In this document: positions 1-64,000 of the stretch, in pieces | Numbering within the stretch: position 1 is the first letter of the stretch | How the letters are laid out: each line of letters begins with the position of its first letter | Assembly (NCBI RefSeq): GCF_026151205.1 | Contig: NC_087078.1 | Coordinates: 8,882,675 to 8,946,674 of the forward strand | From: Bolinopsis microptera | Taxonomy: Eukaryota; Ctenophora; Tentaculata; Lobata; Bolinopsidae | Reading direction: 5' to 3' | Length of the DNA: 64,000 nt | The notes under the pieces: model-generated | What the model was told of the DNA's origin: nothing | Databases searched by the model: none | What the model saw: only the letters and a program-made list of their open reading frames with translations | Program-made: the position numbers and the translations under genes

Positions 1-1434
1 CACGTGCTTGTTGTCCAGGAAGTCACAGGGCTGGCAGGTGATGAAGAACTGGCATCCGTTAGTGTCTTTACCGCTGTTAGCCATCGACATTATACCGGGT
101 CCTTTGTGCTGCAGGGAGGAATGGTAATCATCATAATGTTAATAGAATACCTTATACCCCCCCCCCCCCCCCCTTATAATCTGGGTTGGAATTTTCTTAT
201 TTTTGTTAGGGTACTATCTTCTAATAAATAAGGTACTTAGCAAAATATAAGTAAGTATAATATATAAGTATGTATAATATAAGTAAGTATAATATAAGTA
301 TGTATGTAAGTATAGGTACAGCAGAAAATCGAATCTTGATATCATCCAAGAAGCAAAGTTTGTTCCTAAACTATCTAAAAACACTACTAATATAATATAA
401 GGTGTTTTTTATGGAGTTAAGACCTAGTTTAGTTTACAGTACACAAGGAGTGAGTAACAGTAAACATAGGTGTTACGGTAACCATGGTAATATAACCTAG
501 CCTTAAAACTTAATCGGACAATTCTAAAGATTACTAAACAGCAGTTCTACCTTGACAGAGAAGTTCTCATCTTCAAAATGTTTGCCGTAAATACTCTGAC
601 TTCCCGTACCGTCGTTATTCAAGAAATCTCCTCCTTGAACCATGAAATCCTTGATAACTCGGTGAAAATGACATCCTTTAAACCTGAAAATATTAAGTTT
701 ATTACATTTTACCATTATAGTATGTAAATAATCTATAACATAAAATTGTCCTGAACGTTTTGGTTTCAGAGTTAAAATCATTTGGGGAAAGAAAATGGCT
801 GCTTGACTACACTAAACTAACCCAGTAATGGCTGCTTGACTACACTAAACTAACCCAGTAATGGCTGCTTGACTACACTAAACTAACCCAGTAGATGGCT
901 GCTTGAAGCTTGACTACACTAAACTAACCCAGTAATGGCTGCTTGAGTACACTAAACTAACCCAGTAATGGCTGCTTGACTACACTAAACTAACCCAGTA
1001 ATGGCTGCTTGACTACACTAAACTAACCCAGTAGATGGCTGCTTGAAGCTTGACTACACTAAACTAACCCAGTAGATGGCTGCTTGATTACACTAAACTA
1101 ACCCAGTAGATGGCTGCTTGATTACACTAAACTAACCCAGTAATGGCTGCTTGACTACACTAAACTAACCCAGTAATGGCTGCTTGACTACACTAAATTA
1201 ACCCAGTAATGGCTGCTTGAAGCTTGACTACACTAAACTAACCCAGTAGATGGCTGCTTGACTACACTAAACTAACCCAGTAGGCACACCGTCCCTCCTG
1301 AACTCCCCAGTACACAGCTGTCTAAAATTCTCTGCAGTTCTTGGCACGTGGTCCGAGAACAGCTCCATCTTTATACGTCCTGCAGGATGACCTCCAATAC
1401 TGATGTCGAAGAATACCACTGGGTTCACTGTCAT
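1..1434 (-). CDS. PPIH: Peptidyl-prolyl cis-trans isomerase H (spliceosomal cyclophilin), partial
   Basis: Cyclophilin of the U4/U6.U5 tri-snRNP; the family catalyses proline cis-trans isomerisation. Three coding exons read on the minus strand: 1277-1434, 551-683 and 1-108, with GT-AG junctions and matching phases, giving 133 codons before the window edge. The ATG at 1432-1434 is followed by [14 protein letters not shown], close to the PPIH N-terminus ([13 protein letters not shown]), and by [11 protein letters not shown], which favours PPIH over other cyclophilins. The core [15 protein letters not shown] carries the catalytic Arg, Phe and Gln, and NGCQFFITC follows. The last visible residues read [10 protein letters not shown]; the Trp usual at the cyclosporin-contact position is Phe here. 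The last part of the protein lies outside the window. A CACAG acceptor-like site just before the ATG suggests an upstream 5'-UTR intron. Intron 1 is filled by a minisatellite that duplicates its donor. Confidence 0.95.
795..1283. repeat. 33-40-bp minisatellite carrying copies of the PPIH intron-1 donor
   Basis: About 14 tandem copies of a 33-bp unit (atggctgcttgactacacta, then aactaacccagta), some with a 7-bp agcttga insertion. The array fills most of PPIH intron 1. On the minus strand each unit ends with TACTGG then GTTAGT, the same bases as the last six of exon 1 plus the donor at 1275-1276. The array therefore starts at the exon edge, not at a random intron point. Confidence 0.95.
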
Positions 1435-2134
1435 CTTGCTGTGAAACTTGGGAGATGAGCGGTTAGTTTAACAAACTTGGGAGATGAGCGGTTAGTTTAA
1501 CAAACTTGGGAGATGTACGGTTAGTTTAACGTGGCAGTAATATTATGGGCTGTTTTGTAGTTCAGGTGCATACCCAGCAATGTGATAATATATAGCCGCA
1601 GGTAATATTATGATTACGTAATAATAATATGTGAACGACCCCTAAATCAATTATTTATGTACATTATTGTAGAGAATTATCACTAAGATGTGGTTCACAA
1701 CATTACAATAATAATGTTAACTGTCTGATCAAGCTCTAGATCATAAAAAAGATTCAAGGAAAACTCTCAACTCAAAAGTGAATAAATTATGATAATATTA
1801 TAAAATATTTATACTCTTGAACACACGGTATAATTCATAAACTGTCACGAGAAGGAGTTCAAAAATCAAATAATTAAAATATTAAGAGTAAATATTATAC
1901 CTTAACACAAGTTATTAAACTTATCTTGTTGCAATAATATTTCTAAATTAAGAAATAGTGACAAAAATTCAACATGATATATCCGAACTTCATTAAAAGG
2001 CATCTTTGTTACAACCAAAGGTTTTCCATCTCCAATAAACTGGCAAATTGTCACATACAAAAATCAGAATCAGACTGATTTGAACACCATGGTAACCTGG
2101 TAACCTGGTAGCCTGGTAGCCTGGTAACCAGACC
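1435..2134. other. Intergenic gap between PPIH and FCP1
   Basis: No coding exon seen. Positions 1441-1533 hold three copies of a 30-bp repeat (unit begins acttgggagatgagcggtta) just upstream of the PPIH start. The rest is AT-rich. The last part contains the 3' UTR of FCP1, with a short 10-bp repeat (gtaacctggt-like) at 2090-2128. As PPIH and FCP1 are both on the minus strand, the PPIH promoter must lie in this 0.7 kb. Confidence 0.7.
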
Positions 2135-5100
2135 TCAAGTATCAGTGGTACACTTCCAGTTGTCCCCCTCCGCTGCTTCATCTAGTTGGTCTGTGAACTC
2201 TGCCTCTAATTCATCCATCAGTTCTCCTTCCAGCGAGTTATCAGATCCTGGGATGATTAGTTACTCGGCTACATTGTCACTAGTGACTAGTGACTAGTGA
2301 CTAGTGACTAGTGACACTCTAGTTAATTTACTCGGCTACATTGGAAATTTCAGCTTTAACTATTTAACTAAACCGACATATAAGATATCAGAGGGAAACC
2401 TTGAAAATTAATAGTCAATGTTTAATTTTGGAGAAAACACCCGATCTCTTCAGATTACAACTATATAATTCTATCATAGTAACCATGGTACCTAAACTGT
2501 AGGGTTACCGTAAGTAACTACATAGTAACCATGGTAACTAAACTGTAGGGTTACCGTAAGTAACTACATAGTAACCATGGTAACTAAACTGTAGGGTTAC
2601 CGTAAGTAACTACATAGTAACCATGGTAACTAAACTGTAGGGTTACCGTAAGTAACTACATAGTAACCATGGTACCTAAACTGTAGGGTTACCGTAAGTA
2701 ACTACATAGTAACCATGGTAATTACACTGTAGGGTTACCGTAAGTAACTACATAGTAACCATGGTACCTAAACTGTAGGGTTACCGTAAGTAACTACATA
2801 GTAACCATGGTAACTAAACTGTAGGGTTACCGTCAGTAACTACATAGTAACCATGGTAACTAAACTGTAGGGTTACCGTAAGTAACTACATAGTAACCAT
2901 GGTAACTAAACTGTAGGGTTACTGTTAGTAACTACATAGTAACCATTGTAACTAAACTGTAGGGTTACTGTTAGTAACTACATAGTAACCATGGCTGGTA
3001 ACTAAACTATTATTCTATACCATATCCGTCCTGCTCCCCTTCATCTCGGTCCCCCAGAAGTTCCTCCTCCTCCTCCGCATCCACCTCACTTCTACTCCTC
3101 TTCCTAGTAGGTAGGGTGGGGTCCTCTGCTGGCGGTCCTGTCAGTTCATTGCTCTCCATAGACTCTGCTTCTGAGGAGTCTTCCGAGTCTGGTGGGGATT
3201 TAGTTATTTGTTGGAGTTTATTTAATTTAGTTATTTGTTTGCAGTGAGGAAGGGGCCTGTTACCATGGGTATCCAATATCTATAAGCTGTAACAAAGTGT
3301 TTATATTATAACCTTTGTAAGTAAGATCTAGAAGTAATAAATAGAATACTAACCGGTGGGGGAGGAATAGTCGGACTCAGATCCGTTAGCCAGGATATCA
3401 TCCACCTCACTAGTCATAGCTTCCAGTACCCCTTCTCCAAGGGAAGCCTTTAGTTCTGTCTTTAGTTCCGCTAACATAGGCTCCGGACTCCGGGACTTTG
3501 ATCTCTTTCCTCCGGTCAAACCTTGCCATTCAAACGTCTGCGGAGGCAATATTTAAGAATTTAAGACCTGGGTTTTCTACAATAACTTAACATCGATTTA
3601 TGATGAATTCATCACAAGCAATTATTCACAATAACTAGCAGTAGATAAGAACTAATAACCTCCTAAAGACAATATAGACTAGCTGTTAACATGAGCAAAA
3701 GCAATTATTAACTCGTGTGCAAATGAATAATTATAAATAAATAAGCACAATTAATAAATTAAACACAATTGATAAATAAACACAATTGATAAATAAACAC
3801 AATTGATAAATAAAGACGATTAACAAACAAGTTTTTAAGTTAAGTATTAGAGAAGAAGTTACCGTAGTGGGGTAGTTCTCCCACACCTCAAAACATCTCC
3901 ACAACCACTGATCAGTGACAATCTTGATCCCCATCTTGAGAGCCTGGTGTACCTTCCCCGTGTCACTCCTGGAGGTGACCAGATGGGTCGTCCGCTTAGT
4001 TCCGGACTTTACTAATGTCATACTCACTGACGCTCCCATCTGGTTAAGGGAGTTAGTGAAATTAGAAGGGTTACAAGTTAGAGTGGATACTGGTAACCAT
4101 GGTTACTAGTAACTACACATGGGTAATTTTATGATGCACAAGAATCTAGGACTAAATTATAATTATCCCAATAATTATGATAACTAAATACAGTAAGGGC
4201 AGTAAGGTACAACCTATAGCTATATTATATAAATAGTTAATGTACCTGAAGAGCAGCACACCAGATAGGATGGTTCCGTGGGTTAGGAAAGTTGGTAGGA
4301 ATGATACCACTGAACACAATGTAACTATCTGACAGAACCTCTCTGAGCTGTGGCAGGATGGTTTTAGTGTCCGGGAGCTTCTCCACGTCTAGAGTTTCTG
4401 TGTAGTTCTCATAAAACATATCGTGGATCTGGGAGGCAGGGTTAGGGTTGAGACAGGGGAAACTGTAGAAAAGGAGATCTAATTTTAAATTATGCCTTAA
4501 GTATTTTGTTGTCTCGCTATCCAATAACTCTATAAAATCCCTGCTTCCTTTAGTCATATCAATGAGAAAACGATAGGAAGTCTTCAACAAACTACCATAA
4601 TTAACAACACACCACAACATTTGAACTTTAGTATAAAACACAACACAACATTTGAACTTTAGTATAAAACACACCACAACATTTGAACTTTAGTATAAAA
4701 CACACCACAACATTTGAACTTTAGTATAAAACACAACACAACATTTGAACTTAAGTATAAAACACAACACAAATGTTACCTTTGTCAAGAGACCACCTAA
4801 TGTGTCCAGGTATCTATCCTGATCGGTCTCAGCTTTGCCACTGTAAAGTTTAAACAGAGGAGAAGACATCCTGATAACATCTCTCTCCTTCTGCCGCTCT
4901 GGACCTCCCTCCACAAACTTCATGTAGAACTCGGACAGACCCTTGACATGATCCTTGTGTTTGCATAATGTTGATATTATTGGTTCATGCTCATTTTCTG
5001 ATGATTCATGGCTTGAGTTCTCTGAAAATTTTACTCGTTTGGATGATGTATTATTAGAAGCGGTTGCTTCTTCTGTGTTGGCCGATGATTCTTCAGTGGT

Positions 5101-8100
5101 CTCTGATGACTCTTCAGTGTCCATGGCTTCTGCTAATTCATTCTTAAGTTCTTGTGTGTCTAAAATTGAATGCACTTCCTCTGGCTCTGAGCTCGATTGT
5201 CCGCTATCCGGTCTCGACAGTTTATCTGATACTCTCTGAACATGAAGGAGGGCCAACTCAAAGTTACCATCCAGCAAGAGAGATTTGAGGATTTGGAAGA
5301 CTTTACTGTAATCTACTGATCCGTTCTTGAGCAAGGGCACGTGTTCGACACACTTTATGTTGCTGTGCGCTGTCCTGTAACAAACCGCGTTGGAGGATCC
5401 ATTTTAATTTATTCGTCAAGTTTTGTAGCCTGTGCTTTACAAGGATTTTATTGAACCAATTCATGGATTAGATGTACTAGCTCGTTAAATCAAACTTAGT
5501 ATTTAAATAGATAGTTGCTAATTTGTTAGTTACTTAACAAAAACTAACCTGACACAGAAAGATGTCTGCTCAATGTCCAGAGGTTTATTTTTCTTGAATT
5601 GGGCTATCTCTGAGTAGCCCTGGGCTGAGTCCTTCCGAAGTTTAGAATGTCGAGAATTTGGATCATTGATATCCCCTACATCCTGAAGGGTTACCAAGTT
5701 TACCATCAGAATTTAGCTTTAGGGCCATTTGCATTGCATCAAGTAAATATTTTGATCATAGATCGGTTAATTGTGAGGCAACATGCATCTAATATTAAGA
5801 AAGGTACATAATTTAAGTTGAACATCTTATATAATATTTATATCATATTCTAGTAGTAAGAACTAAGAATTACTAGTAATCATTAACATACTGGTTATTT
5901 ATGTAGTAAAAACACTAACAAGCTGGTTATTTATGTAGTAAACACACTAACAAGCTGGTTGTAAACACTAAACACTGTAACATTACCTCAAAGAAGCTGT
6001 AAGGTCTGACTCTGATAAGATTAGGACAGTTAGTCCACATATCAAACCTATCGTCTATAATAACCACCATCCGGTCCCCTTTAGGGAACAGAGCCTGTAA
6101 CTTGTGTACTTTGGAGTGGTTATCAAAACACTCGTCACGTGATAGGATCCGCGAGGAAAATATTCTGAAAAATAAATTAAAATAAACATTTTGGACAGTG
6201 GGTGGAGTTCAATGACTGTGCGGAAGATCGAATCTTTATAACTTGAAACTAGATCCCAAAATTTCAGTAGATGTAAAATATTTTAATCCATTGCAAGTTG
6301 CTCACTTTCTGTCAGGGTCAATGTAAGAAGTGGAACTATAAAACTCACTTTCTGTCGGGGTCAATGTAAGAAGTGGAACTATAAAACTCACTTTCTGTCA
6401 GGATCAATGTAAGAAGTGGAACTATAAAACTCACTTTCTGTCAGGGTCAATGTAAGAAGTGGAACTATAAAACTCACTTTCTGTCAGGGTCAATCATGTA
6501 AGAAGTGGAACTATAAAACTCACTTTCTGTCAGGGTCAATGTAAGAAGTGGAACTATAAAACTCACTTTCTGTCAGGGTCAATGTAAGAAGTGGAACTAT
6601 AAAACTCACTTTCTGTCAGGGTCAATGTAAGAAGTGGAACTATAAAACTCACTTTCTGTCAGGGTCAATGTAAGAAGTGGAACTATAAAACTCACTTTCT
6701 GTCAGGGTCAATGTAAGAAGTGGAACTATAAAACTCACTTTCTGTCAGGGTCAATGTAAGAAGTGGAACTATAAAACTCACTTTCTGTCAGGGTCAATGT
6801 AAGAAGTGGAACTATAAAACTCACTTTCTGTCAGGGTCAATGTAAGAAGTGGAACTATAAAACTCACTTTCTGTCAGGGTCAATGTAAGAAGTGGAACTA
6901 TAAAACTCACTTTCTGTCAGGGTCAATGTAAGAAGTGGAACTATAAAACTCACTTTCTGTCAGGGTCAATGTAAGAAGTGGAACTATAAAACTCACTTTC
7001 TGTCAGGGTCAATGTAAGAAGTGGAACTATAAAACTCACTTTCTGTCAGGGTCAATGTAAGAAGTGGAACTATAAAACTCACTTTCTGTCAGGGTCAATG
7101 TAAGAAGTGGAACTATAAAACTCACTTTCTGTCAGGGTCAATGTAAGAAGTGATAGTGTCAGCGTAGTCACGTGCTCCCATTGTGAACACGTGCAGCTCG
7201 TACAATCTGCTCATGTCCTTCAGGAACTCCAACGTTCCTGGTCTCAGTCTGGTGGAGTATCTGGAGAGGGGAGAGATTTACGTGTTAAGTAAAACATACA
7301 CTCTCTGGAGTCTGATAGTAAGCATTTTATGATAGTAAAATATCCTAAAGATATTTGCTATTAAAGTATTAAGTGTTACTCAGAATGGAAAGGAAAGAAA
7401 TCTGCCAAATAAAAGATAATCACAGTATTCCTCACTAAAAACCTGAATTTCTTGTTAGAAAGATAAAAGTGAAACACGCCCGGAATTCCCTCCGGAATGT
7501 TATCAGTAGTGGAAGTGTGTATGATGGTCTGGTCCAGATCCACCACCAGGGTCAGCTTCTTCCTCTTCAGCTGGTGGAGGATATCTGACATTCCCAGGGC
7601 AGACGCTTCTGATACGCTTACTGATACCTGGGGGTGTTATCAGTTTAGTTACCATGGTTACTATGTAGTTATCAGTTTAGTTACCATGGTTACTATGTAG
7701 TTATCAGTTTAGTTACCATGGTTACTATGTAGTTATCAGTTTAGTTACCATGGTTACTATGTAGTTATCAGTTTAGTTACCATGGTTACTATGTAGTTAT
7801 CAGTTTAGTTACCATGGTTACTGTGTAGTTATCAGTGAAGGGACGTGGAAATGCGAACAAATAAAATCGGGTTTTAAACTTTACTATTAAACTTAAGAAA
7901 AAATGTTATCATGAGTAACGACAACAGTTCAAATAAAAGACCTGTGGAATAGCATGCAGCATAGAAACACTCCTCTCAGAACTGATAGTTTCGTCATCCT
8001 TCAGATCCTTGCCACACTCCGTACACAACCCAAACGCTACAATAGGATGTAGACATCCCTCCTTACACTTCACTATAACCGTGTTCTTTGGCACACTGCC

Positions 8101-8283
8101 CACTTCCACACACACTTCCGTTACTGTCTGGAAAGACTTGGCTCGGTAGTCCTGCACTTTGTTCGGCTTGTCCGGGGTCTTGTACTTGAAGAGGAGGCCA
8201 TGTTGTCTTACTTTACGCTGGGGCTTGGCGAGGATTCGCACTATTTCTATGTTTTCTTCTAGCTTGTGCTCTAGTATGTTCAT
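2135..8283 (-). CDS. CTDP1: RNA polymerase II CTD phosphatase FCP1
   Basis: FCP1 dephosphorylates the C-terminal repeats of RNA polymerase II so the enzyme can be reused; it is nuclear and binds TFIIF. Eleven exons (minus): 7942-8283, 7443-7627, 7126-7260, 5987-6164, 5549-5682, 4780-5374, 4246-4428, 3863-4039, 3354-3537, 3021-3188, 2135-2247. They total 2394 nt, an open frame of 797 residues. Order: N-terminal Cys-rich region (GCLHPIVAFGLCTECGKDL), phosphatase domain with the DxDxT motif VVDLDQT near residues 144-148, RLRPGTLEFL and the acidic pair VVIIDDR near 258-259, a long acidic Ser/Glu spacer (exon 6), a BRCT domain (SDSYIVFSGIIPTNFP to DQWLWRCFEVWENY, about 548-640), then EVDDIL and the acidic helix DELEAEF that in the family contacts TFIIF. 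The intron-2 donor (GTTTTT) is weak but is the only one that keeps phase. The start is the first ATG of the open exon. Confidence 0.96.
2476..2998. repeat. 46-bp minisatellite in FCP1 intron 10
   Basis: About 12 tandem copies of a 46-bp unit built around catagtaaccatggtaact and gggttaccgtaagtaacta. It fills the intron from just inside the exon-10 donor to about 230 bp before the last exon. The core gtaaccatggttac is palindromic, and the same core recurs in the intron-1 array at 7635-7837. A separate 10-bp repeat (ctagtgacta) lies at 2276-2312 beside the acceptor of the last exon. Confidence 0.95.
3735..3825. repeat. 17-bp AT-rich tandem repeat in FCP1 intron 8
   Basis: About five copies of cacaattgataaataaa within intron 8, close downstream of the exon-8 donor. 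Simple tandem repeat, no coding signal. Confidence 0.85.
4610..4778. repeat. 33-bp minisatellite abutting the FCP1 exon-6 donor
   Basis: Five copies of a unit like acaacatttgaactttagta then taaaacac. On the minus strand the array begins directly after the donor of exon 6 (AAAG then GTAACATTTG). The first unit overlaps the intron side of the 5' splice site. Confidence 0.9.
6300..7150. repeat. 43-bp minisatellite carrying 20 copies of the FCP1 exon-3 end and donor
   Basis: About 20 nearly identical 43-bp units. On the minus strand each unit holds 27 nt identical to the end of exon 3 (encoding TSYIDPDRK) followed by the donor GTGAGT. Only the most upstream copy, at 7126, is joined to the rest of the exon. 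Use of any later donor would add 43 nt and meet an in-frame TGA at once, so productive splicing must select the first of the array. Confidence 0.97.
7635..7837. repeat. 32-bp minisatellite in FCP1 intron 1
   Basis: Six copies of gttatcagtttagttaccat then ggttactatgta, ending a few bases from the exon-2 acceptor (ACACCCCCAG on the minus strand). It shares the gttaccatggttac palindrome with the intron-10 array. Confidence 0.95.
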
Positions 8284-9033
8284 GTTAGAGTCCTAATAAA
8301 CTGAAGTAGCAAAAGTTATCATTAATAGCTGCTCACTGAGTTATTAAATACGTAATAAATTACAAAATTACGGTGTTAAGTAGTTAAATTACGGTATTAA
8401 ATAGTTCCCACTGAGCCTTTGCTGAACTGCTTTGGTTTGAACTTTGATAAAAAATAGTATTGTCTACTTTGTCTACACAATAAAACTAAATCGTTTGACT
8501 GTAAATATTTTCTCTGACTACTAAAAATGTACGAATACGTAATATTAATGTTGATCTGCTGAAATATAAATCAACTTTAACACTTTAATAAGTGGAATGG
8601 AATTGCAAGGAAATAATATGAAATCTATGAAAATCTGAAAACTAAATCTGAAAATTAATTCAAAAGTAAAAAACTGGATATAAAACCACATCAACGTTAA
8701 AAAACTGTAAATCTCAAAAGTATTACAAACTTTGCGTACAAATCAAAATAAATTCTGAACTCAAATGCATTGCGTTAAAGTTGTTAAAAATTCATTAACG
8801 TAATAGAGTATTAGGTAATTAGGTATTCAATCTTACTACTTACTTCATAATAATATTCATTCAGTAATCATATTAAATAATATGAAATATAAAATATTAC
8901 CATGCATGGTTTTGCTTCACAGTTCCAACATGCTTTTAAGGAATAATAACGATACTGTCTAATAACTTAATAAGTAATCCCATAGATAAATATGGTATAT
9001 TTTATATGTTATGTTTAAATTGTTTATGATACA
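8284..9033. other. AT-rich intergenic region upstream of FCP1
   Basis: No exon seen on either strand; very AT-rich with no clear repeat. It should contain the FCP1 5' UTR and promoter at its left end and possibly the end of the ADHFE1 transcript at its right end. No canonical AATAAA for ADHFE1 was found close to its stop. Confidence 0.6.
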
Positions 9034-9169
9034 GGTGGCTCAGATCTACAGTTGATATATGACACGTGTCTAGGAAGCTCCCCCGCTTTACAAGATGCAA
9101 CTGAGGAACTTGCTTTGCAAGAGGTGCAGATTAGAGCTTCCTGACATTTAGTGTGAACTCAGAGCCACC
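9034..9169. ncRNA. Long nested stem-loop next to the ADHFE1 stop codon
   Basis: Five inverted pairs nest in one 136-nt hairpin: ggtggctc 9034-9041 with 9162-9169 (8/8), acac 9062-9065 with gtgt 9151-9154, aggaagctc 9072-9080 with 9134-9142 (9/9), tgcaact with aggtgca (6/7), and a terminal cttgc-ttt-gcaag at 9109-9121. It lies 11 bp past the ADHFE1 stop, so it is either a 3'-UTR structure of that minus-strand gene or an independent RNA or small element. I could not match it to a known RNA family. Confidence 0.55.
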
Positions 9170-9180
9170 CGACAGAGTTA

Positions 9181-12100
9181 TTAGTAATTCTTCATGGAGT
9201 TAGCGTATATCTCAGCTATAGGCTCAGCAGTAGCATCAATAGGAGATATACACAACACTCTCTTTTGGGGGAGAGCACCCGCTACAAGACCGGGAATGTC
9301 ATCGTCAGAGTATCCTAGAGCTCCTAGACCATCAGGGACATCTAGATCATGCAGGTATTCTCGGAGCACATCCGGCAATGCTTTACCTGCAAATAAGGGT
9401 ACTGCAGATCACGGAAGTGGTTCGATTAGGACAGCATAATGAACCAAGCTGCCGTGGGCAGCCAGCATTTGACATAAACTGCTAAATTCTTGGCATAGTT
9501 TGAAAAATACAAGATCGCTATTTCAAGCATATCTCCCAATTTATCAGGATCACCAAAAGAAACCCCCCACTAAATCTCAAAGAGTAAATGGTAATCAGCC
9601 TGCATGTGACTAGGATAAAAACATAAAAGGTAAACTAGTAACCAGACTAACCCGCATCCTCCTTCCTGACAGGCTTCCCACCGAGCAGTTCAGCAATCTC
9701 GGCATGTCTGTCTGGAGACGAGTCTGCCGTGGCTGCAAATACTGCCGGGGCTGTAATACACACTGACAGACCGTGTGGGATCAACTTCTCCTGGGGCAGT
9801 CAACTGTCAGCTTTGTTAAGGGGTTTTTAAAATATAGAGTTAAGCAGTAAAATGAACAATTTGATTTGTTGATACGAGTTTCTGTAGAAGGAGGCATGTA
9901 CCAGTGGTGAACAAGTTGATATAATTAGATAAAGTTGATCAGATCATTACCGAAGGATAGTTATCAGCCCTATAGTTCCTGTTTAGTCCACTGATAGAGT
10001 AAGACAGCCCATGACAGAGATGCACTCCAGCATTCCCAAACCCTACCCCTGCCATAGCGCTAGCAAGGTGCATGTTTTGTCTAGCTTCGTAGTCCTCGGG
10101 ATCCTTTACCGCTCTTTTAAAGTACTTAGCAGTGATGAAGCAGGCGTGTCGCGACCAAACGTCGCTTAGTGGGTTACTGCCCTAAAATATAATATGGGGT
10201 AAGGTTATGTAGGATTTATATGTAGGATTATGTAGGATTATTTAGGATTATGTAGGATTATGTAGGATTATGTAAAACAACATTTATGTAGAATTATGTT
10301 GGATTATGTCGATTAAAAACGACAACCAAGTATTTGTAAAAATATACAACGGTTGTCCGTTATTTAAATGCAGCATCTAAATTGAACAATTTTAAAGATG
10401 ATATTAATTGTTTAAAGATACTGATGCAATGCACAATGCACATACATGATACAGTATACACATGTCACATCTGTACTGCTACAGTATTTACCTGGTAAGC
10501 AGGTCTAAATTTAGGATTGGTAGGAGCGGGTCCGGGCCGGTCAGTGTAGGGTAGAGCAGTGTAACTCTCTATAGCGTGACACAACACATCAAACCCACTG
10601 TACGCTGTAACGCGCTCCGGCATGGTTAGGATGTTCTCTGGGTCGACTATTCCCAGTGTCGGTCTTATTGCTCTGTTTGCTATTCCTGGGGTAGTTATTA
10701 GATGTTAATTAGTAACACACCTTATATGGGCATCACGTGTCTCTACATCTCCTTATATGGGCATCACGTGTCTCTACATCTCCTTATATGGGCATCACGT
10801 GGAATCATCAGTCCTGACCTTCTACAAAGAACGTTATGAAATAAAAAGTGAAAATAAGAAAATAAAACGACCACTAACCAGTCTTGGCTTTGAGAGGTTC
10901 GTAATCAAACACAGAAACCCCCGTAGTCTCGCTACCAGTACCCGCAGTAGTAGGTACTGCTATCAGCGGTGACAAAGTCCTGATAGGTTGATAATAAGTC
11001 TTGAGTCTGGAACACTAGCTTAGTAAGAGAATATTGATAGCAGCTGAAGGGGCTAGTTTGAAAATTCGGCTTAAAATACCTACAAATAGCACAGGAATAA
11101 GTTTGTGTAAATATCTCCAGTTATAATTACTTCAATAGTGTTTTCAAGATTTACTTGAGGTACATAATATGAAAGCTTGTGAATTGCTATATATCTGGTT
11201 TATATATTTATGATAGTTTATATGATATATATATAATACTAATTGTGTAATATTTCAGTATGTACCCCAAGGCCCAAACATGTTGTCTGTGGGGTTTGAT
11301 AATTGCTTAGTACTAACTGGTGTTTCATTGCTTTGTGATACCTATAAAGTTAACAAGCTTACCTTGTGACAGGGAGGCCACGTCCAACAGGAGCATTAAC
11401 AAAGTCTAGGAAGTCAGCCTCAGGGTAAGCATTGTAAAGGTTTGCTGCTTTGGCTGTGTCGATCACACTACCTCCTCCAACCGCTGCAGGGGGGGGGGGA
11501 TTTAGATAATTGCAATTTATCATACACTGTAATTGTTATGTGAATGATATAGGTTTGATCATCCATCTGCCTAGAATACACGAAAGTGAAATGTAAAACT
11601 AATTAGAGATTTAAAATTAGGTATCAAGATAGATTAGATTATGCAAACTGACATAACCGATACCTACTGGAAAGTTCCAGCACAGTAATAATGGTTAAAA
11701 TGTGATAATGGATGAAATGCACTTACCAAGAAACGCATCAGGGTTAAGTCTTCGAGCAAATTCGATGCATTCTTTGAAACTGGAATCAGTAGGTTCAACA
11801 CGGACATTGTCAAACAATTCAAATTGCACTCCAGCTCTTTCAAGGGCTTCCACTGCTTTAATTACTGGCGGCAAAACAGCCTGAAATATTTTCAAGTTAC
11901 AATATTCTAACAATTTCAGTATTCCATGTATTCAACTATTTCACAAAACGATTGACCCATTAACATTTCTCCCCAAGCTGAAGTTTTAAACTTATGTAAA
12001 TTCACATTTTACAGTAATTATTAGTTCGATATAACTTCTAATAACTACAGATTATCTTAAATGGCTTGTCAGTCAAGAGCAGCAAGTTTCTTTGTCATTC

Positions 12101-12647
12101 ATAAATAGGTCTGTCTACTAGAGGTAAAGTAGTCACTAGTCAGCCCTTCTTTGATACGACTTACGAGGTTTTTATCAGTGATCACAGCTACTTTCTTAGC
12201 TCCCATATTTTCAAAATCCATACCAACTTCTTCAGTAACTCCTGGTCCATATCGAATCGAACTGCAATTTTTAAATTTAAAGCTTTTGTTTTTTTTAATA
12301 ATACTATAATGGTGGATACTTTAGCAAGAGCATTCAGTGATGAAATGCAAATCTATATCTTTAGAGTTAAAATTATTATATATAATGCAAACAGTATATC
12401 AAAATTATCATTAAATTGAACTAACAGCTCGAATTTGTGACTTGATATTTCAAAACATTTCAGTATTATTGCAGGTAATACACATATTATACACATATTA
12501 TACACATATCTTGTATTACCTGCAAGCCATTTCTAAGGCGTACTCCTTCCTAACGTGACTGTTTGACAGTCCATATGTCTGACTGTGCATTGGGCAGCAG
12601 TCATTAGTTCGCCTTATAAGACGCAGCAAATGCTTTGCTTTTGACAT
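9181..12647 (-). CDS. ADHFE1: Hydroxyacid-oxoacid transhydrogenase (iron-type alcohol dehydrogenase)
   Basis: Mitochondrial enzyme that couples oxidation of 4-hydroxybutyrate to reduction of 2-oxoglutarate. Nine exons (minus): 12520-12647, 12165-12261, 11727-11880, 11363-11483, 10879-10979, 10492-10685, 9951-10181, 9652-9790, 9181-9386; total 1371 nt, 456 residues, all phases consistent. The family length is about 467. Visible signatures in order: EYALEMA then [26 protein letters not shown], nucleotide-binding [36 protein letters not shown], metal site [13 protein letters not shown] (Asp-x3-His), GSNPLSDVW, and the second His pair in [15 protein letters not shown]. The N-terminus is basic with little acid ([13 protein letters not shown]), as expected for a mitochondrial leader. 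The ATG chosen is the only in-frame one before the conserved EYALEMA. The last exon ends ANSMKNY, like the family C-terminus. Confidence 0.96.
10205..10275. repeat. 10-bp repeat (tgtaggatta) in ADHFE1 intron 6
   Basis: Six or so imperfect copies of tgtaggatta lie within 100 bp upstream (minus sense) of the exon-7 acceptor. Short slippage array with no coding content. Confidence 0.8.
10719..10803. repeat. 32-bp tandem repeat in ADHFE1 intron 5
   Basis: Two and a half copies of ccttatatgggcatcacgtg then tctctacatct between exons 5 and 6. Each unit contains the palindrome cacgtg. Confidence 0.85.
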
Positions 12648-14539
12648 CTTTCTGGAACTAATAATGAGTGATGTAAAAATAGATTTATGATTTTTTAAAT
12701 AGAAAATAATGTAATCCATTTCGGTTTCTAAACTTTTAAACTGTAAGAAGAGTTTTACGATTTTTCAAATAAAACATATATTATAATTAATTTGGATTCT
12801 AAAACATCAGAACCATAACTATAAAAACGTTATTTTCGATGAAAAAAGAATAAGTAAACCTATGGAACTGAGATCCTTAAATATTTATAATTATTTCCGG
12901 GAATTATATCCCGGAAAAGTCGTGAAAACTGAGCACTGTTAATTGACCTAGAGTGTTGCAAAGTATTATCAACACAGACTACCAGTCGCCTTGATGAGAG
13001 TGCTGGAAGTTAATCAAAACAATAACAGTTGCGCACTATATAATACACACTATATTGTACGATGCGCACATATCACATTACACATTCTTTCATTCAAAGC
13101 CTGAAAATAATTATAGCAAATAATACCTTGGCTTAGTAGTGCTGTGCCGGGCTCGCCCGTAGCACTCAACAGCCAAGGTATTATTGTATTATAATCTACC
13201 TCAGCTCATCTTGCAAACTATTATGATCAAATATTTAGAAGAGAGAGCTTGGAAATGCTTTAAAGCAGGAAGGGAAAGCCTTTTGGAAAAAATAAAAATC
13301 GTTGGTAACTTCTGCAACCAAGCTCTTAACAAAAGTGAAAGTATTCAAGCAATATACACATAATATACACATAATATCACAATGACCCTATGTAAAATGA
13401 AACCTTCAAAAATTCAATATATTCCTCAACTAAAATATTGGTAGAAACATTTGAAATTCACCCTTGGCCTTGTGGTTCCAAGTTCAAATCTAGACTCTAG
13501 CTTTTAACAAATGCTTTGGATGAACGAATGAGGTTCTAAGAAATCATTCCTGTTCAAAAATTAGGTAACCTTAAGAAACAGAAACTACAGTTATATACAG
13601 CTATATTATATTAATTAATTAATTAAATTAAAATTGAAATTTAAAAACACCACTATTAAGCGTACACTTTTACTCAGCAGTGTCACTACAACTAGTTTAC
13701 AAATACTTTTAAAACTATATATCAAAAGCAAAATAAAGTTCTATGTATAAATTCGTTCATAAAACTTCCAAAAAGCTAATATAATTTAGATAAGTCAAAG
13801 AGAGGGTTAAAATTATTAATAAAACATTTTTGCTACCTCAGTGTCAGATAAAGTAAACAAATAAGTCTTCAGTGCGGACTTAATAATAATAATAATAAAT
13901 TAATGTTATTTTGATACAGCACCAAAAGGTTAAATAATTTAAATTTAACCCTTATGCTCAGCTGTAAATGATACCTAAATGACAGTAGAGATCGTGCATC
14001 CCGCCTTGGACTGGAATTAAAAACGGAAGTTTATAGCTGCAAGTTAAATCCTGACTAAATAAGGCAGAAACACCTTTAACAAGAAGATATCCAAGAAAGG
14101 TTAGCAGGTTTTCTAACAAAACATATGAAAAATAGATGATGACCACAAGAAATCTATGTATGAGACTCCAAATATATATAACTCCAAATATACAAACAAT
14201 CTGAATACTTCAATATACAATACAAAATTATTAAAAAAGCTTACTGCAGAACAGTAACTGATGTTACAGAAAATCCAATACAGTCATGTCAAAATATCTG
14301 GGCAACATACAAGTCTAGAGACGGTGAAATAAACAGAGTGGTAGAAGATGCTAAAATACTTGAGACAAAATACAAAGAATAAGGCAGCTTTCTCCTGGGT
14401 GCCAACCCAAAAAATGTTGGTGTCCCGGGATAGAGCCTCCTTTTCTGACCTACACTACAATTTTGTTGGCAGACACAGTGAAACACGGAAAAGAATAATA
14501 TCTCGAATGTTGCCCGAAAATCCTGAAAAATTAGTAGCC
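12648..14539. other. Gene-free AT-rich stretch upstream of ADHFE1
   Basis: Contains the ADHFE1 5' flank. No supported exon seen. It holds a compact hairpin at 13119-13185 (listed separately) and simple AT repeats such as ttaattaa near 13610. The right end grades into the 3' flank of the LINE that follows. Confidence 0.6.
13119..13185. other. 67-nt triple-stem hairpin
   Basis: A perfect 15-bp stem (aataataccttggct at 13119-13133 with its complement at 13171-13185) encloses a second stem (agtgct 13138-13143 / agcact 13161-13166) and a GC stem (gggc 13149-13152 / gccc 13155-13158). The paired bases run inward almost continuously. It could be a small foldback element or a structured RNA. Nothing coding overlaps it. 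Confidence 0.6.
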
Positions 14540-16532
14540 TAAAATAATTTAATTTAAAGCGTAAAATTGACCTGCTATAGGATGAAGATTTTAAAAATCT
14601 TCTGATAATGTATTATTTACTCAGTACATATCAAAAGACTTTCTAAACAGATGAGCTTTTAGTTTTCCCTTAAAGTCATTGATGTTTACACATTTCCTGA
14701 TTTCTTGAGGAAGGTTGTTCCATAATCTTGGAGCAGATGAAGAGAAGGCTCTTGGTGGACTGTTTATAGGGCAATGAAGAGACACATCTCTGCCACCACT
14801 GGGATTGTACTTGACAAGGTTTGACAGGTATGAAGGTGCTAGTCCATGGAGCAGTTTGAAAGATAGCAGGAGTATTTTAAATTCAATACGTTCTTGTACC
14901 TTGAGCCAATGAAGTTCTTTTATGTAGGGCTCGACTTCTTCTCTCCTCTTTAGACCTTTAACTAAGCGACATGCTCTGTTTTGCAGAGATTGTAGCTGTT
15001 TCAAAACAGAATGATTAGTACCATAGTAAAGTGCATTGCAGTAGTCAAGGGAACTAATAACAAGAGATTGTACGATGATTTGCATTTGATCTTCAGAGAG
15101 GAATGGTTTCATCTTTGCAATATTCCGCATCTTGTGGCAGTTTGCAGCTTTAAGCTTCTTTATCTGAGGATTTAGAGTCAGAGAGGAATCCAATGTAAAG
15201 CCAAGGTTTTTGGTAACGTTAACAAGTCTTATACAGACAGAAGATTTTAGGAAGACACCACCAATTTCTAATTCTGACAATAAACGTTTTGAACCAAAAA
15301 CTATAATTTCAGTTTTAGTTGGATTCAGAAGAAGGAAGTGATTCGTCATCCAGGTCTCGATTTCTCTAAAACAGGAGGGCAGGTCTTCGCTGAGGACTTG
15401 ATATTCTGTAGCGGATGAAAATGACTTGTAGATCTGGTGATCATCAGCATAGCCATGGATCAGAAATTGCTTTGATTTTACAGAAGAGTAAATTGAGCGG
15501 ATGTAGATATTGAACAACACAGGGCCAAGGACAGAGCCCTGTGGGACACCAAACTTTATTACAATTTCTTCAGATTCTAGGTCACCTATCTTGACTTTTT
15601 GACAACGACCACGGATGAAGCTGGTGAACCATTTCAAGGCTGTTCCCGCAATCCCAATCTCACACTTCAATATATTGATCAGTTTGATATGGTCAACTGT
15701 GTCGAATGCAGCACTCAGGTCTAAAAGCATTACAACTGTTGCTGTGTTTTCATTAGTGGCTATGAGGAGGTCATTGACTATGGTAATGAGGAGTGTTTCT
15801 GTGCTGTGATGCTTTTTGTAACCAGACTGGTGGTCGATGTTGAGATTATTCTTGGCTAGATGTTCATTGAGGCATTTTAATACAAAGCGCTCAATGAGTT
15901 TACCGATGAATGTAAGATTAGAGATGGGTCTATAATTCTTTAAGTTCTCAGTGTCTAGGGAATCTCCTTTGATTAGGGGAGTGAGATGTGCTAGTTTGAT
16001 TCCCTCCATACTTCCAGTTGAAAGAGAAACGTTGATAATATCACAAAGGGTAGGGAGGATTAGCTCAAGGTGCTCTGACAAGAGTTCTTTAGGTAGTGGA
16101 TCAATCGATGAGGTTTTGATGCCAGATTCTTTGATCAATTCTCTTACTTCAAAAATAGTAGCTTTTCTAAATTCAGATAATGCCTGGCCATTGAAGTTTG
16201 GAGAACTATTAGTCACAGTAGTGTTGGGAAATGATGTTCGGATTTTCTCAATTTTTTCAGTAAAATACTGGTTAAAGGCATTTACAGTTTCCTGAAGATT
16301 TTCTGAAGATGGTAAAGTGAGGTTCTTTTCTTTATCCAGGAAAGTGTCTACAAATTTGTAAAGGCTCTTTTGTGAGTGTTTGTATTTTTGGAAAGTATTA
16401 GAGAAAAACAGTTTTTTCTTTTTGAGAGTCAGCTCTGAACAGTGCTCTCGCAAATGAACAAAGATATCATGATCAATGTCAAGACTTGACTTTTTCCAGG
16501 CTTTCTCAGCCTTTCTTCTGTCGGCTCTTGCA
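14540..16532 (-). mobile_element. CR1-like non-LTR retrotransposon A, 5'-truncated
   Basis: Minus-strand LINE. The reverse transcriptase reading frame is intact for 610 codons (14621-16453). Upstream sequence to about 16532 continues the same protein in another frame (RRKAEKAWKKSSLDIDHDIF, a typical LINE linker before the RT), so one frameshift is present. The endonuclease half is missing. It abuts a second truncated LINE at about 16532, which marks a 5'-truncated insertion. Confidence 0.9.
14621..16453 (-). CDS. LINE reverse transcriptase (CR1-like), 610-codon open frame
   Basis: Reverse transcriptase of a non-LTR element, which copies its RNA at a nicked genomic target. RT motifs in order: LKNYRPISNLTFIGKLIER near 171-189, catalytic DLSAAFDTVDH at 245-255, GVPQGSVLGPVLFNIY at 302-317 and catalytic YADD at 335-338, then LNPTKTEIIVFG and the thumb region. 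The C-terminus (SSAPRLWNNLPQEIRKCVN) is the usual CR1-type end. The annotated Met is not the true start: coding similarity continues upstream across a frameshift and the endonuclease is absent. With no stop in 610 codons the copy looks fairly young. Not a host gene. Confidence 0.92.
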   Translation of the reverse strand: MREHCSELTLKKKKLFFSNTFQKYKHSQKSLYKFVDTFLDKEKNLTLPSSENLQETVNAFNQYFTEKIEKIRTSFPNTTVTNSSPNFNGQALSEFRKATIFEVRELIKESGIKTSSIDPLPKELLSEHLELILPTLCDIINVSLSTGSMEGIKLAHLTPLIKGDSLDTENLKNYRPISNLTFIGKLIERFVLKCLNEHLAKNNLNIDHQSGYKKHHSTETLLITIVNDLLIATNENTATVVMLLDLSAAFDTVDHIKLINILKCEIGIAGTALKWFTSFIRGRCQKVKIGDLESEEIVIKFGVPQGSVLGPVLFNIYIRSIYSSVKSKQFLIHGYADDHQIYKSFSSATEYQVLSEDLPSCFREIETWMTNHFLLLNPTKTEIIVFGSKRLLSELEIGGVFLKSSVCIRLVNVTKNLGFTLDSSLTLNPQIKKLKAANCHKMRNIAKMKPFLSEDQMQIIVQSLVISSLDYCNALYYGTNHSVLKQLQSLQNRACRLVKGLKRREEVEPYIKELHWLKVQERIEFKILLLSFKLLHGLAPSYLSNLVKYNPSGGRDVSLHCPINSPPRAFSSSAPRLWNNLPQEIRKCVNINDFKGKLKAHLFRKSFDMY

Positions 16533-17055
16533 ACTTAAACGCCTCAACAGAATAACATTGTTTAACTGAGTCTGGTAGTGCATTAAAAACTCGTGGACCA
16601 ACCACACTAAAACTACGATCACCAAAACCCTTGGTTGAACGATAAGGGACTATGAGCCTAACAGTGTGTCCATGGTGAGCATACTTAAACATATCTTGAA
16701 GGTACAGTGGCGCTATTCCATTAATAGCCTTAAAAGATAGGAGACATATTTTAAAAATCACTCTTTTAGGTATATTAAGCCAGTGCAATTTATCAAGATC
16801 GTCGCCTAGGTGATCAAATTTATATTTTCCAGTTACTGCTTTTGCACAGGCATTTTGAATAAGCTGTAGTTGATGTATGAGGTACTTGGAGATGCCGTAA
16901 AACATGGCGTTACAGTAGTCCAAACAAGAAACAACGAGGCTATTAACAATTGTCTTAAGCTGTTTTGAAGCTCTGACGTTTATTGTCTCCAAAATGCTCA
17001 ACAGGAGGACACTCAATCGTACTAAAATAATTCTTGGTCCTCTGTTGAGACTCAA
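16533..17055 (-). pseudogene. LINE fragment B, C-terminal part of a second CR1-like RT
   Basis: Minus-strand open stretch encoding a LINE C-terminus (SCLDYCNAMFYGISKYLIHQ, then LHWLNIPKRVIFKICLLSFK and VGPRVFNALPDSVKQC). It resembles the end of element A but differs enough to be another subfamily. The reading frame is lost at about 16533, where element A begins. Both ends are truncated. Confidence 0.85.
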
Positions 17056-18737
17056 CCAAAGACATTTTCCCTACAACAATCCACATGCTGGCTCAACCAC
17101 AAATCCTAGAAGAAGTCAGAGCTAAAAACTTTTAAACTGTGATGTCGTCTACAGACATTCGAAAAACAAAGAACTACTGATGAAAGCCTTGCTGGCCTTA
17201 AGCCTACGGGATCCCTCAAAAAATCCACGATGGCGCAAGAGGATATACAGATTACAGAGGATGAACTAACCGAAATATTTTCAATCTTGGCAAATTCAAT
17301 CCATACCTTTGCCCCAAATCTATAGTATCATCTTAATAATGATAAAAATCCGTTTGTGGGTGGGTAGGTGCGTTCGTGTGTAATATACAAATGACTTGAG
17401 TGTTGAGGTATTGCAAGTTCTAAAGTTAATTTTAACATACAAAATGATGCGAAGCAGTTGATTGTAATCTAAACGTTTAAAGATATTAAAAGCAAACGAT
17501 AATATAACCGGTTGTCCATGAAGCGCTCGATTTTCACAGTACGGACAAAAACGAACTAAGTGCGGCGCGAAATTTAAGAGTATTAGACAAAAAATAATTT
17601 TTATAACATATAAACATCATATTATTATCAATAATAAGGTATTATTATCAATAACAAGGTAGTTTGACATTGTTAGATTTAAACATTGTTTTATGATAAA
17701 GGTCGAATCTACGTTTTATTCGAAATAATACAAATGATGGGAAATTTAAAAAATACAATGAGCAATGAATCCTTTTTGTACTTTTTAGATCTATTAACCT
17801 AAAACCGGCCGGTTTAAGGTTTGAGTTTGTGTTCTAAAAGTGGTATATCGGGTGCTAGTTGGCTCCTTTTGCCAACTGCTTTTGGTTTAAGCGCTGACTC
17901 ATTGTCATACGTTATATGACCCGCCGCGCACGAAATGCGCGGCTCCCCCGGCCCTGTATCGTCCCCCTGTATCGTCACCATAGTGAAACGACCGTGGGGG
18001 TCGCAACGTGATACAACTGACTCACATTCCCACCGCGAGCTGATTACTCGTGAGGTCGAAATGAGCGCTGGGTGCGATATTTCTGAAATTTTGCCTGTTG
18101 GTTCGGTGGACGATTTTAGCCACAGCGCCTTAAAATTAGCAAGATCGCAGGTAATCACACAAAGTTACAGCTAATTTAGTGATGTAAACACTCGTCGCAA
18201 TATACTGGAATCGAATCGAGCGCTTTGCTATGGTTACTGCGCGTTGACATGGTAACTAACTGCGTGAAATCATTCAATGCCCAAATATAGTAATGAGCAG
18301 ACCGCTCGCGCGCGTAGCATGTAGCATTATTTGTATTACAATTCTATCATATCGTCATATTATTATTAGATGCACGAGTTAAACTGCATTTTACATTTAA
18401 TTTCAGTATGACATGCTGATCGCCGCCCGGCAGTTGAAAATTTGTTTCATACACATATTATTGATTGTGTCATATCTGAGTTCTTGGCTGTATTTGGAAA
18501 CCTCAGTCATAAACGTGCAGTTGTGGGTTTTTACCGGCCTAAATAAAAAGTCAAGTTTACAGGACATTTCTGGGGAACCTTATTTTATGTGTTACCTAAC
18601 AAGATCAAAGATGCAAAGGTGAAGAAAAGGAAGCGTGCATTTGAGAGCGTATCATCTTGTACATTATATTACCCCGATCTGAAGTTTGATGACTAGAAAA
18701 CAATGAATATGTTTATTAATATTATTATCGAACTTCA
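17056..18737. other. Gene-free stretch with an isolated transposon end
   Basis: No supported gene. At 17506-17541 lies a 36-bp sequence that begins aaccggttgtcc and recurs inverted at 32402-32437 (33/36 identical), which looks like a terminal inverted repeat of a DNA element. The palindrome aaaccggccggttt sits near 17805. Open frames at 17814-18174 on both strands are GC-skewed and show no protein family signal. Confidence 0.6.
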
Positions 18738-18744
18738 TATTATA

Positions 18745-19918
18745 GGGGGGGGGGTGGGGGGCCAACGCCCCAAAAGGCCCCGATTTCTAGGGCCCTTTTT
18801 GGATTTTCGATGCGTCTAGGGCCTTTTGGGGCCCTAGAATTAACTTCAATTTCATCAAGTTTGATATATGCTAAGTGCTTTAATGATATCATCTGACTAC
18901 TTGCACAGTACTTTTATGTTTATTTGAGTGTATTTACACGGAGATTGTGCAGGTGACCGGGAATCCCGGTACCGGGATTGGCAATTTTGAGCTATCCCGG
19001 TCAACCGGGTCAAGTCACATTTTTCATCCCGGTCGCGGTCCCGGTCAAATGTTGACATACATTGCATGCCAATATCTCTGATATTTGGGATACGTAACAT
19101 GTATCAAGTCAAATGCTGATCCCGGTCCCGGTTTATTCAGGATTCTTGGTCCCGGTCAATCACTCAAATTTGCCGGGATTTTGACCGGGATCTTTTACAT
19201 AATTTCATTCACTGTGATTTTAAGTTTTTACTTTCATTCATTGTGAATTTAATCTTTAAACAACCTCTGAGCCAAATAAAACAATGTTTAAAATTGCTAA
19301 ACTGAAACAAGTTTAGGTAACTAATATCGTTACATAACTCATAAGTGCAAACTAACATCAAGTTTTCAACTCGGGCTACGCCCAATTGTCAATTGGAATT
19401 GGAGAATGAAACTGTTGAATAATTTGAGGGATCATTGATTGAGGAATGAGGGTGAACTTGAGTAATCAGTAAATGAACATTATTGGTGTAGTACAATAGG
19501 ACCATGCCCCATATTGACGTTTTTTTTTTAGTTTTTTCTAATTTAATATTATAGTTATTACTTATTTAAATTGTTCAATTATAATGTAAATGAAAGTTGC
19601 AACTTTCAATATGAGAATACCAGTTTTGGTCCCGGTCATCCCGGTCAAATTGTATTGTTGGTCCCGGTCCCGGTAAGATAGAAATCCCGGAAATTATTGG
19701 TCCCGGTCCCGGTCACGGTAAATTGATAATCCCAGTCCCGGTCCCGGTCAAGTCACATTTTGTATCCCGGTCAGGCCTAAAATCATGTCCCGGTCACCTC
19801 CTGAGATTGTGGTCCATAAACACTATCAATTAGTGGTCAGGGTCAAAGGCCCCAAAAGGCCCCGATTTCTAGGGCCCTTTTCGGATTTTCGATGTGTCTA
19901 GGGCCTTTTAGGGCGTTG

Positions 19919-19947
<29 letters not shown>
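18745..19947. mobile_element. Non-autonomous DNA transposon bounded by G and C runs, with TSD
   Basis: Terminal inverted repeats: the left end reads a G run then gccaacgccccaaaaggccc; the right end is the inverse and finishes in 28 C residues. A 7-bp duplication tattata flanks it (18738-18744 and 19948-19954). Each end is itself a hairpin, since aaaggccc recurs inverted as gggccttt about 60 bp inside. The interior is full of the pentamer-like motif tcccggtc (19015-19170 and 19625-19800). There is no transposase. The TSD and subterminal repeats are hAT-like, but class is not certain. Confidence 0.85.
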
Positions 19948-19949
<2 letters not shown>

Positions 19950-19954
19950 TTATA

Positions 19955-20367
19955 TTTTTTATCTTAAGTAAGGATCTGATAACTCTACAACAGGGATCGG
20001 TTTAACTTTAAATGGAAACAATTTAAATACTGAAACATAAACTAGTGTTAACATATCTATAATACGTTAACTTAAAACTTAATTACATCAACTTGCAAGA
20101 TTTAAAAAATTTTCCCTATAAATCTACGCAATATCAAATATGGCACAGTTCAGTCAAATGAAAAAATCTGTTTGTTGATGGCACTGAAGAATATTTTGAA
20201 AAAAGCTACAACGAAAGTTAATATACAGTTAAAGGAACACTATACCAATTTCAGAATGTAAATTTTCGTGTTTAAATATCATACTGTATAAGTAAGGGAT
20301 AAAGCTTCGTATTATTAATCGAAAGTTGGTGTAATATCACACGTTTTAGATATTAAACAGAAGAAAG
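19955..20367. other. Short AT-rich stretch, 3' flank of the unrecognised gene
   Basis: No gene or repeat seen. It lies downstream of the poly(A) signal at 20368-20373 on the minus strand. Confidence 0.5.
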
Positions 20368-20373
20368 TTTATT
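20368..20373 (-). terminator. Poly(A) signal AATAAA
   Basis: AATAAA on the minus strand 32 bp after the TGA at 20406-20408. It supports the two exons above it as the 3' end of a transcribed gene. Confidence 0.6.
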
Positions 20374-20405
20374 GTCCTAGATCACGAGCTACTCATTTCT
20401 CACAA

Positions 20406-20683
20406 TCAGTTTGGTCGGGGTTCTGTTCTTCGATTCTTGCTGCCTTTGTCTTTCGCACGTACGTAGAAGTACCCTGAGGATTAATCGCAATAATCGACCA
20501 TGAATTATTAAAGTTTTATAGTTCTACAATTGGAACCTGCGACTTGTTTTGCAGTGAATCACAATCCAGATGAAATGTGTAATTTAAAAAAGTATAGGTA
20601 CACACCTGTCGGTAGTTCCTCGTACATCACGCGTGACGTCCGGCTAGAAGGAATTTCTCTCAGGTTTCTCCCAGGTCTGCTGT
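20406..20683 (-). CDS. Two 3'-terminal exons of an unrecognised gene
   Basis: Exon 20606-20683 follows a strong acceptor with a long pyrimidine tract (CTCTCTCTTCCTAG) and ends CGACAG/GTGTGT. Exon 20406-20473 follows ATCCTCAG and ends in TGA. Phases agree (2-nt entry, 1-nt carry-over), giving SRPGRNLREIPSSRTSRV, then MYEELPTGYFYVRAKDKG and KNRRTEPRPN. The peptide is basic and I recognise no family. The stop is followed by AATAAA. It is most likely the end of the gene whose first exons are at 29137-29880. That link is an inference: at least one further exon is needed because exon 3 there ends in phase 0 and this exon needs one carried base. Confidence 0.5.
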
Positions 20684-21484
20684 CTAGGAAGAGAGAGTGA
20701 GAGATGAGAGATGTTTGACTTGATGAGAGCTTTATGACTCCACTTCAGTTAGCATATGGCAGAGGTGCCATAAGCTAACTCGTCGTAAATTGCGAGCTCT
20801 GGCAGGTATCCTCGGGTGATTGTCAGATCAGATGGTGGTCCAAGAGAGACTGCTGGGGCGCCTGACAGAAAACCAGCCCCGGAACGGTGTCAAGTTTGTG
20901 ACTGAAGATTCTGATCAAGCTCAGGGTTGAGTCTACAGTGTCGCCACTTGCCGATGCCAGTTGAAACAGCGTGTGGTTCGGGTGCCGGTTAAACGCACGT
21001 AAAAGGGAGGGAATATCCGTATTTCGCCGCTAGGAGGTGTTCCGCAGATTGCGTGATGGCCGTGAAGATGCCTACTTCTAAACCTATCGATAGGTTCAAT
21101 AGGTAGGTGCTAGTGATGCAGTCCTTGGCCCGGTAGCTAAGGCTTTCCCGTTTCTCGCTCATTTGTGCTCCTATGGGCTTCTGACCTCTGCGGGGGTCAA
21201 GTGCAGGATGAGGGACACTGCCGACCAGGAGAAGGTTATTTTTGGTGTTGGGCCTCCGCAGTTTAACTGTATCTTTACCCTTGGAAATCTCTCTGAAAGA
21301 TTGTGGGTTTGACTGATAATAGATTTGAGTTCCTAGCTCAAAGCATCATCACATAATAGCGACAATAGTGAAAGAGGGCGACTAGCGTGCAACACACAGG
21401 GTAACAAGGTTTTGCGCCAAAATGCGCGCGCAAAAAGATATTTAAATTTGTCTAGAATGCCTAATGCGTTCAGTAGATGAATCC
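20684..21484. other. GC-richer stretch of unknown origin
   Basis: No convincing exon. Base composition is clearly higher in GC than the surroundings and there is no tandem repeat. It may be old retroelement 5' sequence, but no conserved protein segment supports that. It would be intronic if the two halves of the flanking gene are joined. Confidence 0.4.
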
Positions 21485-24400
21485 ATAAATTTGGAACATG
21501 GGCACATCGTAGTATTGGCCGTATTTGAGTGCTGGGAAGGCTCAGTTCGGTTTTCTAAAATGGATATAGCCGTAAGCTAGGCCTAGGAGCCATCAAAAGT
21601 CGTATAAAATTACCCATGGAATGACCAGAAATGAACGAAAATGAACATTCTTCTCAAAGTGCTCAGAATGGTTTAAAATGGGTCGGAAAGTGTTTACATT
21701 GGTCCTAGGACCACTCAAACCAAGTTTGGGAATCGCTGCATGTCTAGAACCGATGTTACCTATATTGTTCCAAAATGTTCCAATTTTGGGACAATAATCC
21801 TCCTGAGAATCCAGATTTTTGGAACATGGGCACATCGAAGTATTGGCTGTATTTAAGTGCTGGGAAGCCTCAATTCGGTTTCTAAGATGGATATAGGTAA
21901 AGACTAGGCCTAAGAGCCATCAAAACTAAAATAACATTACCCAGGTTCATGGAATGAACGAAAATGAACAAAAATGAATATTGTCCTAAAAATGCTCAGA
22001 ACGGTTTAAAATTGGTCGGAAAGTGTTTATATTGGTCCTAGGACCACCCAAAGCAAGTTTGGGAATCACTGCATGTCTAGAACCGATGTTACCAATGTTC
22101 CAAAATGTTCCAATTTTGGGACAATAATCCTCCTGAGAATCCAGATTTTTGGAACATGGGCACATCGAAGTATTGGCTGTATTTAAGTGCTGGGAAGCCT
22201 CAATTCGGTTTTCTAAGATGGATATAGGTAAAAACTAGGCCTAAGAGCCATCAAAACTCAAATAACATTACCCAGGTTCATGGAATGAACGAAAATGAAC
22301 AAAAATGAATATTGTCCTAAAAATGCTCAGAACGGTTTAAAATTGGTCGGAAAGTGTTTATATTGGTCCTGGGACCACTCAAACCAAGTTTGGGAATCAC
22401 TGCATGTCTAGAACCGATGTTATCTATGTTCCAAAATGTTCCAATTTTGGGACAATAATCCTCCTGAGAATCCAGATTTTTGGAACATGGGCACATCGAA
22501 GTATTGGCTGTATTTAAGTGTTGGGAAGCCTCAATTCGGTTTTCTAAGATGGATATAGGTAAAAACTAGGCCTAAGAGCCATCAAAACTCAAATAACATT
22601 ACCCAGGTTCATGGAATGAACGAAAATGAACAAAAATGAATATTGTCCTAAAAATGCTCAGAACGGTTTAAAATTGGTCGGAAAGTGTTTATATTGGTCC
22701 TGGGACCACTCAAACCAAGTATGGGAATCACTGCATGTCTAGAACCGATGTTACTTATGTTCCAAAATGTTCCAATTTTGGGACAATAATCCTCCTGAGA
22801 ATCCAGATTTTTGGAACATGGGCACATCGAAGTATTGGCTGTATTTAAGTGCTGGGAAGCCTCAATTCGGTTTTCTAAGATGGATATAGGTGAAAACTAG
22901 GTCTAAGAGCCATCAAAACTCAAATAACATTACCCAGGTTCAAGTAATGAACGAAAATGAACAAAAATGAATATTGTCCTAAAAATGCTCAGAACGGTTT
23001 AAAATTGGTCGGAAAGTGTTTATATTGGTCCTATGACCACTCAAACCAAGTTTGGGAATCACTGCATGTCTAGAACCGATGTGACCTATGTTCCAAAATG
23101 TTCCAATTTTGGGACAATAATCCTCCTGAGAATCCAGATTTTTGGAACATGGGCACATCGAAGTATTGGCTGTATTTAAGTGCTGGGAAGCCTCAATTCG
23201 GTTTTCTAAGATGGATATAGGTAAAGACTAGGCCTAAGAGCCATCAAAACTAAAATAACATTACCCAGGTTCATGGAATGAACGAAAATGAACAAAAATG
23301 AATATTGTCCTAAAAATGCTCAGAACGGTTTAAAATTGGTCGGAAAGTGTTTATATTGGTCCTATGACCACTCAAACCAAGTTTGGGAATCACTGCATGT
23401 CTAGAACCGATGTTATCTATGTTCCAAAATGTTCCAATTTTGGGACAATAATCCTCCTGAGAATCCAGATTTTTGGAACATGGGCACATCGAAGTATTGG
23501 CTGTATTTAAGTGCTGGGAAGCCTCAATTCGGTTTTCTAAGATGGATGTAGGTAAAGACTAGGCCTAAGAGCCATCAAAACTAAAATAACATTACCCAGG
23601 TTCATGGAATGAACGAAAATGAACAAAAATGAATATTGTCCTAAAAATGCTCAGAACGGTTTAAAATTGGTCGGAAAGTGTTTATATTGGCACATCGAAG
23701 TATTGGCTGTATTTAAGTGCTGGGAAGCATTTATATCAAAATATTGGAGGATCATTAAAACAAAAATATTTGCCCAATAAAATAATTTCTGTTTAATTGT
23801 ACATAATTCTGAATGCAACTTTAAGACCCTGTTGGACGAAAATATTGACTCTTTGCCACCATTTTTTAACCATTCTGAGTGCTTTAGGGAAATTTTCATG
23901 TTCGTTGTTCATTCCATAAACTTGGGTAATATTATTCGACTTTTGATGGCTCCTCTATAAGGCCTAGTTTTTTATATCCATCTTAGAAAACCGAATTGAG
24001 GCTTCCCAGCACTTCGATGTCCCCATGTTCCAAAAATCTGGATGCTCAGGAGGATTATTGTGACAACATTGGTAACATCGGGTCTAGACATGAAGTGATT
24101 CCCAAACTTTCCGACCAATTTTAAACCGTTCTGAGAATTTTTAGGACAATATTCATTTTTTGTTCATTTTACTTCGATGTTCCCATGTTCCAAAAATCTG
24201 GATTCTCAGGAGGATTATTGTCCCAAAATTGGAACATTTTGGAACATAGGTCACATCGGTTCTAGACATGCAGTGATTCCCAAACTTGGTTTGAGTGGTC
24301 ATAGGACCAATATAAACACTTTCCGACCAATTTTAAACCGTTCTGAGCATTTTTAGGACAATATTCATTTTTGTTCATTTTCGTTCATTCCATGAACCTG

Positions 24401-25785
24401 GGTAATGTTATTTTAGTTTTGATGGCTCTTAGGCCTAGTCTTTACCTATATCCATCTTAGAAAACCGAATTGAGGCTTCCCAGCACTTAAATACAGCCAA
24501 TACTTCGATGTGCCCATGTTCCAAAATTCTGGATTCTCAGGAGGATTATTGTCCCAAAATTGGAACATTTTGGAACATTGGTAACATCGGTTCTAGACAT
24601 GCAGTGATTCCCAAACTTGCTTTGGGTGGTCCTAGGACCAATATAAACACTTTCCGACCAATTTTAAACCGTTCTGAGCATTTTTAGGACAATATTCATT
24701 TTTGTTCATTTTCGTTCATTCCATGAACCTGGGTAATGTTATTTGAGTTTTGATGGCTCTTAGGCCTAGTCTTTACCTACATCCATCTTAGAAAACCGAA
24801 TTGAGGCTTCCCAGCACTTAAATACAGCCAATACTTCGATGTGCCCATGTTCCAAAATTCTGGATTCTCAGGAGGATTATTGTCCCAAAATTGGAACATT
24901 TTGGAACATTGGTAACATCGGTTCTAGACATGCAGTGATTCCCAAACTTGCTTTGGGTGGTCCTAGGACCAATATAAACACTTTCCGACCAATTTTAAAC
25001 CGTTCTGAGCATTTTTAGGACAATATTCATTTTTGTTCATTTTCGTTCATTCCATGAACCTGGGTAATGTTATTTTAGTTTTGATGGCTCTTAGGCCTAG
25101 TCTTTACCTACATCCATCTTAGAAAACCGAATTGAGGCTTCCCAGCACTTAAATACAGCCAATACTTCGATGTGCCCATGTTCCAAAAATCTGGATTCTC
25201 AGGAGGATTATTGTCCCAAAATTGGAACATTTTGGAACATTGGTAACATCGGTTCTAGACATGCAGTGATTCCCAAACTTGCTTTGGGTGGTCCTAGGAC
25301 CAATATAAACACTTTCCGACCAATTTTAAACCGTTCTGAGCATTTTTAGGACAATATTCATTTTTGTTCATTTTCGTTCATTCCATGAACCTGGGTAATG
25401 TTATTTTAGTTTTGATGGCTCTTAGGCCTAGTCTTTACCTACATCCATCTTAGAAAACCGAATTGAGGCTTCCCAGCACTTAAATACAGCCAATACTTCG
25501 ATGTGCCCATGTTCCAAAAATCTGGATTCTCAGGAGGATTATTGTCCCAAAATTGGAACATTTTGGAACATTGGTAACATCGGTTCTAGACATGCAGTGA
25601 TTCCCAAACTTGCTTTGGGTGGTCCTAGGACCAATATAAACACTTTCCGACCAATTTTAAACCGTTCTGAGCATTTTTAGGACAATATTCATTTTTGTTC
25701 ATTTTCGTTCATTCCATGAACCTGGGTAATGTTATTTTAGTTTTGATGGCTCTTAGGCCTAGTCTTTACCTATATCCATCATTTA
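21485..25785. repeat. Giant palindromic array of 331-bp repeats
   Basis: Left arm 21485-23690: six to seven head-to-tail copies of a 331-bp unit (the phase point ccagatttttggaacatggg recurs at 21811, 22141, 22472, 22803, 23134, 23465). Right arm 23890-25785: about six copies of the same unit in the opposite orientation. Copies are very similar within and between arms. A 200-bp spacer near 23700-23890 is partly unrelated and holds a diverged unit. Diverged single copies occur outside (25850-26100, 26350-26430, 28270-28340, 28730-28900, 63895-64000). No coding capacity. The form resembles foldback transposons, whose long inverted arms are built from tandem repeats. Confidence 0.9.
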
Positions 25786-28700
25786 CAATTATTTTTGGCA
25801 CTATTTAGAGCTTATTAGGGCAAATAAATGCATGGGACACTTTTGGGACAATTTTGGGACATGTTCCAAAAATGTTCCAAAAATGTTCCAAAAATCTGGA
25901 TTCATCAACTCAATGCGTTTGTACTTTATTTGGCGCAACTTTTTCGCGGTGGACGTTCGAGATTCGAAATGACTTGTAAAGATTTTGTAAAAAATTGGAG
26001 ACATTTTAGAATCCATGGGAATTTTTTTGGAGATTTTCAATGCCGATCGATTCCAATCGGTTTTAGCTCATTTCAGGGGATTCTAGGAAAATGTTCATTT
26101 CGTTCATTCCATAAGCCAGGGGAGTATTTTGCACTTCTAAGTGGCTGGAAATGTTAGTACACGTGTACTAAAAAGGGAGGGTATACCATACCAGATAGAT
26201 CCCAAGTCAGTACAAGCATAAATACGGCTGCAAAAGCGTGTTTCCAAATTTGTCACAAATGTTTCCACGATGTCAACTACTCTGAAACCAAAATGGAAAC
26301 ATTACCCCAGAGTCCTTTCTGAACATGCTAGGCTCACAAACTTCTCAGGGACACTTCTGGTATCAATACCGATTGATTCCAATCGGTTTAGCTCAATTCA
26401 GGGGATTCTAGGAAAATGTTCATTTTGATATGAATCCGAGAATTCGGAACAGTATGAAACAACTTTTTATCGATGTTTAGGTCACAAAATCCTCTCCGAA
26501 CCTCCGCGTGGTGTGGCCTAGTTGGCATTAACGGGTGGTGTGCTCTCTTGTTGAGTACTAAGGTTGGGACTTGCCAACTCAAAGTTCCCATAGGAACCAG
26601 GAAGTCAACACTAACAGCTACCAAGCACCAGGAAATGTCTCTTTCAGATATCAGGTTACAAGATAGTACACACACAAATGACGATACGTTAGACACAGAT
26701 ACCTAGCTCTAAGAGCTATTAAATCACCAGATAATTCTCTTTAGAACTATTCCTATTTGCTCATTTTGACTACAAGGACAATGAGTAGTCTTCTACTCAC
26801 TTCTCTCTCCAGTGCAGTAACTACTTATCAGGTGTTTTCAGTTAAGACAGCTAATGCACAAGGGCTGACACACGCTTGACACAGGCTCGTGATAAGACAA
26901 ATGAGGGATTTCAACTCTGACTACGTGGACACACTGATGGCGAGAATTCCTGGCAATTCTCCCTCAAGTAACCACTTTCCAGCTAGACAGCTAAGAGCTC
27001 ATCATGAGGCTCACATTTAACCTAGGATTAGGGGCCGGGTTAGCTTTTCCACACTATTCATTAAGTGTGACTGGACGCTCTACAATCATCTAGTAGCAGC
27101 AGAGTTTGACTGACACCCTTACTGGTTCTATTCAGTTTCTACAGCGGAAGTTCTCAACGCTCGAAAACAGTTCATCTCGGACATCCTGCAGAGATCCTTT
27201 ATTACACGGGGAACCCTCCGTGGACAGCATAGCTCACTAAAGCTTACCTGAACTCTTTAGTTCTGAGACGCAAAGCTAACCGGACCAGGAATAAACAACA
27301 ATGCAATGCTTCGGGGATGCAAATAGGACATACAACTATTAACGAATGTGTTACTCAAACTTTGAATTCAATTTGTTCGCTCGACGTTACATGGTAACAA
27401 TACAAGACAGACGATCCTCCTTCAGGTTCATTTAGGAAATCGTAACCGCTATTTGCGTTACACATGGCAAGTATCTGGACTAATGATAACTTAGGATCTC
27501 CATCAATCAACACCAGTTTTAACTCCAGGTTCGTTCTGAACATCTCAGAACAACTTTAATGTTCCAGGACATGAAGGAGTATACGGTAAAGAACTAGCGG
27601 ACGAATTCGCAAGGGACGATCAATCCAACAACATCCCCATAGGACCAGAACCCTTCCTCCCAATTTCGCCATACTCAGTGACAAAGGAACATTCCACTTG
27701 AGATGTTCCTCCACAAATATAAATACAGGAACTTTAATTTTTCTGGAACTCACAACAGATGGCTAACATGGCCGCTATCAGGATAGTTAGACAGCCCAAT
27801 AGTTTACTTTCAGAACGTGGCGAACAACATCAACTTTGAGACGCAAGATTGTGAACACTTTTAAGGAGAAGCAGAAACATCCCAGCACCTCCTCTGCAAG
27901 TGCAGCCAGATCATGACGCTCAGAATGAGGATAATTGGTAAACCCCTAACAACAGTAAACTGAACCAAATTTGTGGAACAGTCAAATTTGTGGAACAGTC
28001 GACACGACTGGATAGGGAAAACTCTTCTAGGTGACCTCCTTGGATTCTTCACCAGGAACTTTCGCTAAATCCCACACTAGGAAGTCAACCTACGCCCATA
28101 TCCGCATAGAGACATTTCTCCCAGGCTTTGACCCTGCTCGGAGGTCCCTTGTCTGCCCGCAGAAGTACTACAACGGAAGTGGGGTTGCTCTGAGCCGGGT
28201 AGTGACAACTTCAAGACTCCAGGGGTCTTGAAGCCGTCACTGGCATGTGAACTGACATTTCCAGGCTAGTTTTAAAATATTTATCGAATTCATGGAATGA
28301 ATGAAATGAACAAAAAAATGTACTTTGTCACAGAATGTCAGTCAATCCCAAACTGATTGGGATCGATTGCTATTGATACCAGGAGTGTCCACTGTCCCCG
28401 GGAAGTTTGGTGGGTCTAGCATGTTCAGAAAGGGCCCTGGGCAATATTTCCATTTTGGTTTCTGAGCAGTAGTTGGGATTTTGGAAACATTTGACACAAA
28501 TTTAGAAACATGCTTTTTAGCGGTAATTATGCCTGGACTGGCATGGACTCAATATGGTATGGTAGCATGTTCAGTAACTCAGAATTTTTTTTCTTTGAAA
28601 TGTAATACTCCACCGAATGGATAGGGTGCGTCAAGAATCATCCAGTTTCACATCGAAAGCACTATTTTCACACATCAAATTATGACATTCATAGTTCAAC

Positions 28701-29060
28701 TTTTTTTAAAACTCAGTAGTGCCAAATGATCCCCTGGTTCATGAAATGAACAAAAATGAACTTTACCCTAAAATCGCCCAAACTGAGTTGAAAGCGATCA
28801 GAATCGATTGGTATCGATACCAGGAGTGTCCTTGAAAAGTTTGGTGGCCCTAGCATCCTCAGAAAAGGCTTTGAGGGCAATGTTCCATTTTGGTTTCAGA
28901 GTAGTTGGGATTCTGGAACAGAATTGAGACAAATTTGGAACAGGCTTTTTTGGGCAGTAATTATGCCATGGCTGACTTAAAATCGATCTAGAATGGTGGA
29001 GGGGTATGTTTTCTAAATTTTTGGGTGTTTTTAAATTGAAGATTTCAAAGCCAGATTTTC
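25786..29060. other. Decayed repeat region with diverged satellite units
   Basis: Contains several diverged copies of the 331-bp family, such as atttgttcatttcgttcatt-like segments at 26080-26110 and 28280-28320, and a paired block with tatcgataccaggagtgtcc at 28360-28390 and 28800-28830. Also holds LINE debris at 27540-28075. No gene is supported. It would be intronic to the unrecognised minus-strand gene. Confidence 0.55.
27540..28075 (+). pseudogene. Degenerate I/Jockey-type LINE 3' part (RNase H and Cys motif remnant)
   Basis: Plus-strand translation in broken frames gives VPGHEGVYGKELADEFAR, the last RNase H motif (GHxG..G.ELADE) of I/Jockey-clade LINEs. About 300 bp further on comes EAETSQHLLCKCSQI, like the Cys-His motif that ends such elements and that is intact in the copy at 45342-46872. 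Stops and frameshifts separate the parts, so this is an old dead copy. Confidence 0.6.
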
Positions 29061-29136
29061 GGCTTTAGTTGACTGGGACATGCCCAAATTGTATGTGCTT
29101 TGATTGTGATCGGGTTTTCAAAAATAAACGATTTAC

Positions 29137-29880
29137 CTTTCGCATATGATGGACTATTTCCCGAAGAAGGTGGGTATTTTGTCCTTGTAGTTTTCCAGAG
29201 AAGGACGTAGTCTTTTCCACATCTCTGTCATCAGAGAAGTCCTCTGGGTTAAACGGTCTCTGGTTGGCCTTAGCGTTAACTTTGCAGACGTGGGCGGTTG
29301 CAAAGTTTGGTGTGTCAGTAACCTGAGGGGATGTCATTAATACAAATTTAATATGCACATGTTGAATATATCTGAATGAACTACAACAAAACTTAAAACA
29401 GAGTTAACTTGAATAAATCAGATATTACAAAAAATAAAAGTTGGAACCTTTATCCCCTCGTTATCCCCTCGTAAGTGACAGTGATGGGTATTTGGTTGCC
29501 AAGCAGTTGTTTGGGTGAGCGTCACTTTTCCATCAGTGATAGGTTTCTCTAAAGTCACTACAGTTTCTGTCAACTCCTTCACTACCCCACACCTCATCAG
29601 CACTCGGATCGGTCCAGGGCGTCTTCGGGTGCGAACACGTGCACTCCTGAGATAATTGACTGTCTTATACACAATGGTTTTACCGTTTACAACATTCGCA
29701 GTAATAATTTATTACCGAATTTAAATAGAATTTAACCCATACATTTTAAACACATGAACTGCTGTATCAGTAACCATCAAAATAGAAACAAACCTATGAA
29801 TTTGATGTTTATCTGGTTAAGTGGAAGGTTAACCTCTTTTTGACACAAAATGCCCAGTCGTCTCCTGAGATCTCCGACAT
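29137..29880 (-). CDS. First exons of an unrecognised gene
   Basis: Three exons with matching phase on the minus strand: 29834-29880 (start ATG at 29878-29880), 29448-29646 and 29137-29322, giving 144 codons. Splice sites are good (AAGAG/GTTAAC, TCTCAG/G, CCCCTCAG/G, AAAG/GTAAAT). The protein begins MSEISGDDWAFCVKKRSARV, continues RTRRRPGPIRVLMRCGVV and LTETVVTLEKPITDGKV, and later PFNPEDFSDDRDVEKTTSFS and HLLREIVHHMRK. It is basic early and mixed later, with no membrane segment. I recognise no family. The upstream part of exon 1 (CCCACTCAG at about 29934) could be a 5'-UTR acceptor. The gene probably continues to 20406, a span of 9.5 kb with a repeat-filled intron. Confidence 0.55.
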
Positions 29881-32401
29881 GACAGAGGAAGCTACTGTCG
29901 AGTTCGATATTACAGCTAACCTAAGATAGTCAATCTGAGTGGGATCAATTAAGCATTACAAATCAGCAGTTATCAAGCAAATGTGATGAAAGAGCCATTA
30001 TTTAAATGTAAAGCAGATCTAGAGCTAGGAATGTGTTTCGGGCATCAAAGAATAAGTATCTGTGTACTGTTCTTTACCGTACCATTTAAACGATTTAATG
30101 CATGGAAGTATCACAGTAATATACTTTTTCAAAAACATAAACACATTTAAAAAAGGCTCGAATGGGTTATCGTAATTTTCATATGATGCATGATTGAAAT
30201 AATGATTGGAGTAAAACTTTCAAATTCGATCCTGATCTACAAACGTGTAACATGATAGCAAAATCCGCTGTGATTTTCTGTACTAGAACAAGTTTTAGTA
30301 GTCTCCAGCACATCACAGCTAAAAGGCAGTAACACTAAATCGATTACATTAAATAACCTCTCAAGATCGTTTAGTTATATTTGTATTTCAATGTGCAACG
30401 AAACAGCTACTATAATACTTTACTATCAACTAAATATACGGTGTGAGCATTGAAGCTCTGTGCTGAGAGCAACAAGCAACAACGAAAAGAGATGCGACTG
30501 CAATTATTGACTCATATGTGAAAATAGGGATTCCGCAATAAAATTTGATTAAATCTCAAATTTCCTAATTACGATTTCTAACTGCGCGGCGTAGTGCGTA
30601 CTTTGAAATCCAAATAAAAATTATTTTTGATCAAAATATTGGAAAACAAAATTACAGCATGATGCAAATCTTGTGAAAAAAATGTAATAAACAATATGCT
30701 GTTAAAAACTTTCGTGAAATATTTTAAAAAGCATGATTTCCTCCACATTTTGTGAAGTTATCATTTTTTATGACTTTTACAGGTTATAATTTTTGTCAAG
30801 AGCTTAGCCATTTGTCAAAATTTTGGTCATGGTATCATGTGACTCTATACAATGAAATTATAATCCGTTGATGTATAATATTTTGGAGTTTATCAGGGGA
30901 TAAAATTATTTGTAGGTTTATAAACTACCAAGACGCGCGCTGAGTTGGAATAATGTATAACTATCAATACATTGTACATGATACACGATAACGTAAAACT
31001 ATATAAATCGATAACATATAAGATCAAATAAACCATATGGTACCAAGTTACATTAATTGATGAAATCTTTCCAAAAACAAACAATGTTTTAGAATGAAAT
31101 AATCCATACACAAATATTCCTAGCTTTAAGTATGACACACATTATTACATGATAACGAATCGATTTAACGCACATATGCAAAATATATTGTATAATAATC
31201 GACCTTGTTTTTTAAAGATGAGTCATTTATAGTATCGATAAGAAAATCCCTGTACAAATAGCTTCTACTTCTAATCCGATTATTTATGTTGTATAATGCA
31301 ATGAAAATACTGCGCGCGCAGCTTGAACTACGACATACGCAAGCGTTCAGTTGCAAATTATAAGGTCTACCGAAGTTTGTAGGGCGCGAAAAATTTTATG
31401 TTGACGTGCTCGCGCATTTTGAGTAATCAGCTCGCGGTGGGTTTGGAACTGGCACGGGTATAATTGAAATATCTTACGAAGTCAGCAAGCTATATTATCT
31501 CGCAAAACTCGTTTAATATCTTGACAATATTTAAAGTTTATGGTTTTAGGTTTAGGCGCAGCGCACCGCTTATATGTTATATAGCTTCTTCATTTTCTGT
31601 TTTCAGCGCTGTGTTGCTACACGCTGTATAGCAGGTGGGTGAAGCGCGGTGCCGCGCCTAAGCAGCAAAATTAGAGTTATTTATTTTAAAATTTATTTTT
31701 GTATCTCAAAAATGATGTAAAGTTTTTAATATGACGTAAAATTAAAGCTATTTCCGTACAGCCTAAGTATGCTCGTTAGAAAAACTATGAACATGCTAGT
31801 TTTCTTTATTTTTGTTAGTCGGCTGACATTTTGGGTTGTATACTGGATGTAACAAGTTTATTATCAGATGTCTACTTATATTTATTACGATATCATTATA
31901 TTCATTGTAATGGCAATAAAATTTAAATTTTGTTTTACTTATTTTCAGAATTTTTTGGAGGACTTCGCCGCTTCGACGCGCCGCGCAAACTAACATTTTT
32001 GCTTCGCATCGAAGACAAAATCGTTGACAAAATTGCAAATCAACAATTTGGAAGGGTTGACATCGTCAATCAAAAAATTTTTAGAACATAGAAGACGTAA
32101 ACGTTTTAGCCGCAAAATAATTAGCAAACAACAATATTTAAATGTATTGGATGGCTATTAGAATTAATATATAACTTTAATTTAAAAGTTTATGTGCGCC
32201 GCACATACTTTCAGCGGTGCGCCGCGCTTAAGCGTAGTTTGTATTTTAACCGAAGGATAATTTTTGATTTTTGATTTTTAATTGTTAAGGGAAGTTTTTG
32301 AATTCTTAAAGGGTTGATTTTATATAGGGTCAATGCTATATTATGTGTATATTGTTCGAAAAATTTTATGCTTAAAAAAATATTTTAACCGATTTATACT
32401 T
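29881..32401. other. AT-rich gene-free region with GC-rich inverted repeats
   Basis: No supported gene. Positions 30915-30950 match part of the MITE at 60746-61212 (tttataaactaccaagacgc). From 31300 to 32440 there are GC-rich patches in inverted pairs, such as gcgcaccgct at 31558-31567 and agcggtgcgc at 32212-32221. These suggest the body of an unclassified DNA element that ends at the inverted terminus 32402-32437. Confidence 0.5.
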
Positions 32402-32437
32402 TACTGTGAAAATCGAGCGCTATATAGACAACCGGTT
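32402..32437. mobile_element. Transposon terminus, inverted partner of 17506-17541
   Basis: Reads tactgtgaaaatcgagcgct then atatagacaaccggtt. Its reverse complement matches 17506-17541 at 33 of 36 positions. No shared flanking duplication was found, so the two are more likely ends of separate copies than of one 15-kb element. Confidence 0.6.
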
Positions 32438-32829
32438 GTGTTAGTTACTAAGTATTTGTAACTTCTAATTGACCTTCCTATGATTCCTATATGATACATT
32501 TGATGTGTTCTCTGGTGGTTTATTGATAATCGTAGTGTGGCATTTATCAACAAATCTTCCTATGATTACTATGTGATATAATTTAAGTGATATTTTTCTG
32601 AATAGATTTATTTATGAGATTATTTAGTTGTTTTTTGCTGGATATTTTCACTTCACCCTTTAGAACCACTTTGACATGGTTAGTCCCTGACACTTGTGTC
32701 AGTTGCTAACCATGTGGGCTGTATACAAGCACTTTATTTCATTTCATATTGTAATCAATTTAATATAGTAATTTAAAATGGAATCTTATCTTCTTCCTCA
32801 TCATCCTTTATCCTCACTATTTTACGTCC

Positions 32830-33145
32830 TCATCCTCTACATCCTCGTCCTCATCGTCCACTTCATTCTCATATTTTTTTGTTGTTGGTAGTGTGCACCT
32901 AATTGAGGTACAGATCGTCAACAGGGATCGCTTTCTGATATAACGGTCCTCTCTCAGCTATGGGTACAGTTTTTAGCAACTTCAACGACGTCTGAGATTT
33001 GCCATAACAAGGCTTTTTGTCCTGGCCGATATTGACTGCCAGGTTCCTTTTTCAATCTGGGCGCAGCGGTCTCCATAATTTCTGTCCTTTTCTCTCTCAT
33101 GTTTACGATACATTTTAGCTGGGGTCTTGTGGTAATCATTGGATT
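32830..33145 (-). pseudogene. Fragment of a transposon-derived ORF
   Basis: One minus-strand frame reads NDYHKTPAKMYRKHEREKDR then NYGDRCAQIEKGTWQSI. This resembles a segment (KTPA.MYR.HE..K...Y..R...VE.G.F) common next to reverse-transcriptase-like ORFs in invertebrate repeats. A second frame is open for 61 codons over the same bases. An acidic run (DDEDEDVEDEDVK, then stop) lies at 32825-32870. Frames are broken and neither end is defined. Confidence 0.35.
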
Positions 33146-33174
33146 TTGTGTGTAAAACCCTGATATTGAATTTA

Positions 33175-33995
33175 CTTAATTGCCTAATTATATAGTTACT
33201 TAGCTACATATTTACCAGGTGACATAGTTACCTAGTTACCTAGTAACCTAGTTACCCAGTGACCTAGTTACCTAGTTACCTAGTGACCTAGTATCCTAGT
33301 AACCTAGTTACCTAGTTACATAGTGTCCTAGTGACCTAGTTACCAAGTGACCTAGTGGCTAGTTACCAAGTGACCTAGTTACCAAGTGACCTAGTTACCT
33401 AGTTACCTAGTGACCTAGTGACCTAGTGACCTAGTAACCTAGTTACCTGGTAACCTAGTTACCTGGTAACCTAGTTACCTGGTAACCTAGTTACCTGGTA
33501 ACCTAGTTACCTGGTAACCTAGTTACCTGGTAACCTAGTTACCTGGTAACATAGTTACCTGGTAACCTAGTTACCTAGTAATCTAGTTACATAGTAACCT
33601 AGTTACCTAGTAACCTAGTTACCTAGTTACCCAGTGACCTAGTTACCTAGTGACCTTGTTACCTAGTAACCTAGTTACCTAGTGACCTAGTAACCTAGTA
33701 ACTGTGTTACCTAGTGACCTAGTCTCCTAGTGACCTTCTGACCTAGTTATCTAGTCTCCTAGTTTTCTAGTTATCTAACTGTAACCTAGTTACCTAATTA
33801 CCTAGTGACCTAGTTACCTTGCCTTGTATTCTCACTGTAGCTAGTTATGTAAAGATTTTTACCATCATACCTAGTTTCCTAGTAACATATTTCCGTTACC
33901 TGTTTAATTTTCCTAATTACCTAGTTACCTAATTTCTAAGTTACATAGTCACTTAGTAACCTAATTACATATGTCCTTTACCTAGTTACCAAGTT
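33175..33995. repeat. Degenerate TAGTTACC/TAGTAACC minisatellite upstream of CDC23
   Basis: About 80 imperfect 8-bp half-units (ctagttac, ctagtgac, ctagtaac), locally arranged as a 16-bp palindromic unit cctagttacctggtaa at 33430-33560. It runs up to the acceptor (GTTTTGCAG at 34009-34017) of the first CDC23 exon seen. Confidence 0.9.
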
Positions 33996-34056
33996 TCCTA
34001 GCTGTTTCGTTTTGCAGGTTAAACTGAATGCTGTAATAAACACATTATATCAGATT

Positions 34057-37000
34057 ATGCAAGGAAGTATGTCACTGTTATCAGACTTATCAATGGAAGC
34101 GTCAGTAGACCCGGTGATACTGACTGCATCATCAGCGTCATTAACCAGTCACACCAATGTAAGTACTATAGTAGTTATATAAATACATAGTATTATACTA
34201 TAATATACTGTAGTTATTTTTGATCACTTAGCCTATCCTGGTTGACAAATATATTTTATTGAACTCTTGAGTCTCAATAATAAAATAATAGGGTGTTTAT
34301 TCTGGTGGTGAGGCATATTTTATTAACCAAAAATATACCTGACCTCGGCCTTTCAAAAAGAATCCAAATCTATAACCTTACTGTATGAATGAACTATTAA
34401 TGTATACATATTACATAGTCTGAGTTCTGATATTGAATTTTTCATGCTGATAATTAATATTGCTACCTTATCAGGACATTGATGATAGTTACTATGGAGA
34501 TCTCACTCTTGACCCTCCAGCCACTGCTTCTCTAGAACAGGTATCAGCTTCTTCACTTCTCTACTATTGTCGTATTATTATTTGTTGTAATATAATGGAC
34601 TCAGCTCCATAATAGATCTGGATAAGGGTTAAATGTTTTGACACGTGACAGTGATGTGTATACTTGTAGATGCTGGATAACTCTATAATCTATATCCCCA
34701 GGTGAGAACGGACCTGTACAAAGCTAATGCAGGGTGTCAGCTCCGGGGGCTCTGGGAGTATTCTAGCTGGATATCTGAGCAACTAGTCCACCTTCCCAAA
34801 ACTAACAAGGCACAAATACCTGATAACACGTGGAACTCAGATTACGATCTTATCATGTTTGCTTTGCAACTCATGCACACCCAGGTAGGAAACTAGTTAC
34901 TAAGTAACGTGGTTACCTGGCCTAGTAACCTAGTAACCTGGTAACATAGTTGCCTAGTAACCTAGTGCACCCCCAAGATTAAACTTTAGATATTTACGTA
35001 TCATTTGATGTGATTTTATTTGTCATGGAACATGAACTTCAGAATGTAACCAATAACTAGAAATAATATAACTGTTCACAAATTGCAGGAGTATGCAATA
35101 ATCTAACTGCTCGCAAATTGCAGGTGTATGCAATAATCTAACTGCTCACAAATTGCAGGAGTATGCAATAATCTAATTGCTCGCAAATTGCAGGAGTATG
35201 CAATAATCTAACTGCTCACAAATTGCAGGAGTATGCAATAATTTAACTGCTCGTAAATTGCAGGAGTATGCAATAATGTAACTGTTCACAAATTGCAGGA
35301 GTATGCAATAATCTAACTGCTCGCAAATTGCAGGAGTATGCAATAATTTAACTGTTCACAAATTGCAGGAGTATGCAATAATCTAACTGCTCGCAAATTG
35401 CAGGAGTATGCAATAATGTAACTGTTCACAAATTGCAGGAGTGTGCAATAATGGGGTGGTACCTACCACGTCCGTCTATGTCCGCTTGTCTCATAGAATC
35501 CAAAAAGGACAGGACACTGGACAGGACAGGACATAGGTGGACACAGGTGGAAATTGGCGGACAAAAGTGGACATTAGCGGACAAAAATGGACAACAAAAT
35601 TAGTATAGCTATTTTTTAAAAATTTTGTTAAATTTTAGAATTTTGTTAAATTTTGTTAAATTTTGTTAAATTTTGATAAATTTTGTTAAATATTGTAAAA
35701 TTTTGCTAAAATCTGCTAATGAGGCAGGGTGATACAAAAAGTTTTATGTGGTTCACCCTATAGATCCTGTTTTAAATGTATTTTGAGGTGCGAAGTGAGA
35801 TGTCAAGATACAAGATCTAGAAATACATGTGCTACATCGGTATCACGTGATCTACAAACACATGGAGCGGTTCTGCGCTTGACAGGGCTGTTCAGCTGTT
35901 GGCAAGCAGCCACTGTCTGGACTCTGGAACAGTGATTATCACCGTCTGAGTCACTGTCTAGAGTCCAGTATGGAGCCACGTGACCTTGATATCCCGTATC
36001 AGTCGGTTGAGCCAGAGAGGCGTGACGAATGAACAATCACAATGCTGGTAGAAGAGGTATCAAGTTCAGGATCAAGTCAGGGGTGTAGGAAGCGGGCATT
36101 GCCTCCCCCCCCCCCCCCCACCATTAAATCTGGACAAGGGGCAAAAAAGGGCCAACTTTTTATTTAGGTTTCTAAAAATTTAGGGCAAAAAAACTCGGAC
36201 CGAAGATTTTGTAAAGTGGTTTTCAGAAAAACTTTGCAAATTTTTCAAAGTTCCTCTGAAAACCACCTTTCTCCACATTTCATGCTACCCTGTTCATTAT
36301 TAGCCGAAAATATTGTGTCAAAATCATGTGCGAAAAATCCTCATAATGTTTGTCCGTTAATGTCCACCAATGTCCGTCAATGTCCGCTAATGTCCCAAAA
36401 ACATGTTCGCTTGTCTCATAGAATCCAAAAAAGACAGGACTTAGGCGGACATGTCCCCCCCCCCCCCCCCCCCCCATAATCTAACTGCTCACAAATTGCA
36501 GGAGTATGCAATAATTTAACTGCTCACAAATTGCAGGAGTATGCAAGAGCAGTAGCTACACTGAAAGACACTGAAACACAGAATGGTCGCTTCCTTTTTT
36601 ACTACTGCAAATACCTGAGCGGCGAAAAGTCTAGGATTGACAAGGTATAGTACTGTAGTATATACAAGGTATATAAGGTGTATATAGTATATACTATATA
36701 TATAATGTACAATGTAATGATGTTTCTTTTGGAGAAATCCAGTTTCAAGAGTGCTCTACCCGGGAGGGGAGCATTGTACAATGAAAACAACGATTCTACA
36801 AACTCAAAGTTTCATGCAAATGCAATCATTTCTGACACTGATGATTGCATTTGCATGAAACTTTGAGTTTGTAGAATCGTTGTTTTCATTGTAATGTACA
36901 ATGTATATACACAGGTTAAGAAAACTGTTCAACGTTTCAATGTAATTACATTATTTCCGATTCATTTTCTCACATTATTTCTTTGGTCGCATGTATCCGG

Positions 37001-40000
37001 AATTATCTGGTATTTTTATCAGAAACATCACAAAAATGTGACTCCAGATATACAGCTTCCAGTACCTTGGTGGTGACTCGTGTCACTCACACTGACCTCA
37101 CTGATCGGTTGCTGGTTAAAATTTCAGTCAAAACCGCGAAATTTCGGTCAAGAGGAGTAGGGACGGCAGAAAAGCTCCTCTTCAAAAATCTTCCAAAATC
37201 TCTCTTTATATTGTGATGATTTTCCGTTTATCAAAGCTTTCTTTGGGAATAGAACTTTGAGTACCTCAATGGTGTCTTGTGCTATCCTCACTGACCTTGT
37301 AAGATGGTCATTCAAGAAAAATTCGGTCAAAACAGTGAAATTTGGGTCGCGGAAAGCTGGTAGGACATTTTCAAAAAATTTTTTCCATTTAAGCTTTCTC
37401 GGATATACAGCTTCCAGTATGTTGATGGCGACTTTTCTTGTATCTCAAAAGGGCACGGGCAGTTGAAAGGGTTGAAACCAACCAGACACGGTGTATTTAG
37501 GAATGCTCATTCCGAATCACCCTACAAATTCTAAAACGGTTAGGTATTATAGATTGGGGCAAGCTTGCCACAAATTTGGACAGTTCTAGTAAAAACCTCT
37601 AATATTATTGGTTCATAGCAACTATTTTAATCATTATATTACCTTAATTCCCAAAAATTTGGGCGACAAAAAATTTGAGCGGGCCTCTCGCCCAAATTTT
37701 TTGCAGACCAAATTAATTGCATAAATCTTTTCCGTCTGCTAAATTTTTTGCTAACCAAAATTTTGGCATTTGGCCTGTGGCCCTGAAATCTATAGAAAGA
37801 TGGCTTTTTCTTCATATCCAAGTGAAATAATATTTGAAATTTTAGTTTTCTAATCTGTCATTCATGGCTTGACCAAGTAAAAAGGCTTATATTTTAAATG
37901 AATAGAAATAACTGGAATAGCTAACAGCTACTAATAAAACAAATGGCTAGAGGTACGGATAGCTAGAGATTTAAACAAGATCTGCAAATGGATTATCATC
38001 CACCGTAAAGTCTGATCTACAAGCATCAGTTATACCTGACTTCTCAAAGCCTTTCCTTATGTCATCTGGCCTCCCTTTTAAATATACAAAAAGTTCGTTG
38101 ATCCAACGAGCGTGTACTTCACAGATCACTGTCAAGCGGGTATCAATTTTCACATTGTCTGATGAAACTCCTCCATTGAGCTGACACACTATGTTTTTCG
38201 CGTACCAATCTTCGTACTTATTGCGCATGAATTTCTTAGCCAGTCCATTGATAGATATGTCCAGGGGCTGTAGATGATGGGTCATATTAGCTGGAACTTT
38301 CTGTAGGATGCAGTTGTTGGCTGTCATCAGATCTTTTAGTGTCTGTGTATGTTGGTCTTGAAACACATCCGATATCAGTAGCGCTTTCTGCTCAGGGTTG
38401 TTGATGGAGGCTCGAACTGATTCTATGTGGGGAAGAAGGATTTTCTCAAAGAACTGGACACTGGTCAAACCTTTCGACCATCTGGTGAGGCGTCATAATG
38501 ATAATTGTATGTGAAAGGGGTATGATAAGATATGCTGAGTGTAAGTAGACTAAACTATCTGATTGAGAGACTAAATATCACTATTGTATATCTATCATTT
38601 TGTACTGTGCCATCATCACTGTATTTTTTAGTAGTTACTGGGCAGATCGTAAATTTCATAATGTGAAACAACTCAGACTACCACCTACTTAAAATTGAAA
38701 GCAAAATGACTGGAATAATAAGGAATAATAATGAACTAAGGCAAATATCTAACTTACATTTTAGTGGAAAATCGTTCATTCTTCGAAGAATTTGTGCCCA
38801 AATTTTCGGTCGCCCAAATGAGTTCAAATTTTCTGCCCAAATTTTTCGGGCTCAAATAAATTGTGCTCAATATAATGGCACACAAATTTTTGGGAACTAA
38901 GGTATACCAAATACGTATATATACTGATCCACTCTTAAACGGTCAGATACAGGACACAGGTGGGGCAAGTGGGCCACAAATGGGGGGCAAGTTATTTAAG
39001 TAATTACAAGATTCACATTCGACTCAAAAACCGAGAAAACATCCCCTGGACCCCCTGGGAGGCATCATGTAGCCGGTGGGCCCGACATGATACGACATAT
39101 CTTGACACGTCGGGGTTTGTCGGGATTTGTCAGGGTTCGTCGGGTTTGTCGGGGTTTGTCGGGGTTTGTCAGGGTTTGACGGGGTTTGATGGGGTTTCCG
39201 GTTTGTCGAGCCTGGAGGCTTTTTTTTTTTTTTTTTTTTTTTTGAGTCTCCCAACAAAAAGCCGAGACGGAGTCATCAAGCTTTACGTGGAAAAACACTA
39301 TACAAGAAGGCCTCATGTAGCCGGTGGGCCCGAGGCAAAACCCCTCGACAAACCCCGTTTGTCGGGATATGTCGGGGTTTGTCGGGGTTTGTCGGGGTTT
39401 GTCGGGGTTTGTCGAGCCTGGAGGCTACATGATGCCTCCTGGGTAAAGGGTCTACTAAACATGGGAGAGCACGTTTCCTTGATTTGTGTAGTGGATTTGT
39501 AGTGAATTTCACAGGTGTAGTGGATTTGTGTTCCGGGATAGGTGGAACATGTTTCGGTGGTTAAATAGGTAGTACGTGACCCAAACGATCATAAAAACCG
39601 AGTTTCGACCTCTTGACCCACTCAGGCCACTCCCAGGGGCCACGCCCATCCCAAAATTACTGAAATCCAGGTAAAATCAAGACCGAAAATCTTTACCCCC
39701 GTAGTGCATTTATGTTCCGGGGTAGGTGGAACATGTTTTGGTAGTCAAATAGTTAGTACCTGTCCCAAACCATCAGAAAAACCGAGTTTCGACCTCTTGA
39801 CCCACTCAGGCCAGTCCCAGGGGCCACGCCCATCCCAAAATTACTCAGATCCAGGTAAAATCAATACCGAAAATCTTTACCCCCGTCTAAGTTTTATTTC
39901 ATCAATTTATTTAAGGATTCAAAATAATAAAAGTACATATCACTTAAAATTTCTTAACATAGTGCACGTCACAATTATACATCTACGAACTTCAAAATGT

Positions 40001-43000
40001 GTCATATATTTCTTGGTTGAAACATTTACAACTTAAACATTTGCGTAATTTTGTTGGTGAATGAATAAATAATAGAGACCAATCAGTATTTTAATCAAGC
40101 TGTCTTTTCAATATGGTTCGTGTTCGTTAATTATAGTATCTTTGTTTCACACAATAGAGCATAAGTTTTGTGGTTTATCCACTGGGCTTAGAGTTTGTGT
40201 TTAAGCTACCAAATTTTATTATTATTTTTATTATTGCAATTTTCCAAGATAATGTAGGAATTTAATAATTCCAACATAAGCTGAATATGGATCAGGTATT
40301 TGGGCAACATTATGCATCTGTAAATATTTTACCACTATATAGCTGTGAGCACATAAGATACAATTATATGTTCCTCAAATTAAACATTATGTTTTATTTG
40401 GCTGCTTTAATATTGTTGAAAGGAAACGGCAATAATCATGGAAAATTGAAGTAGTCATAACATTGGTTGAAATAATCATTATTTTTAAATATACGAAGGT
40501 AATTATCCCATGCTTGAGTACTTAGTTGTTAAATAGCGGAGTAAATTTGCATACCATTTGACATAAATCATTCTGCGGAAAAGCATAAAAGTATAAAAGA
40601 AATTCCAAATAAATATTTCAAAATCGATACGTTATTTGATGTTAACACCTTCCCAAGGCCGCCACAAAAGCGTGTCGCCATTTCAAATGCTGGACTCGTT
40701 AACATTCCACTGGTATCTCGATAAGGGACAAACGTATCGTATATTTAAAATTTAATTCTGTGCTGATTTAAAACGAATAATATTTCGGGTAGCATTGCTC
40801 ACAATTTTGCGGAATAACAGCGGACATTGATTTACACAAATATCCTCGTAATCAGAAGGTTTCATAGATGTTCTGGTGAACAGATCTCTAGTTATACCAC
40901 CTTCACTTTTACCTGCAACAAGAAGGTACTCCAAGTCGGTGTTCTTAACTCCCAGATGTTTGACAGTCAGCTCCTCCAGGAACTCAGCACCCGGAACAGG
41001 TGTCACAGAGCAGATATAGGTGATGGTAGAGATCATATCTCCCGGATTAACCTTGTTGATGTTCTCCTGGCAGGCGTAGTTTTCGTACAAGACTTCCCCT
41101 AAATCCAGTTCAGAGTTGCTGACCATGGCAGCTATAACAGCCGGTCCTGGCACCAGGATCTCCGTGGTGGAATACCGTGTGACATTGTGGTGATGAGGGT
41201 TCGTCACCTTGAACAGGTTGCAGATCGAGCTCGTTTCAGTTCTTCCAAATGTTTTAACATCCGTGTGGAGCACAACTTCACCTGGATTAAGGACTGGAGA
41301 TGTTGAACTTAAAGGTAGATTCCCTGGACTTGAAAAATGACCAAGGATCATTTCTCGCCATGACGTTGCCGGTTTTACGTTCTCGTCGCCTAGTGTAGAT
41401 ATTCCGGTTTCATTAACAATAGCTAGCGGAGGGAACATAGACTTCTTATCCACACTAAAAATCCTAACATTATCCTGATTAACCAGCTCGTGAGTGGAGT
41501 CCACAATAGTGAACCTCGCCTCACCTTCGTGTCCTGTAATCTGCCTGGCACCCTGAACCGTAACCACAGACCTCACAGTATCTCCCACCAGCAGGGGCCT
41601 GTGTTGTTCCACGTTGTAACATCCCAGGTGTACTCGTGCTGATTGAGTGAACTGGGAAACGCTCAGGGCTAGAGATAGCATGTTAGCTAGCAGGAAGGGT
41701 AGTGGGCAGGATGGGAGACCCAGAGAAGACGCAACAGGGGAACTGGTTAGTAGTCTGGAAGTGGTGAGGAAGGAAGATTGCCACAGAACGCTGTGAGACT
41801 CAGTTATAGTCAGTTCCAGATTGGTTCTGATAACTTCACCTATACGCACTGCGGTCTCGAGTCCCTTCTTCCGTAAGATTAGAATCGGAATATTTTTGGA
41901 GTGATCTTGTCGATCTTTCTCTCGGCATCGAGATTCATAGGCTAGAATATGATCAGATTTAGCTCGATGTGGAGGACCAGCAGCCAGTCTGCTCTTTTGT
42001 ACGTCCATCTGTAAACAGTGCATAGCCGACATCTCATCCCCACCCGTTTCTGCAATCTTAGTTGCTGTTCTGAGTTGGCAAATGGATGGTCTGAACATGT
42101 TGTTGGCTTGCTGGACTTGAGAGAGTGTGAGGACACCTGCCCCATTGAACCCTAACTCCTTCATCGTAGTAAAGTGTTTCTCTGCTCGGACATAATCGTC
42201 AATGTGCAGACAGGTCCCTGCCACCGCTGTGAGGTTCGCTGATCTGGATGCTAGTACCACTTGAGTCAGGAGTGAGTGACCAGTAGCAGAATTTTCCTCG
42301 CACTGAACCTCCGTCGTGAAATCTGCTGAACCTGATGCTAAGGCTCGGTTCCTGGCTGACGCATGCGCTATATCTCTTACCTCAGCCAAGCCGGTGAGAG
42401 ACTCTACTATTGGCACAAGCTTGACAGACATATGTGTTAATCCGTTCAAAGCCTCCTGATTAGAAATCAGACATTCGACCATTTTGAGGAAGTCGACGTT
42501 ACATTTCGGAAGCATAAAAGAAACTCCAGCGAATGTAAGCATCTCAATATCACTTCTCATATGTGAGTGGCGCTTCGGCTCGTTTATTCTGACTACCACA
42601 TCCCGTCCTTGAAACAAGCCCTCGTTTAGTACAGTCTTATACAAGTGTCTCACTTCATTCTTCTTAGCCATAGGAACTGAATCCTCCATGTCCAGAACTA
42701 TAACATCCGCCCTCGAGACGCTTGCTTTCTTTAGCCCTGACAGAGATTTAGGGGCGAACAACCAGGACCGGTGTACGGATGTAGAGAAGAGTGCTGAGTT
42801 AGTTGGTATTATCACGTGTTCTGACATACGCTGGGATCTGGTTCTTGTGGAGAGTAACAGCTGGAGAAGAACTGCTTTCCTCGCACTCCATATCCGCCCC
42901 AGCATCATTATATTTTAATTTTGATTGGGCTGAAACTTGAAGAGGGTTAAACGTATAAACACGGGCATATTGATTTTATAGTAATATATAATATATATTA

Positions 43001-46000
43001 TATTATAATATACAGGGTGGCCCAAAAGTAACTGCCCACACGCAACCCTTTAATAACTCACGTAATTCTTCTTAGAATTGCACAGAAATTTCAGAGATTA
43101 TAGATATGAGTCAAACTAGTAGATTTCCTAAGAGTTTCGTCAAACTTAATTAATTACAGTGGGTGTGGCACGCCTTTCCCTCTTTTTCGCTATTGTCACC
43201 ATAACGTGAGAATGCTTTCAGCTAGGAACTTCAAAGTTTCTACTAGACACATTTGGTTTGATAATTGAAGTGCTTTCCCAAAATTTCAAGTTGGTTGTTC
43301 ATAATTTAACCGAGTTATGACACTTTTAAAATATTGCAGATACGTGATCTCGGCACTTAATCAGTGATTTCGTCACCCAATCAGTAATCTCATCGGGAGC
43401 TATTCGCTAGCGAGCAACAATGAGACGCATTAAGCGGTAACGAGCATGTTGGTGGATGACGATCTGAACACTTTGAGTGAATATTGATAGTGACGTTCCT
43501 TAAAACCGAAGAAATTTGCGTTATAGCGCTTCGGTTGCTGTCCTATAAGCAGTCTTCAACCAATCAGGGCATTGATTGAGTGAAGATATCACTGATGAAG
43601 TGCTGGATCACGTATTTGCAAGATCTTAAAAGGGTCATAACTCGTTTAAATTGTGAACAACCAACTTGAAATTTTTGGAAAGCACTTCAATTATCAAACC
43701 AAATGTGTCTAGAAACTTTGAAGTTCCTAGCTGAATCAACACAAAATAATGATAATAATACAGTAGACTGGTAGAGGCAGGCGTAAGCCACGTAGCTGGC
43801 ATGAACTATTACTAATAATAATAATAATAACAATATTATATATTTATTTGTATAATTTGTGATTGTTTCTCCCGGTTTTCTTCCCTTGCGTAGCAAGCCC
43901 TGTCTCTTGTAAAAACAACCTCGAAAGATTTGTAGATACACATAGTCTCTACACCTTTACCCTCTGGTCCCTAGGGTCAGCTGATCCCGGGCCAGAGGAA
44001 AACTACCGACTGCCAAGGTTTGACGCCTAGGCAGTCGAGACCTCTTATTGAGACCCTTTATAATAACAAAGTATTTATATCCCGCTCATATTAGCAACTA
44101 GTAACCAAGAATGGTACTAGCTACTAATGTCAGAGCGGCTATAAAAACTATAATGGTACATGTTTTGATAGTCTGATTATTTACTTTGGATAATGGGCAA
44201 CCGGTCCCCAGACTGGGTAGTTTGGACTTTTGAAATGCAAATATAAATCGAATCAGTTTACCTAGTTACTGTTCAGGTTATAAACTATTATATGGACAGC
44301 GCAACCTCGTTAAGGGGTCATTCGCATATTACGTAAGCAACAAAGTAATCCATCGTCAGCGTTATAATGGATGATAAACTAACATGGGGTAAGCATATAG
44401 CAGTTGTTAGATCAAAAATGATGCGGTATGTAGGAATTATGTATAAAATAAAACGTCACCTATCGATTCAAATAAGGCTACAGATATATCAAAGTTTTGT
44501 TCAATCGCATTTAAACTTCTGTTCAATTGTATGGGGGTTTGCAGCAAAAAATCACATTGAATCACTCTTCTCACGACAAAAACAGGGTATCAGGGCAGTA
44601 ATGCCAGGTCACATTAATTACTTTTACAAAGACGGTCGACTGCCAGAACACACAAAACAATTTTTCAATAACAATGGTATACTCACGGTGCACAGTGTTA
44701 TTGTAAAAAACACACTAATTCTCATGCACCGAATCAAACATTTCCGTAGCTCAGTCCCTCAACAAATCTGTATGACTATCCCAGAAAATGCACCCACTGC
44801 AAACTCAGATCACGTGACTGCAGCTTCCTGGTTAGCCGAGTACAACACCACACATTTCAGATCTTCGATGTTCTTCAAAGGACCTCTACTCTCAATTTAT
44901 GCTGTAAATGCAAATGTAAGCACCCTACCCACACTTTTTTCCATAAACCTTTTTAAGTCGGCTACAAAACGCATGCTCTTGAACCTGCAGAGTGAAAATG
45001 ACGATGACACGTGGCCCAGTTTCTTATTACATAATATTCCAGGTCTACAAGAAGGTCACAACGTGTCTGAAATTTACTGGACACAACGGTCATATTAGTT
45101 TAGCGAATTAGTTAATTAGTTAATTAGTTAATTAGTTAATTAGTTAATTAGTTAATTAGTTAATTAGTTAATTAGTTAATTAGTTAATTAGTTAATTAGT
45201 TAATTAGTTAATTAGTAAATCAGTTATTAGTCATATGGTTATTATTAAGTACTATATATTATATGATATTACAAAAATAAACTATGAATATATATTCGCA
45301 CACAAAAAAACCAGAACAAACTGATCACAGACTAGCGGCAATGGATTAGAGCAACCCAAACAGACACCAACGCGAGGAAGTTCAAACGAGTTCAGGCATT
45401 GGCATTGAGAATGATGTCTGGTGCCATGCCTAGTACTCCCTTCATCGCACTGAACCACCTCACTAACACTCCAGATATCATACTTTTCCTGAGAGGTGAA
45501 GCAGCAAAGGGCACAGCCAGGCTTCAAGCTTATGGAAGCCTAACCCTCGAAACTATCGCCCCCAGAAAAGGTACCATCACAACTCACACCACTATCAACA
45601 AACAATTCATGGTAGATCTCAACATACCACCCAAAGCAGAGAGAGACCTATCTATACCAACCATGATGCTTGAACGACGCTTCACGGTCACCACTCCTGG
45701 AGCTGACAACATTGGATATAGAGGCTCACTCCAAAACACCATCGACAACATCCCCAGTGAAACCATCACCTGCTACACAGACGGGTCACGCACAGACTCA
45801 GGTAGCGGGGCTGGTTATATTATCACCACAGACAACAACAACACTACACTAGATGAAAGATCATTCAAGCTTCCCGATTATTGCACTGTTTATCAAACAG
45901 AACTCACTGCCATCATCGAGGCTTGTAAATATCTATCAACTTATACAAACACACACATCATCATATGGTCAGACAGTCTCTCCTCTATTCAAGCCATATC

Positions 46001-49000
46001 CTCATCTTCAACGAGGAGTAGGACTACTAGAGACTGTTACGACACCCTCAATACACTCGGATCCACTAACACCTTAGAGATCAGATGGATAGCTGCACAC
46101 ATTGGATTGTGGGGTAATGAAAAAGCAGACGAGCTGGCCAAAAATGGTACAACCAGTGAATCCACTTTGAATTGCCCAATTCCACAATCTTACATCAAAC
46201 GCCTGATCAACGACAAAGTCACAAAACTTAATCAAGAATCATGGATTACTGATGGTCCCAGACACACTAAACTGACACTTGGACATAAAAACATCAACAT
46301 CATCAAAAATCTCAACACTACACTCAGTAACAACAGACAAAATTATAGAACTGCAGTGCACCTCATCACGGGACATTGTGGCCTAAACAAACACCTACAC
46401 ACCATTCGCAAATCAGACACAAGTGCTTGTCCTAAATGCGGCGACGAAGAGGAGACTGTCTCACACTTTCTCGGACAGTGCCCGGCTATTGCCCAAATAA
46501 GAGGTCAATATTTCCGGGACTACTACCTCTCTGTCAATGACATATTCGACAACCAACACATCTCCACCATTGTCAACTTTACAAACCACACTAAACGCTT
46601 AGTGGTGCCAGAGGAGTTGGACCAGACAGGTGTAACATAGCGACTACTTTAACGCCGTCTTATTTCGCCTCTCTCTTCCACACTCAACCACCACTTAAGC
46701 GTTTATCTATGACACACCCCACAACACTTACCATCATCCTTGATTACACATCTTGATTCCACTGGCATCCTCCCACAGGACTGCCATACCCCAGAGGTAG
46801 GCAAAGCATTCATATGCTATCCTCTCGTGGGCCAACCAGGCCCAGCCTCTCTAAAAAAAAATAAAAAAAAAAAGACTAGCGGCAACTAATATTAATGGAT
46901 ACGGTAAGCCACACATCCTAAATTCCAGGTCCATATTTACACTGCCACATTCCCCACTATCACTATTTTCCTATTAGCACAAACCGTAATTAATTGATTT
47001 TAACAATCACAACACTACATATATCCAAACTAATGGCATGGCATAGCAATATCTACGATATCCTAAATCAGTCCCTAACAAACTTAGCGCGAGTCTGAAA
47101 GGCTGTTGGAAGCACAGAGTGCTCCATATTTTGTTTTATCAATTTAAACCTTTCTTTTTTTATAAATTTATTAACTGCGTGCAAATTTATGTTTCAGATT
47201 TGATCTATTTATGATATATATTTATGATTATGTAATAAAGTTATTGATATTATATTCGTAACCATTGGCTGGCTTACAAACCAGTCCCCAAACAAACAAA
47301 CAGAACATGGGAGAGCACGTTTCCTTGATTTTTGTAGTGGATTTGTAGTGCTTTTCACCCCTGTAGTGCTTTTATGTTCCGGGGTAGGTGGGACATTTTT
47401 TAGTTTACAAATGGGTACTACCTGTCCCAAACCATCATAAAAATCAAGTTTCGACCTCTCAACCCACTCAGGCCACTCCCAGGGTCATGCCTAACCAGGA
47501 AAAGCTACAGGGGGTGGGGTGGGGCAAAACTAACGTTACGTACGTTGGGTCTTATACCACCACCGTGTTTCATATTATGGACCTGTAACTTTGCAGATGG
47601 CATGCTGTAACTACTCATTCGAGGATTCCGTCTCCAATGTTTAAGAATTCGAATATTTAGAATACTCCCATATAATATCAAACCACCTATATTGTTCTTT
47701 CCGGACATGCTAGACGCCCATTTATTTCAGATTACTGCAGATTATTAATTGTTGTATCTGATCTGAAAAATTGAGGCCAAATGGATTTGAAATTACGAAG
47801 TTATCAAGCATTTGATGTATCTCGTTAACAAAATTGATTGGGTGATTATGTGTCCCTTGCAATTTAACGAGGCCATCTAATCACCTGAACAGGTAATCGA
47901 ATCACCTGAACAGGTAATCGAATCACCTGATCACACGTAATAAATAAACTCGTCATGCCTCGTATCTCGGTCATCTGAGAAGCTACAACTCTCATTTTTT
48001 CAGATCAAACGTAATTTGAATGGCCAAATACGATCCGATAAAATTTGGCTCGATCTGATTATCAAAACTATCATTTAATAAATACGATAAAGAACCTTCA
48101 TTCGAAAAAAATGAACATGAATATTCTTTGATTTAACATATTCCTTGTATTGAATGAGTGGTGATAGTTAGTCATACCAAAAAGAATACCCCGGAACATA
48201 AATCCCCTAGAGGGGTAAAGATTTTCGGTCTTGATTTTACCTGGATTTCAGTAATTTTGAGATCATGGGCGTGGCCCCTGGGAGTGGCCTGAGTGGGTTG
48301 AGAGGTCGAAACTTGATTTTTCTGATGGTTTGGGTCAGGTACTACCCATTTTTACACTAAAACATGTTCCAAATACTCCGGAACATAAATCCCCTACACA
48401 TAACAGGGGTTAAGATTTTCAATCTTGATTTTACCTGGATTTCAGCTGTTTTGGGATGGGCGGCCTGAGTGGGGTTGGATGTGTTATTTAGTTATTGGTT
48501 ATATTTATATCTTATTGTCTATAAATACGAGCAGTTTGGTGAGACTTCTGACGGCTACCGTCTTAGATTCTACAATGATAAATAATGTGACATACGTGCG
48601 GCGCGCAAAATCCCCTACAAAATCCACTACACATTTCAGGGAAACGTCGAGGAGGTGTTCTAGCAAATGTGTGGGCGAAATTGCGATTATGTCGCTTTAT
48701 GTCGCACGAGGTTTATTTCTCAGAATTGTTGGTATGTCGCTATTATTCGGATCCATAAATAACGAAAAGTTACTTGCGTGCGCGTATTTTTATATAGTTT
48801 TATAGAGTTACATATTGTAAATTTGCTGAGCCTCACGTAGGACTGCGGCTAAGGCCGCTAAAGTTAACTAGCTCATCCCGGTTTGAGCCTCGTCAGAGGT
48901 CATTTTTTTGGCATTTATTGATTACTTTACTACAATTATCAGCAGAGCACCTTAGTAATACACTTTATCAGATAAATTATAGTGTTCGGACTTCAGCTAG

Positions 49001-52000
49001 AGAAGACTTGCCTTCAAGGTTTTGTCCGGAGAAGGCTTCGTTCACACTGGAACATGTCAAATGGTAAACGGAGTTATCTGCTAGGATTAATAAGTCAGTT
49101 CTACAGTTGAAGAGATTTTTTTCCAACTTTAAATGAAGAAATCGGCTCGGAACTTCATTCCTAGATAGACGGTGTACCATGGAACCAGTTAAAGCATCGG
49201 ATCAATTCAAAACATTCACATCCCACATTCTTAAATCTACATCCTTCACCAAAACCAGTTTGACCACTTAACTGTTCATTACTAATTGCAATATGAGAGG
49301 CGAAAGCTTGTAGCCAGGAACAGTACCTAGAGATTTCGACCGTAACCGGACCATTTTTACCATTACCGGACCATATCATCTTCATCTTGTGGCATGGTTC
49401 CCAAGCCTGATAGTAATACATATGCACTATGGCAGTATCTAGTATATCCCGATTCCTGAGCGGTGGAGATCTATCATTGTATTGGTGAAACTTCTCTCAA
49501 TAAAGCACTGTTCGTTACCTGTTTATTAAAGGTATTTCCAATCAATATCATGTGTGATAATTCCAGCCTATATCTATTTTTTAGGAACCATAAACAATAG
49601 TCAATATACATACAATACAAGGCCTTCTCCGGGTAGTCTTCTCCTGACAGTATTATTTATCTATGTAAACTCGCGCACGCACCTACCTTTTTGCAATATT
49701 TAGGTTCAAATTTGTGCGCATAACCATAGTTTTGAAAAGCGACATACCCACATTTTGAGAAGAAAACATCTACTGGAAACGTCTTCTGAACATGGTCGAT
49801 GGAAGACGCATAATTGTAGAATTCGTGTACTTGGCGCTGCAAACTGAATTTGCGCGCGTAACACGCGCGTTTATTAATAGTCTGTGATTTGCCGGCCAGT
49901 TCAAACGGTAAGTTTTGCTGAAAATCACGAACTTTAATTTATACTGTAGTGGTCAACTAACCCACACTCCGCTGTAGAAATGAACTCACGATTTAGGGAA
50001 TAAGATTTTTACATACGACTGTTTGTGACAGGTGGACGTCAAAAGCCGGCGTGAGGTAAACAACGAGGAGTTGGTGGACCTCAGAATAGAAATGGAGCAG
50101 CTCAGACAGGCTAACAAACTCGACACTTACGGGTTTGCAAACAACTCAATTTATTAGTTTACTCTAATGTGTTGTTTTTTAAATGGATATCAGCGTTTTC
50201 AACTTCTTAAATTTAATAGGTTTAAATACAGATTGTTCTAAATCATGAAATACTGAGAATAATTATCTTCAGATTGTGGTTACTTGGGGTGATTCTCAGT
50301 AAGTCTGCTTTGGTAGATCGAGCTATTCTTACCCTTGTGGAGTCCCTTAACGCTGATCCTAGTTTCTGGGGCTCCTGGAAAACATTGGCTAAGCTCATCA
50401 AAAACAAGAACCAACTTCAGGTTATTCTAGTTATTATCTTTCAGTAAAAAATACCTTTTAATTGATCAGTTTCATAGTCGAAGTGATCTGAATGATTATC
50501 ACGATTAGCGAGATTCGTACAGCGAAATAAATCGTACTCCGTCGAGAATTATTGCGATTATGATCGTTTGTAATATTCATATCGGCCCACCCAGACGTTA
50601 CCATCACTACCGCACCACTGGATGAAGAACTTCTTTTACGTCGAAGTTTGTCAGGAAATGTACTACGCAAACGATGCTCTTTCTTTTATACAGGTTTTTG
50701 TCGTCAAGTATTTGTTGTTATTCTTAGTGTGATCCAGTGCTGAATCACACTGAGATATGAATCACACTGAGATATGGATTACACTGAGATATGAATCACA
50801 CTGAGATATGAATCACAATGGGATATGAATCACACTGGGATGTGTGTCACACTGGGATGTGTGTCACACTGGGATGTGTGTCACACTGGGATGTGTGTCA
50901 CACTGGGATGTGTGTCACACTGGGATGTGCGTCACACTGGGATGTGCGTCACACTGGGATATGCGTCACACTGGGATATGTGTCACACTTGGATGTGTGT
51001 CACACTGGGATGTGTGTCACACTGGGATGTGTGTCACACTGGGATGTGTGTCACACTGGGATGTGTGTCACACTGGGATGTGTGTCACACTGGGATATGT
51101 GTCACACTTGGATGTGTGTCACACTGGGATGTGTGTCACACTGGGATGTGTGTCACACTGGGATGTGTGTCACACTGGGATGTGTGTCACACTGGGATGT
51201 GTGTCACACTGGGATGTGTGTCACACTGGGATGTGTGTCACACTGGGATGTGTGTCACACTGGGATGTGTGTCACACTGGGATGTGTGTCACACTGGGAT
51301 GTGTGCCACGCTCACCAGACAGCACTAGCCTCACCTTATAATCTCCATTTACTTCCAGGCACTAGAAGATATGGGTCTGACAAACAACCCTTACCTATTG
51401 GCTAAGAGGGCTGAAGTTCACTACGCTTTGAGAGAGTACGATATAGGTATGTACATTGTACAAATTCAACAATGTTTCTTGGATAAATATCGTGTTATAA
51501 TCAAGTTGAAAAGTTTTCCCAATCAATAGTTATTGGATTAAATGTAAAAATTGGTTAACTTGAATGATATTTTTCTTTTGTCTAAAAGCAAATGAAGGTT
51601 TAAAAATATCATGTTTTCAATCAAGCTGTTGAACTCTCATTGCGAAAAACAGATTCTAAAATGTTCAGTCTTAAATGCCAATCATGAAACATCATGAATT
51701 TCATCACAACATCACAGGCGGTCATGCTGATGATTAATCTTCGTCACATTTGTCACTATTTCCATGCTCGTACTTGAAGTGTTTTATGAAGCCCTCAGAT
51801 ATCTTGGATCCCACGAAATGCTCTGCAGATTGATTATTTTTAAATAGAACAAAGATGGTTACTAGTTAGTATATATAGTTACTTACTTATTTAGCATTCT
51901 ATACTAAACTTGGAAATAGTTGATCTACTATAAGTTTAGTGGTCTTGATTTCTATGAGATTTCTGCAGGATTGCAATAAGACGTCACGTGACATACGAGC

Positions 52001-55000
52001 TGCAACTTAACTTACCTGCCTCCCCCTCCCAAATAGTACAAACCTAGCTGATCCCAGGTGCTGGTTAGGGTGTTAAGAAGTTGGCTGGTGAGAATCTTGT
52101 TGTAGAACTCCTTGCTGTACAAGACGTCCCAAACTGCCGCCCTCCCCTCAGCCTCACACCCCACATCTACCAAAGTAACGTTCCCATACCTCTCCTCTTG
52201 TAACAGGTCCTCCCATCTGTGGAGTGTAACGGTTAGAACTGTGATAGACTGTGATAATATATATATATATAATATAGACTGCACCCCCAGCTAGCCGCTC
52301 ACCTGATATATCTCTTTAGACCGAACTGATCCTCATAATCAGAACACAGACCGTTCCCCTTCATCATCTTAACTTCAGACTCCTCCAAGGCCTTGGTGGA
52401 CACGTTTAATTTGAACATCTCTCCACCAAAGTTGTATTCAGGTGAAGTAACCTGACCGTTTGTCCTGACTATATTTCCCAGTGCGATGTTTCCGCTGAGA
52501 CCAAGCTTCCTACCAGTGGGGGTATTGTCTGTTCCGATAAGTTTACCCTCGTAGAACACTTGAAACTGACTGGAAGATGAGCTCCAGGTCACACAGTGGT
52601 GTCTCCACTCGTTATCAGGACTGATAACACTGCTCATGAAGTCTGAGCGCTGGTTGAAAATCCAATAGACCCCATCATCTCTTATCATGATTTCATAATT
52701 TATGCTGGGTGAGGCGTATGTAAACCAGTACGGGATTGGATCTGAGTGGGGGATCCTCTTGATCCAGCTACAAACTGAGAATTCCTCCTGTAGTGGATGC
52801 ATGTCTAGTTTAATCAGGATATGATCTCCAACTTGAGTACCAAACTTTAGTCCGAAATGCTTCCTCTCGTCTGTAAACACCAACCCTGTCAGAAGTCCAA
52901 GAAGAGCGAGCTGCGAAAAAAGCAACAACATTTCTGGAAATATTGTCAGAGAATCATTACAATGAATATTTATTCGGGATTCGGAGGTTTAAATATAATG
53001 AGTTACCCCACAAAGCCACATCTTGGTTATCGTAATTATACTGATTTAATTATACCCCAATATTCACTAATCGCTGGTTCAGTGGTTTGAAGGTAATTTT
53101 CAATGATTCAATTAATTACTTAATAATACAACCCTTTAGGCTCATGGTAGTGATGGTAGTCGGGTGCCGCGCACGAGCGATAACACTTATCGCTCTTATT
53201 GTGCATCAGTTATTATTTGCACCAGACAACTTTTGGTTTTGTGATTGGAGAGGGTGTGCCGATATTTTAACACAACACGTTTATTGTGTGAAAATACTTT
53301 TTCATGAAATTTACTGAAAATGCGGGAGTTTTCTGCCCGTCCAAGGTTCAAACTCAGAATCAGTAAACAACTCTAACTTTTGCATATCGTTCTAAGATCG
53401 AGCTTTCTCTACCCCCATTTCAATTTTATTTAGTAATTTTCATTGACTTAATTTCAGCTAAAGACACGTGTAAAGAACTGCTAGAGAAGGATCCAAACAG
53501 GCTTGATATAGTGGACATGTACTCCAACATACTCTACGTGAAGGAAGACAAGGCAGCACTCAACTATCTAGCTCACCATACAGTTGAGGTAAGTGGTAAA
53601 GAGATATACGATTATCTATAATAAATAAATTCACCCTAAAATGACCGGATTTAACGATAATAATAATATGATATAATGATTATAATTATAACGATATATA
53701 ATATGACAATATAACCCTAACCTGACCCTAAAATAATCCTAAACTGACCAGGTTGACAAGTACCGCCCAGAGACGTGCTGTGTAGTTGGTAACTTCTACT
53801 CTATCTACGGGAACCACGACAAAGCCATCACCTACTTCCAGGTACTGATCAATAATATGCCCAATAGTACAGAAATTAATCACGGGATTATTGTTTCTTA
53901 TCCAAACAATATCGTACCCACCCTTATAATTAATTATGCTAATATCTTTTAATTAATTATGCTAATATCTTTTAATTAATTACGCTAATATCTTAGCCGG
54001 TCCTACACAAAGTGCTTACAAGAGAGGTAGAAGTTGTGGCGATATAATTTGGTCTCAACGTATGCTAACCTCAGTGGTACTTAGAAAGCATTGGAGCTAC
54101 CACAGAATGAGTATAGACATGTCAAGTGCCTTTGACACCATCAGCAGAGAAACAGTACTCAATGTTCTTGAAGATGCTGGCTGTACTAGTGATGAAATTA
54201 GGATGGTACGGCTCCTACTATCAAACACAGTGTTGAAAGTAAAAGTCAATAATACTGTATCAATTGAGTTCCAAAGCACAACTGGAGCATTTCAAGGAGA
54301 TGCACTATCAGGTAATCTATTTACTGTTGTTGAAGCCGCTGCACTTATTCACCTCAGATCTGTACTCTCCCAAGTATCATCAACACCTTACCCAGTGAAT
54401 CATCCAATCCCTTATCCTCCTATCTCAGAAGAATTCATGCCACTCGAAACAGGATACTCTGATGATATTGACTTTAATAACACTGAACTTGCTCCACTCA
54501 AATAAATGCTTCCTATCGCTAAAGATATATTCCAGCAGTGGGACCTTCATATCAATTCTTCCAAGACTGAATTTGTCCATTTTTATTTAGCAGATCCTAA
54601 ACCCACTGTTAAACGCAAGGTGATTGTTGCAAAAGTGTATAGAGGTGATGAAGAGTGGCGCTCTAACAAAACTTTAGGATCGTTGATGTGCACTGTTACG
54701 GATATCAAGAATCGAATATTCCTTGGTAATGTTGCCTTTAGTAAATTTCAGAAAGTTTGGATGAAGAGCAAGATTTCAGTCCAAAGGAAGATCAAAATCT
54801 ACGAGGCACAAGTAGTCTCTATTCTACTCTACAACTGCAACTCCTGGGCTGCACCACTAGCTTCGTTGAATGAACTTGATATTGCTCATCGCAAACACCT
54901 CCGAAGAATCCTCAACATCAGATGGCCTACTGGGGTTATTTCTAATGAGGCACTCTATGCTCGTTGTTATGTCACTCCCTTGTCTGTGAGAGTCTCTAAG

Positions 55001-58000
55001 TTTCGATGGAGAATGTTAGGACATATCTTAAGAGGACAGGAAGACTCACCAGCATACACCTCTATGTTATTTGCTATAAATTCTGATATTTTTATGGAAG
55101 GGAGACGGTAGACCATGTTTAAACTTATTAGATGTTATTAGAAAAGACTTGACTAGTAGAAATCTTGAAATTAGACTTAAGTATTTGACTGATTTCGAAG
55201 ACCTTAGATTTTTAGCTTTAGATAGGGAGGAGTGGAAGCAGTTAGAAGATGGTTGATGTTTTTTGTTTTCTTTTTTATGCGTTTTGATATCTATAAGGTG
55301 CCTAGGATGCTCTTTTAAAGAGATATTTCGTACTTTGAAAGATTTACTACTAATATCTTTTAATTAATTATGCTAATATCTTTTAATTGATTATGCTAAT
55401 ATCTTTTAATTAATTATGCTAATACCCGTTACAGAGAGCGTTACGACTAGACCCCGACTACTTGTCTGCCTGGACCCTAATGGGGCACGAGTACGTGGAA
55501 CTAAAGAACTACAACATGGCAATAGAGTGCTACAGGAACGCTATAGATGTTAGTAGGAGTTCATCTTACTGTTTTGTGTTATAATACTGTCATAACCCAC
55601 GTGATTCCCAAGGTAACAGTTCTAACTTGCAGGTTAACCCACGTGAATACCAAGGTAACAGTTCTAACTTGCAGGTTAACCCACGTGATTACCAAGGTAA
55701 CAGTTCAAAATTGCAGGTTAACCCACGTGATTACCAAGGTAACAGTTCTAACTTGCAGGTTAACCCACGTGATTACCAAGGTAACAGTTCTAACTTGCAG
55801 GTTAACCCACGTGATTACCGAGCCTGGTACGGAATTGGTCAGACATATGAGTTATTGAAAATGCACGCTTACTGTCTGTATTACTATATGGAGGCCCAGA
55901 GATTAAGACCCACTGATTCCAGGATGATAGTTGCTCTCGGTAGGTTGCTTTTCATTTCTTTAATTATAGATTATATGTTATATATATGTTAACAGATCAA
56001 CATCACATAAAAACTTTCAATACTTGGGGGCAAAATGTTGGAATAATGTTCCAACAGATCTACGAAATCTGTCCGATGTTAAAAGCTTTAGTGATTCGTA
56101 TAAGAAACAGCTACTCTCATCTATAACAACAGACCTAGGAACCGACCGGAAATCCGGCTGAATCCGGTTCCGGCCGGATATCCGGCTTCAAAATCCGGTT
56201 CCGGTTCCGGCTCCGGCTGGAAAAAAATTTGCCGGATTTTTGCCGGATTTCAGTTTTTTTTACCGAAAAAAATCAAAAAAATATTTTCGGCTAATAATGA
56301 ACAGGGTAGCCTGAATCGTGGAAAAAAAGTGGTTTTCAGAAAAACTTTTAAAAAATTTTGACTTAGAAGTTTTTCGAGACGTACCTCCTGTATCGAGAGC
56401 TCCCGCTTCCGAGCTCGTGTTGCAAAGGGGAGGCCTGCCTTCCAAGATCACATTACCAGGGGAAACCTCGAGTCCAGAATTGTGTATCGATGGGTAGGTG
56501 GGGACTTCGAAAACCGAAAAAATATTTTCGGCTAATAATGAACAGGGTAGCCTGAATCGTGGAAAAAAGTGGTTTTCAGAAAAACTTTGAAAAATTTTGA
56601 CTTAGAAGTTTTTCGGTCCGAGTCGTTCTCGAGACGTACTTCCTGTATCGAGAGCTCCCGCTTCCGAGCTCGTATTGCAAAGGGGAGGTCTGCCTTTCGA
56701 GATCGCATTACCAGGGGAAACCTCGAGTCCAGAAGTGTGTATCGAGGGGTAGGTGCGGACTTCGAAAAACCGAAAAAATATTTTCGGCTGATAATGAACA
56801 GCCTGAATCGTGGAAAAAAGTGGTTTTCAGAAAAACTTCGAATGTCGAAAAATTTTAACTTAAAAGTTTTCGGTCCGAGTCGTTCTCGAGACGTACAGGG
56901 AATCGCATTACCGGGGGAAACCTTGAGTCCAGAATACAGAATAGTGTATCGAGGGGTAGGTGCGGAATTAGAAAAAACCGGAAAATATTTTGGGCCACCT
57001 CCCTGGGCTAGCCCCCGGCTATAATCGCAAAATTGGCAGTATTTAATCTTCTGATTATGAAATACGAAATATGAAGGTCACGTGTTCAGGGTCTGGGTAG
57101 CTACTTAATTAGCTCATTACTGCAATCATGTGACTCAGCTCTAGACGCCAGACGGTGATTAGTACTGTACTAGACAGTGCCTGCTTACGAACAACCTTAT
57201 TAAGCACCTCTGGTTGTAAGTCACGTGACCCAATGATACTCAGACTTGCATGAAAAAAAGGGAATTCGCACAAACGCGCTCAATCAGGGGATCCAAATCC
57301 GGCTGAATCCGGTCCGGCAGCCAAAACCCCAATCCGGTCGGTTCCTAAACAGACCCTTATTATACCGTCGACAATTCATATGACAAATTTTACACTGCAA
57401 TCATAGTCGACGATAACTAAGTATCTTCTATTTCTTTTAAATCTGAGGCATATATAATTGAAGTGTCGAAAGGATATTCCCTTTTTTACCACCTTACCAT
57501 TCTGATTGATTCTGCACATGACTGACATGTTTTAACTGGAGAAGGGGTTCGCACAGTGGTAGTTTTATAAACCACTTTTAATTTATTGACCTATTATACC
57601 TAGTGGTAGTTTTACAGACCACATTTAATTTATTAACTTATTATACTTAGTATTTATTTTTGGTGACTGTATCACCCAGTACAGTTGTAACATTTGATAA
57701 TTGTACAGTTTATTGACGACACATTGACCGAATGTTATTTTATATTCTAATTTATATACTAGATATTTTATTTATTTTCCAACAGACGACAACTTCCTGT
57801 TTTTTTTCTTCTATATTAGTTACTCATATCTCTTGTACAGACTGTTCTACAAGGACATTGACAGATGATACTCATATTAGGCATTCATTATTGCATCTAA
57901 ATTATTTCACTTGCATTAGGTTTAGAAATTTATTCTCTGGTTAACAGATTTCAAATGTTTAATTAATTTGTAGTATGACAGTATATAAGAAGTTATTTAA

Positions 58001-59571
58001 TTTTGCTTGGGCTGTTGTGTTGACTGTTGGGGTTTAGTGGTGGTATGGAATTTGAATTTTATATAAATTTACACTATGAGGTTGGGGCATTTTGCATAGT
58101 AAATATGGTTACTACTCCTATATATCATATTATTTGATTGGTATTCGATTTCTGATTATTTCCCTAGGAATATGATTATTATATCTCAATTTGGCTTTAG
58201 GTAGGGTGCCCCGCTAAAAGAACTGGATTCTTCCAGGAAGCATCCCGTGCACAGAGCTTGGTCTACATATATATTAAATTATTAACCATTCATTCTGTAT
58301 GTGCACGAAAATTTATTTCAATCAAAAAAGATTTACCGCGGGGTTTGGGGAAAAGGGACTGTATTTGATATTAGCTATAATATTCTATCCCCCTCCTTAT
58401 TCCCTTGTTTATCTACTAAACCCCCGGTATTTAAACCCCCGGGATCTAAACCCCCGGTATCTAAACCCCCGGTATCCCAGGGGAGAGTTATGAGAAGCTA
58501 GAGCAGCCTGCTAAAGCTAAGAAATGTTACATGAGAGCTCTTAATGTTGGGGACCAGGAGGATATTGCTATGATACGACTAGCTAAAGTCTGTGAGAAAC
58601 TGCACGATGAGGAGGGTATGTGGTTAATTAGACAATTAGGCAATTAGTAGTAATTGATTAATTAGATTATTTAACACCGGTTAGTATTTTGGGCGAGGAG
58701 CTTGTTTAACACTACCATAGTTGGGCATACTAACACTACCATATATGGGCATACTTACACTACCATATATGGGCATACTTACACTATCATATATGGTCAG
58801 GTGCGGTGAGGTGGTACAGTAAGTATGTGGACATGGTAAACTCGGCTGAGTTGGATCCTGGAGATGATATCTGCTTTGCATACCGCTACCTGGCTCACTA
58901 TTACCTCAGAAATGATAGGTACGTTTATCATCACCAGCAGTCTGAAGTAAACGTCTTCTTCTACCTGTTCTAAACACATCAACATTAAACTTTAAGATTA
59001 AAGGTTTTATTATTCTAGCAAAAGTTCATCATCTGAATAATGCTGGTGAGAAACAAGCGCAAAAAGCCCTCAAATTCCACAAAGTTAAGATAATTCACAT
59101 GTTTATAATACTGTCAGGTTACCAGAGGCAGATGTTCACGCTCACAAGTGTTGTGAGTTCAAAGAAACTAAGAATGACGGTAAAGCGCTAGTGAGGCAGA
59201 TAGCAGCTCATCGTAACAGCGGTAGTGGGGTTTACAACCCACGATTCACTCCTAAACCTAACCTCAGGTAAGCGAAACTGAAAGTGAAACTGAAAGTGAA
59301 AGATGAGTTAATAATTTGAATATAGATTGAAATTGACTGTAACTGTGATGGTGACTGTTATTGATAGTGACGTTGTGAGCGATGTTGGTTACACTACCTA
59401 TAAATTATTAATTACCTGTCAGTACTGTATAGTAGAGATATCACATTTTAATCTTCTCCCTTCAGAGTGAAGTTAGCACTGTCAGGCTCAGCTAGTACAA
59501 CTCCGGGATCCCAGAAAAGAAGCAGAACCCCACCACCCCAAGATCACAGTGATAACGACATGTCCTTCTGA
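34057..59571 (+). CDS. CDC23: Anaphase-promoting complex subunit 8 (TPR protein CDC23)
   Basis: TPR scaffold subunit of the APC/C ubiquitin ligase. Sixteen coding exons: 34057-34158, 34475-34540, 34702-34884, 36537-36644, 50032-50132, 50273-50420, 50595-50693, 51359-51446, 53458-53588, 53752-53841, 55435-55548, 55801-55939, 58481-58615, 58801-58918, 59118-59267, 59466-59571. They sum to 1878 nt, 625 residues, all junctions in phase (human about 597). Diagnostic blocks: [26 protein letters not shown] region, [90 protein letters not shown]. The frame is open upstream of the chosen ATG to the acceptor at 34018, so a 5' coding or UTR exon may be missing. Intron 4 (13.4 kb) and intron 8 contain whole opposite-strand genes. 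Intron lengths are very uneven because of insertions. Confidence 0.95.
35040..35452. repeat. 35-bp minisatellite carrying copies of a CDC23 acceptor (part 1)
   Basis: Eleven or so copies of aattgcaggagtatgcaata then atctaactgctcaca. Each contains the acceptor ttgcag plus gagtatgcaa, the first ten bases of CDC23 exon 4. The array is split by a transposon at 35453-36475 and resumes at 36476. Use of an upstream copy would meet a stop (TAA) within the unit. Confidence 0.95.
35453..36475. mobile_element. Non-autonomous DNA element inserted in the acceptor array
   Basis: Begins ggggtggtacctaccacgtc and ends in a run of about 21 C. It is flanked by ataat on both sides (35448-35452 and 36476-36480). 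Removing it with one ataat restores a perfect 35-bp unit, so the boundaries are precise. Both ends hold tgtccgcttgtctcatagaa-like segments (35489 and 36403) and repeated gtccg motifs. Another poly-C run is at 36106-36119. A part near 36220-36310 matches the repeats at 56260-56600. No transposase is present. Confidence 0.85.
36476..36546. repeat. 35-bp acceptor minisatellite (part 2), ending at CDC23 exon 4
   Basis: Last full copy and the junction copy of the array at 35040-35452. The final ttgcag at 36531-36536 is the acceptor whose downstream sequence departs from the repeat and continues as exon 4 ([11 protein letters not shown]). Confidence 0.95.
36779..36891. other. Perfect 50-bp inverted repeat (113-nt hairpin)
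   Basis: Arms 36779-36828 and 36842-36891 are exact reverse complements over 50 bp, with a 13-nt loop (tttctgacactga). It lies 135 bp into CDC23 intron 4. Gtacaatg-type sequence flanks both sides. No coding or known element signal. Could be a recent template-switch palindrome, a tiny MITE or a small-RNA precursor. Confidence 0.9.
37642..38902 (-). mobile_element. pogo-like DNA transposon remnant with TA duplication
   Basis: Inverted ends ccttaattcccaaaaattt (from 37642) and aaatttttgggaactaagg (to 38902) are flanked by TA on each side, the target duplication of the Tc1/mariner/pogo group. Inside, a minus-strand fragment encodes part of a DDE transposase. Both ends contain repeated cccaaatttt motifs. 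The 1.26-kb length and 165-residue ORF show it is internally deleted. Confidence 0.8.
37971..38468 (-). pseudogene. pogo/Tigger-type DDE transposase fragment
   Basis: 165 residues of the DDE endonuclease domain. [20 protein letters not shown] and [20 protein letters not shown] match the family pattern in which the second catalytic Asp lies in a (L/I)xDVFxxQ context and is followed by VPxNxTxxLQPLDxxxN. [18 protein letters not shown] follows. The N-terminal DNA-binding region and first Asp are missing. Not a functional enzyme. Confidence 0.75.
39045..39460. mobile_element. Foldback element with cggggtttgt repeats and a poly-T tract
   Basis: Inverted arms share ggaggcatcatgtagcc (left near 39057-39074, right near 39423-39440 in reverse). 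Between them are two blocks of about eight tandem gtcggggttt units (39105-39190 and 39355-39410), a second copy of catgtagccggtgggcccga at 39313, and a T run at 39220-39243. Open frames here are repeat artefacts. Confidence 0.65.
39473..39895. repeat. Two tandem 188-bp units related to the element at 47.3-48.6 kb
   Basis: Two direct copies of a block running from gtgttccgggataggtggaa to ccgaaaatctttacccccgt. The same block occurs at 47370-47490 and, inverted, at 48185-48345. The preceding gagagcacgtttccttgatt also matches 47311-47330, so this is one end of a related element. Confidence 0.8.
39896..40751. other. AT-rich intronic stretch below the fusion gene
   Basis: No gene or clear repeat. 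It contains the 3' flank of the minus-strand fusion gene that stops at 40752. No AATAAA was found close to that stop. Confidence 0.5.
40752..42908 (-). CDS. Fused CitE/HpcH-type acyl-CoA lyase and MaoC-like (mesaconyl-CoA hydratase-like) enzyme
   Basis: Intronless 718-residue frame. Residues 1-28 ([20 protein letters not shown] then TRTRSQRM) are Arg-rich with no acid, a likely mitochondrial leader. Residues 47-280 are a CitE/HpcH aldolase domain: [28 protein letters not shown] (Arg107), [11 protein letters not shown] (Glu169) and [11 protein letters not shown] (Asp196), the substrate and metal residues of malyl-CoA, citramalyl-CoA and beta-methylmalyl-CoA lyases. Residues 340-660 look like a double hotdog: a first half ending [16 protein letters not shown] and a second half with [20 protein letters not shown]. 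The closest remembered pattern is bacterial mesaconyl-CoA hydratase rather than short MaoC. Together they could run beta-methylmalyl-CoA or citramalyl-CoA cleavage with the preceding hydration. Substrate is inferred, not shown. It lies antisense in CDC23 intron 4. No introns plus bacterial-type pairing suggest transfer or retroposition. Confidence 0.88.
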   Translation of the reverse strand: MMLGRIWSARKAVLLQLLLSTRTRSQRMSEHVIIPTNSALFSTSVHRSWLFAPKSLSGLKKASVSRADVIVLDMEDSVPMAKKNEVRHLYKTVLNEGLFQGRDVVVRINEPKRHSHMRSDIEMLTFAGVSFMLPKCNVDFLKMVECLISNQEALNGLTHMSVKLVPIVESLTGLAEVRDIAHASARNRALASGSADFTTEVQCEENSATGHSLLTQVVLASRSANLTAVAGTCLHIDDYVRAEKHFTTMKELGFNGAGVLTLSQVQQANNMFRPSICQLRTATKIAETGGDEMSAMHCLQMDVQKSRLAAGPPHRAKSDHILAYESRCREKDRQDHSKNIPILILRKKGLETAVRIGEVIRTNLELTITESHSVLWQSSFLTTSRLLTSSPVASSLGLPSCPLPFLLANMLSLALSVSQFTQSARVHLGCYNVEQHRPLLVGDTVRSVVTVQGARQITGHEGEARFTIVDSTHELVNQDNVRIFSVDKKSMFPPLAIVNETGISTLGDENVKPATSWREMILGHFSSPGNLPLSSTSPVLNPGEVVLHTDVKTFGRTETSSICNLFKVTNPHHHNVTRYSTTEILVPGPAVIAAMVSNSELDLGEVLYENYACQENINKVNPGDMISTITYICSVTPVPGAEFLEELTVKHLGVKNTDLEYLLVAGKSEGGITRDLFTRTSMKPSDYEDICVNQCPLLFRKIVSNATRNIIRFKSAQN
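42909..43011. promoter_or_regulatory. Presumed promoter region of the fusion gene
   Basis: 100 bp between the ATG and the start of the next transposon, ending in an AT dinucleotide run (taatatataatatatattat). No defined motif; called only by position. Confidence 0.3.
43012..43740. mobile_element. Foldback MITE with 130-bp inverted arms
   Basis: Left arm 43217-43350 and right arm 43606-43735 are inverted copies with about 90 percent agreement (ttcagctaggaacttcaaag at one end, its complement at the other). The left part begins at 43012 with acagggtggcccaaaagtaa, typical of Tc1/mariner-type ends. No right-hand match to that end is seen, so the right end is probably truncated. No coding capacity. 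Confidence 0.75.
43741..44350. other. Intronic stretch without gene
   Basis: Contains a short ataataataa run at 43810 and a GC-rich inverted patch near 43960-44040 (gaccctctggtccctaggg-like). No exon or assigned repeat. Confidence 0.4.
44351..45215 (+). mobile_element. LINE 3' fragment ending in (TTAGTTAA)n
   Basis: The open frame 44367-45098 encodes the post-RT region of a non-LTR element: [53 protein letters not shown]. The catalytic palm is missing, so it is strongly 5'-truncated. It ends directly in about 15 copies of an 8-bp repeat (gttaatta, 45095-45215), a usual 3' tail for several LINE clades. Confidence 0.8.
45342..46872 (+). mobile_element. I/Jockey-type LINE insertion with 13-bp TSD
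   Basis: Flanked by the exact duplication agactagcggcaa (45329-45341 and 46873-46885). The element starts mid-protein, so it is 5'-truncated, and ends in an A-rich tail at 46850-46872. It holds a single open frame with RNase H and a Cys-His motif. Boundaries are exact. Confidence 0.95.
45399..46640 (+). CDS. LINE C-terminal polyprotein: RNase H domain and CCHC-like motif
   Basis: 413 codons, open upstream to the insertion junction at 45342. RNase HI signature residues are all present: [13 protein letters not shown] (Asp128), [10 protein letters not shown] (Glu168), [13 protein letters not shown] (Asp192) and [18 protein letters not shown] terminal [18 protein letters not shown] motif (CX2CX8HX4C) follows. 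This order defines I/Jockey-group LINE ORF2 ends. The reverse transcriptase itself is lost. Intact frame implies a recent insertion. Not a host gene. Confidence 0.92.
   Translation: MALRMMSGAMPSTPFIALNHLTNTPDIILFLRGEAAKGTARLQAYGSLTLETIAPRKGTITTHTTINKQFMVDLNIPPKAERDLSIPTMMLERRFTVTTPGADNIGYRGSLQNTIDNIPSETITCYTDGSRTDSGSGAGYIITTDNNNTTLDERSFKLPDYCTVYQTELTAIIEACKYLSTYTNTHIIIWSDSLSSIQAISSSSTRSRTTRDCYDTLNTLGSTNTLEIRWIAAHIGLWGNEKADELAKNGTTSESTLNCPIPQSYIKRLINDKVTKLNQESWITDGPRHTKLTLGHKNINIIKNLNTTLSNNRQNYRTAVHLITGHCGLNKHLHTIRKSDTSACPKCGDEEETVSHFLGQCPAIAQIRGQYFRDYYLSVNDIFDNQHISTIVNFTNHTKRLVVPEELDQTGVT
46886..47316. other. Intronic stretch without gene
   Basis: The first part is the original 3' flank of the LINE target site. 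AT-rich. No exon or assigned repeat seen. Confidence 0.45.
47317..48647. mobile_element. 1.3-kb non-autonomous TIR element
   Basis: The left end acgtttccttgatttttgta matches the reverse complement of the right end (acgtttccctgaaatgtgta), and both continue gtggatttgtag. Subterminal blocks of the 188-bp family lie in opposite orientation inside each end (47370-47490; 48185-48345 plus a shorter copy to 48480). The central 47.7-48.2 kb holds two copies of aatcgaatcacctgaacagg. No transposase. No clear TSD found. Confidence 0.75.
48648..50031. other. Right end of CDC23 intron 4
   Basis: No exon supported. The segments gagaagacttgccttcaagg (48991-49012) and ggccttctccgggtagtctt (49621-49640) are partly inverted copies, so a degraded 0.65-kb inverted-repeat element may lie here. 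GC-rich gcgcgcg patches occur at 49850-49870. Confidence 0.4.
50735..51310. repeat. 17-bp tandem array in CDC23 intron 7
   Basis: About 33 copies of gtgtgtcacactgggat, with a diverged aatcacactgagatatg version at the left end. The unit has no stop in any plus-strand frame and its length is not a multiple of 3, so all three frames stay open for 165 to 195 codons encoding the same peptide cycle ([17 protein letters not shown]). These are not genes. Confidence 0.97.
51447..52011. other. Left part of CDC23 intron 8
   Basis: AT-rich. At 51750-51838 a minus-strand stretch after CAATCTGCAG reads [20 protein letters not shown] and then a stop 9 codons later. It could be an extra pentraxin-gene exon, but its phase does not fit the preceding donor. 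Confidence 0.4.
52012..52931 (-). CDS. Secreted pentraxin-domain protein
   Basis: Two exons, 52303-52931 and 52012-52216, joined in phase (ATCAG/GTGAGC, CCACAG/A), 277 residues. Residues 1-20 are a hydrophobic signal peptide ([20 protein letters not shown]). The pentraxin/LamG fold follows: [11 protein letters not shown] (Cys54) and the pentraxin signature HxCxTWxS as HHCVTWSS (111-118), the Cys pair that forms the conserved disulphide. [10 protein letters not shown] is the usual late strand. The second exon ([16 protein letters not shown]) is not a known domain. Pentraxins are secreted calcium-binding lectins of innate recognition. The ligand is unknown here. The stop lies beside a perfect donor consensus (GGCAG/GTAAGT), so a further exon and another C-terminus are possible. 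It sits antisense inside CDC23 intron 8. Confidence 0.85.
52932..53457. other. Upstream flank of the pentraxin gene in CDC23 intron 8
   Basis: No exon seen. It should hold the pentraxin promoter on the minus strand and the branch-point region for CDC23 exon 9 on the plus strand. Confidence 0.4.
53935..53994. repeat. 22-bp repeat (gctaatatcttttaattaat), left part
   Basis: About three copies of a 22-bp AT-rich unit in CDC23 intron 10. It is interrupted by the LINE at 53995-55349 and resumes at 55350. Confidence 0.9.
53995..55349 (+). mobile_element. 5'-truncated LINE inserted in a 22-bp repeat, 10-bp TSD
   Basis: The target duplication ctaatatctt is at 53985-53994 and 55350-55359. It encodes a reverse transcriptase in one frame with a single nonsense codon (TAA at 54503-54505) and a frameshift near 55108. 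Motifs: [23 protein letters not shown] and GYSDDIDF (catalytic YSDD in place of YADD), then the thumb and [13 protein letters not shown] at the C-terminus. It has no poly-A tail. Sense orientation relative to CDC23. Confidence 0.9.
55350..55425. repeat. 22-bp repeat, right part
   Basis: Three further copies of the unit at 53935-53994, running to about 10 bp before the acceptor of CDC23 exon 11 (CCCGTTACAG at 55434). Confidence 0.9.
55591..55819. repeat. 42-bp repeat with in-frame duplicate acceptors of CDC23 exon 12
   Basis: Five full junction copies at exact 42-bp spacing (AG at 55632, 55674, 55716, 55758, 55800), plus a partial first copy. Each unit carries ttgcag then gttaacccacgtgattacc, identical to the true exon start. 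The unit is 14 codons with no stop ([14 protein letters not shown]), and every copy keeps the CDC23 frame. The last acceptor gives the conserved protein; the earlier four would insert 14, 28, 42 or 56 residues. Confidence 0.97.
55985..58250 (+). mobile_element. LINE 3' remnant interrupted by a hAT element
   Basis: At 56020-56130 one plus-strand frame reads [20 protein letters not shown] then [12 protein letters not shown], a typical LINE ORF2 C-terminus. It is broken at 56135 by the hAT insertion and followed after 57347 by AT-rich 3' UTR-like sequence, with a 50-bp block in two copies (agtggtagttttataaacca at 57558 and its relative at 57602). The right boundary near 58250 is approximate. Confidence 0.6.
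56136..57347. mobile_element. Non-autonomous hAT transposon with 8-bp TSD
   Basis: Perfect terminal inverted repeat taggaaccgaccgga at both ends and the 8-bp duplication aacagacc on each side (56128-56135 and 57348-57355), which is the hAT hallmark. Subterminal ccggttccgg-type repeats lie at both ends. The interior has three tandem copies of a block of about 250 bp (starting accgaaaaaatattttcggc; 56263, 56512, 56768). No transposase. Confidence 0.92.
58425..58480. repeat. 15-bp repeat forming the acceptor region of CDC23 exon 13
   Basis: Four copies of taaacccccggtatc run into the acceptor (ggtatcccag at 58471-58480). The repeat itself supplies the C-rich tract of the 3' splice site. Confidence 0.85.
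58705..58800. repeat. 27-bp repeat at the acceptor of CDC23 exon 14
   Basis: Four copies of taacactaccatatatgggc then atacttac-like sequence. The last unit has changed to atatggtcag, which is the acceptor at 58791-58800. There is almost no pyrimidine tract. Confidence 0.85.
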
Positions 59572-60745
59572 ACACGTGCAGATGAAATCCTGAGCCGCGC
59601 ACATAAAATCGCACGTGTTCGACCAAGTCATTTTCCTCCATCTGAACTCTCGAGACCCTTCTATTTACCTTTACATCAGAATATGAGTTGAACAGTGTTG
59701 CAATAATCTTACAATTACACTCCATCATCATAGTCGAGTTACGAGTAGATAAAAGATACAAGATATAGTGGACTTTTAATTATGTAATTTCTGGATCATG
59801 TTGACAGACATCATTAACGTCGACAGAGGTGAAAGTTGAAAGTCATTTCTCTAAAGTTAAGAAAAGTGAAACTTATTTAAATAAGTAGAGAGAAGTGAAG
59901 CTTACTTAATGTGAACGGTCCCCTATTTATTGTTTGTATTTTTGTATTTGTTTTTTGGAACTCGTTTTCCTTTTGGTTTTATTGATAACATTGATATTAT
60001 GTTTGTCATTCCATTTTATCTATTAAGTCAGACAATGTAACTTTTTGATTTGTGGTAAAACTGGCACTGTACTGGTAGAACAGATACTTTGGATATATGC
60101 AAGGTTCGATCGGGATCCTGGCTTAATCCCGGTCCCGGCTAAAATACCGAATTTTTACCGGGACCGAACCGGGATTTTTTTCTAAGTTTTATAAAAATTG
60201 TTAAATTACCGAAAATTTTTTGCACAAATGAACGGTTTTTCTGAAAAACTGAAGTTTGAAGCAAAATTCTTTACAAATTAATCAACAAAACACTGTCCGT
60301 CAGAGTTGATGGCTGGTTTGTTGGGTATGCTGTGCTTGTAATCAGTTATTATGTATTATAGCGGATACCAATTATTATAGCGGATACCAGGTTTTATAGT
60401 GTCAGATTTTCAGTTAGGTGCTGGTTTGTTGTGGTGAGCTGTGCTTGTAGTTGTAATCAGTAAAGGATATCAATGTTTGATGTTGTATGATAGTAGTGTG
60501 ATAGTTAGTAAATTAACGCATCCTACCCTACGCCATGTCCTCATTATCTGATTCGTCAGTAAATCTAACTGCCACGCGCTACAACAAAACCGCGTATACT
60601 GCTCTGTACTTCATTGTTCAATGTTCATGCTTGAGTGGTACCGATGTTCACAAAGGCGTGCGCTCAATCACAATTACAAATCATGAGCGGGCGCTTTTTG
60701 GAATCTCTCCGTTATTGGCATCGCAGTGTTCACGGCCTGAACTTT
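59572..60745. other. 3' flank of CDC23
   Basis: Contains the CDC23 3' UTR; no AATAAA was seen close to the stop. At 60115-60250 lies a block with repeated cccggtcccgg and gaacggtttttctgaaaaac, related to the interiors of the elements at 18.7 and 56.1 kb. No gene supported. Confidence 0.5.
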
Positions 60746-61212
60746 GTAGGTTTATAATTATAACCTACCAGGAAGCGCGCCGAGCTGGACTCGTCAACGG
60801 TCGCGGTCCGCCGGTCCCTAATATCTGCAATCTGGAACAAATATTTTACGAGTATCACCCGTTAACTTGTATTGCGTGAACGACAGAAATTTTCGTGAAA
60901 ATTATCCCGCTTCTAAAATTTTGGTTCTGGTAATTAATAAATGTGACATGTAATTGTAAAATAACAATTGAATAGACCCTGCGTTGCTCTATCGCCAAAG
61001 CCCTTTCGCCGCGCGGCGCTTCTTGACATACGTTGCATGCCACTTTTCGCGCGTAACATGTATTAAGGCGCTTCCAATAGCGCGATCGCGATTCCACTTG
61101 TTGCTTGTGAAACAAGCTTAACGGGTGATACTCGTAAAATATCTGTTCCATATATGGACCGTCGCGTCGACGAGTCCAACTCGGCGCGCGTCCTGGTAGG
61201 TTGTAAACCTAC
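60746..61212. mobile_element. MITE with about 105-bp inverted repeats
   Basis: Left arm 60746-60866 and right arm 61107-61212 are inverted copies (gcgcgccgagctggactcgt against its complement; aaatattttacgagtatcac against gtgatactcgtaaaatatct). Each end carries its own small palindrome gtaggtttataacctac. The same terminus occurs singly at about 30910-30950 and 62992-63100. No ORF of interest. Confidence 0.85.
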
Positions 61213-62662
61213 AACTATACTTTCGTCGTCTTTGTTCAGATTGTTCGGGGCAAGGTATAAAATAACCAATAACCATCAAATTGGAACTTGTGCTGATATA
61301 TTTCGTAGTTTATGGCTCTTCACTCTTCAGTTGTATTTGATAAAAGCGATTTGTAAATCTTTATTCCACTGGGAAGTTTACCTGGGGACCCCAGGCTATT
61401 ATGTTCATAAAGATTCGGCGGAATGACAGGCTGAGCGCCGCCCAGTAACTGGGAAGTATGAATAGGGTTATCTTTTGGGGATGCTTTTTGAATTTATTCG
61501 AAAATTTTTAAATAAAGTTGTAGTTAATTATTTATTAATTTTGGTGGTAAGATATTAATATTTTTCCATAAAGTGATTTGATACATTGTAAACATGTGTG
61601 ATGATGTTATGTCATTTAATTTTCACTTTACTTTACTATGGAAGCGCATGTGTGTCAAAAAAAAATAATGATACACATGCGCTTCCTAGGTAGCGTATGT
61701 GTGTCAAAATTTTTTTTGATACACATGCGCTAGCCGGTTTATCATGTATATCTCTAGGTGGCCCATGTGTGTCATTTTTGTAAAATTGCTGTAAAATCTC
61801 TATTTAATATTCTAATCGCTATCTTTATCTATTTATATATGTATTTTATCCTTATCTCTATTTTATCTTTAAACTCCTCTCCGCTCGCCTCCCGTGTGAA
61901 ACGAACGCGCCTGAACGCTGCATGCAGTGGCGCGAAAGCACATGGTTAGGTTAAAGCGCGTGTACTGTTGCTGCACAGGCTATAATGTTACTTGACGATG
62001 TCAATTCATCGCAGCTCGGCGAGGCACAGTAGCGCATTTCACCGATTTAGCGTTGCAAGAAGCATAATCAATAATTGAATGCGCGGCGCGGCACAGTAAC
62101 GCATCGTGCTACAAGCTAGTATAATATTTATAAACATACTCATTGGAGAATAGAGTTATGGAGGAATGAAGCAGCCTGCTGCGCGTGCGGTAGAATGACA
62201 GGCTGAGCGCCGCCAAGCATTGCATATTGAAGCGTGTACGCCGACGCATGACAGGCGAGCTCCTGTGTCCTGGGATAGTGCGCGAAGATCGAAATGCAAT
62301 TCATGCATATCAAGCCAACTAAACTGCCAAGTGCCAACAATGTGTTTATTGTTATAAATGATAATTGACAAACCCGTTTCGGGATACTTCGTAGCAACTA
62401 GCAAGCTTGCCGCGCATCGATCCAATAATGCTTCTCGTCGTAAGTGGTAAGGCCACCTTGTTTGTCGTTAGATTTAGGCAAAATGCACCCGGCACCCCTG
62501 CGGACCTCGCTGAGCTGCTATGCAAAGTGAAAAAGCAACAACTCAATGGATGGTTAGTGGTTACCCGTACCGTAATGGGTGCTACATGCCTAGCATGAAA
62601 TATTTACTTACTTACTTGTGCACTTAATTTGTGTATTATATGTTCATAATCATATAAATTCG
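61213..62662. other. Repeat-derived sequence with hairpins and gcgccg motifs
   Basis: No gene supported. The 30-bp motif gcggaatgacaggctgagcg occurs at 61419 and as a variant at 62192; it recurs as the end of the element at 62663. Two strong hairpins lie at 61641-61732 (listed separately). Several overlapping open frames exist but lack any family signal. Confidence 0.5.
61641..61732. other. Two tandem hairpins sharing gcgcatgtgtgtca
   Basis: Hairpin 1: gaagcgcatgtgtgtca (61641-61657) pairs with 61669-61685 (16/17). Hairpin 2: tagcgtatgtgtgtcaaaa pairs with ttttgatacacatgcgcta (61691-61732). A third single half (gcccatgtgtgtca) follows at 61762-61775. Confidence 0.8.
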
Positions 62663-63242
62663 GCGGAATGACAGGCTTGAGGCTGAGCGCGTCCCAGTAA
62701 ACTTCGAATCGAAAAATTTAAACGAGTAACATCCGTCAACTAATAGTTATATGTAATAATTAAAAACAAACTTTGCTTGTTTACCTGAAATTAGAATTTT
62801 ATACAATTAATGTAAGATTAAAGTCGTGTTTTTACCAATTTAAAGTCGTGTTTTTACCAATTTTCCCTGCACCATCCGGTAAATGTATTACCCTCAGCCC
62901 TTCGTTGTGGGCTGCGCGGTCGTATCGTGGCTTTCGCCACGGTATAGCGGGGGCGAAATGAAATACAAATGAGGATCGCGACGCGTGACTTGTAGGTTTA
63001 TAACCTACCAGGACGCGCGCCGAGTTGGACTCGTCGATTGTCCTGATTAATATTTGAAGCAAATATTTTACGACTACAAGTATCACCCGTTAAAGAAAGG
63101 ATTGAAAATTGAACTCGCCGGTACGTCGACGGATGATGCTTGTCTAAATTTGTTCGAAGTAACACGAAAAACTTTCTTTTCGAAGCGAAATGTCTGTGTT
63201 ACTGGGCGGCGCTCAGCCTGTGCCTTTTCAATGTCATTCCGC
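62663..63242. mobile_element. Non-autonomous TIR element, 0.58 kb
   Basis: The left end gcggaatgacaggcttgagg, ctgagcgcgtcccagtaa, is mirrored at the right end (gtgttactgggcggcgctca, gcctg, then atgtcattccgc). It contains a copy of the MITE terminus at 62992-63100. No transposase. Confidence 0.65.
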
Positions 63243-63594
63243 AACCGTTTATCATTTACGAACGAATAAAAACAACGTCAATATTTTACATGTCACAGTT
63301 AGCTGGCAGTACGGCCCACCTAATAAATTGTGCATCGCGCCGATCTAGCAAAAAACATTATTTGATGCGCTGATCAGTCTTCTAAGACTAATAATATAAA
63401 ACATTGTTTCTTTTGTCTGTAATTGCCTGTACTGCGTGAGAATTACAAAATAATTACAGCACATTTACAAAATAAGAATAATGAAAAAGTAAACGTGTTT
63501 TCCCGGTTATAATTCATAATTATTTTTAGAATAACGCTTTATTGTTAATGCAATCATAGTGGTCAGCTTGTGACATGGCTATGACGCCTTTTTC

Positions 63595-63893
63595 TTACAT
63601 GGTTATGACATGGTTATGACATGGTTATGACATGGTTATGACATGGTTATGACATGGTTATGACATGGTTATGACATGGTTATGACATGGTTATGACATG
63701 GTTATGATATGGTTATGACATGGTTATGACATGGTTATGACATGGTTATGACATGGTTATGACATGGTTATGACATGGTTATGACATGGTTATGACATGG
63801 TTATGACATGGTTATGACATGGTTATGACATGGTTATGACATGGTTATGACATGGTTATGACATGGTTATGACATGGTTATGACATGGTTACA
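63595..63893. repeat. 11-bp satellite (acatggttatg)n
   Basis: About 27 near-perfect copies of acatggttatg, with one variant (gatatggttatg). It ends where a diverged unit of the 331-bp family begins. Confidence 0.97.
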
Positions 63894-64000
63894 ACCAAAA
63901 CTCCTTCAGACCAATTTTGAACCATTATGAGCACTTTCAGGATACAATTCATTTCCGTTCATTTCTGTTCATTCTATGAACCTGGGTCATTTGGTGCGAC
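63894..64000. repeat. Diverged copy of the 331-bp family, cut by the window end
   Basis: Segments gaccaattttgaaccattat, gagcactttcagg and gttcattctatgaacctggg match the 21.5-25.8 kb unit in the orientation of the right arm. It shows the family is dispersed beyond the palindrome. Confidence 0.8.

Follow-up and report, generated by a model that had tools for sequence, protein, structure and literature searches.

The window, by which we mean the whole stretch of 64,000 nucleotides of Bolinopsis microptera DNA that was analyzed, contains on its minus strand a single ATG-to-stop frame of 718 codons plus a stop codon (40752-42908). The frame has stops on both sides, and it has no internal stop and no frameshift over its 718 codons. 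The single 718-residue frame of the preliminary description was confirmed in the assembly searched (264.65 Mb in 232 contigs), where it lies unchanged at C7:8923429-8925582; the contig carrying the fusion ORF is 20 Mb long. The frame encodes a CoA-ester lyase half followed by a half that resembles mesaconyl-CoA hydratase (Mch).

Genomic setting and second copy

On both sides of the ORF, the plus strand contains sequences similar to exons of CDC23. To the left there is one CDC23-like exon (36531-36644; tblastn E 0.001, human CDC23 residues 96-133), and to the right there is a series of collinear tblastn matches (50053-59217), the first at 50053-50133 and the last at 59125-59217. It should be noted that the left exon corresponds to one modest match. 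These collinear flanking matches bear out the nesting in CDC23 that had been proposed, and they support the view that the fusion ORF is located antisense in the gap of about 13.4 kb between recognized CDC23 exons, i.e. in a CDC23 intron.

The lack of introns in the ORF had also been presented as remarkable, and this view was not sustained. In this genome, the SUGCT-like gene (468 aa) is a single frame too, as is a second gene of the PF02515 family (379 aa), and the CLYBL gene of the same genome gives a one-frame match up to about residue 248. Because other genes in the genome are single frames, the lack of introns means little, and we dropped the idea that it is a sign of retroposition or of bacterial origin.

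A partial second copy of the fusion gene is present on contig C11. It covers aa 236-716 with 96% identity, has several hundred bases of its 3' flank in common with the main copy, and ends abruptly within the lyase half. This is a duplication at the DNA level, in which the truncated copy is probably drifting. In the compared codons the two copies differ at 18 amino acids, and the dN/dS value of 0.68 (p 0.28 versus 1) rests on about 30 changes and draws in part on the truncated copy, which may be the only one that drifts.

Inspection by eye revealed a retroelement-like frame upstream of the fusion ORF, and the DNA at about 44359-45341 recurs at dozens of places in the genome. An aequorin query matches 56 places, many of them full-length open frames arranged in tandem; these matches are spread over contigs C1 to C13, among them three contigs of 20-23 Mb. 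One single-frame photoprotein gene matches the ctenophore photoproteins berovin (9.9e-124) and mnemiopsin (4.5e-121), in agreement with a ctenophore origin of the assembly.

The two halves of the fusion protein

The N-terminal half is clearly a TIM barrel of the CitE/RipC/malyl-CoA-lyase superfamily (aa 45-290; 42039-42776, minus strand). The PF03328 profile matches aa 49-257 (2.9e-21; 76.2 bits versus a cut-off of 25), and an AlphaFold2 model covering aa 1-345 reaches a mean pLDDT of 79, with values mostly above 90 across the barrel. In an alignment of the ORF with 18 comparison lyases, the positions of R47, D73, E75, D76, R107, N109, K135, E169, D196 and D238 are identical throughout the 19 rows. 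The barrel is followed by the lyase lid and a linker (aa 291-350; 41859-42038, minus strand), a region of low model confidence in which lid residue D302 is matched in 17 of the 18 comparison rows, the remaining row being gapped. R107, E169 and D196 correspond to the metal/substrate-site residues Arg, Glu and Asp, and D302 to the lid Asp. The earlier reading of this half as a CitE/HpcH lyase with its key Arg, Glu and Asp is thus supported by both the profile match and these residues. The lyase is likely to be active. One motif departs from the pattern: the IHP of IHPxQ, present in all 18 comparison rows, is L260-T261-L262 in the fusion, with Gln264 being kept. Residue 262 is Leu in the main copy and Pro in the C11 copy, and since Pro262 is kept in the latter, its loss (Pro262Leu) looks recent.

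The lyase does not reach the cut-off of the CitE model TIGR01588 (94.5 bits; cut-off 443.4) or of the RipC/Ccl model NF038242 (93.9 bits; cut-off 375); with the model for haloarchaeal malyl-CoA lyase, this half scores 25.4 bits. In the PDB, the sequence that matches it best is 3qll, a structure entitled RipC of Yersinia pestis. With the lyase model as query, Foldseek ranks malyl-CoA lyases first and also matches citramalyl-CoA lyase, human CLYBL and RipC, an order that fails to separate malyl-CoA lyase, CLYBL and RipC/citramalyl-CoA lyase. In a quick tree of 24 rows, the lyase is at the end of a branch of 4.06 changes per column and its placement is unsure. In view of this branch, the unsure placement and the undiscriminating Foldseek order, we assign the lyase to no subfamily. 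An identity as CLYBL orthologue was rejected: the genome holds its own CLYBL on C2 (L005), which matches human CLYBL at 9e-41 as against an E value of 0.0025 for the fusion, and in the quick tree the fusion lyase and this CLYBL are placed apart, both on long branches. The lyase is, as had been proposed, separate from CLYBL.

The barrel is preceded by a basic leader that is a possible mitochondrial targeting peptide (aa 1-44; 42777-42908, minus strand). The leader had been described as likely mitochondrial, and its composition agrees with this (6 basic residues and 1 acidic residue in aa 1-46); its amphipathicity does not, since 1662 of 2000 leader shuffles had a hydrophobic moment as high, so that an amphipathic targeting helix is unsupported. 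The model places a helix at residues 3-26 with low confidence. The fusion protein is probably mitochondrial.

The C-terminal half starts with a first hotdog of the MaoC type (aa 351-500; 41409-41858, minus strand). PF13452 (FAS1_DH_region) gives 19.8 and 21.6 bits for the main copy, just under the cut-off of 22, and 22 bits, marked as over the cut-off, for the C11 copy. When the C-terminal half was used alone, the top PDB matches were 8hgn, a mesaconyl-CoA hydratase (1e-4), and 4e3e (3.3e-4), which is titled MaoC domain protein and is matched at 2.4e-184 by a profile built from ten Mch proteins. An hhalign comparison of this half with ten Mch proteins gave a probability of 93.7 (E 1.9e-7, 306 columns), nearly all of it coming from the first hotdog. 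Taken by itself, the first hotdog has an hhalign score of 57.3 against the Mch first hotdog, with the best of 40 shuffles at 19.6, and of 57.4 against eight single-domain RipB/MaoC proteins, with the best shuffle at 18.7.

The remainder of the protein (aa 501-718; 40755-41408, minus strand) is a very divergent region consisting of a bridge and a possible second hotdog. Here, aa 516-718 score 18.2 over 131 columns against the Mch second hotdog, a value equalled by 2 of 40 shuffles, and 12.4 against the single-domain MaoC set, equalled by 24 of 40; an earlier hhalign test with aa 521-718 gave 15.5, the 60 shuffles having an average of 14.5 and a maximum of 26.3. The RipB/Ich model NF038241 gives 12.1 bits and its cut-off of 340 is not reached. 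The model of the C-terminal half has a pLDDT of 46, and its best structural matches are again 4e3e and 8hgn; because it was built with Mch rows only, this match is not independent evidence. Thus, a hotdog fold is present in the C-terminal half in the form of the first domain, far above its shuffles, whereas the second domain of the proposed double hotdog gives a weak signal. A second hotdog in aa 501-718 may exist, but would be barely detectable. With this qualification, the central claim of the preliminary description, namely that an animal possesses a fusion of a lyase with a MaoC/mesaconyl-CoA-hydratase-like module, holds.

For MeaC, PMC10164722 gives Asn226 and His231 as the catalytic pair and Phe71, Ser79, Asn85 and Arg142 as substrate residues. 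We mapped the residues of the site through an alignment with 13 Mch proteins, in which the last four sites were anchored on the conserved Q-N-x4-H and Y-G-G motifs. In the catalytic pair, which is Asn and His in all 13 Mch rows, Asn226 corresponds to Val568, and His231 is kept as His573. Phe71 corresponds to Leu413 (Leu is also found in 1 of the 13 Mch rows), Lys113 to Arg455 (Arg in 2 of 13) and Tyr248 to Pro587, while Ser79 and Asn85, present in 13 of 13 rows, correspond to Thr421 and His427, respectively. Arg142 and Gly249 are kept as Arg482 and Gly588. By eye, the first hotdog contains no Asn/Asp-x4-His pair. Judged from these residues, a hydratase activity of the C-terminal half is doubtful, and a specificity for mesaconyl-CoA is uncertain in view of the changed Ser79 and Asn85 positions.

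Prokaryotic relatives and origin

Within the reach of the patterns and BLAST searches used, the prokaryotic genome contigs contained 9 loci with 24-32% identity to the fusion, the phage collection 5 matching records, and the viral contigs no relative. Plasmids gave 305 matching records, in none of which 80% of the query was matched in one place. In Chloroflexota, the phylum of locus L011, 158 of 301 genomes match; among the matches listed, identity is up to 35% and nearly all of them lie within the lyase half. Two of the matches listed pass residue 350, both through a stop (351 in G183, 453 in G239), and in G239 the lyase and the hydratase are adjacent separate genes. In the long open frames of L022, L023, L027 and L029-L033 (473-716 aa), the lyase, by eye, ends the frame and no hydratase follows behind it. 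Thus, no prokaryotic lyase-hydratase fusion was seen in the collections searched, although fusions with an equally divergent C-terminal half could escape these searches. Likewise, neither such a fusion nor an animal or ctenophore mesaconyl-CoA enzyme was recognized in the open-licence papers searched. The main text of a paper on horizontal transfer in Mnemiopsis (PMC6005172) does not include the words lyase, hydratase or CoA. In the text of a compendium of metazoan transfers (PMC13342648), hydratase does not occur and lyase occurs twice, the listed place being tryptophan indole-lyase.

In bacteria, genes for the lyase and for the hydratase frequently lie next to each other. Among the fetched loci, which mostly extend only 1.5-4 kb past the match, 31 contain a lyase gene, 23 a hydratase gene and 8 both. 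The lyase gene comes first in seven of the eight two-gene loci (L014, L016, L018, L035, L062, L063 and L068) and second in L017. The lyase-first order is that of the fusion and would fit an origin from an operon. Gene order as a hint of a RipC-RipB origin was rejected, because the lyase-first loci include the Mch loci L062, L063 and L068.

The absence of introns from the frame, and the fact that both families are best known from bacteria, could suggest that the ORF is bacterial contamination in the assembly. We consider this extremely improbable: CDC23 exons flank the ORF on a 20 Mb contig, a second, partial copy with duplicated flank is found on another contig, and the prokaryote collections searched contain no close relative, the matches listed having at most 35% identity.

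Possible function and comparison with known systems

Ctenophores are frequently regarded as the sister group of the remaining animals. In the handling of itaconate and mesaconate by animals, the hydration is the less firmly established step. The genome encodes a SUGCT-like CoA transferase (best match 9br7, 3e-109), and its second PF02515 gene is, by reading, AMACR-like. A genome search gave no match to PF03972, the ACOD1-type MmgE/PrpD family, or to PF01274, the malate synthase family, although a negative outcome of such a search cannot establish that these genes are absent. PMC12558001 lists SUGCT and CLYBL among the enzymes of itaconate handling in animals. According to PMC12290011, itaconyl-CoA hydratase combines the activities of itaconyl-CoA isomerase and mesaconyl-C4-CoA hydratase, which makes an Mch-like module in an itaconate route chemically reasonable.

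Our best explanation, which we hold tentatively and at somewhat less than even chances, is that this nuclear gene of the ctenophore encodes an acyl-CoA enzyme that is probably mitochondrial and has two domains, and for which breakdown of the itaconate/mesaconate type is the likeliest role. The N-terminal half would be a Mg-dependent CoA-ester lyase distinct from the animal's own CLYBL, and the C-terminal half a MaoC-type hotdog module of the mesaconyl-CoA-hydratase type. The SUGCT-like transferase would make the CoA ester, citramalyl-CoA would arise from itaconyl-CoA or mesaconyl-C4-CoA through hydration by the C-terminal half, and the lyase fused to it would cleave this product into acetyl-CoA and pyruvate, so that the intermediate could be kept on one protein (channelling). 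The second hotdog, the targeting, the hydratase activity, the substrate and the channelling in this scheme are what we infer. Several observations count against it: Val568 and the Thr, His and Pro at the positions of Ser79, Asn85 and Tyr248, a second hotdog that is not significant, the loss of IHP, the dN/dS value, the lack of a match to the ACOD1 family, and a gene order that speaks no more for the itaconate pair than for the Mch pair. Any pathway of the glyoxylate or itaconate kind is inferred from the fusion; slender evidence leads us to prefer a chemistry of the citramalate type to the glyoxylate route.

The substitution of the catalytic Asn by Val568 and the barely recognizable second hotdog, together with the apparent lack of an Asn/Asp-x4-His pair in the well-kept first hotdog, would also be explained if an active lyase, whose residues are complete apart from IHP, were joined to a non-catalytic C-terminal half whose hotdog module binds CoA or drives oligomerization. 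This is somewhat unlikely, as the Mch site retains His573, Gly588 and Arg482, and Thr569 and Asn570 beside Val568 could take over the role of the Asn. A different substrate is conceivable too: in the route that the preliminary description put first, hydration of mesaconyl-C1-CoA would yield beta-methylmalyl-CoA, which could be cleaved into glyoxylate and propionyl-CoA. In the PDB the C-terminal half is nearest to the beta-methylmalyl-CoA dehydratase 8hgn and to 4e3e, malyl-CoA lyases head the Foldseek list for the lyase model, mch and citE are overlapping neighbors in Sphingobium, and the lyase gene directly precedes mch in 3 of 16 Mch loci (L062, L063 and L068; loci reaching about 1.5 kb past the match). 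However, the C-terminal half has changes at several residues of the Mch pocket, the model for haloarchaeal malyl-CoA lyase gives 25 bits versus 94 for RipC and CitE, the malate synthase family is without a match, and CLYBL and RipC are not set apart from malyl-CoA lyase by the Foldseek order. We regard this route as unlikely.

Still less probable, in our opinion, is that the gene is decaying into a pseudo-enzyme whose frame is open but whose constraint is lost. Such decay could account for the loss of IHP, with its apparently recent Pro262Leu change, and of the hydratase Asn, for the very long branch, for a dN/dS value not different from 1 and for the truncated duplicate on C11. Against this, the 718 codons are free of stops and frameshifts, the ten lyase positions that are invariant in the 19 rows are unchanged, and the dN/dS value includes the possibly drifting copy and few changes. 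As for the (R)-HMG-CoA/leucine branch, PMC6689899 reports that the CitE-like lyase Rv2498c of Mycobacterium, of which 6aq4 is a structure, cleaves both citramalyl-CoA and (R)-HMG-CoA, and this enzyme with dual substrates belongs to the same superfamily. No sequence feature of the fusion points to that branch and 6aq4 is a weak match (E 0.002), which leaves it very unlikely.

Going beyond the two-domain enzyme of the itaconate/mesaconate type that we prefer, the ORF could encode a bifunctional mitochondrial enzyme that ctenophores have beside CLYBL, and that both hydrates and cleaves a C5 dicarboxyl-CoA, its hydratase site having been rebuilt without the usual Asn/Asp; this bolder proposal is possible but rather doubtful. 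If true, animals would have a second, fused itaconate/mesaconate route, or a route that forms glyoxylate plus propionyl-CoA, and no such bifunctional enzyme is described for animals in the literature searched. The fusion would be a concrete candidate for the hydratase step in animals, as well as for an additional animal pathway of C5 acyl-CoA. If the hydratase half were dead, the protein would still illustrate how a lyase has acquired a hotdog module. The fusion architecture itself is real, and it is unusual.

In comparison with known systems, the fusion shares with Mycobacterium Rv2498c the superfamily and the expected chemistry, whereas Rv2498c has no hotdog half and its sequence match to the fusion is weak. 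Animal CLYBL is likewise a TIM-barrel CoA-ester lyase, with a Foldseek TM of the fusion lyase to 5vxs of up to 0.86 (target length) and 0.71 (query length). CLYBL is not known to have a hotdog domain. The itaconate pair RipC/Ccl and RipB/Ich, for example that of Paraburkholderia (L018), also combines a member of this lyase superfamily with a MaoC partner, with the lyase gene first, and the first hotdog of the fusion is as similar to RipB-like domains as to the Mch first hotdog. However, RipC and RipB are encoded by separate genes and RipB is one hotdog, whereas the fusion is one gene with probably a tandem hotdog, and it scores far below the cut-offs of both the RipC and the RipB models. In the case of Mch/MeaC (8hgn, 4e3e), the bacterial genes are also separate, and the fusion differs by Val568 in place of Asn226, by changed pocket residues and by its very divergent second hotdog. 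On the other hand, its C-terminal half appears co-linear with these proteins, clearly so over the first hotdog, and keeps the equivalents of Arg142 and His231, and in the Mch loci L062, L063 and L068 the lyase gene comes before mch, as the lyase does in the fusion.

The partial copy and the retroelement-like frames

The second, partial copy of the fusion ORF in the assembly (L002, on contig C11) ends, as judged by eye, where a palindrome-like stretch begins, beside position 2942. This stretch at the breakpoint is possibly a small mobile element. In the window, retroelement-like frames were recognized by eye at 44349-46637 on the plus strand, upstream of the fusion ORF; they include an RNase H-like part, also judged by eye, and dozens of places in the genome carry part of the DNA of this segment.

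A further antisense frame in CDC23 and repeats in the window

The CDC23 gene span also holds, antisense to CDC23, a 229-aa frame with a match to a laminin-G/pentraxin domain (52302-52988, minus strand), the N-terminal start of which appears signal-like by eye. A short-period repeat is present at 50795-51402, where three plus-strand frames read as units resembling one stretch of 17 residues. Look-alike frames recur with a 331-base period at 21989-25677, on the minus strand and then on the plus strand; this region is two tandem arrays in opposite orientation.

Alcohol dehydrogenase and photoprotein genes

An iron-containing alcohol dehydrogenase exon, which we take to belong possibly to ADHFE1, lies at 9942-10181 on the minus strand (PF25137, 1.8e-14). 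Elsewhere in the assembly, contigs C1, C2, C3, C5 and C13 carry single-frame photoprotein genes, matched by an aequorin query and arrayed at ~1 kb spacing. Among the three C1 copies read, the differences amount to 1 or 2 residues; one of the photoprotein genes resembles berovin and mnemiopsin.
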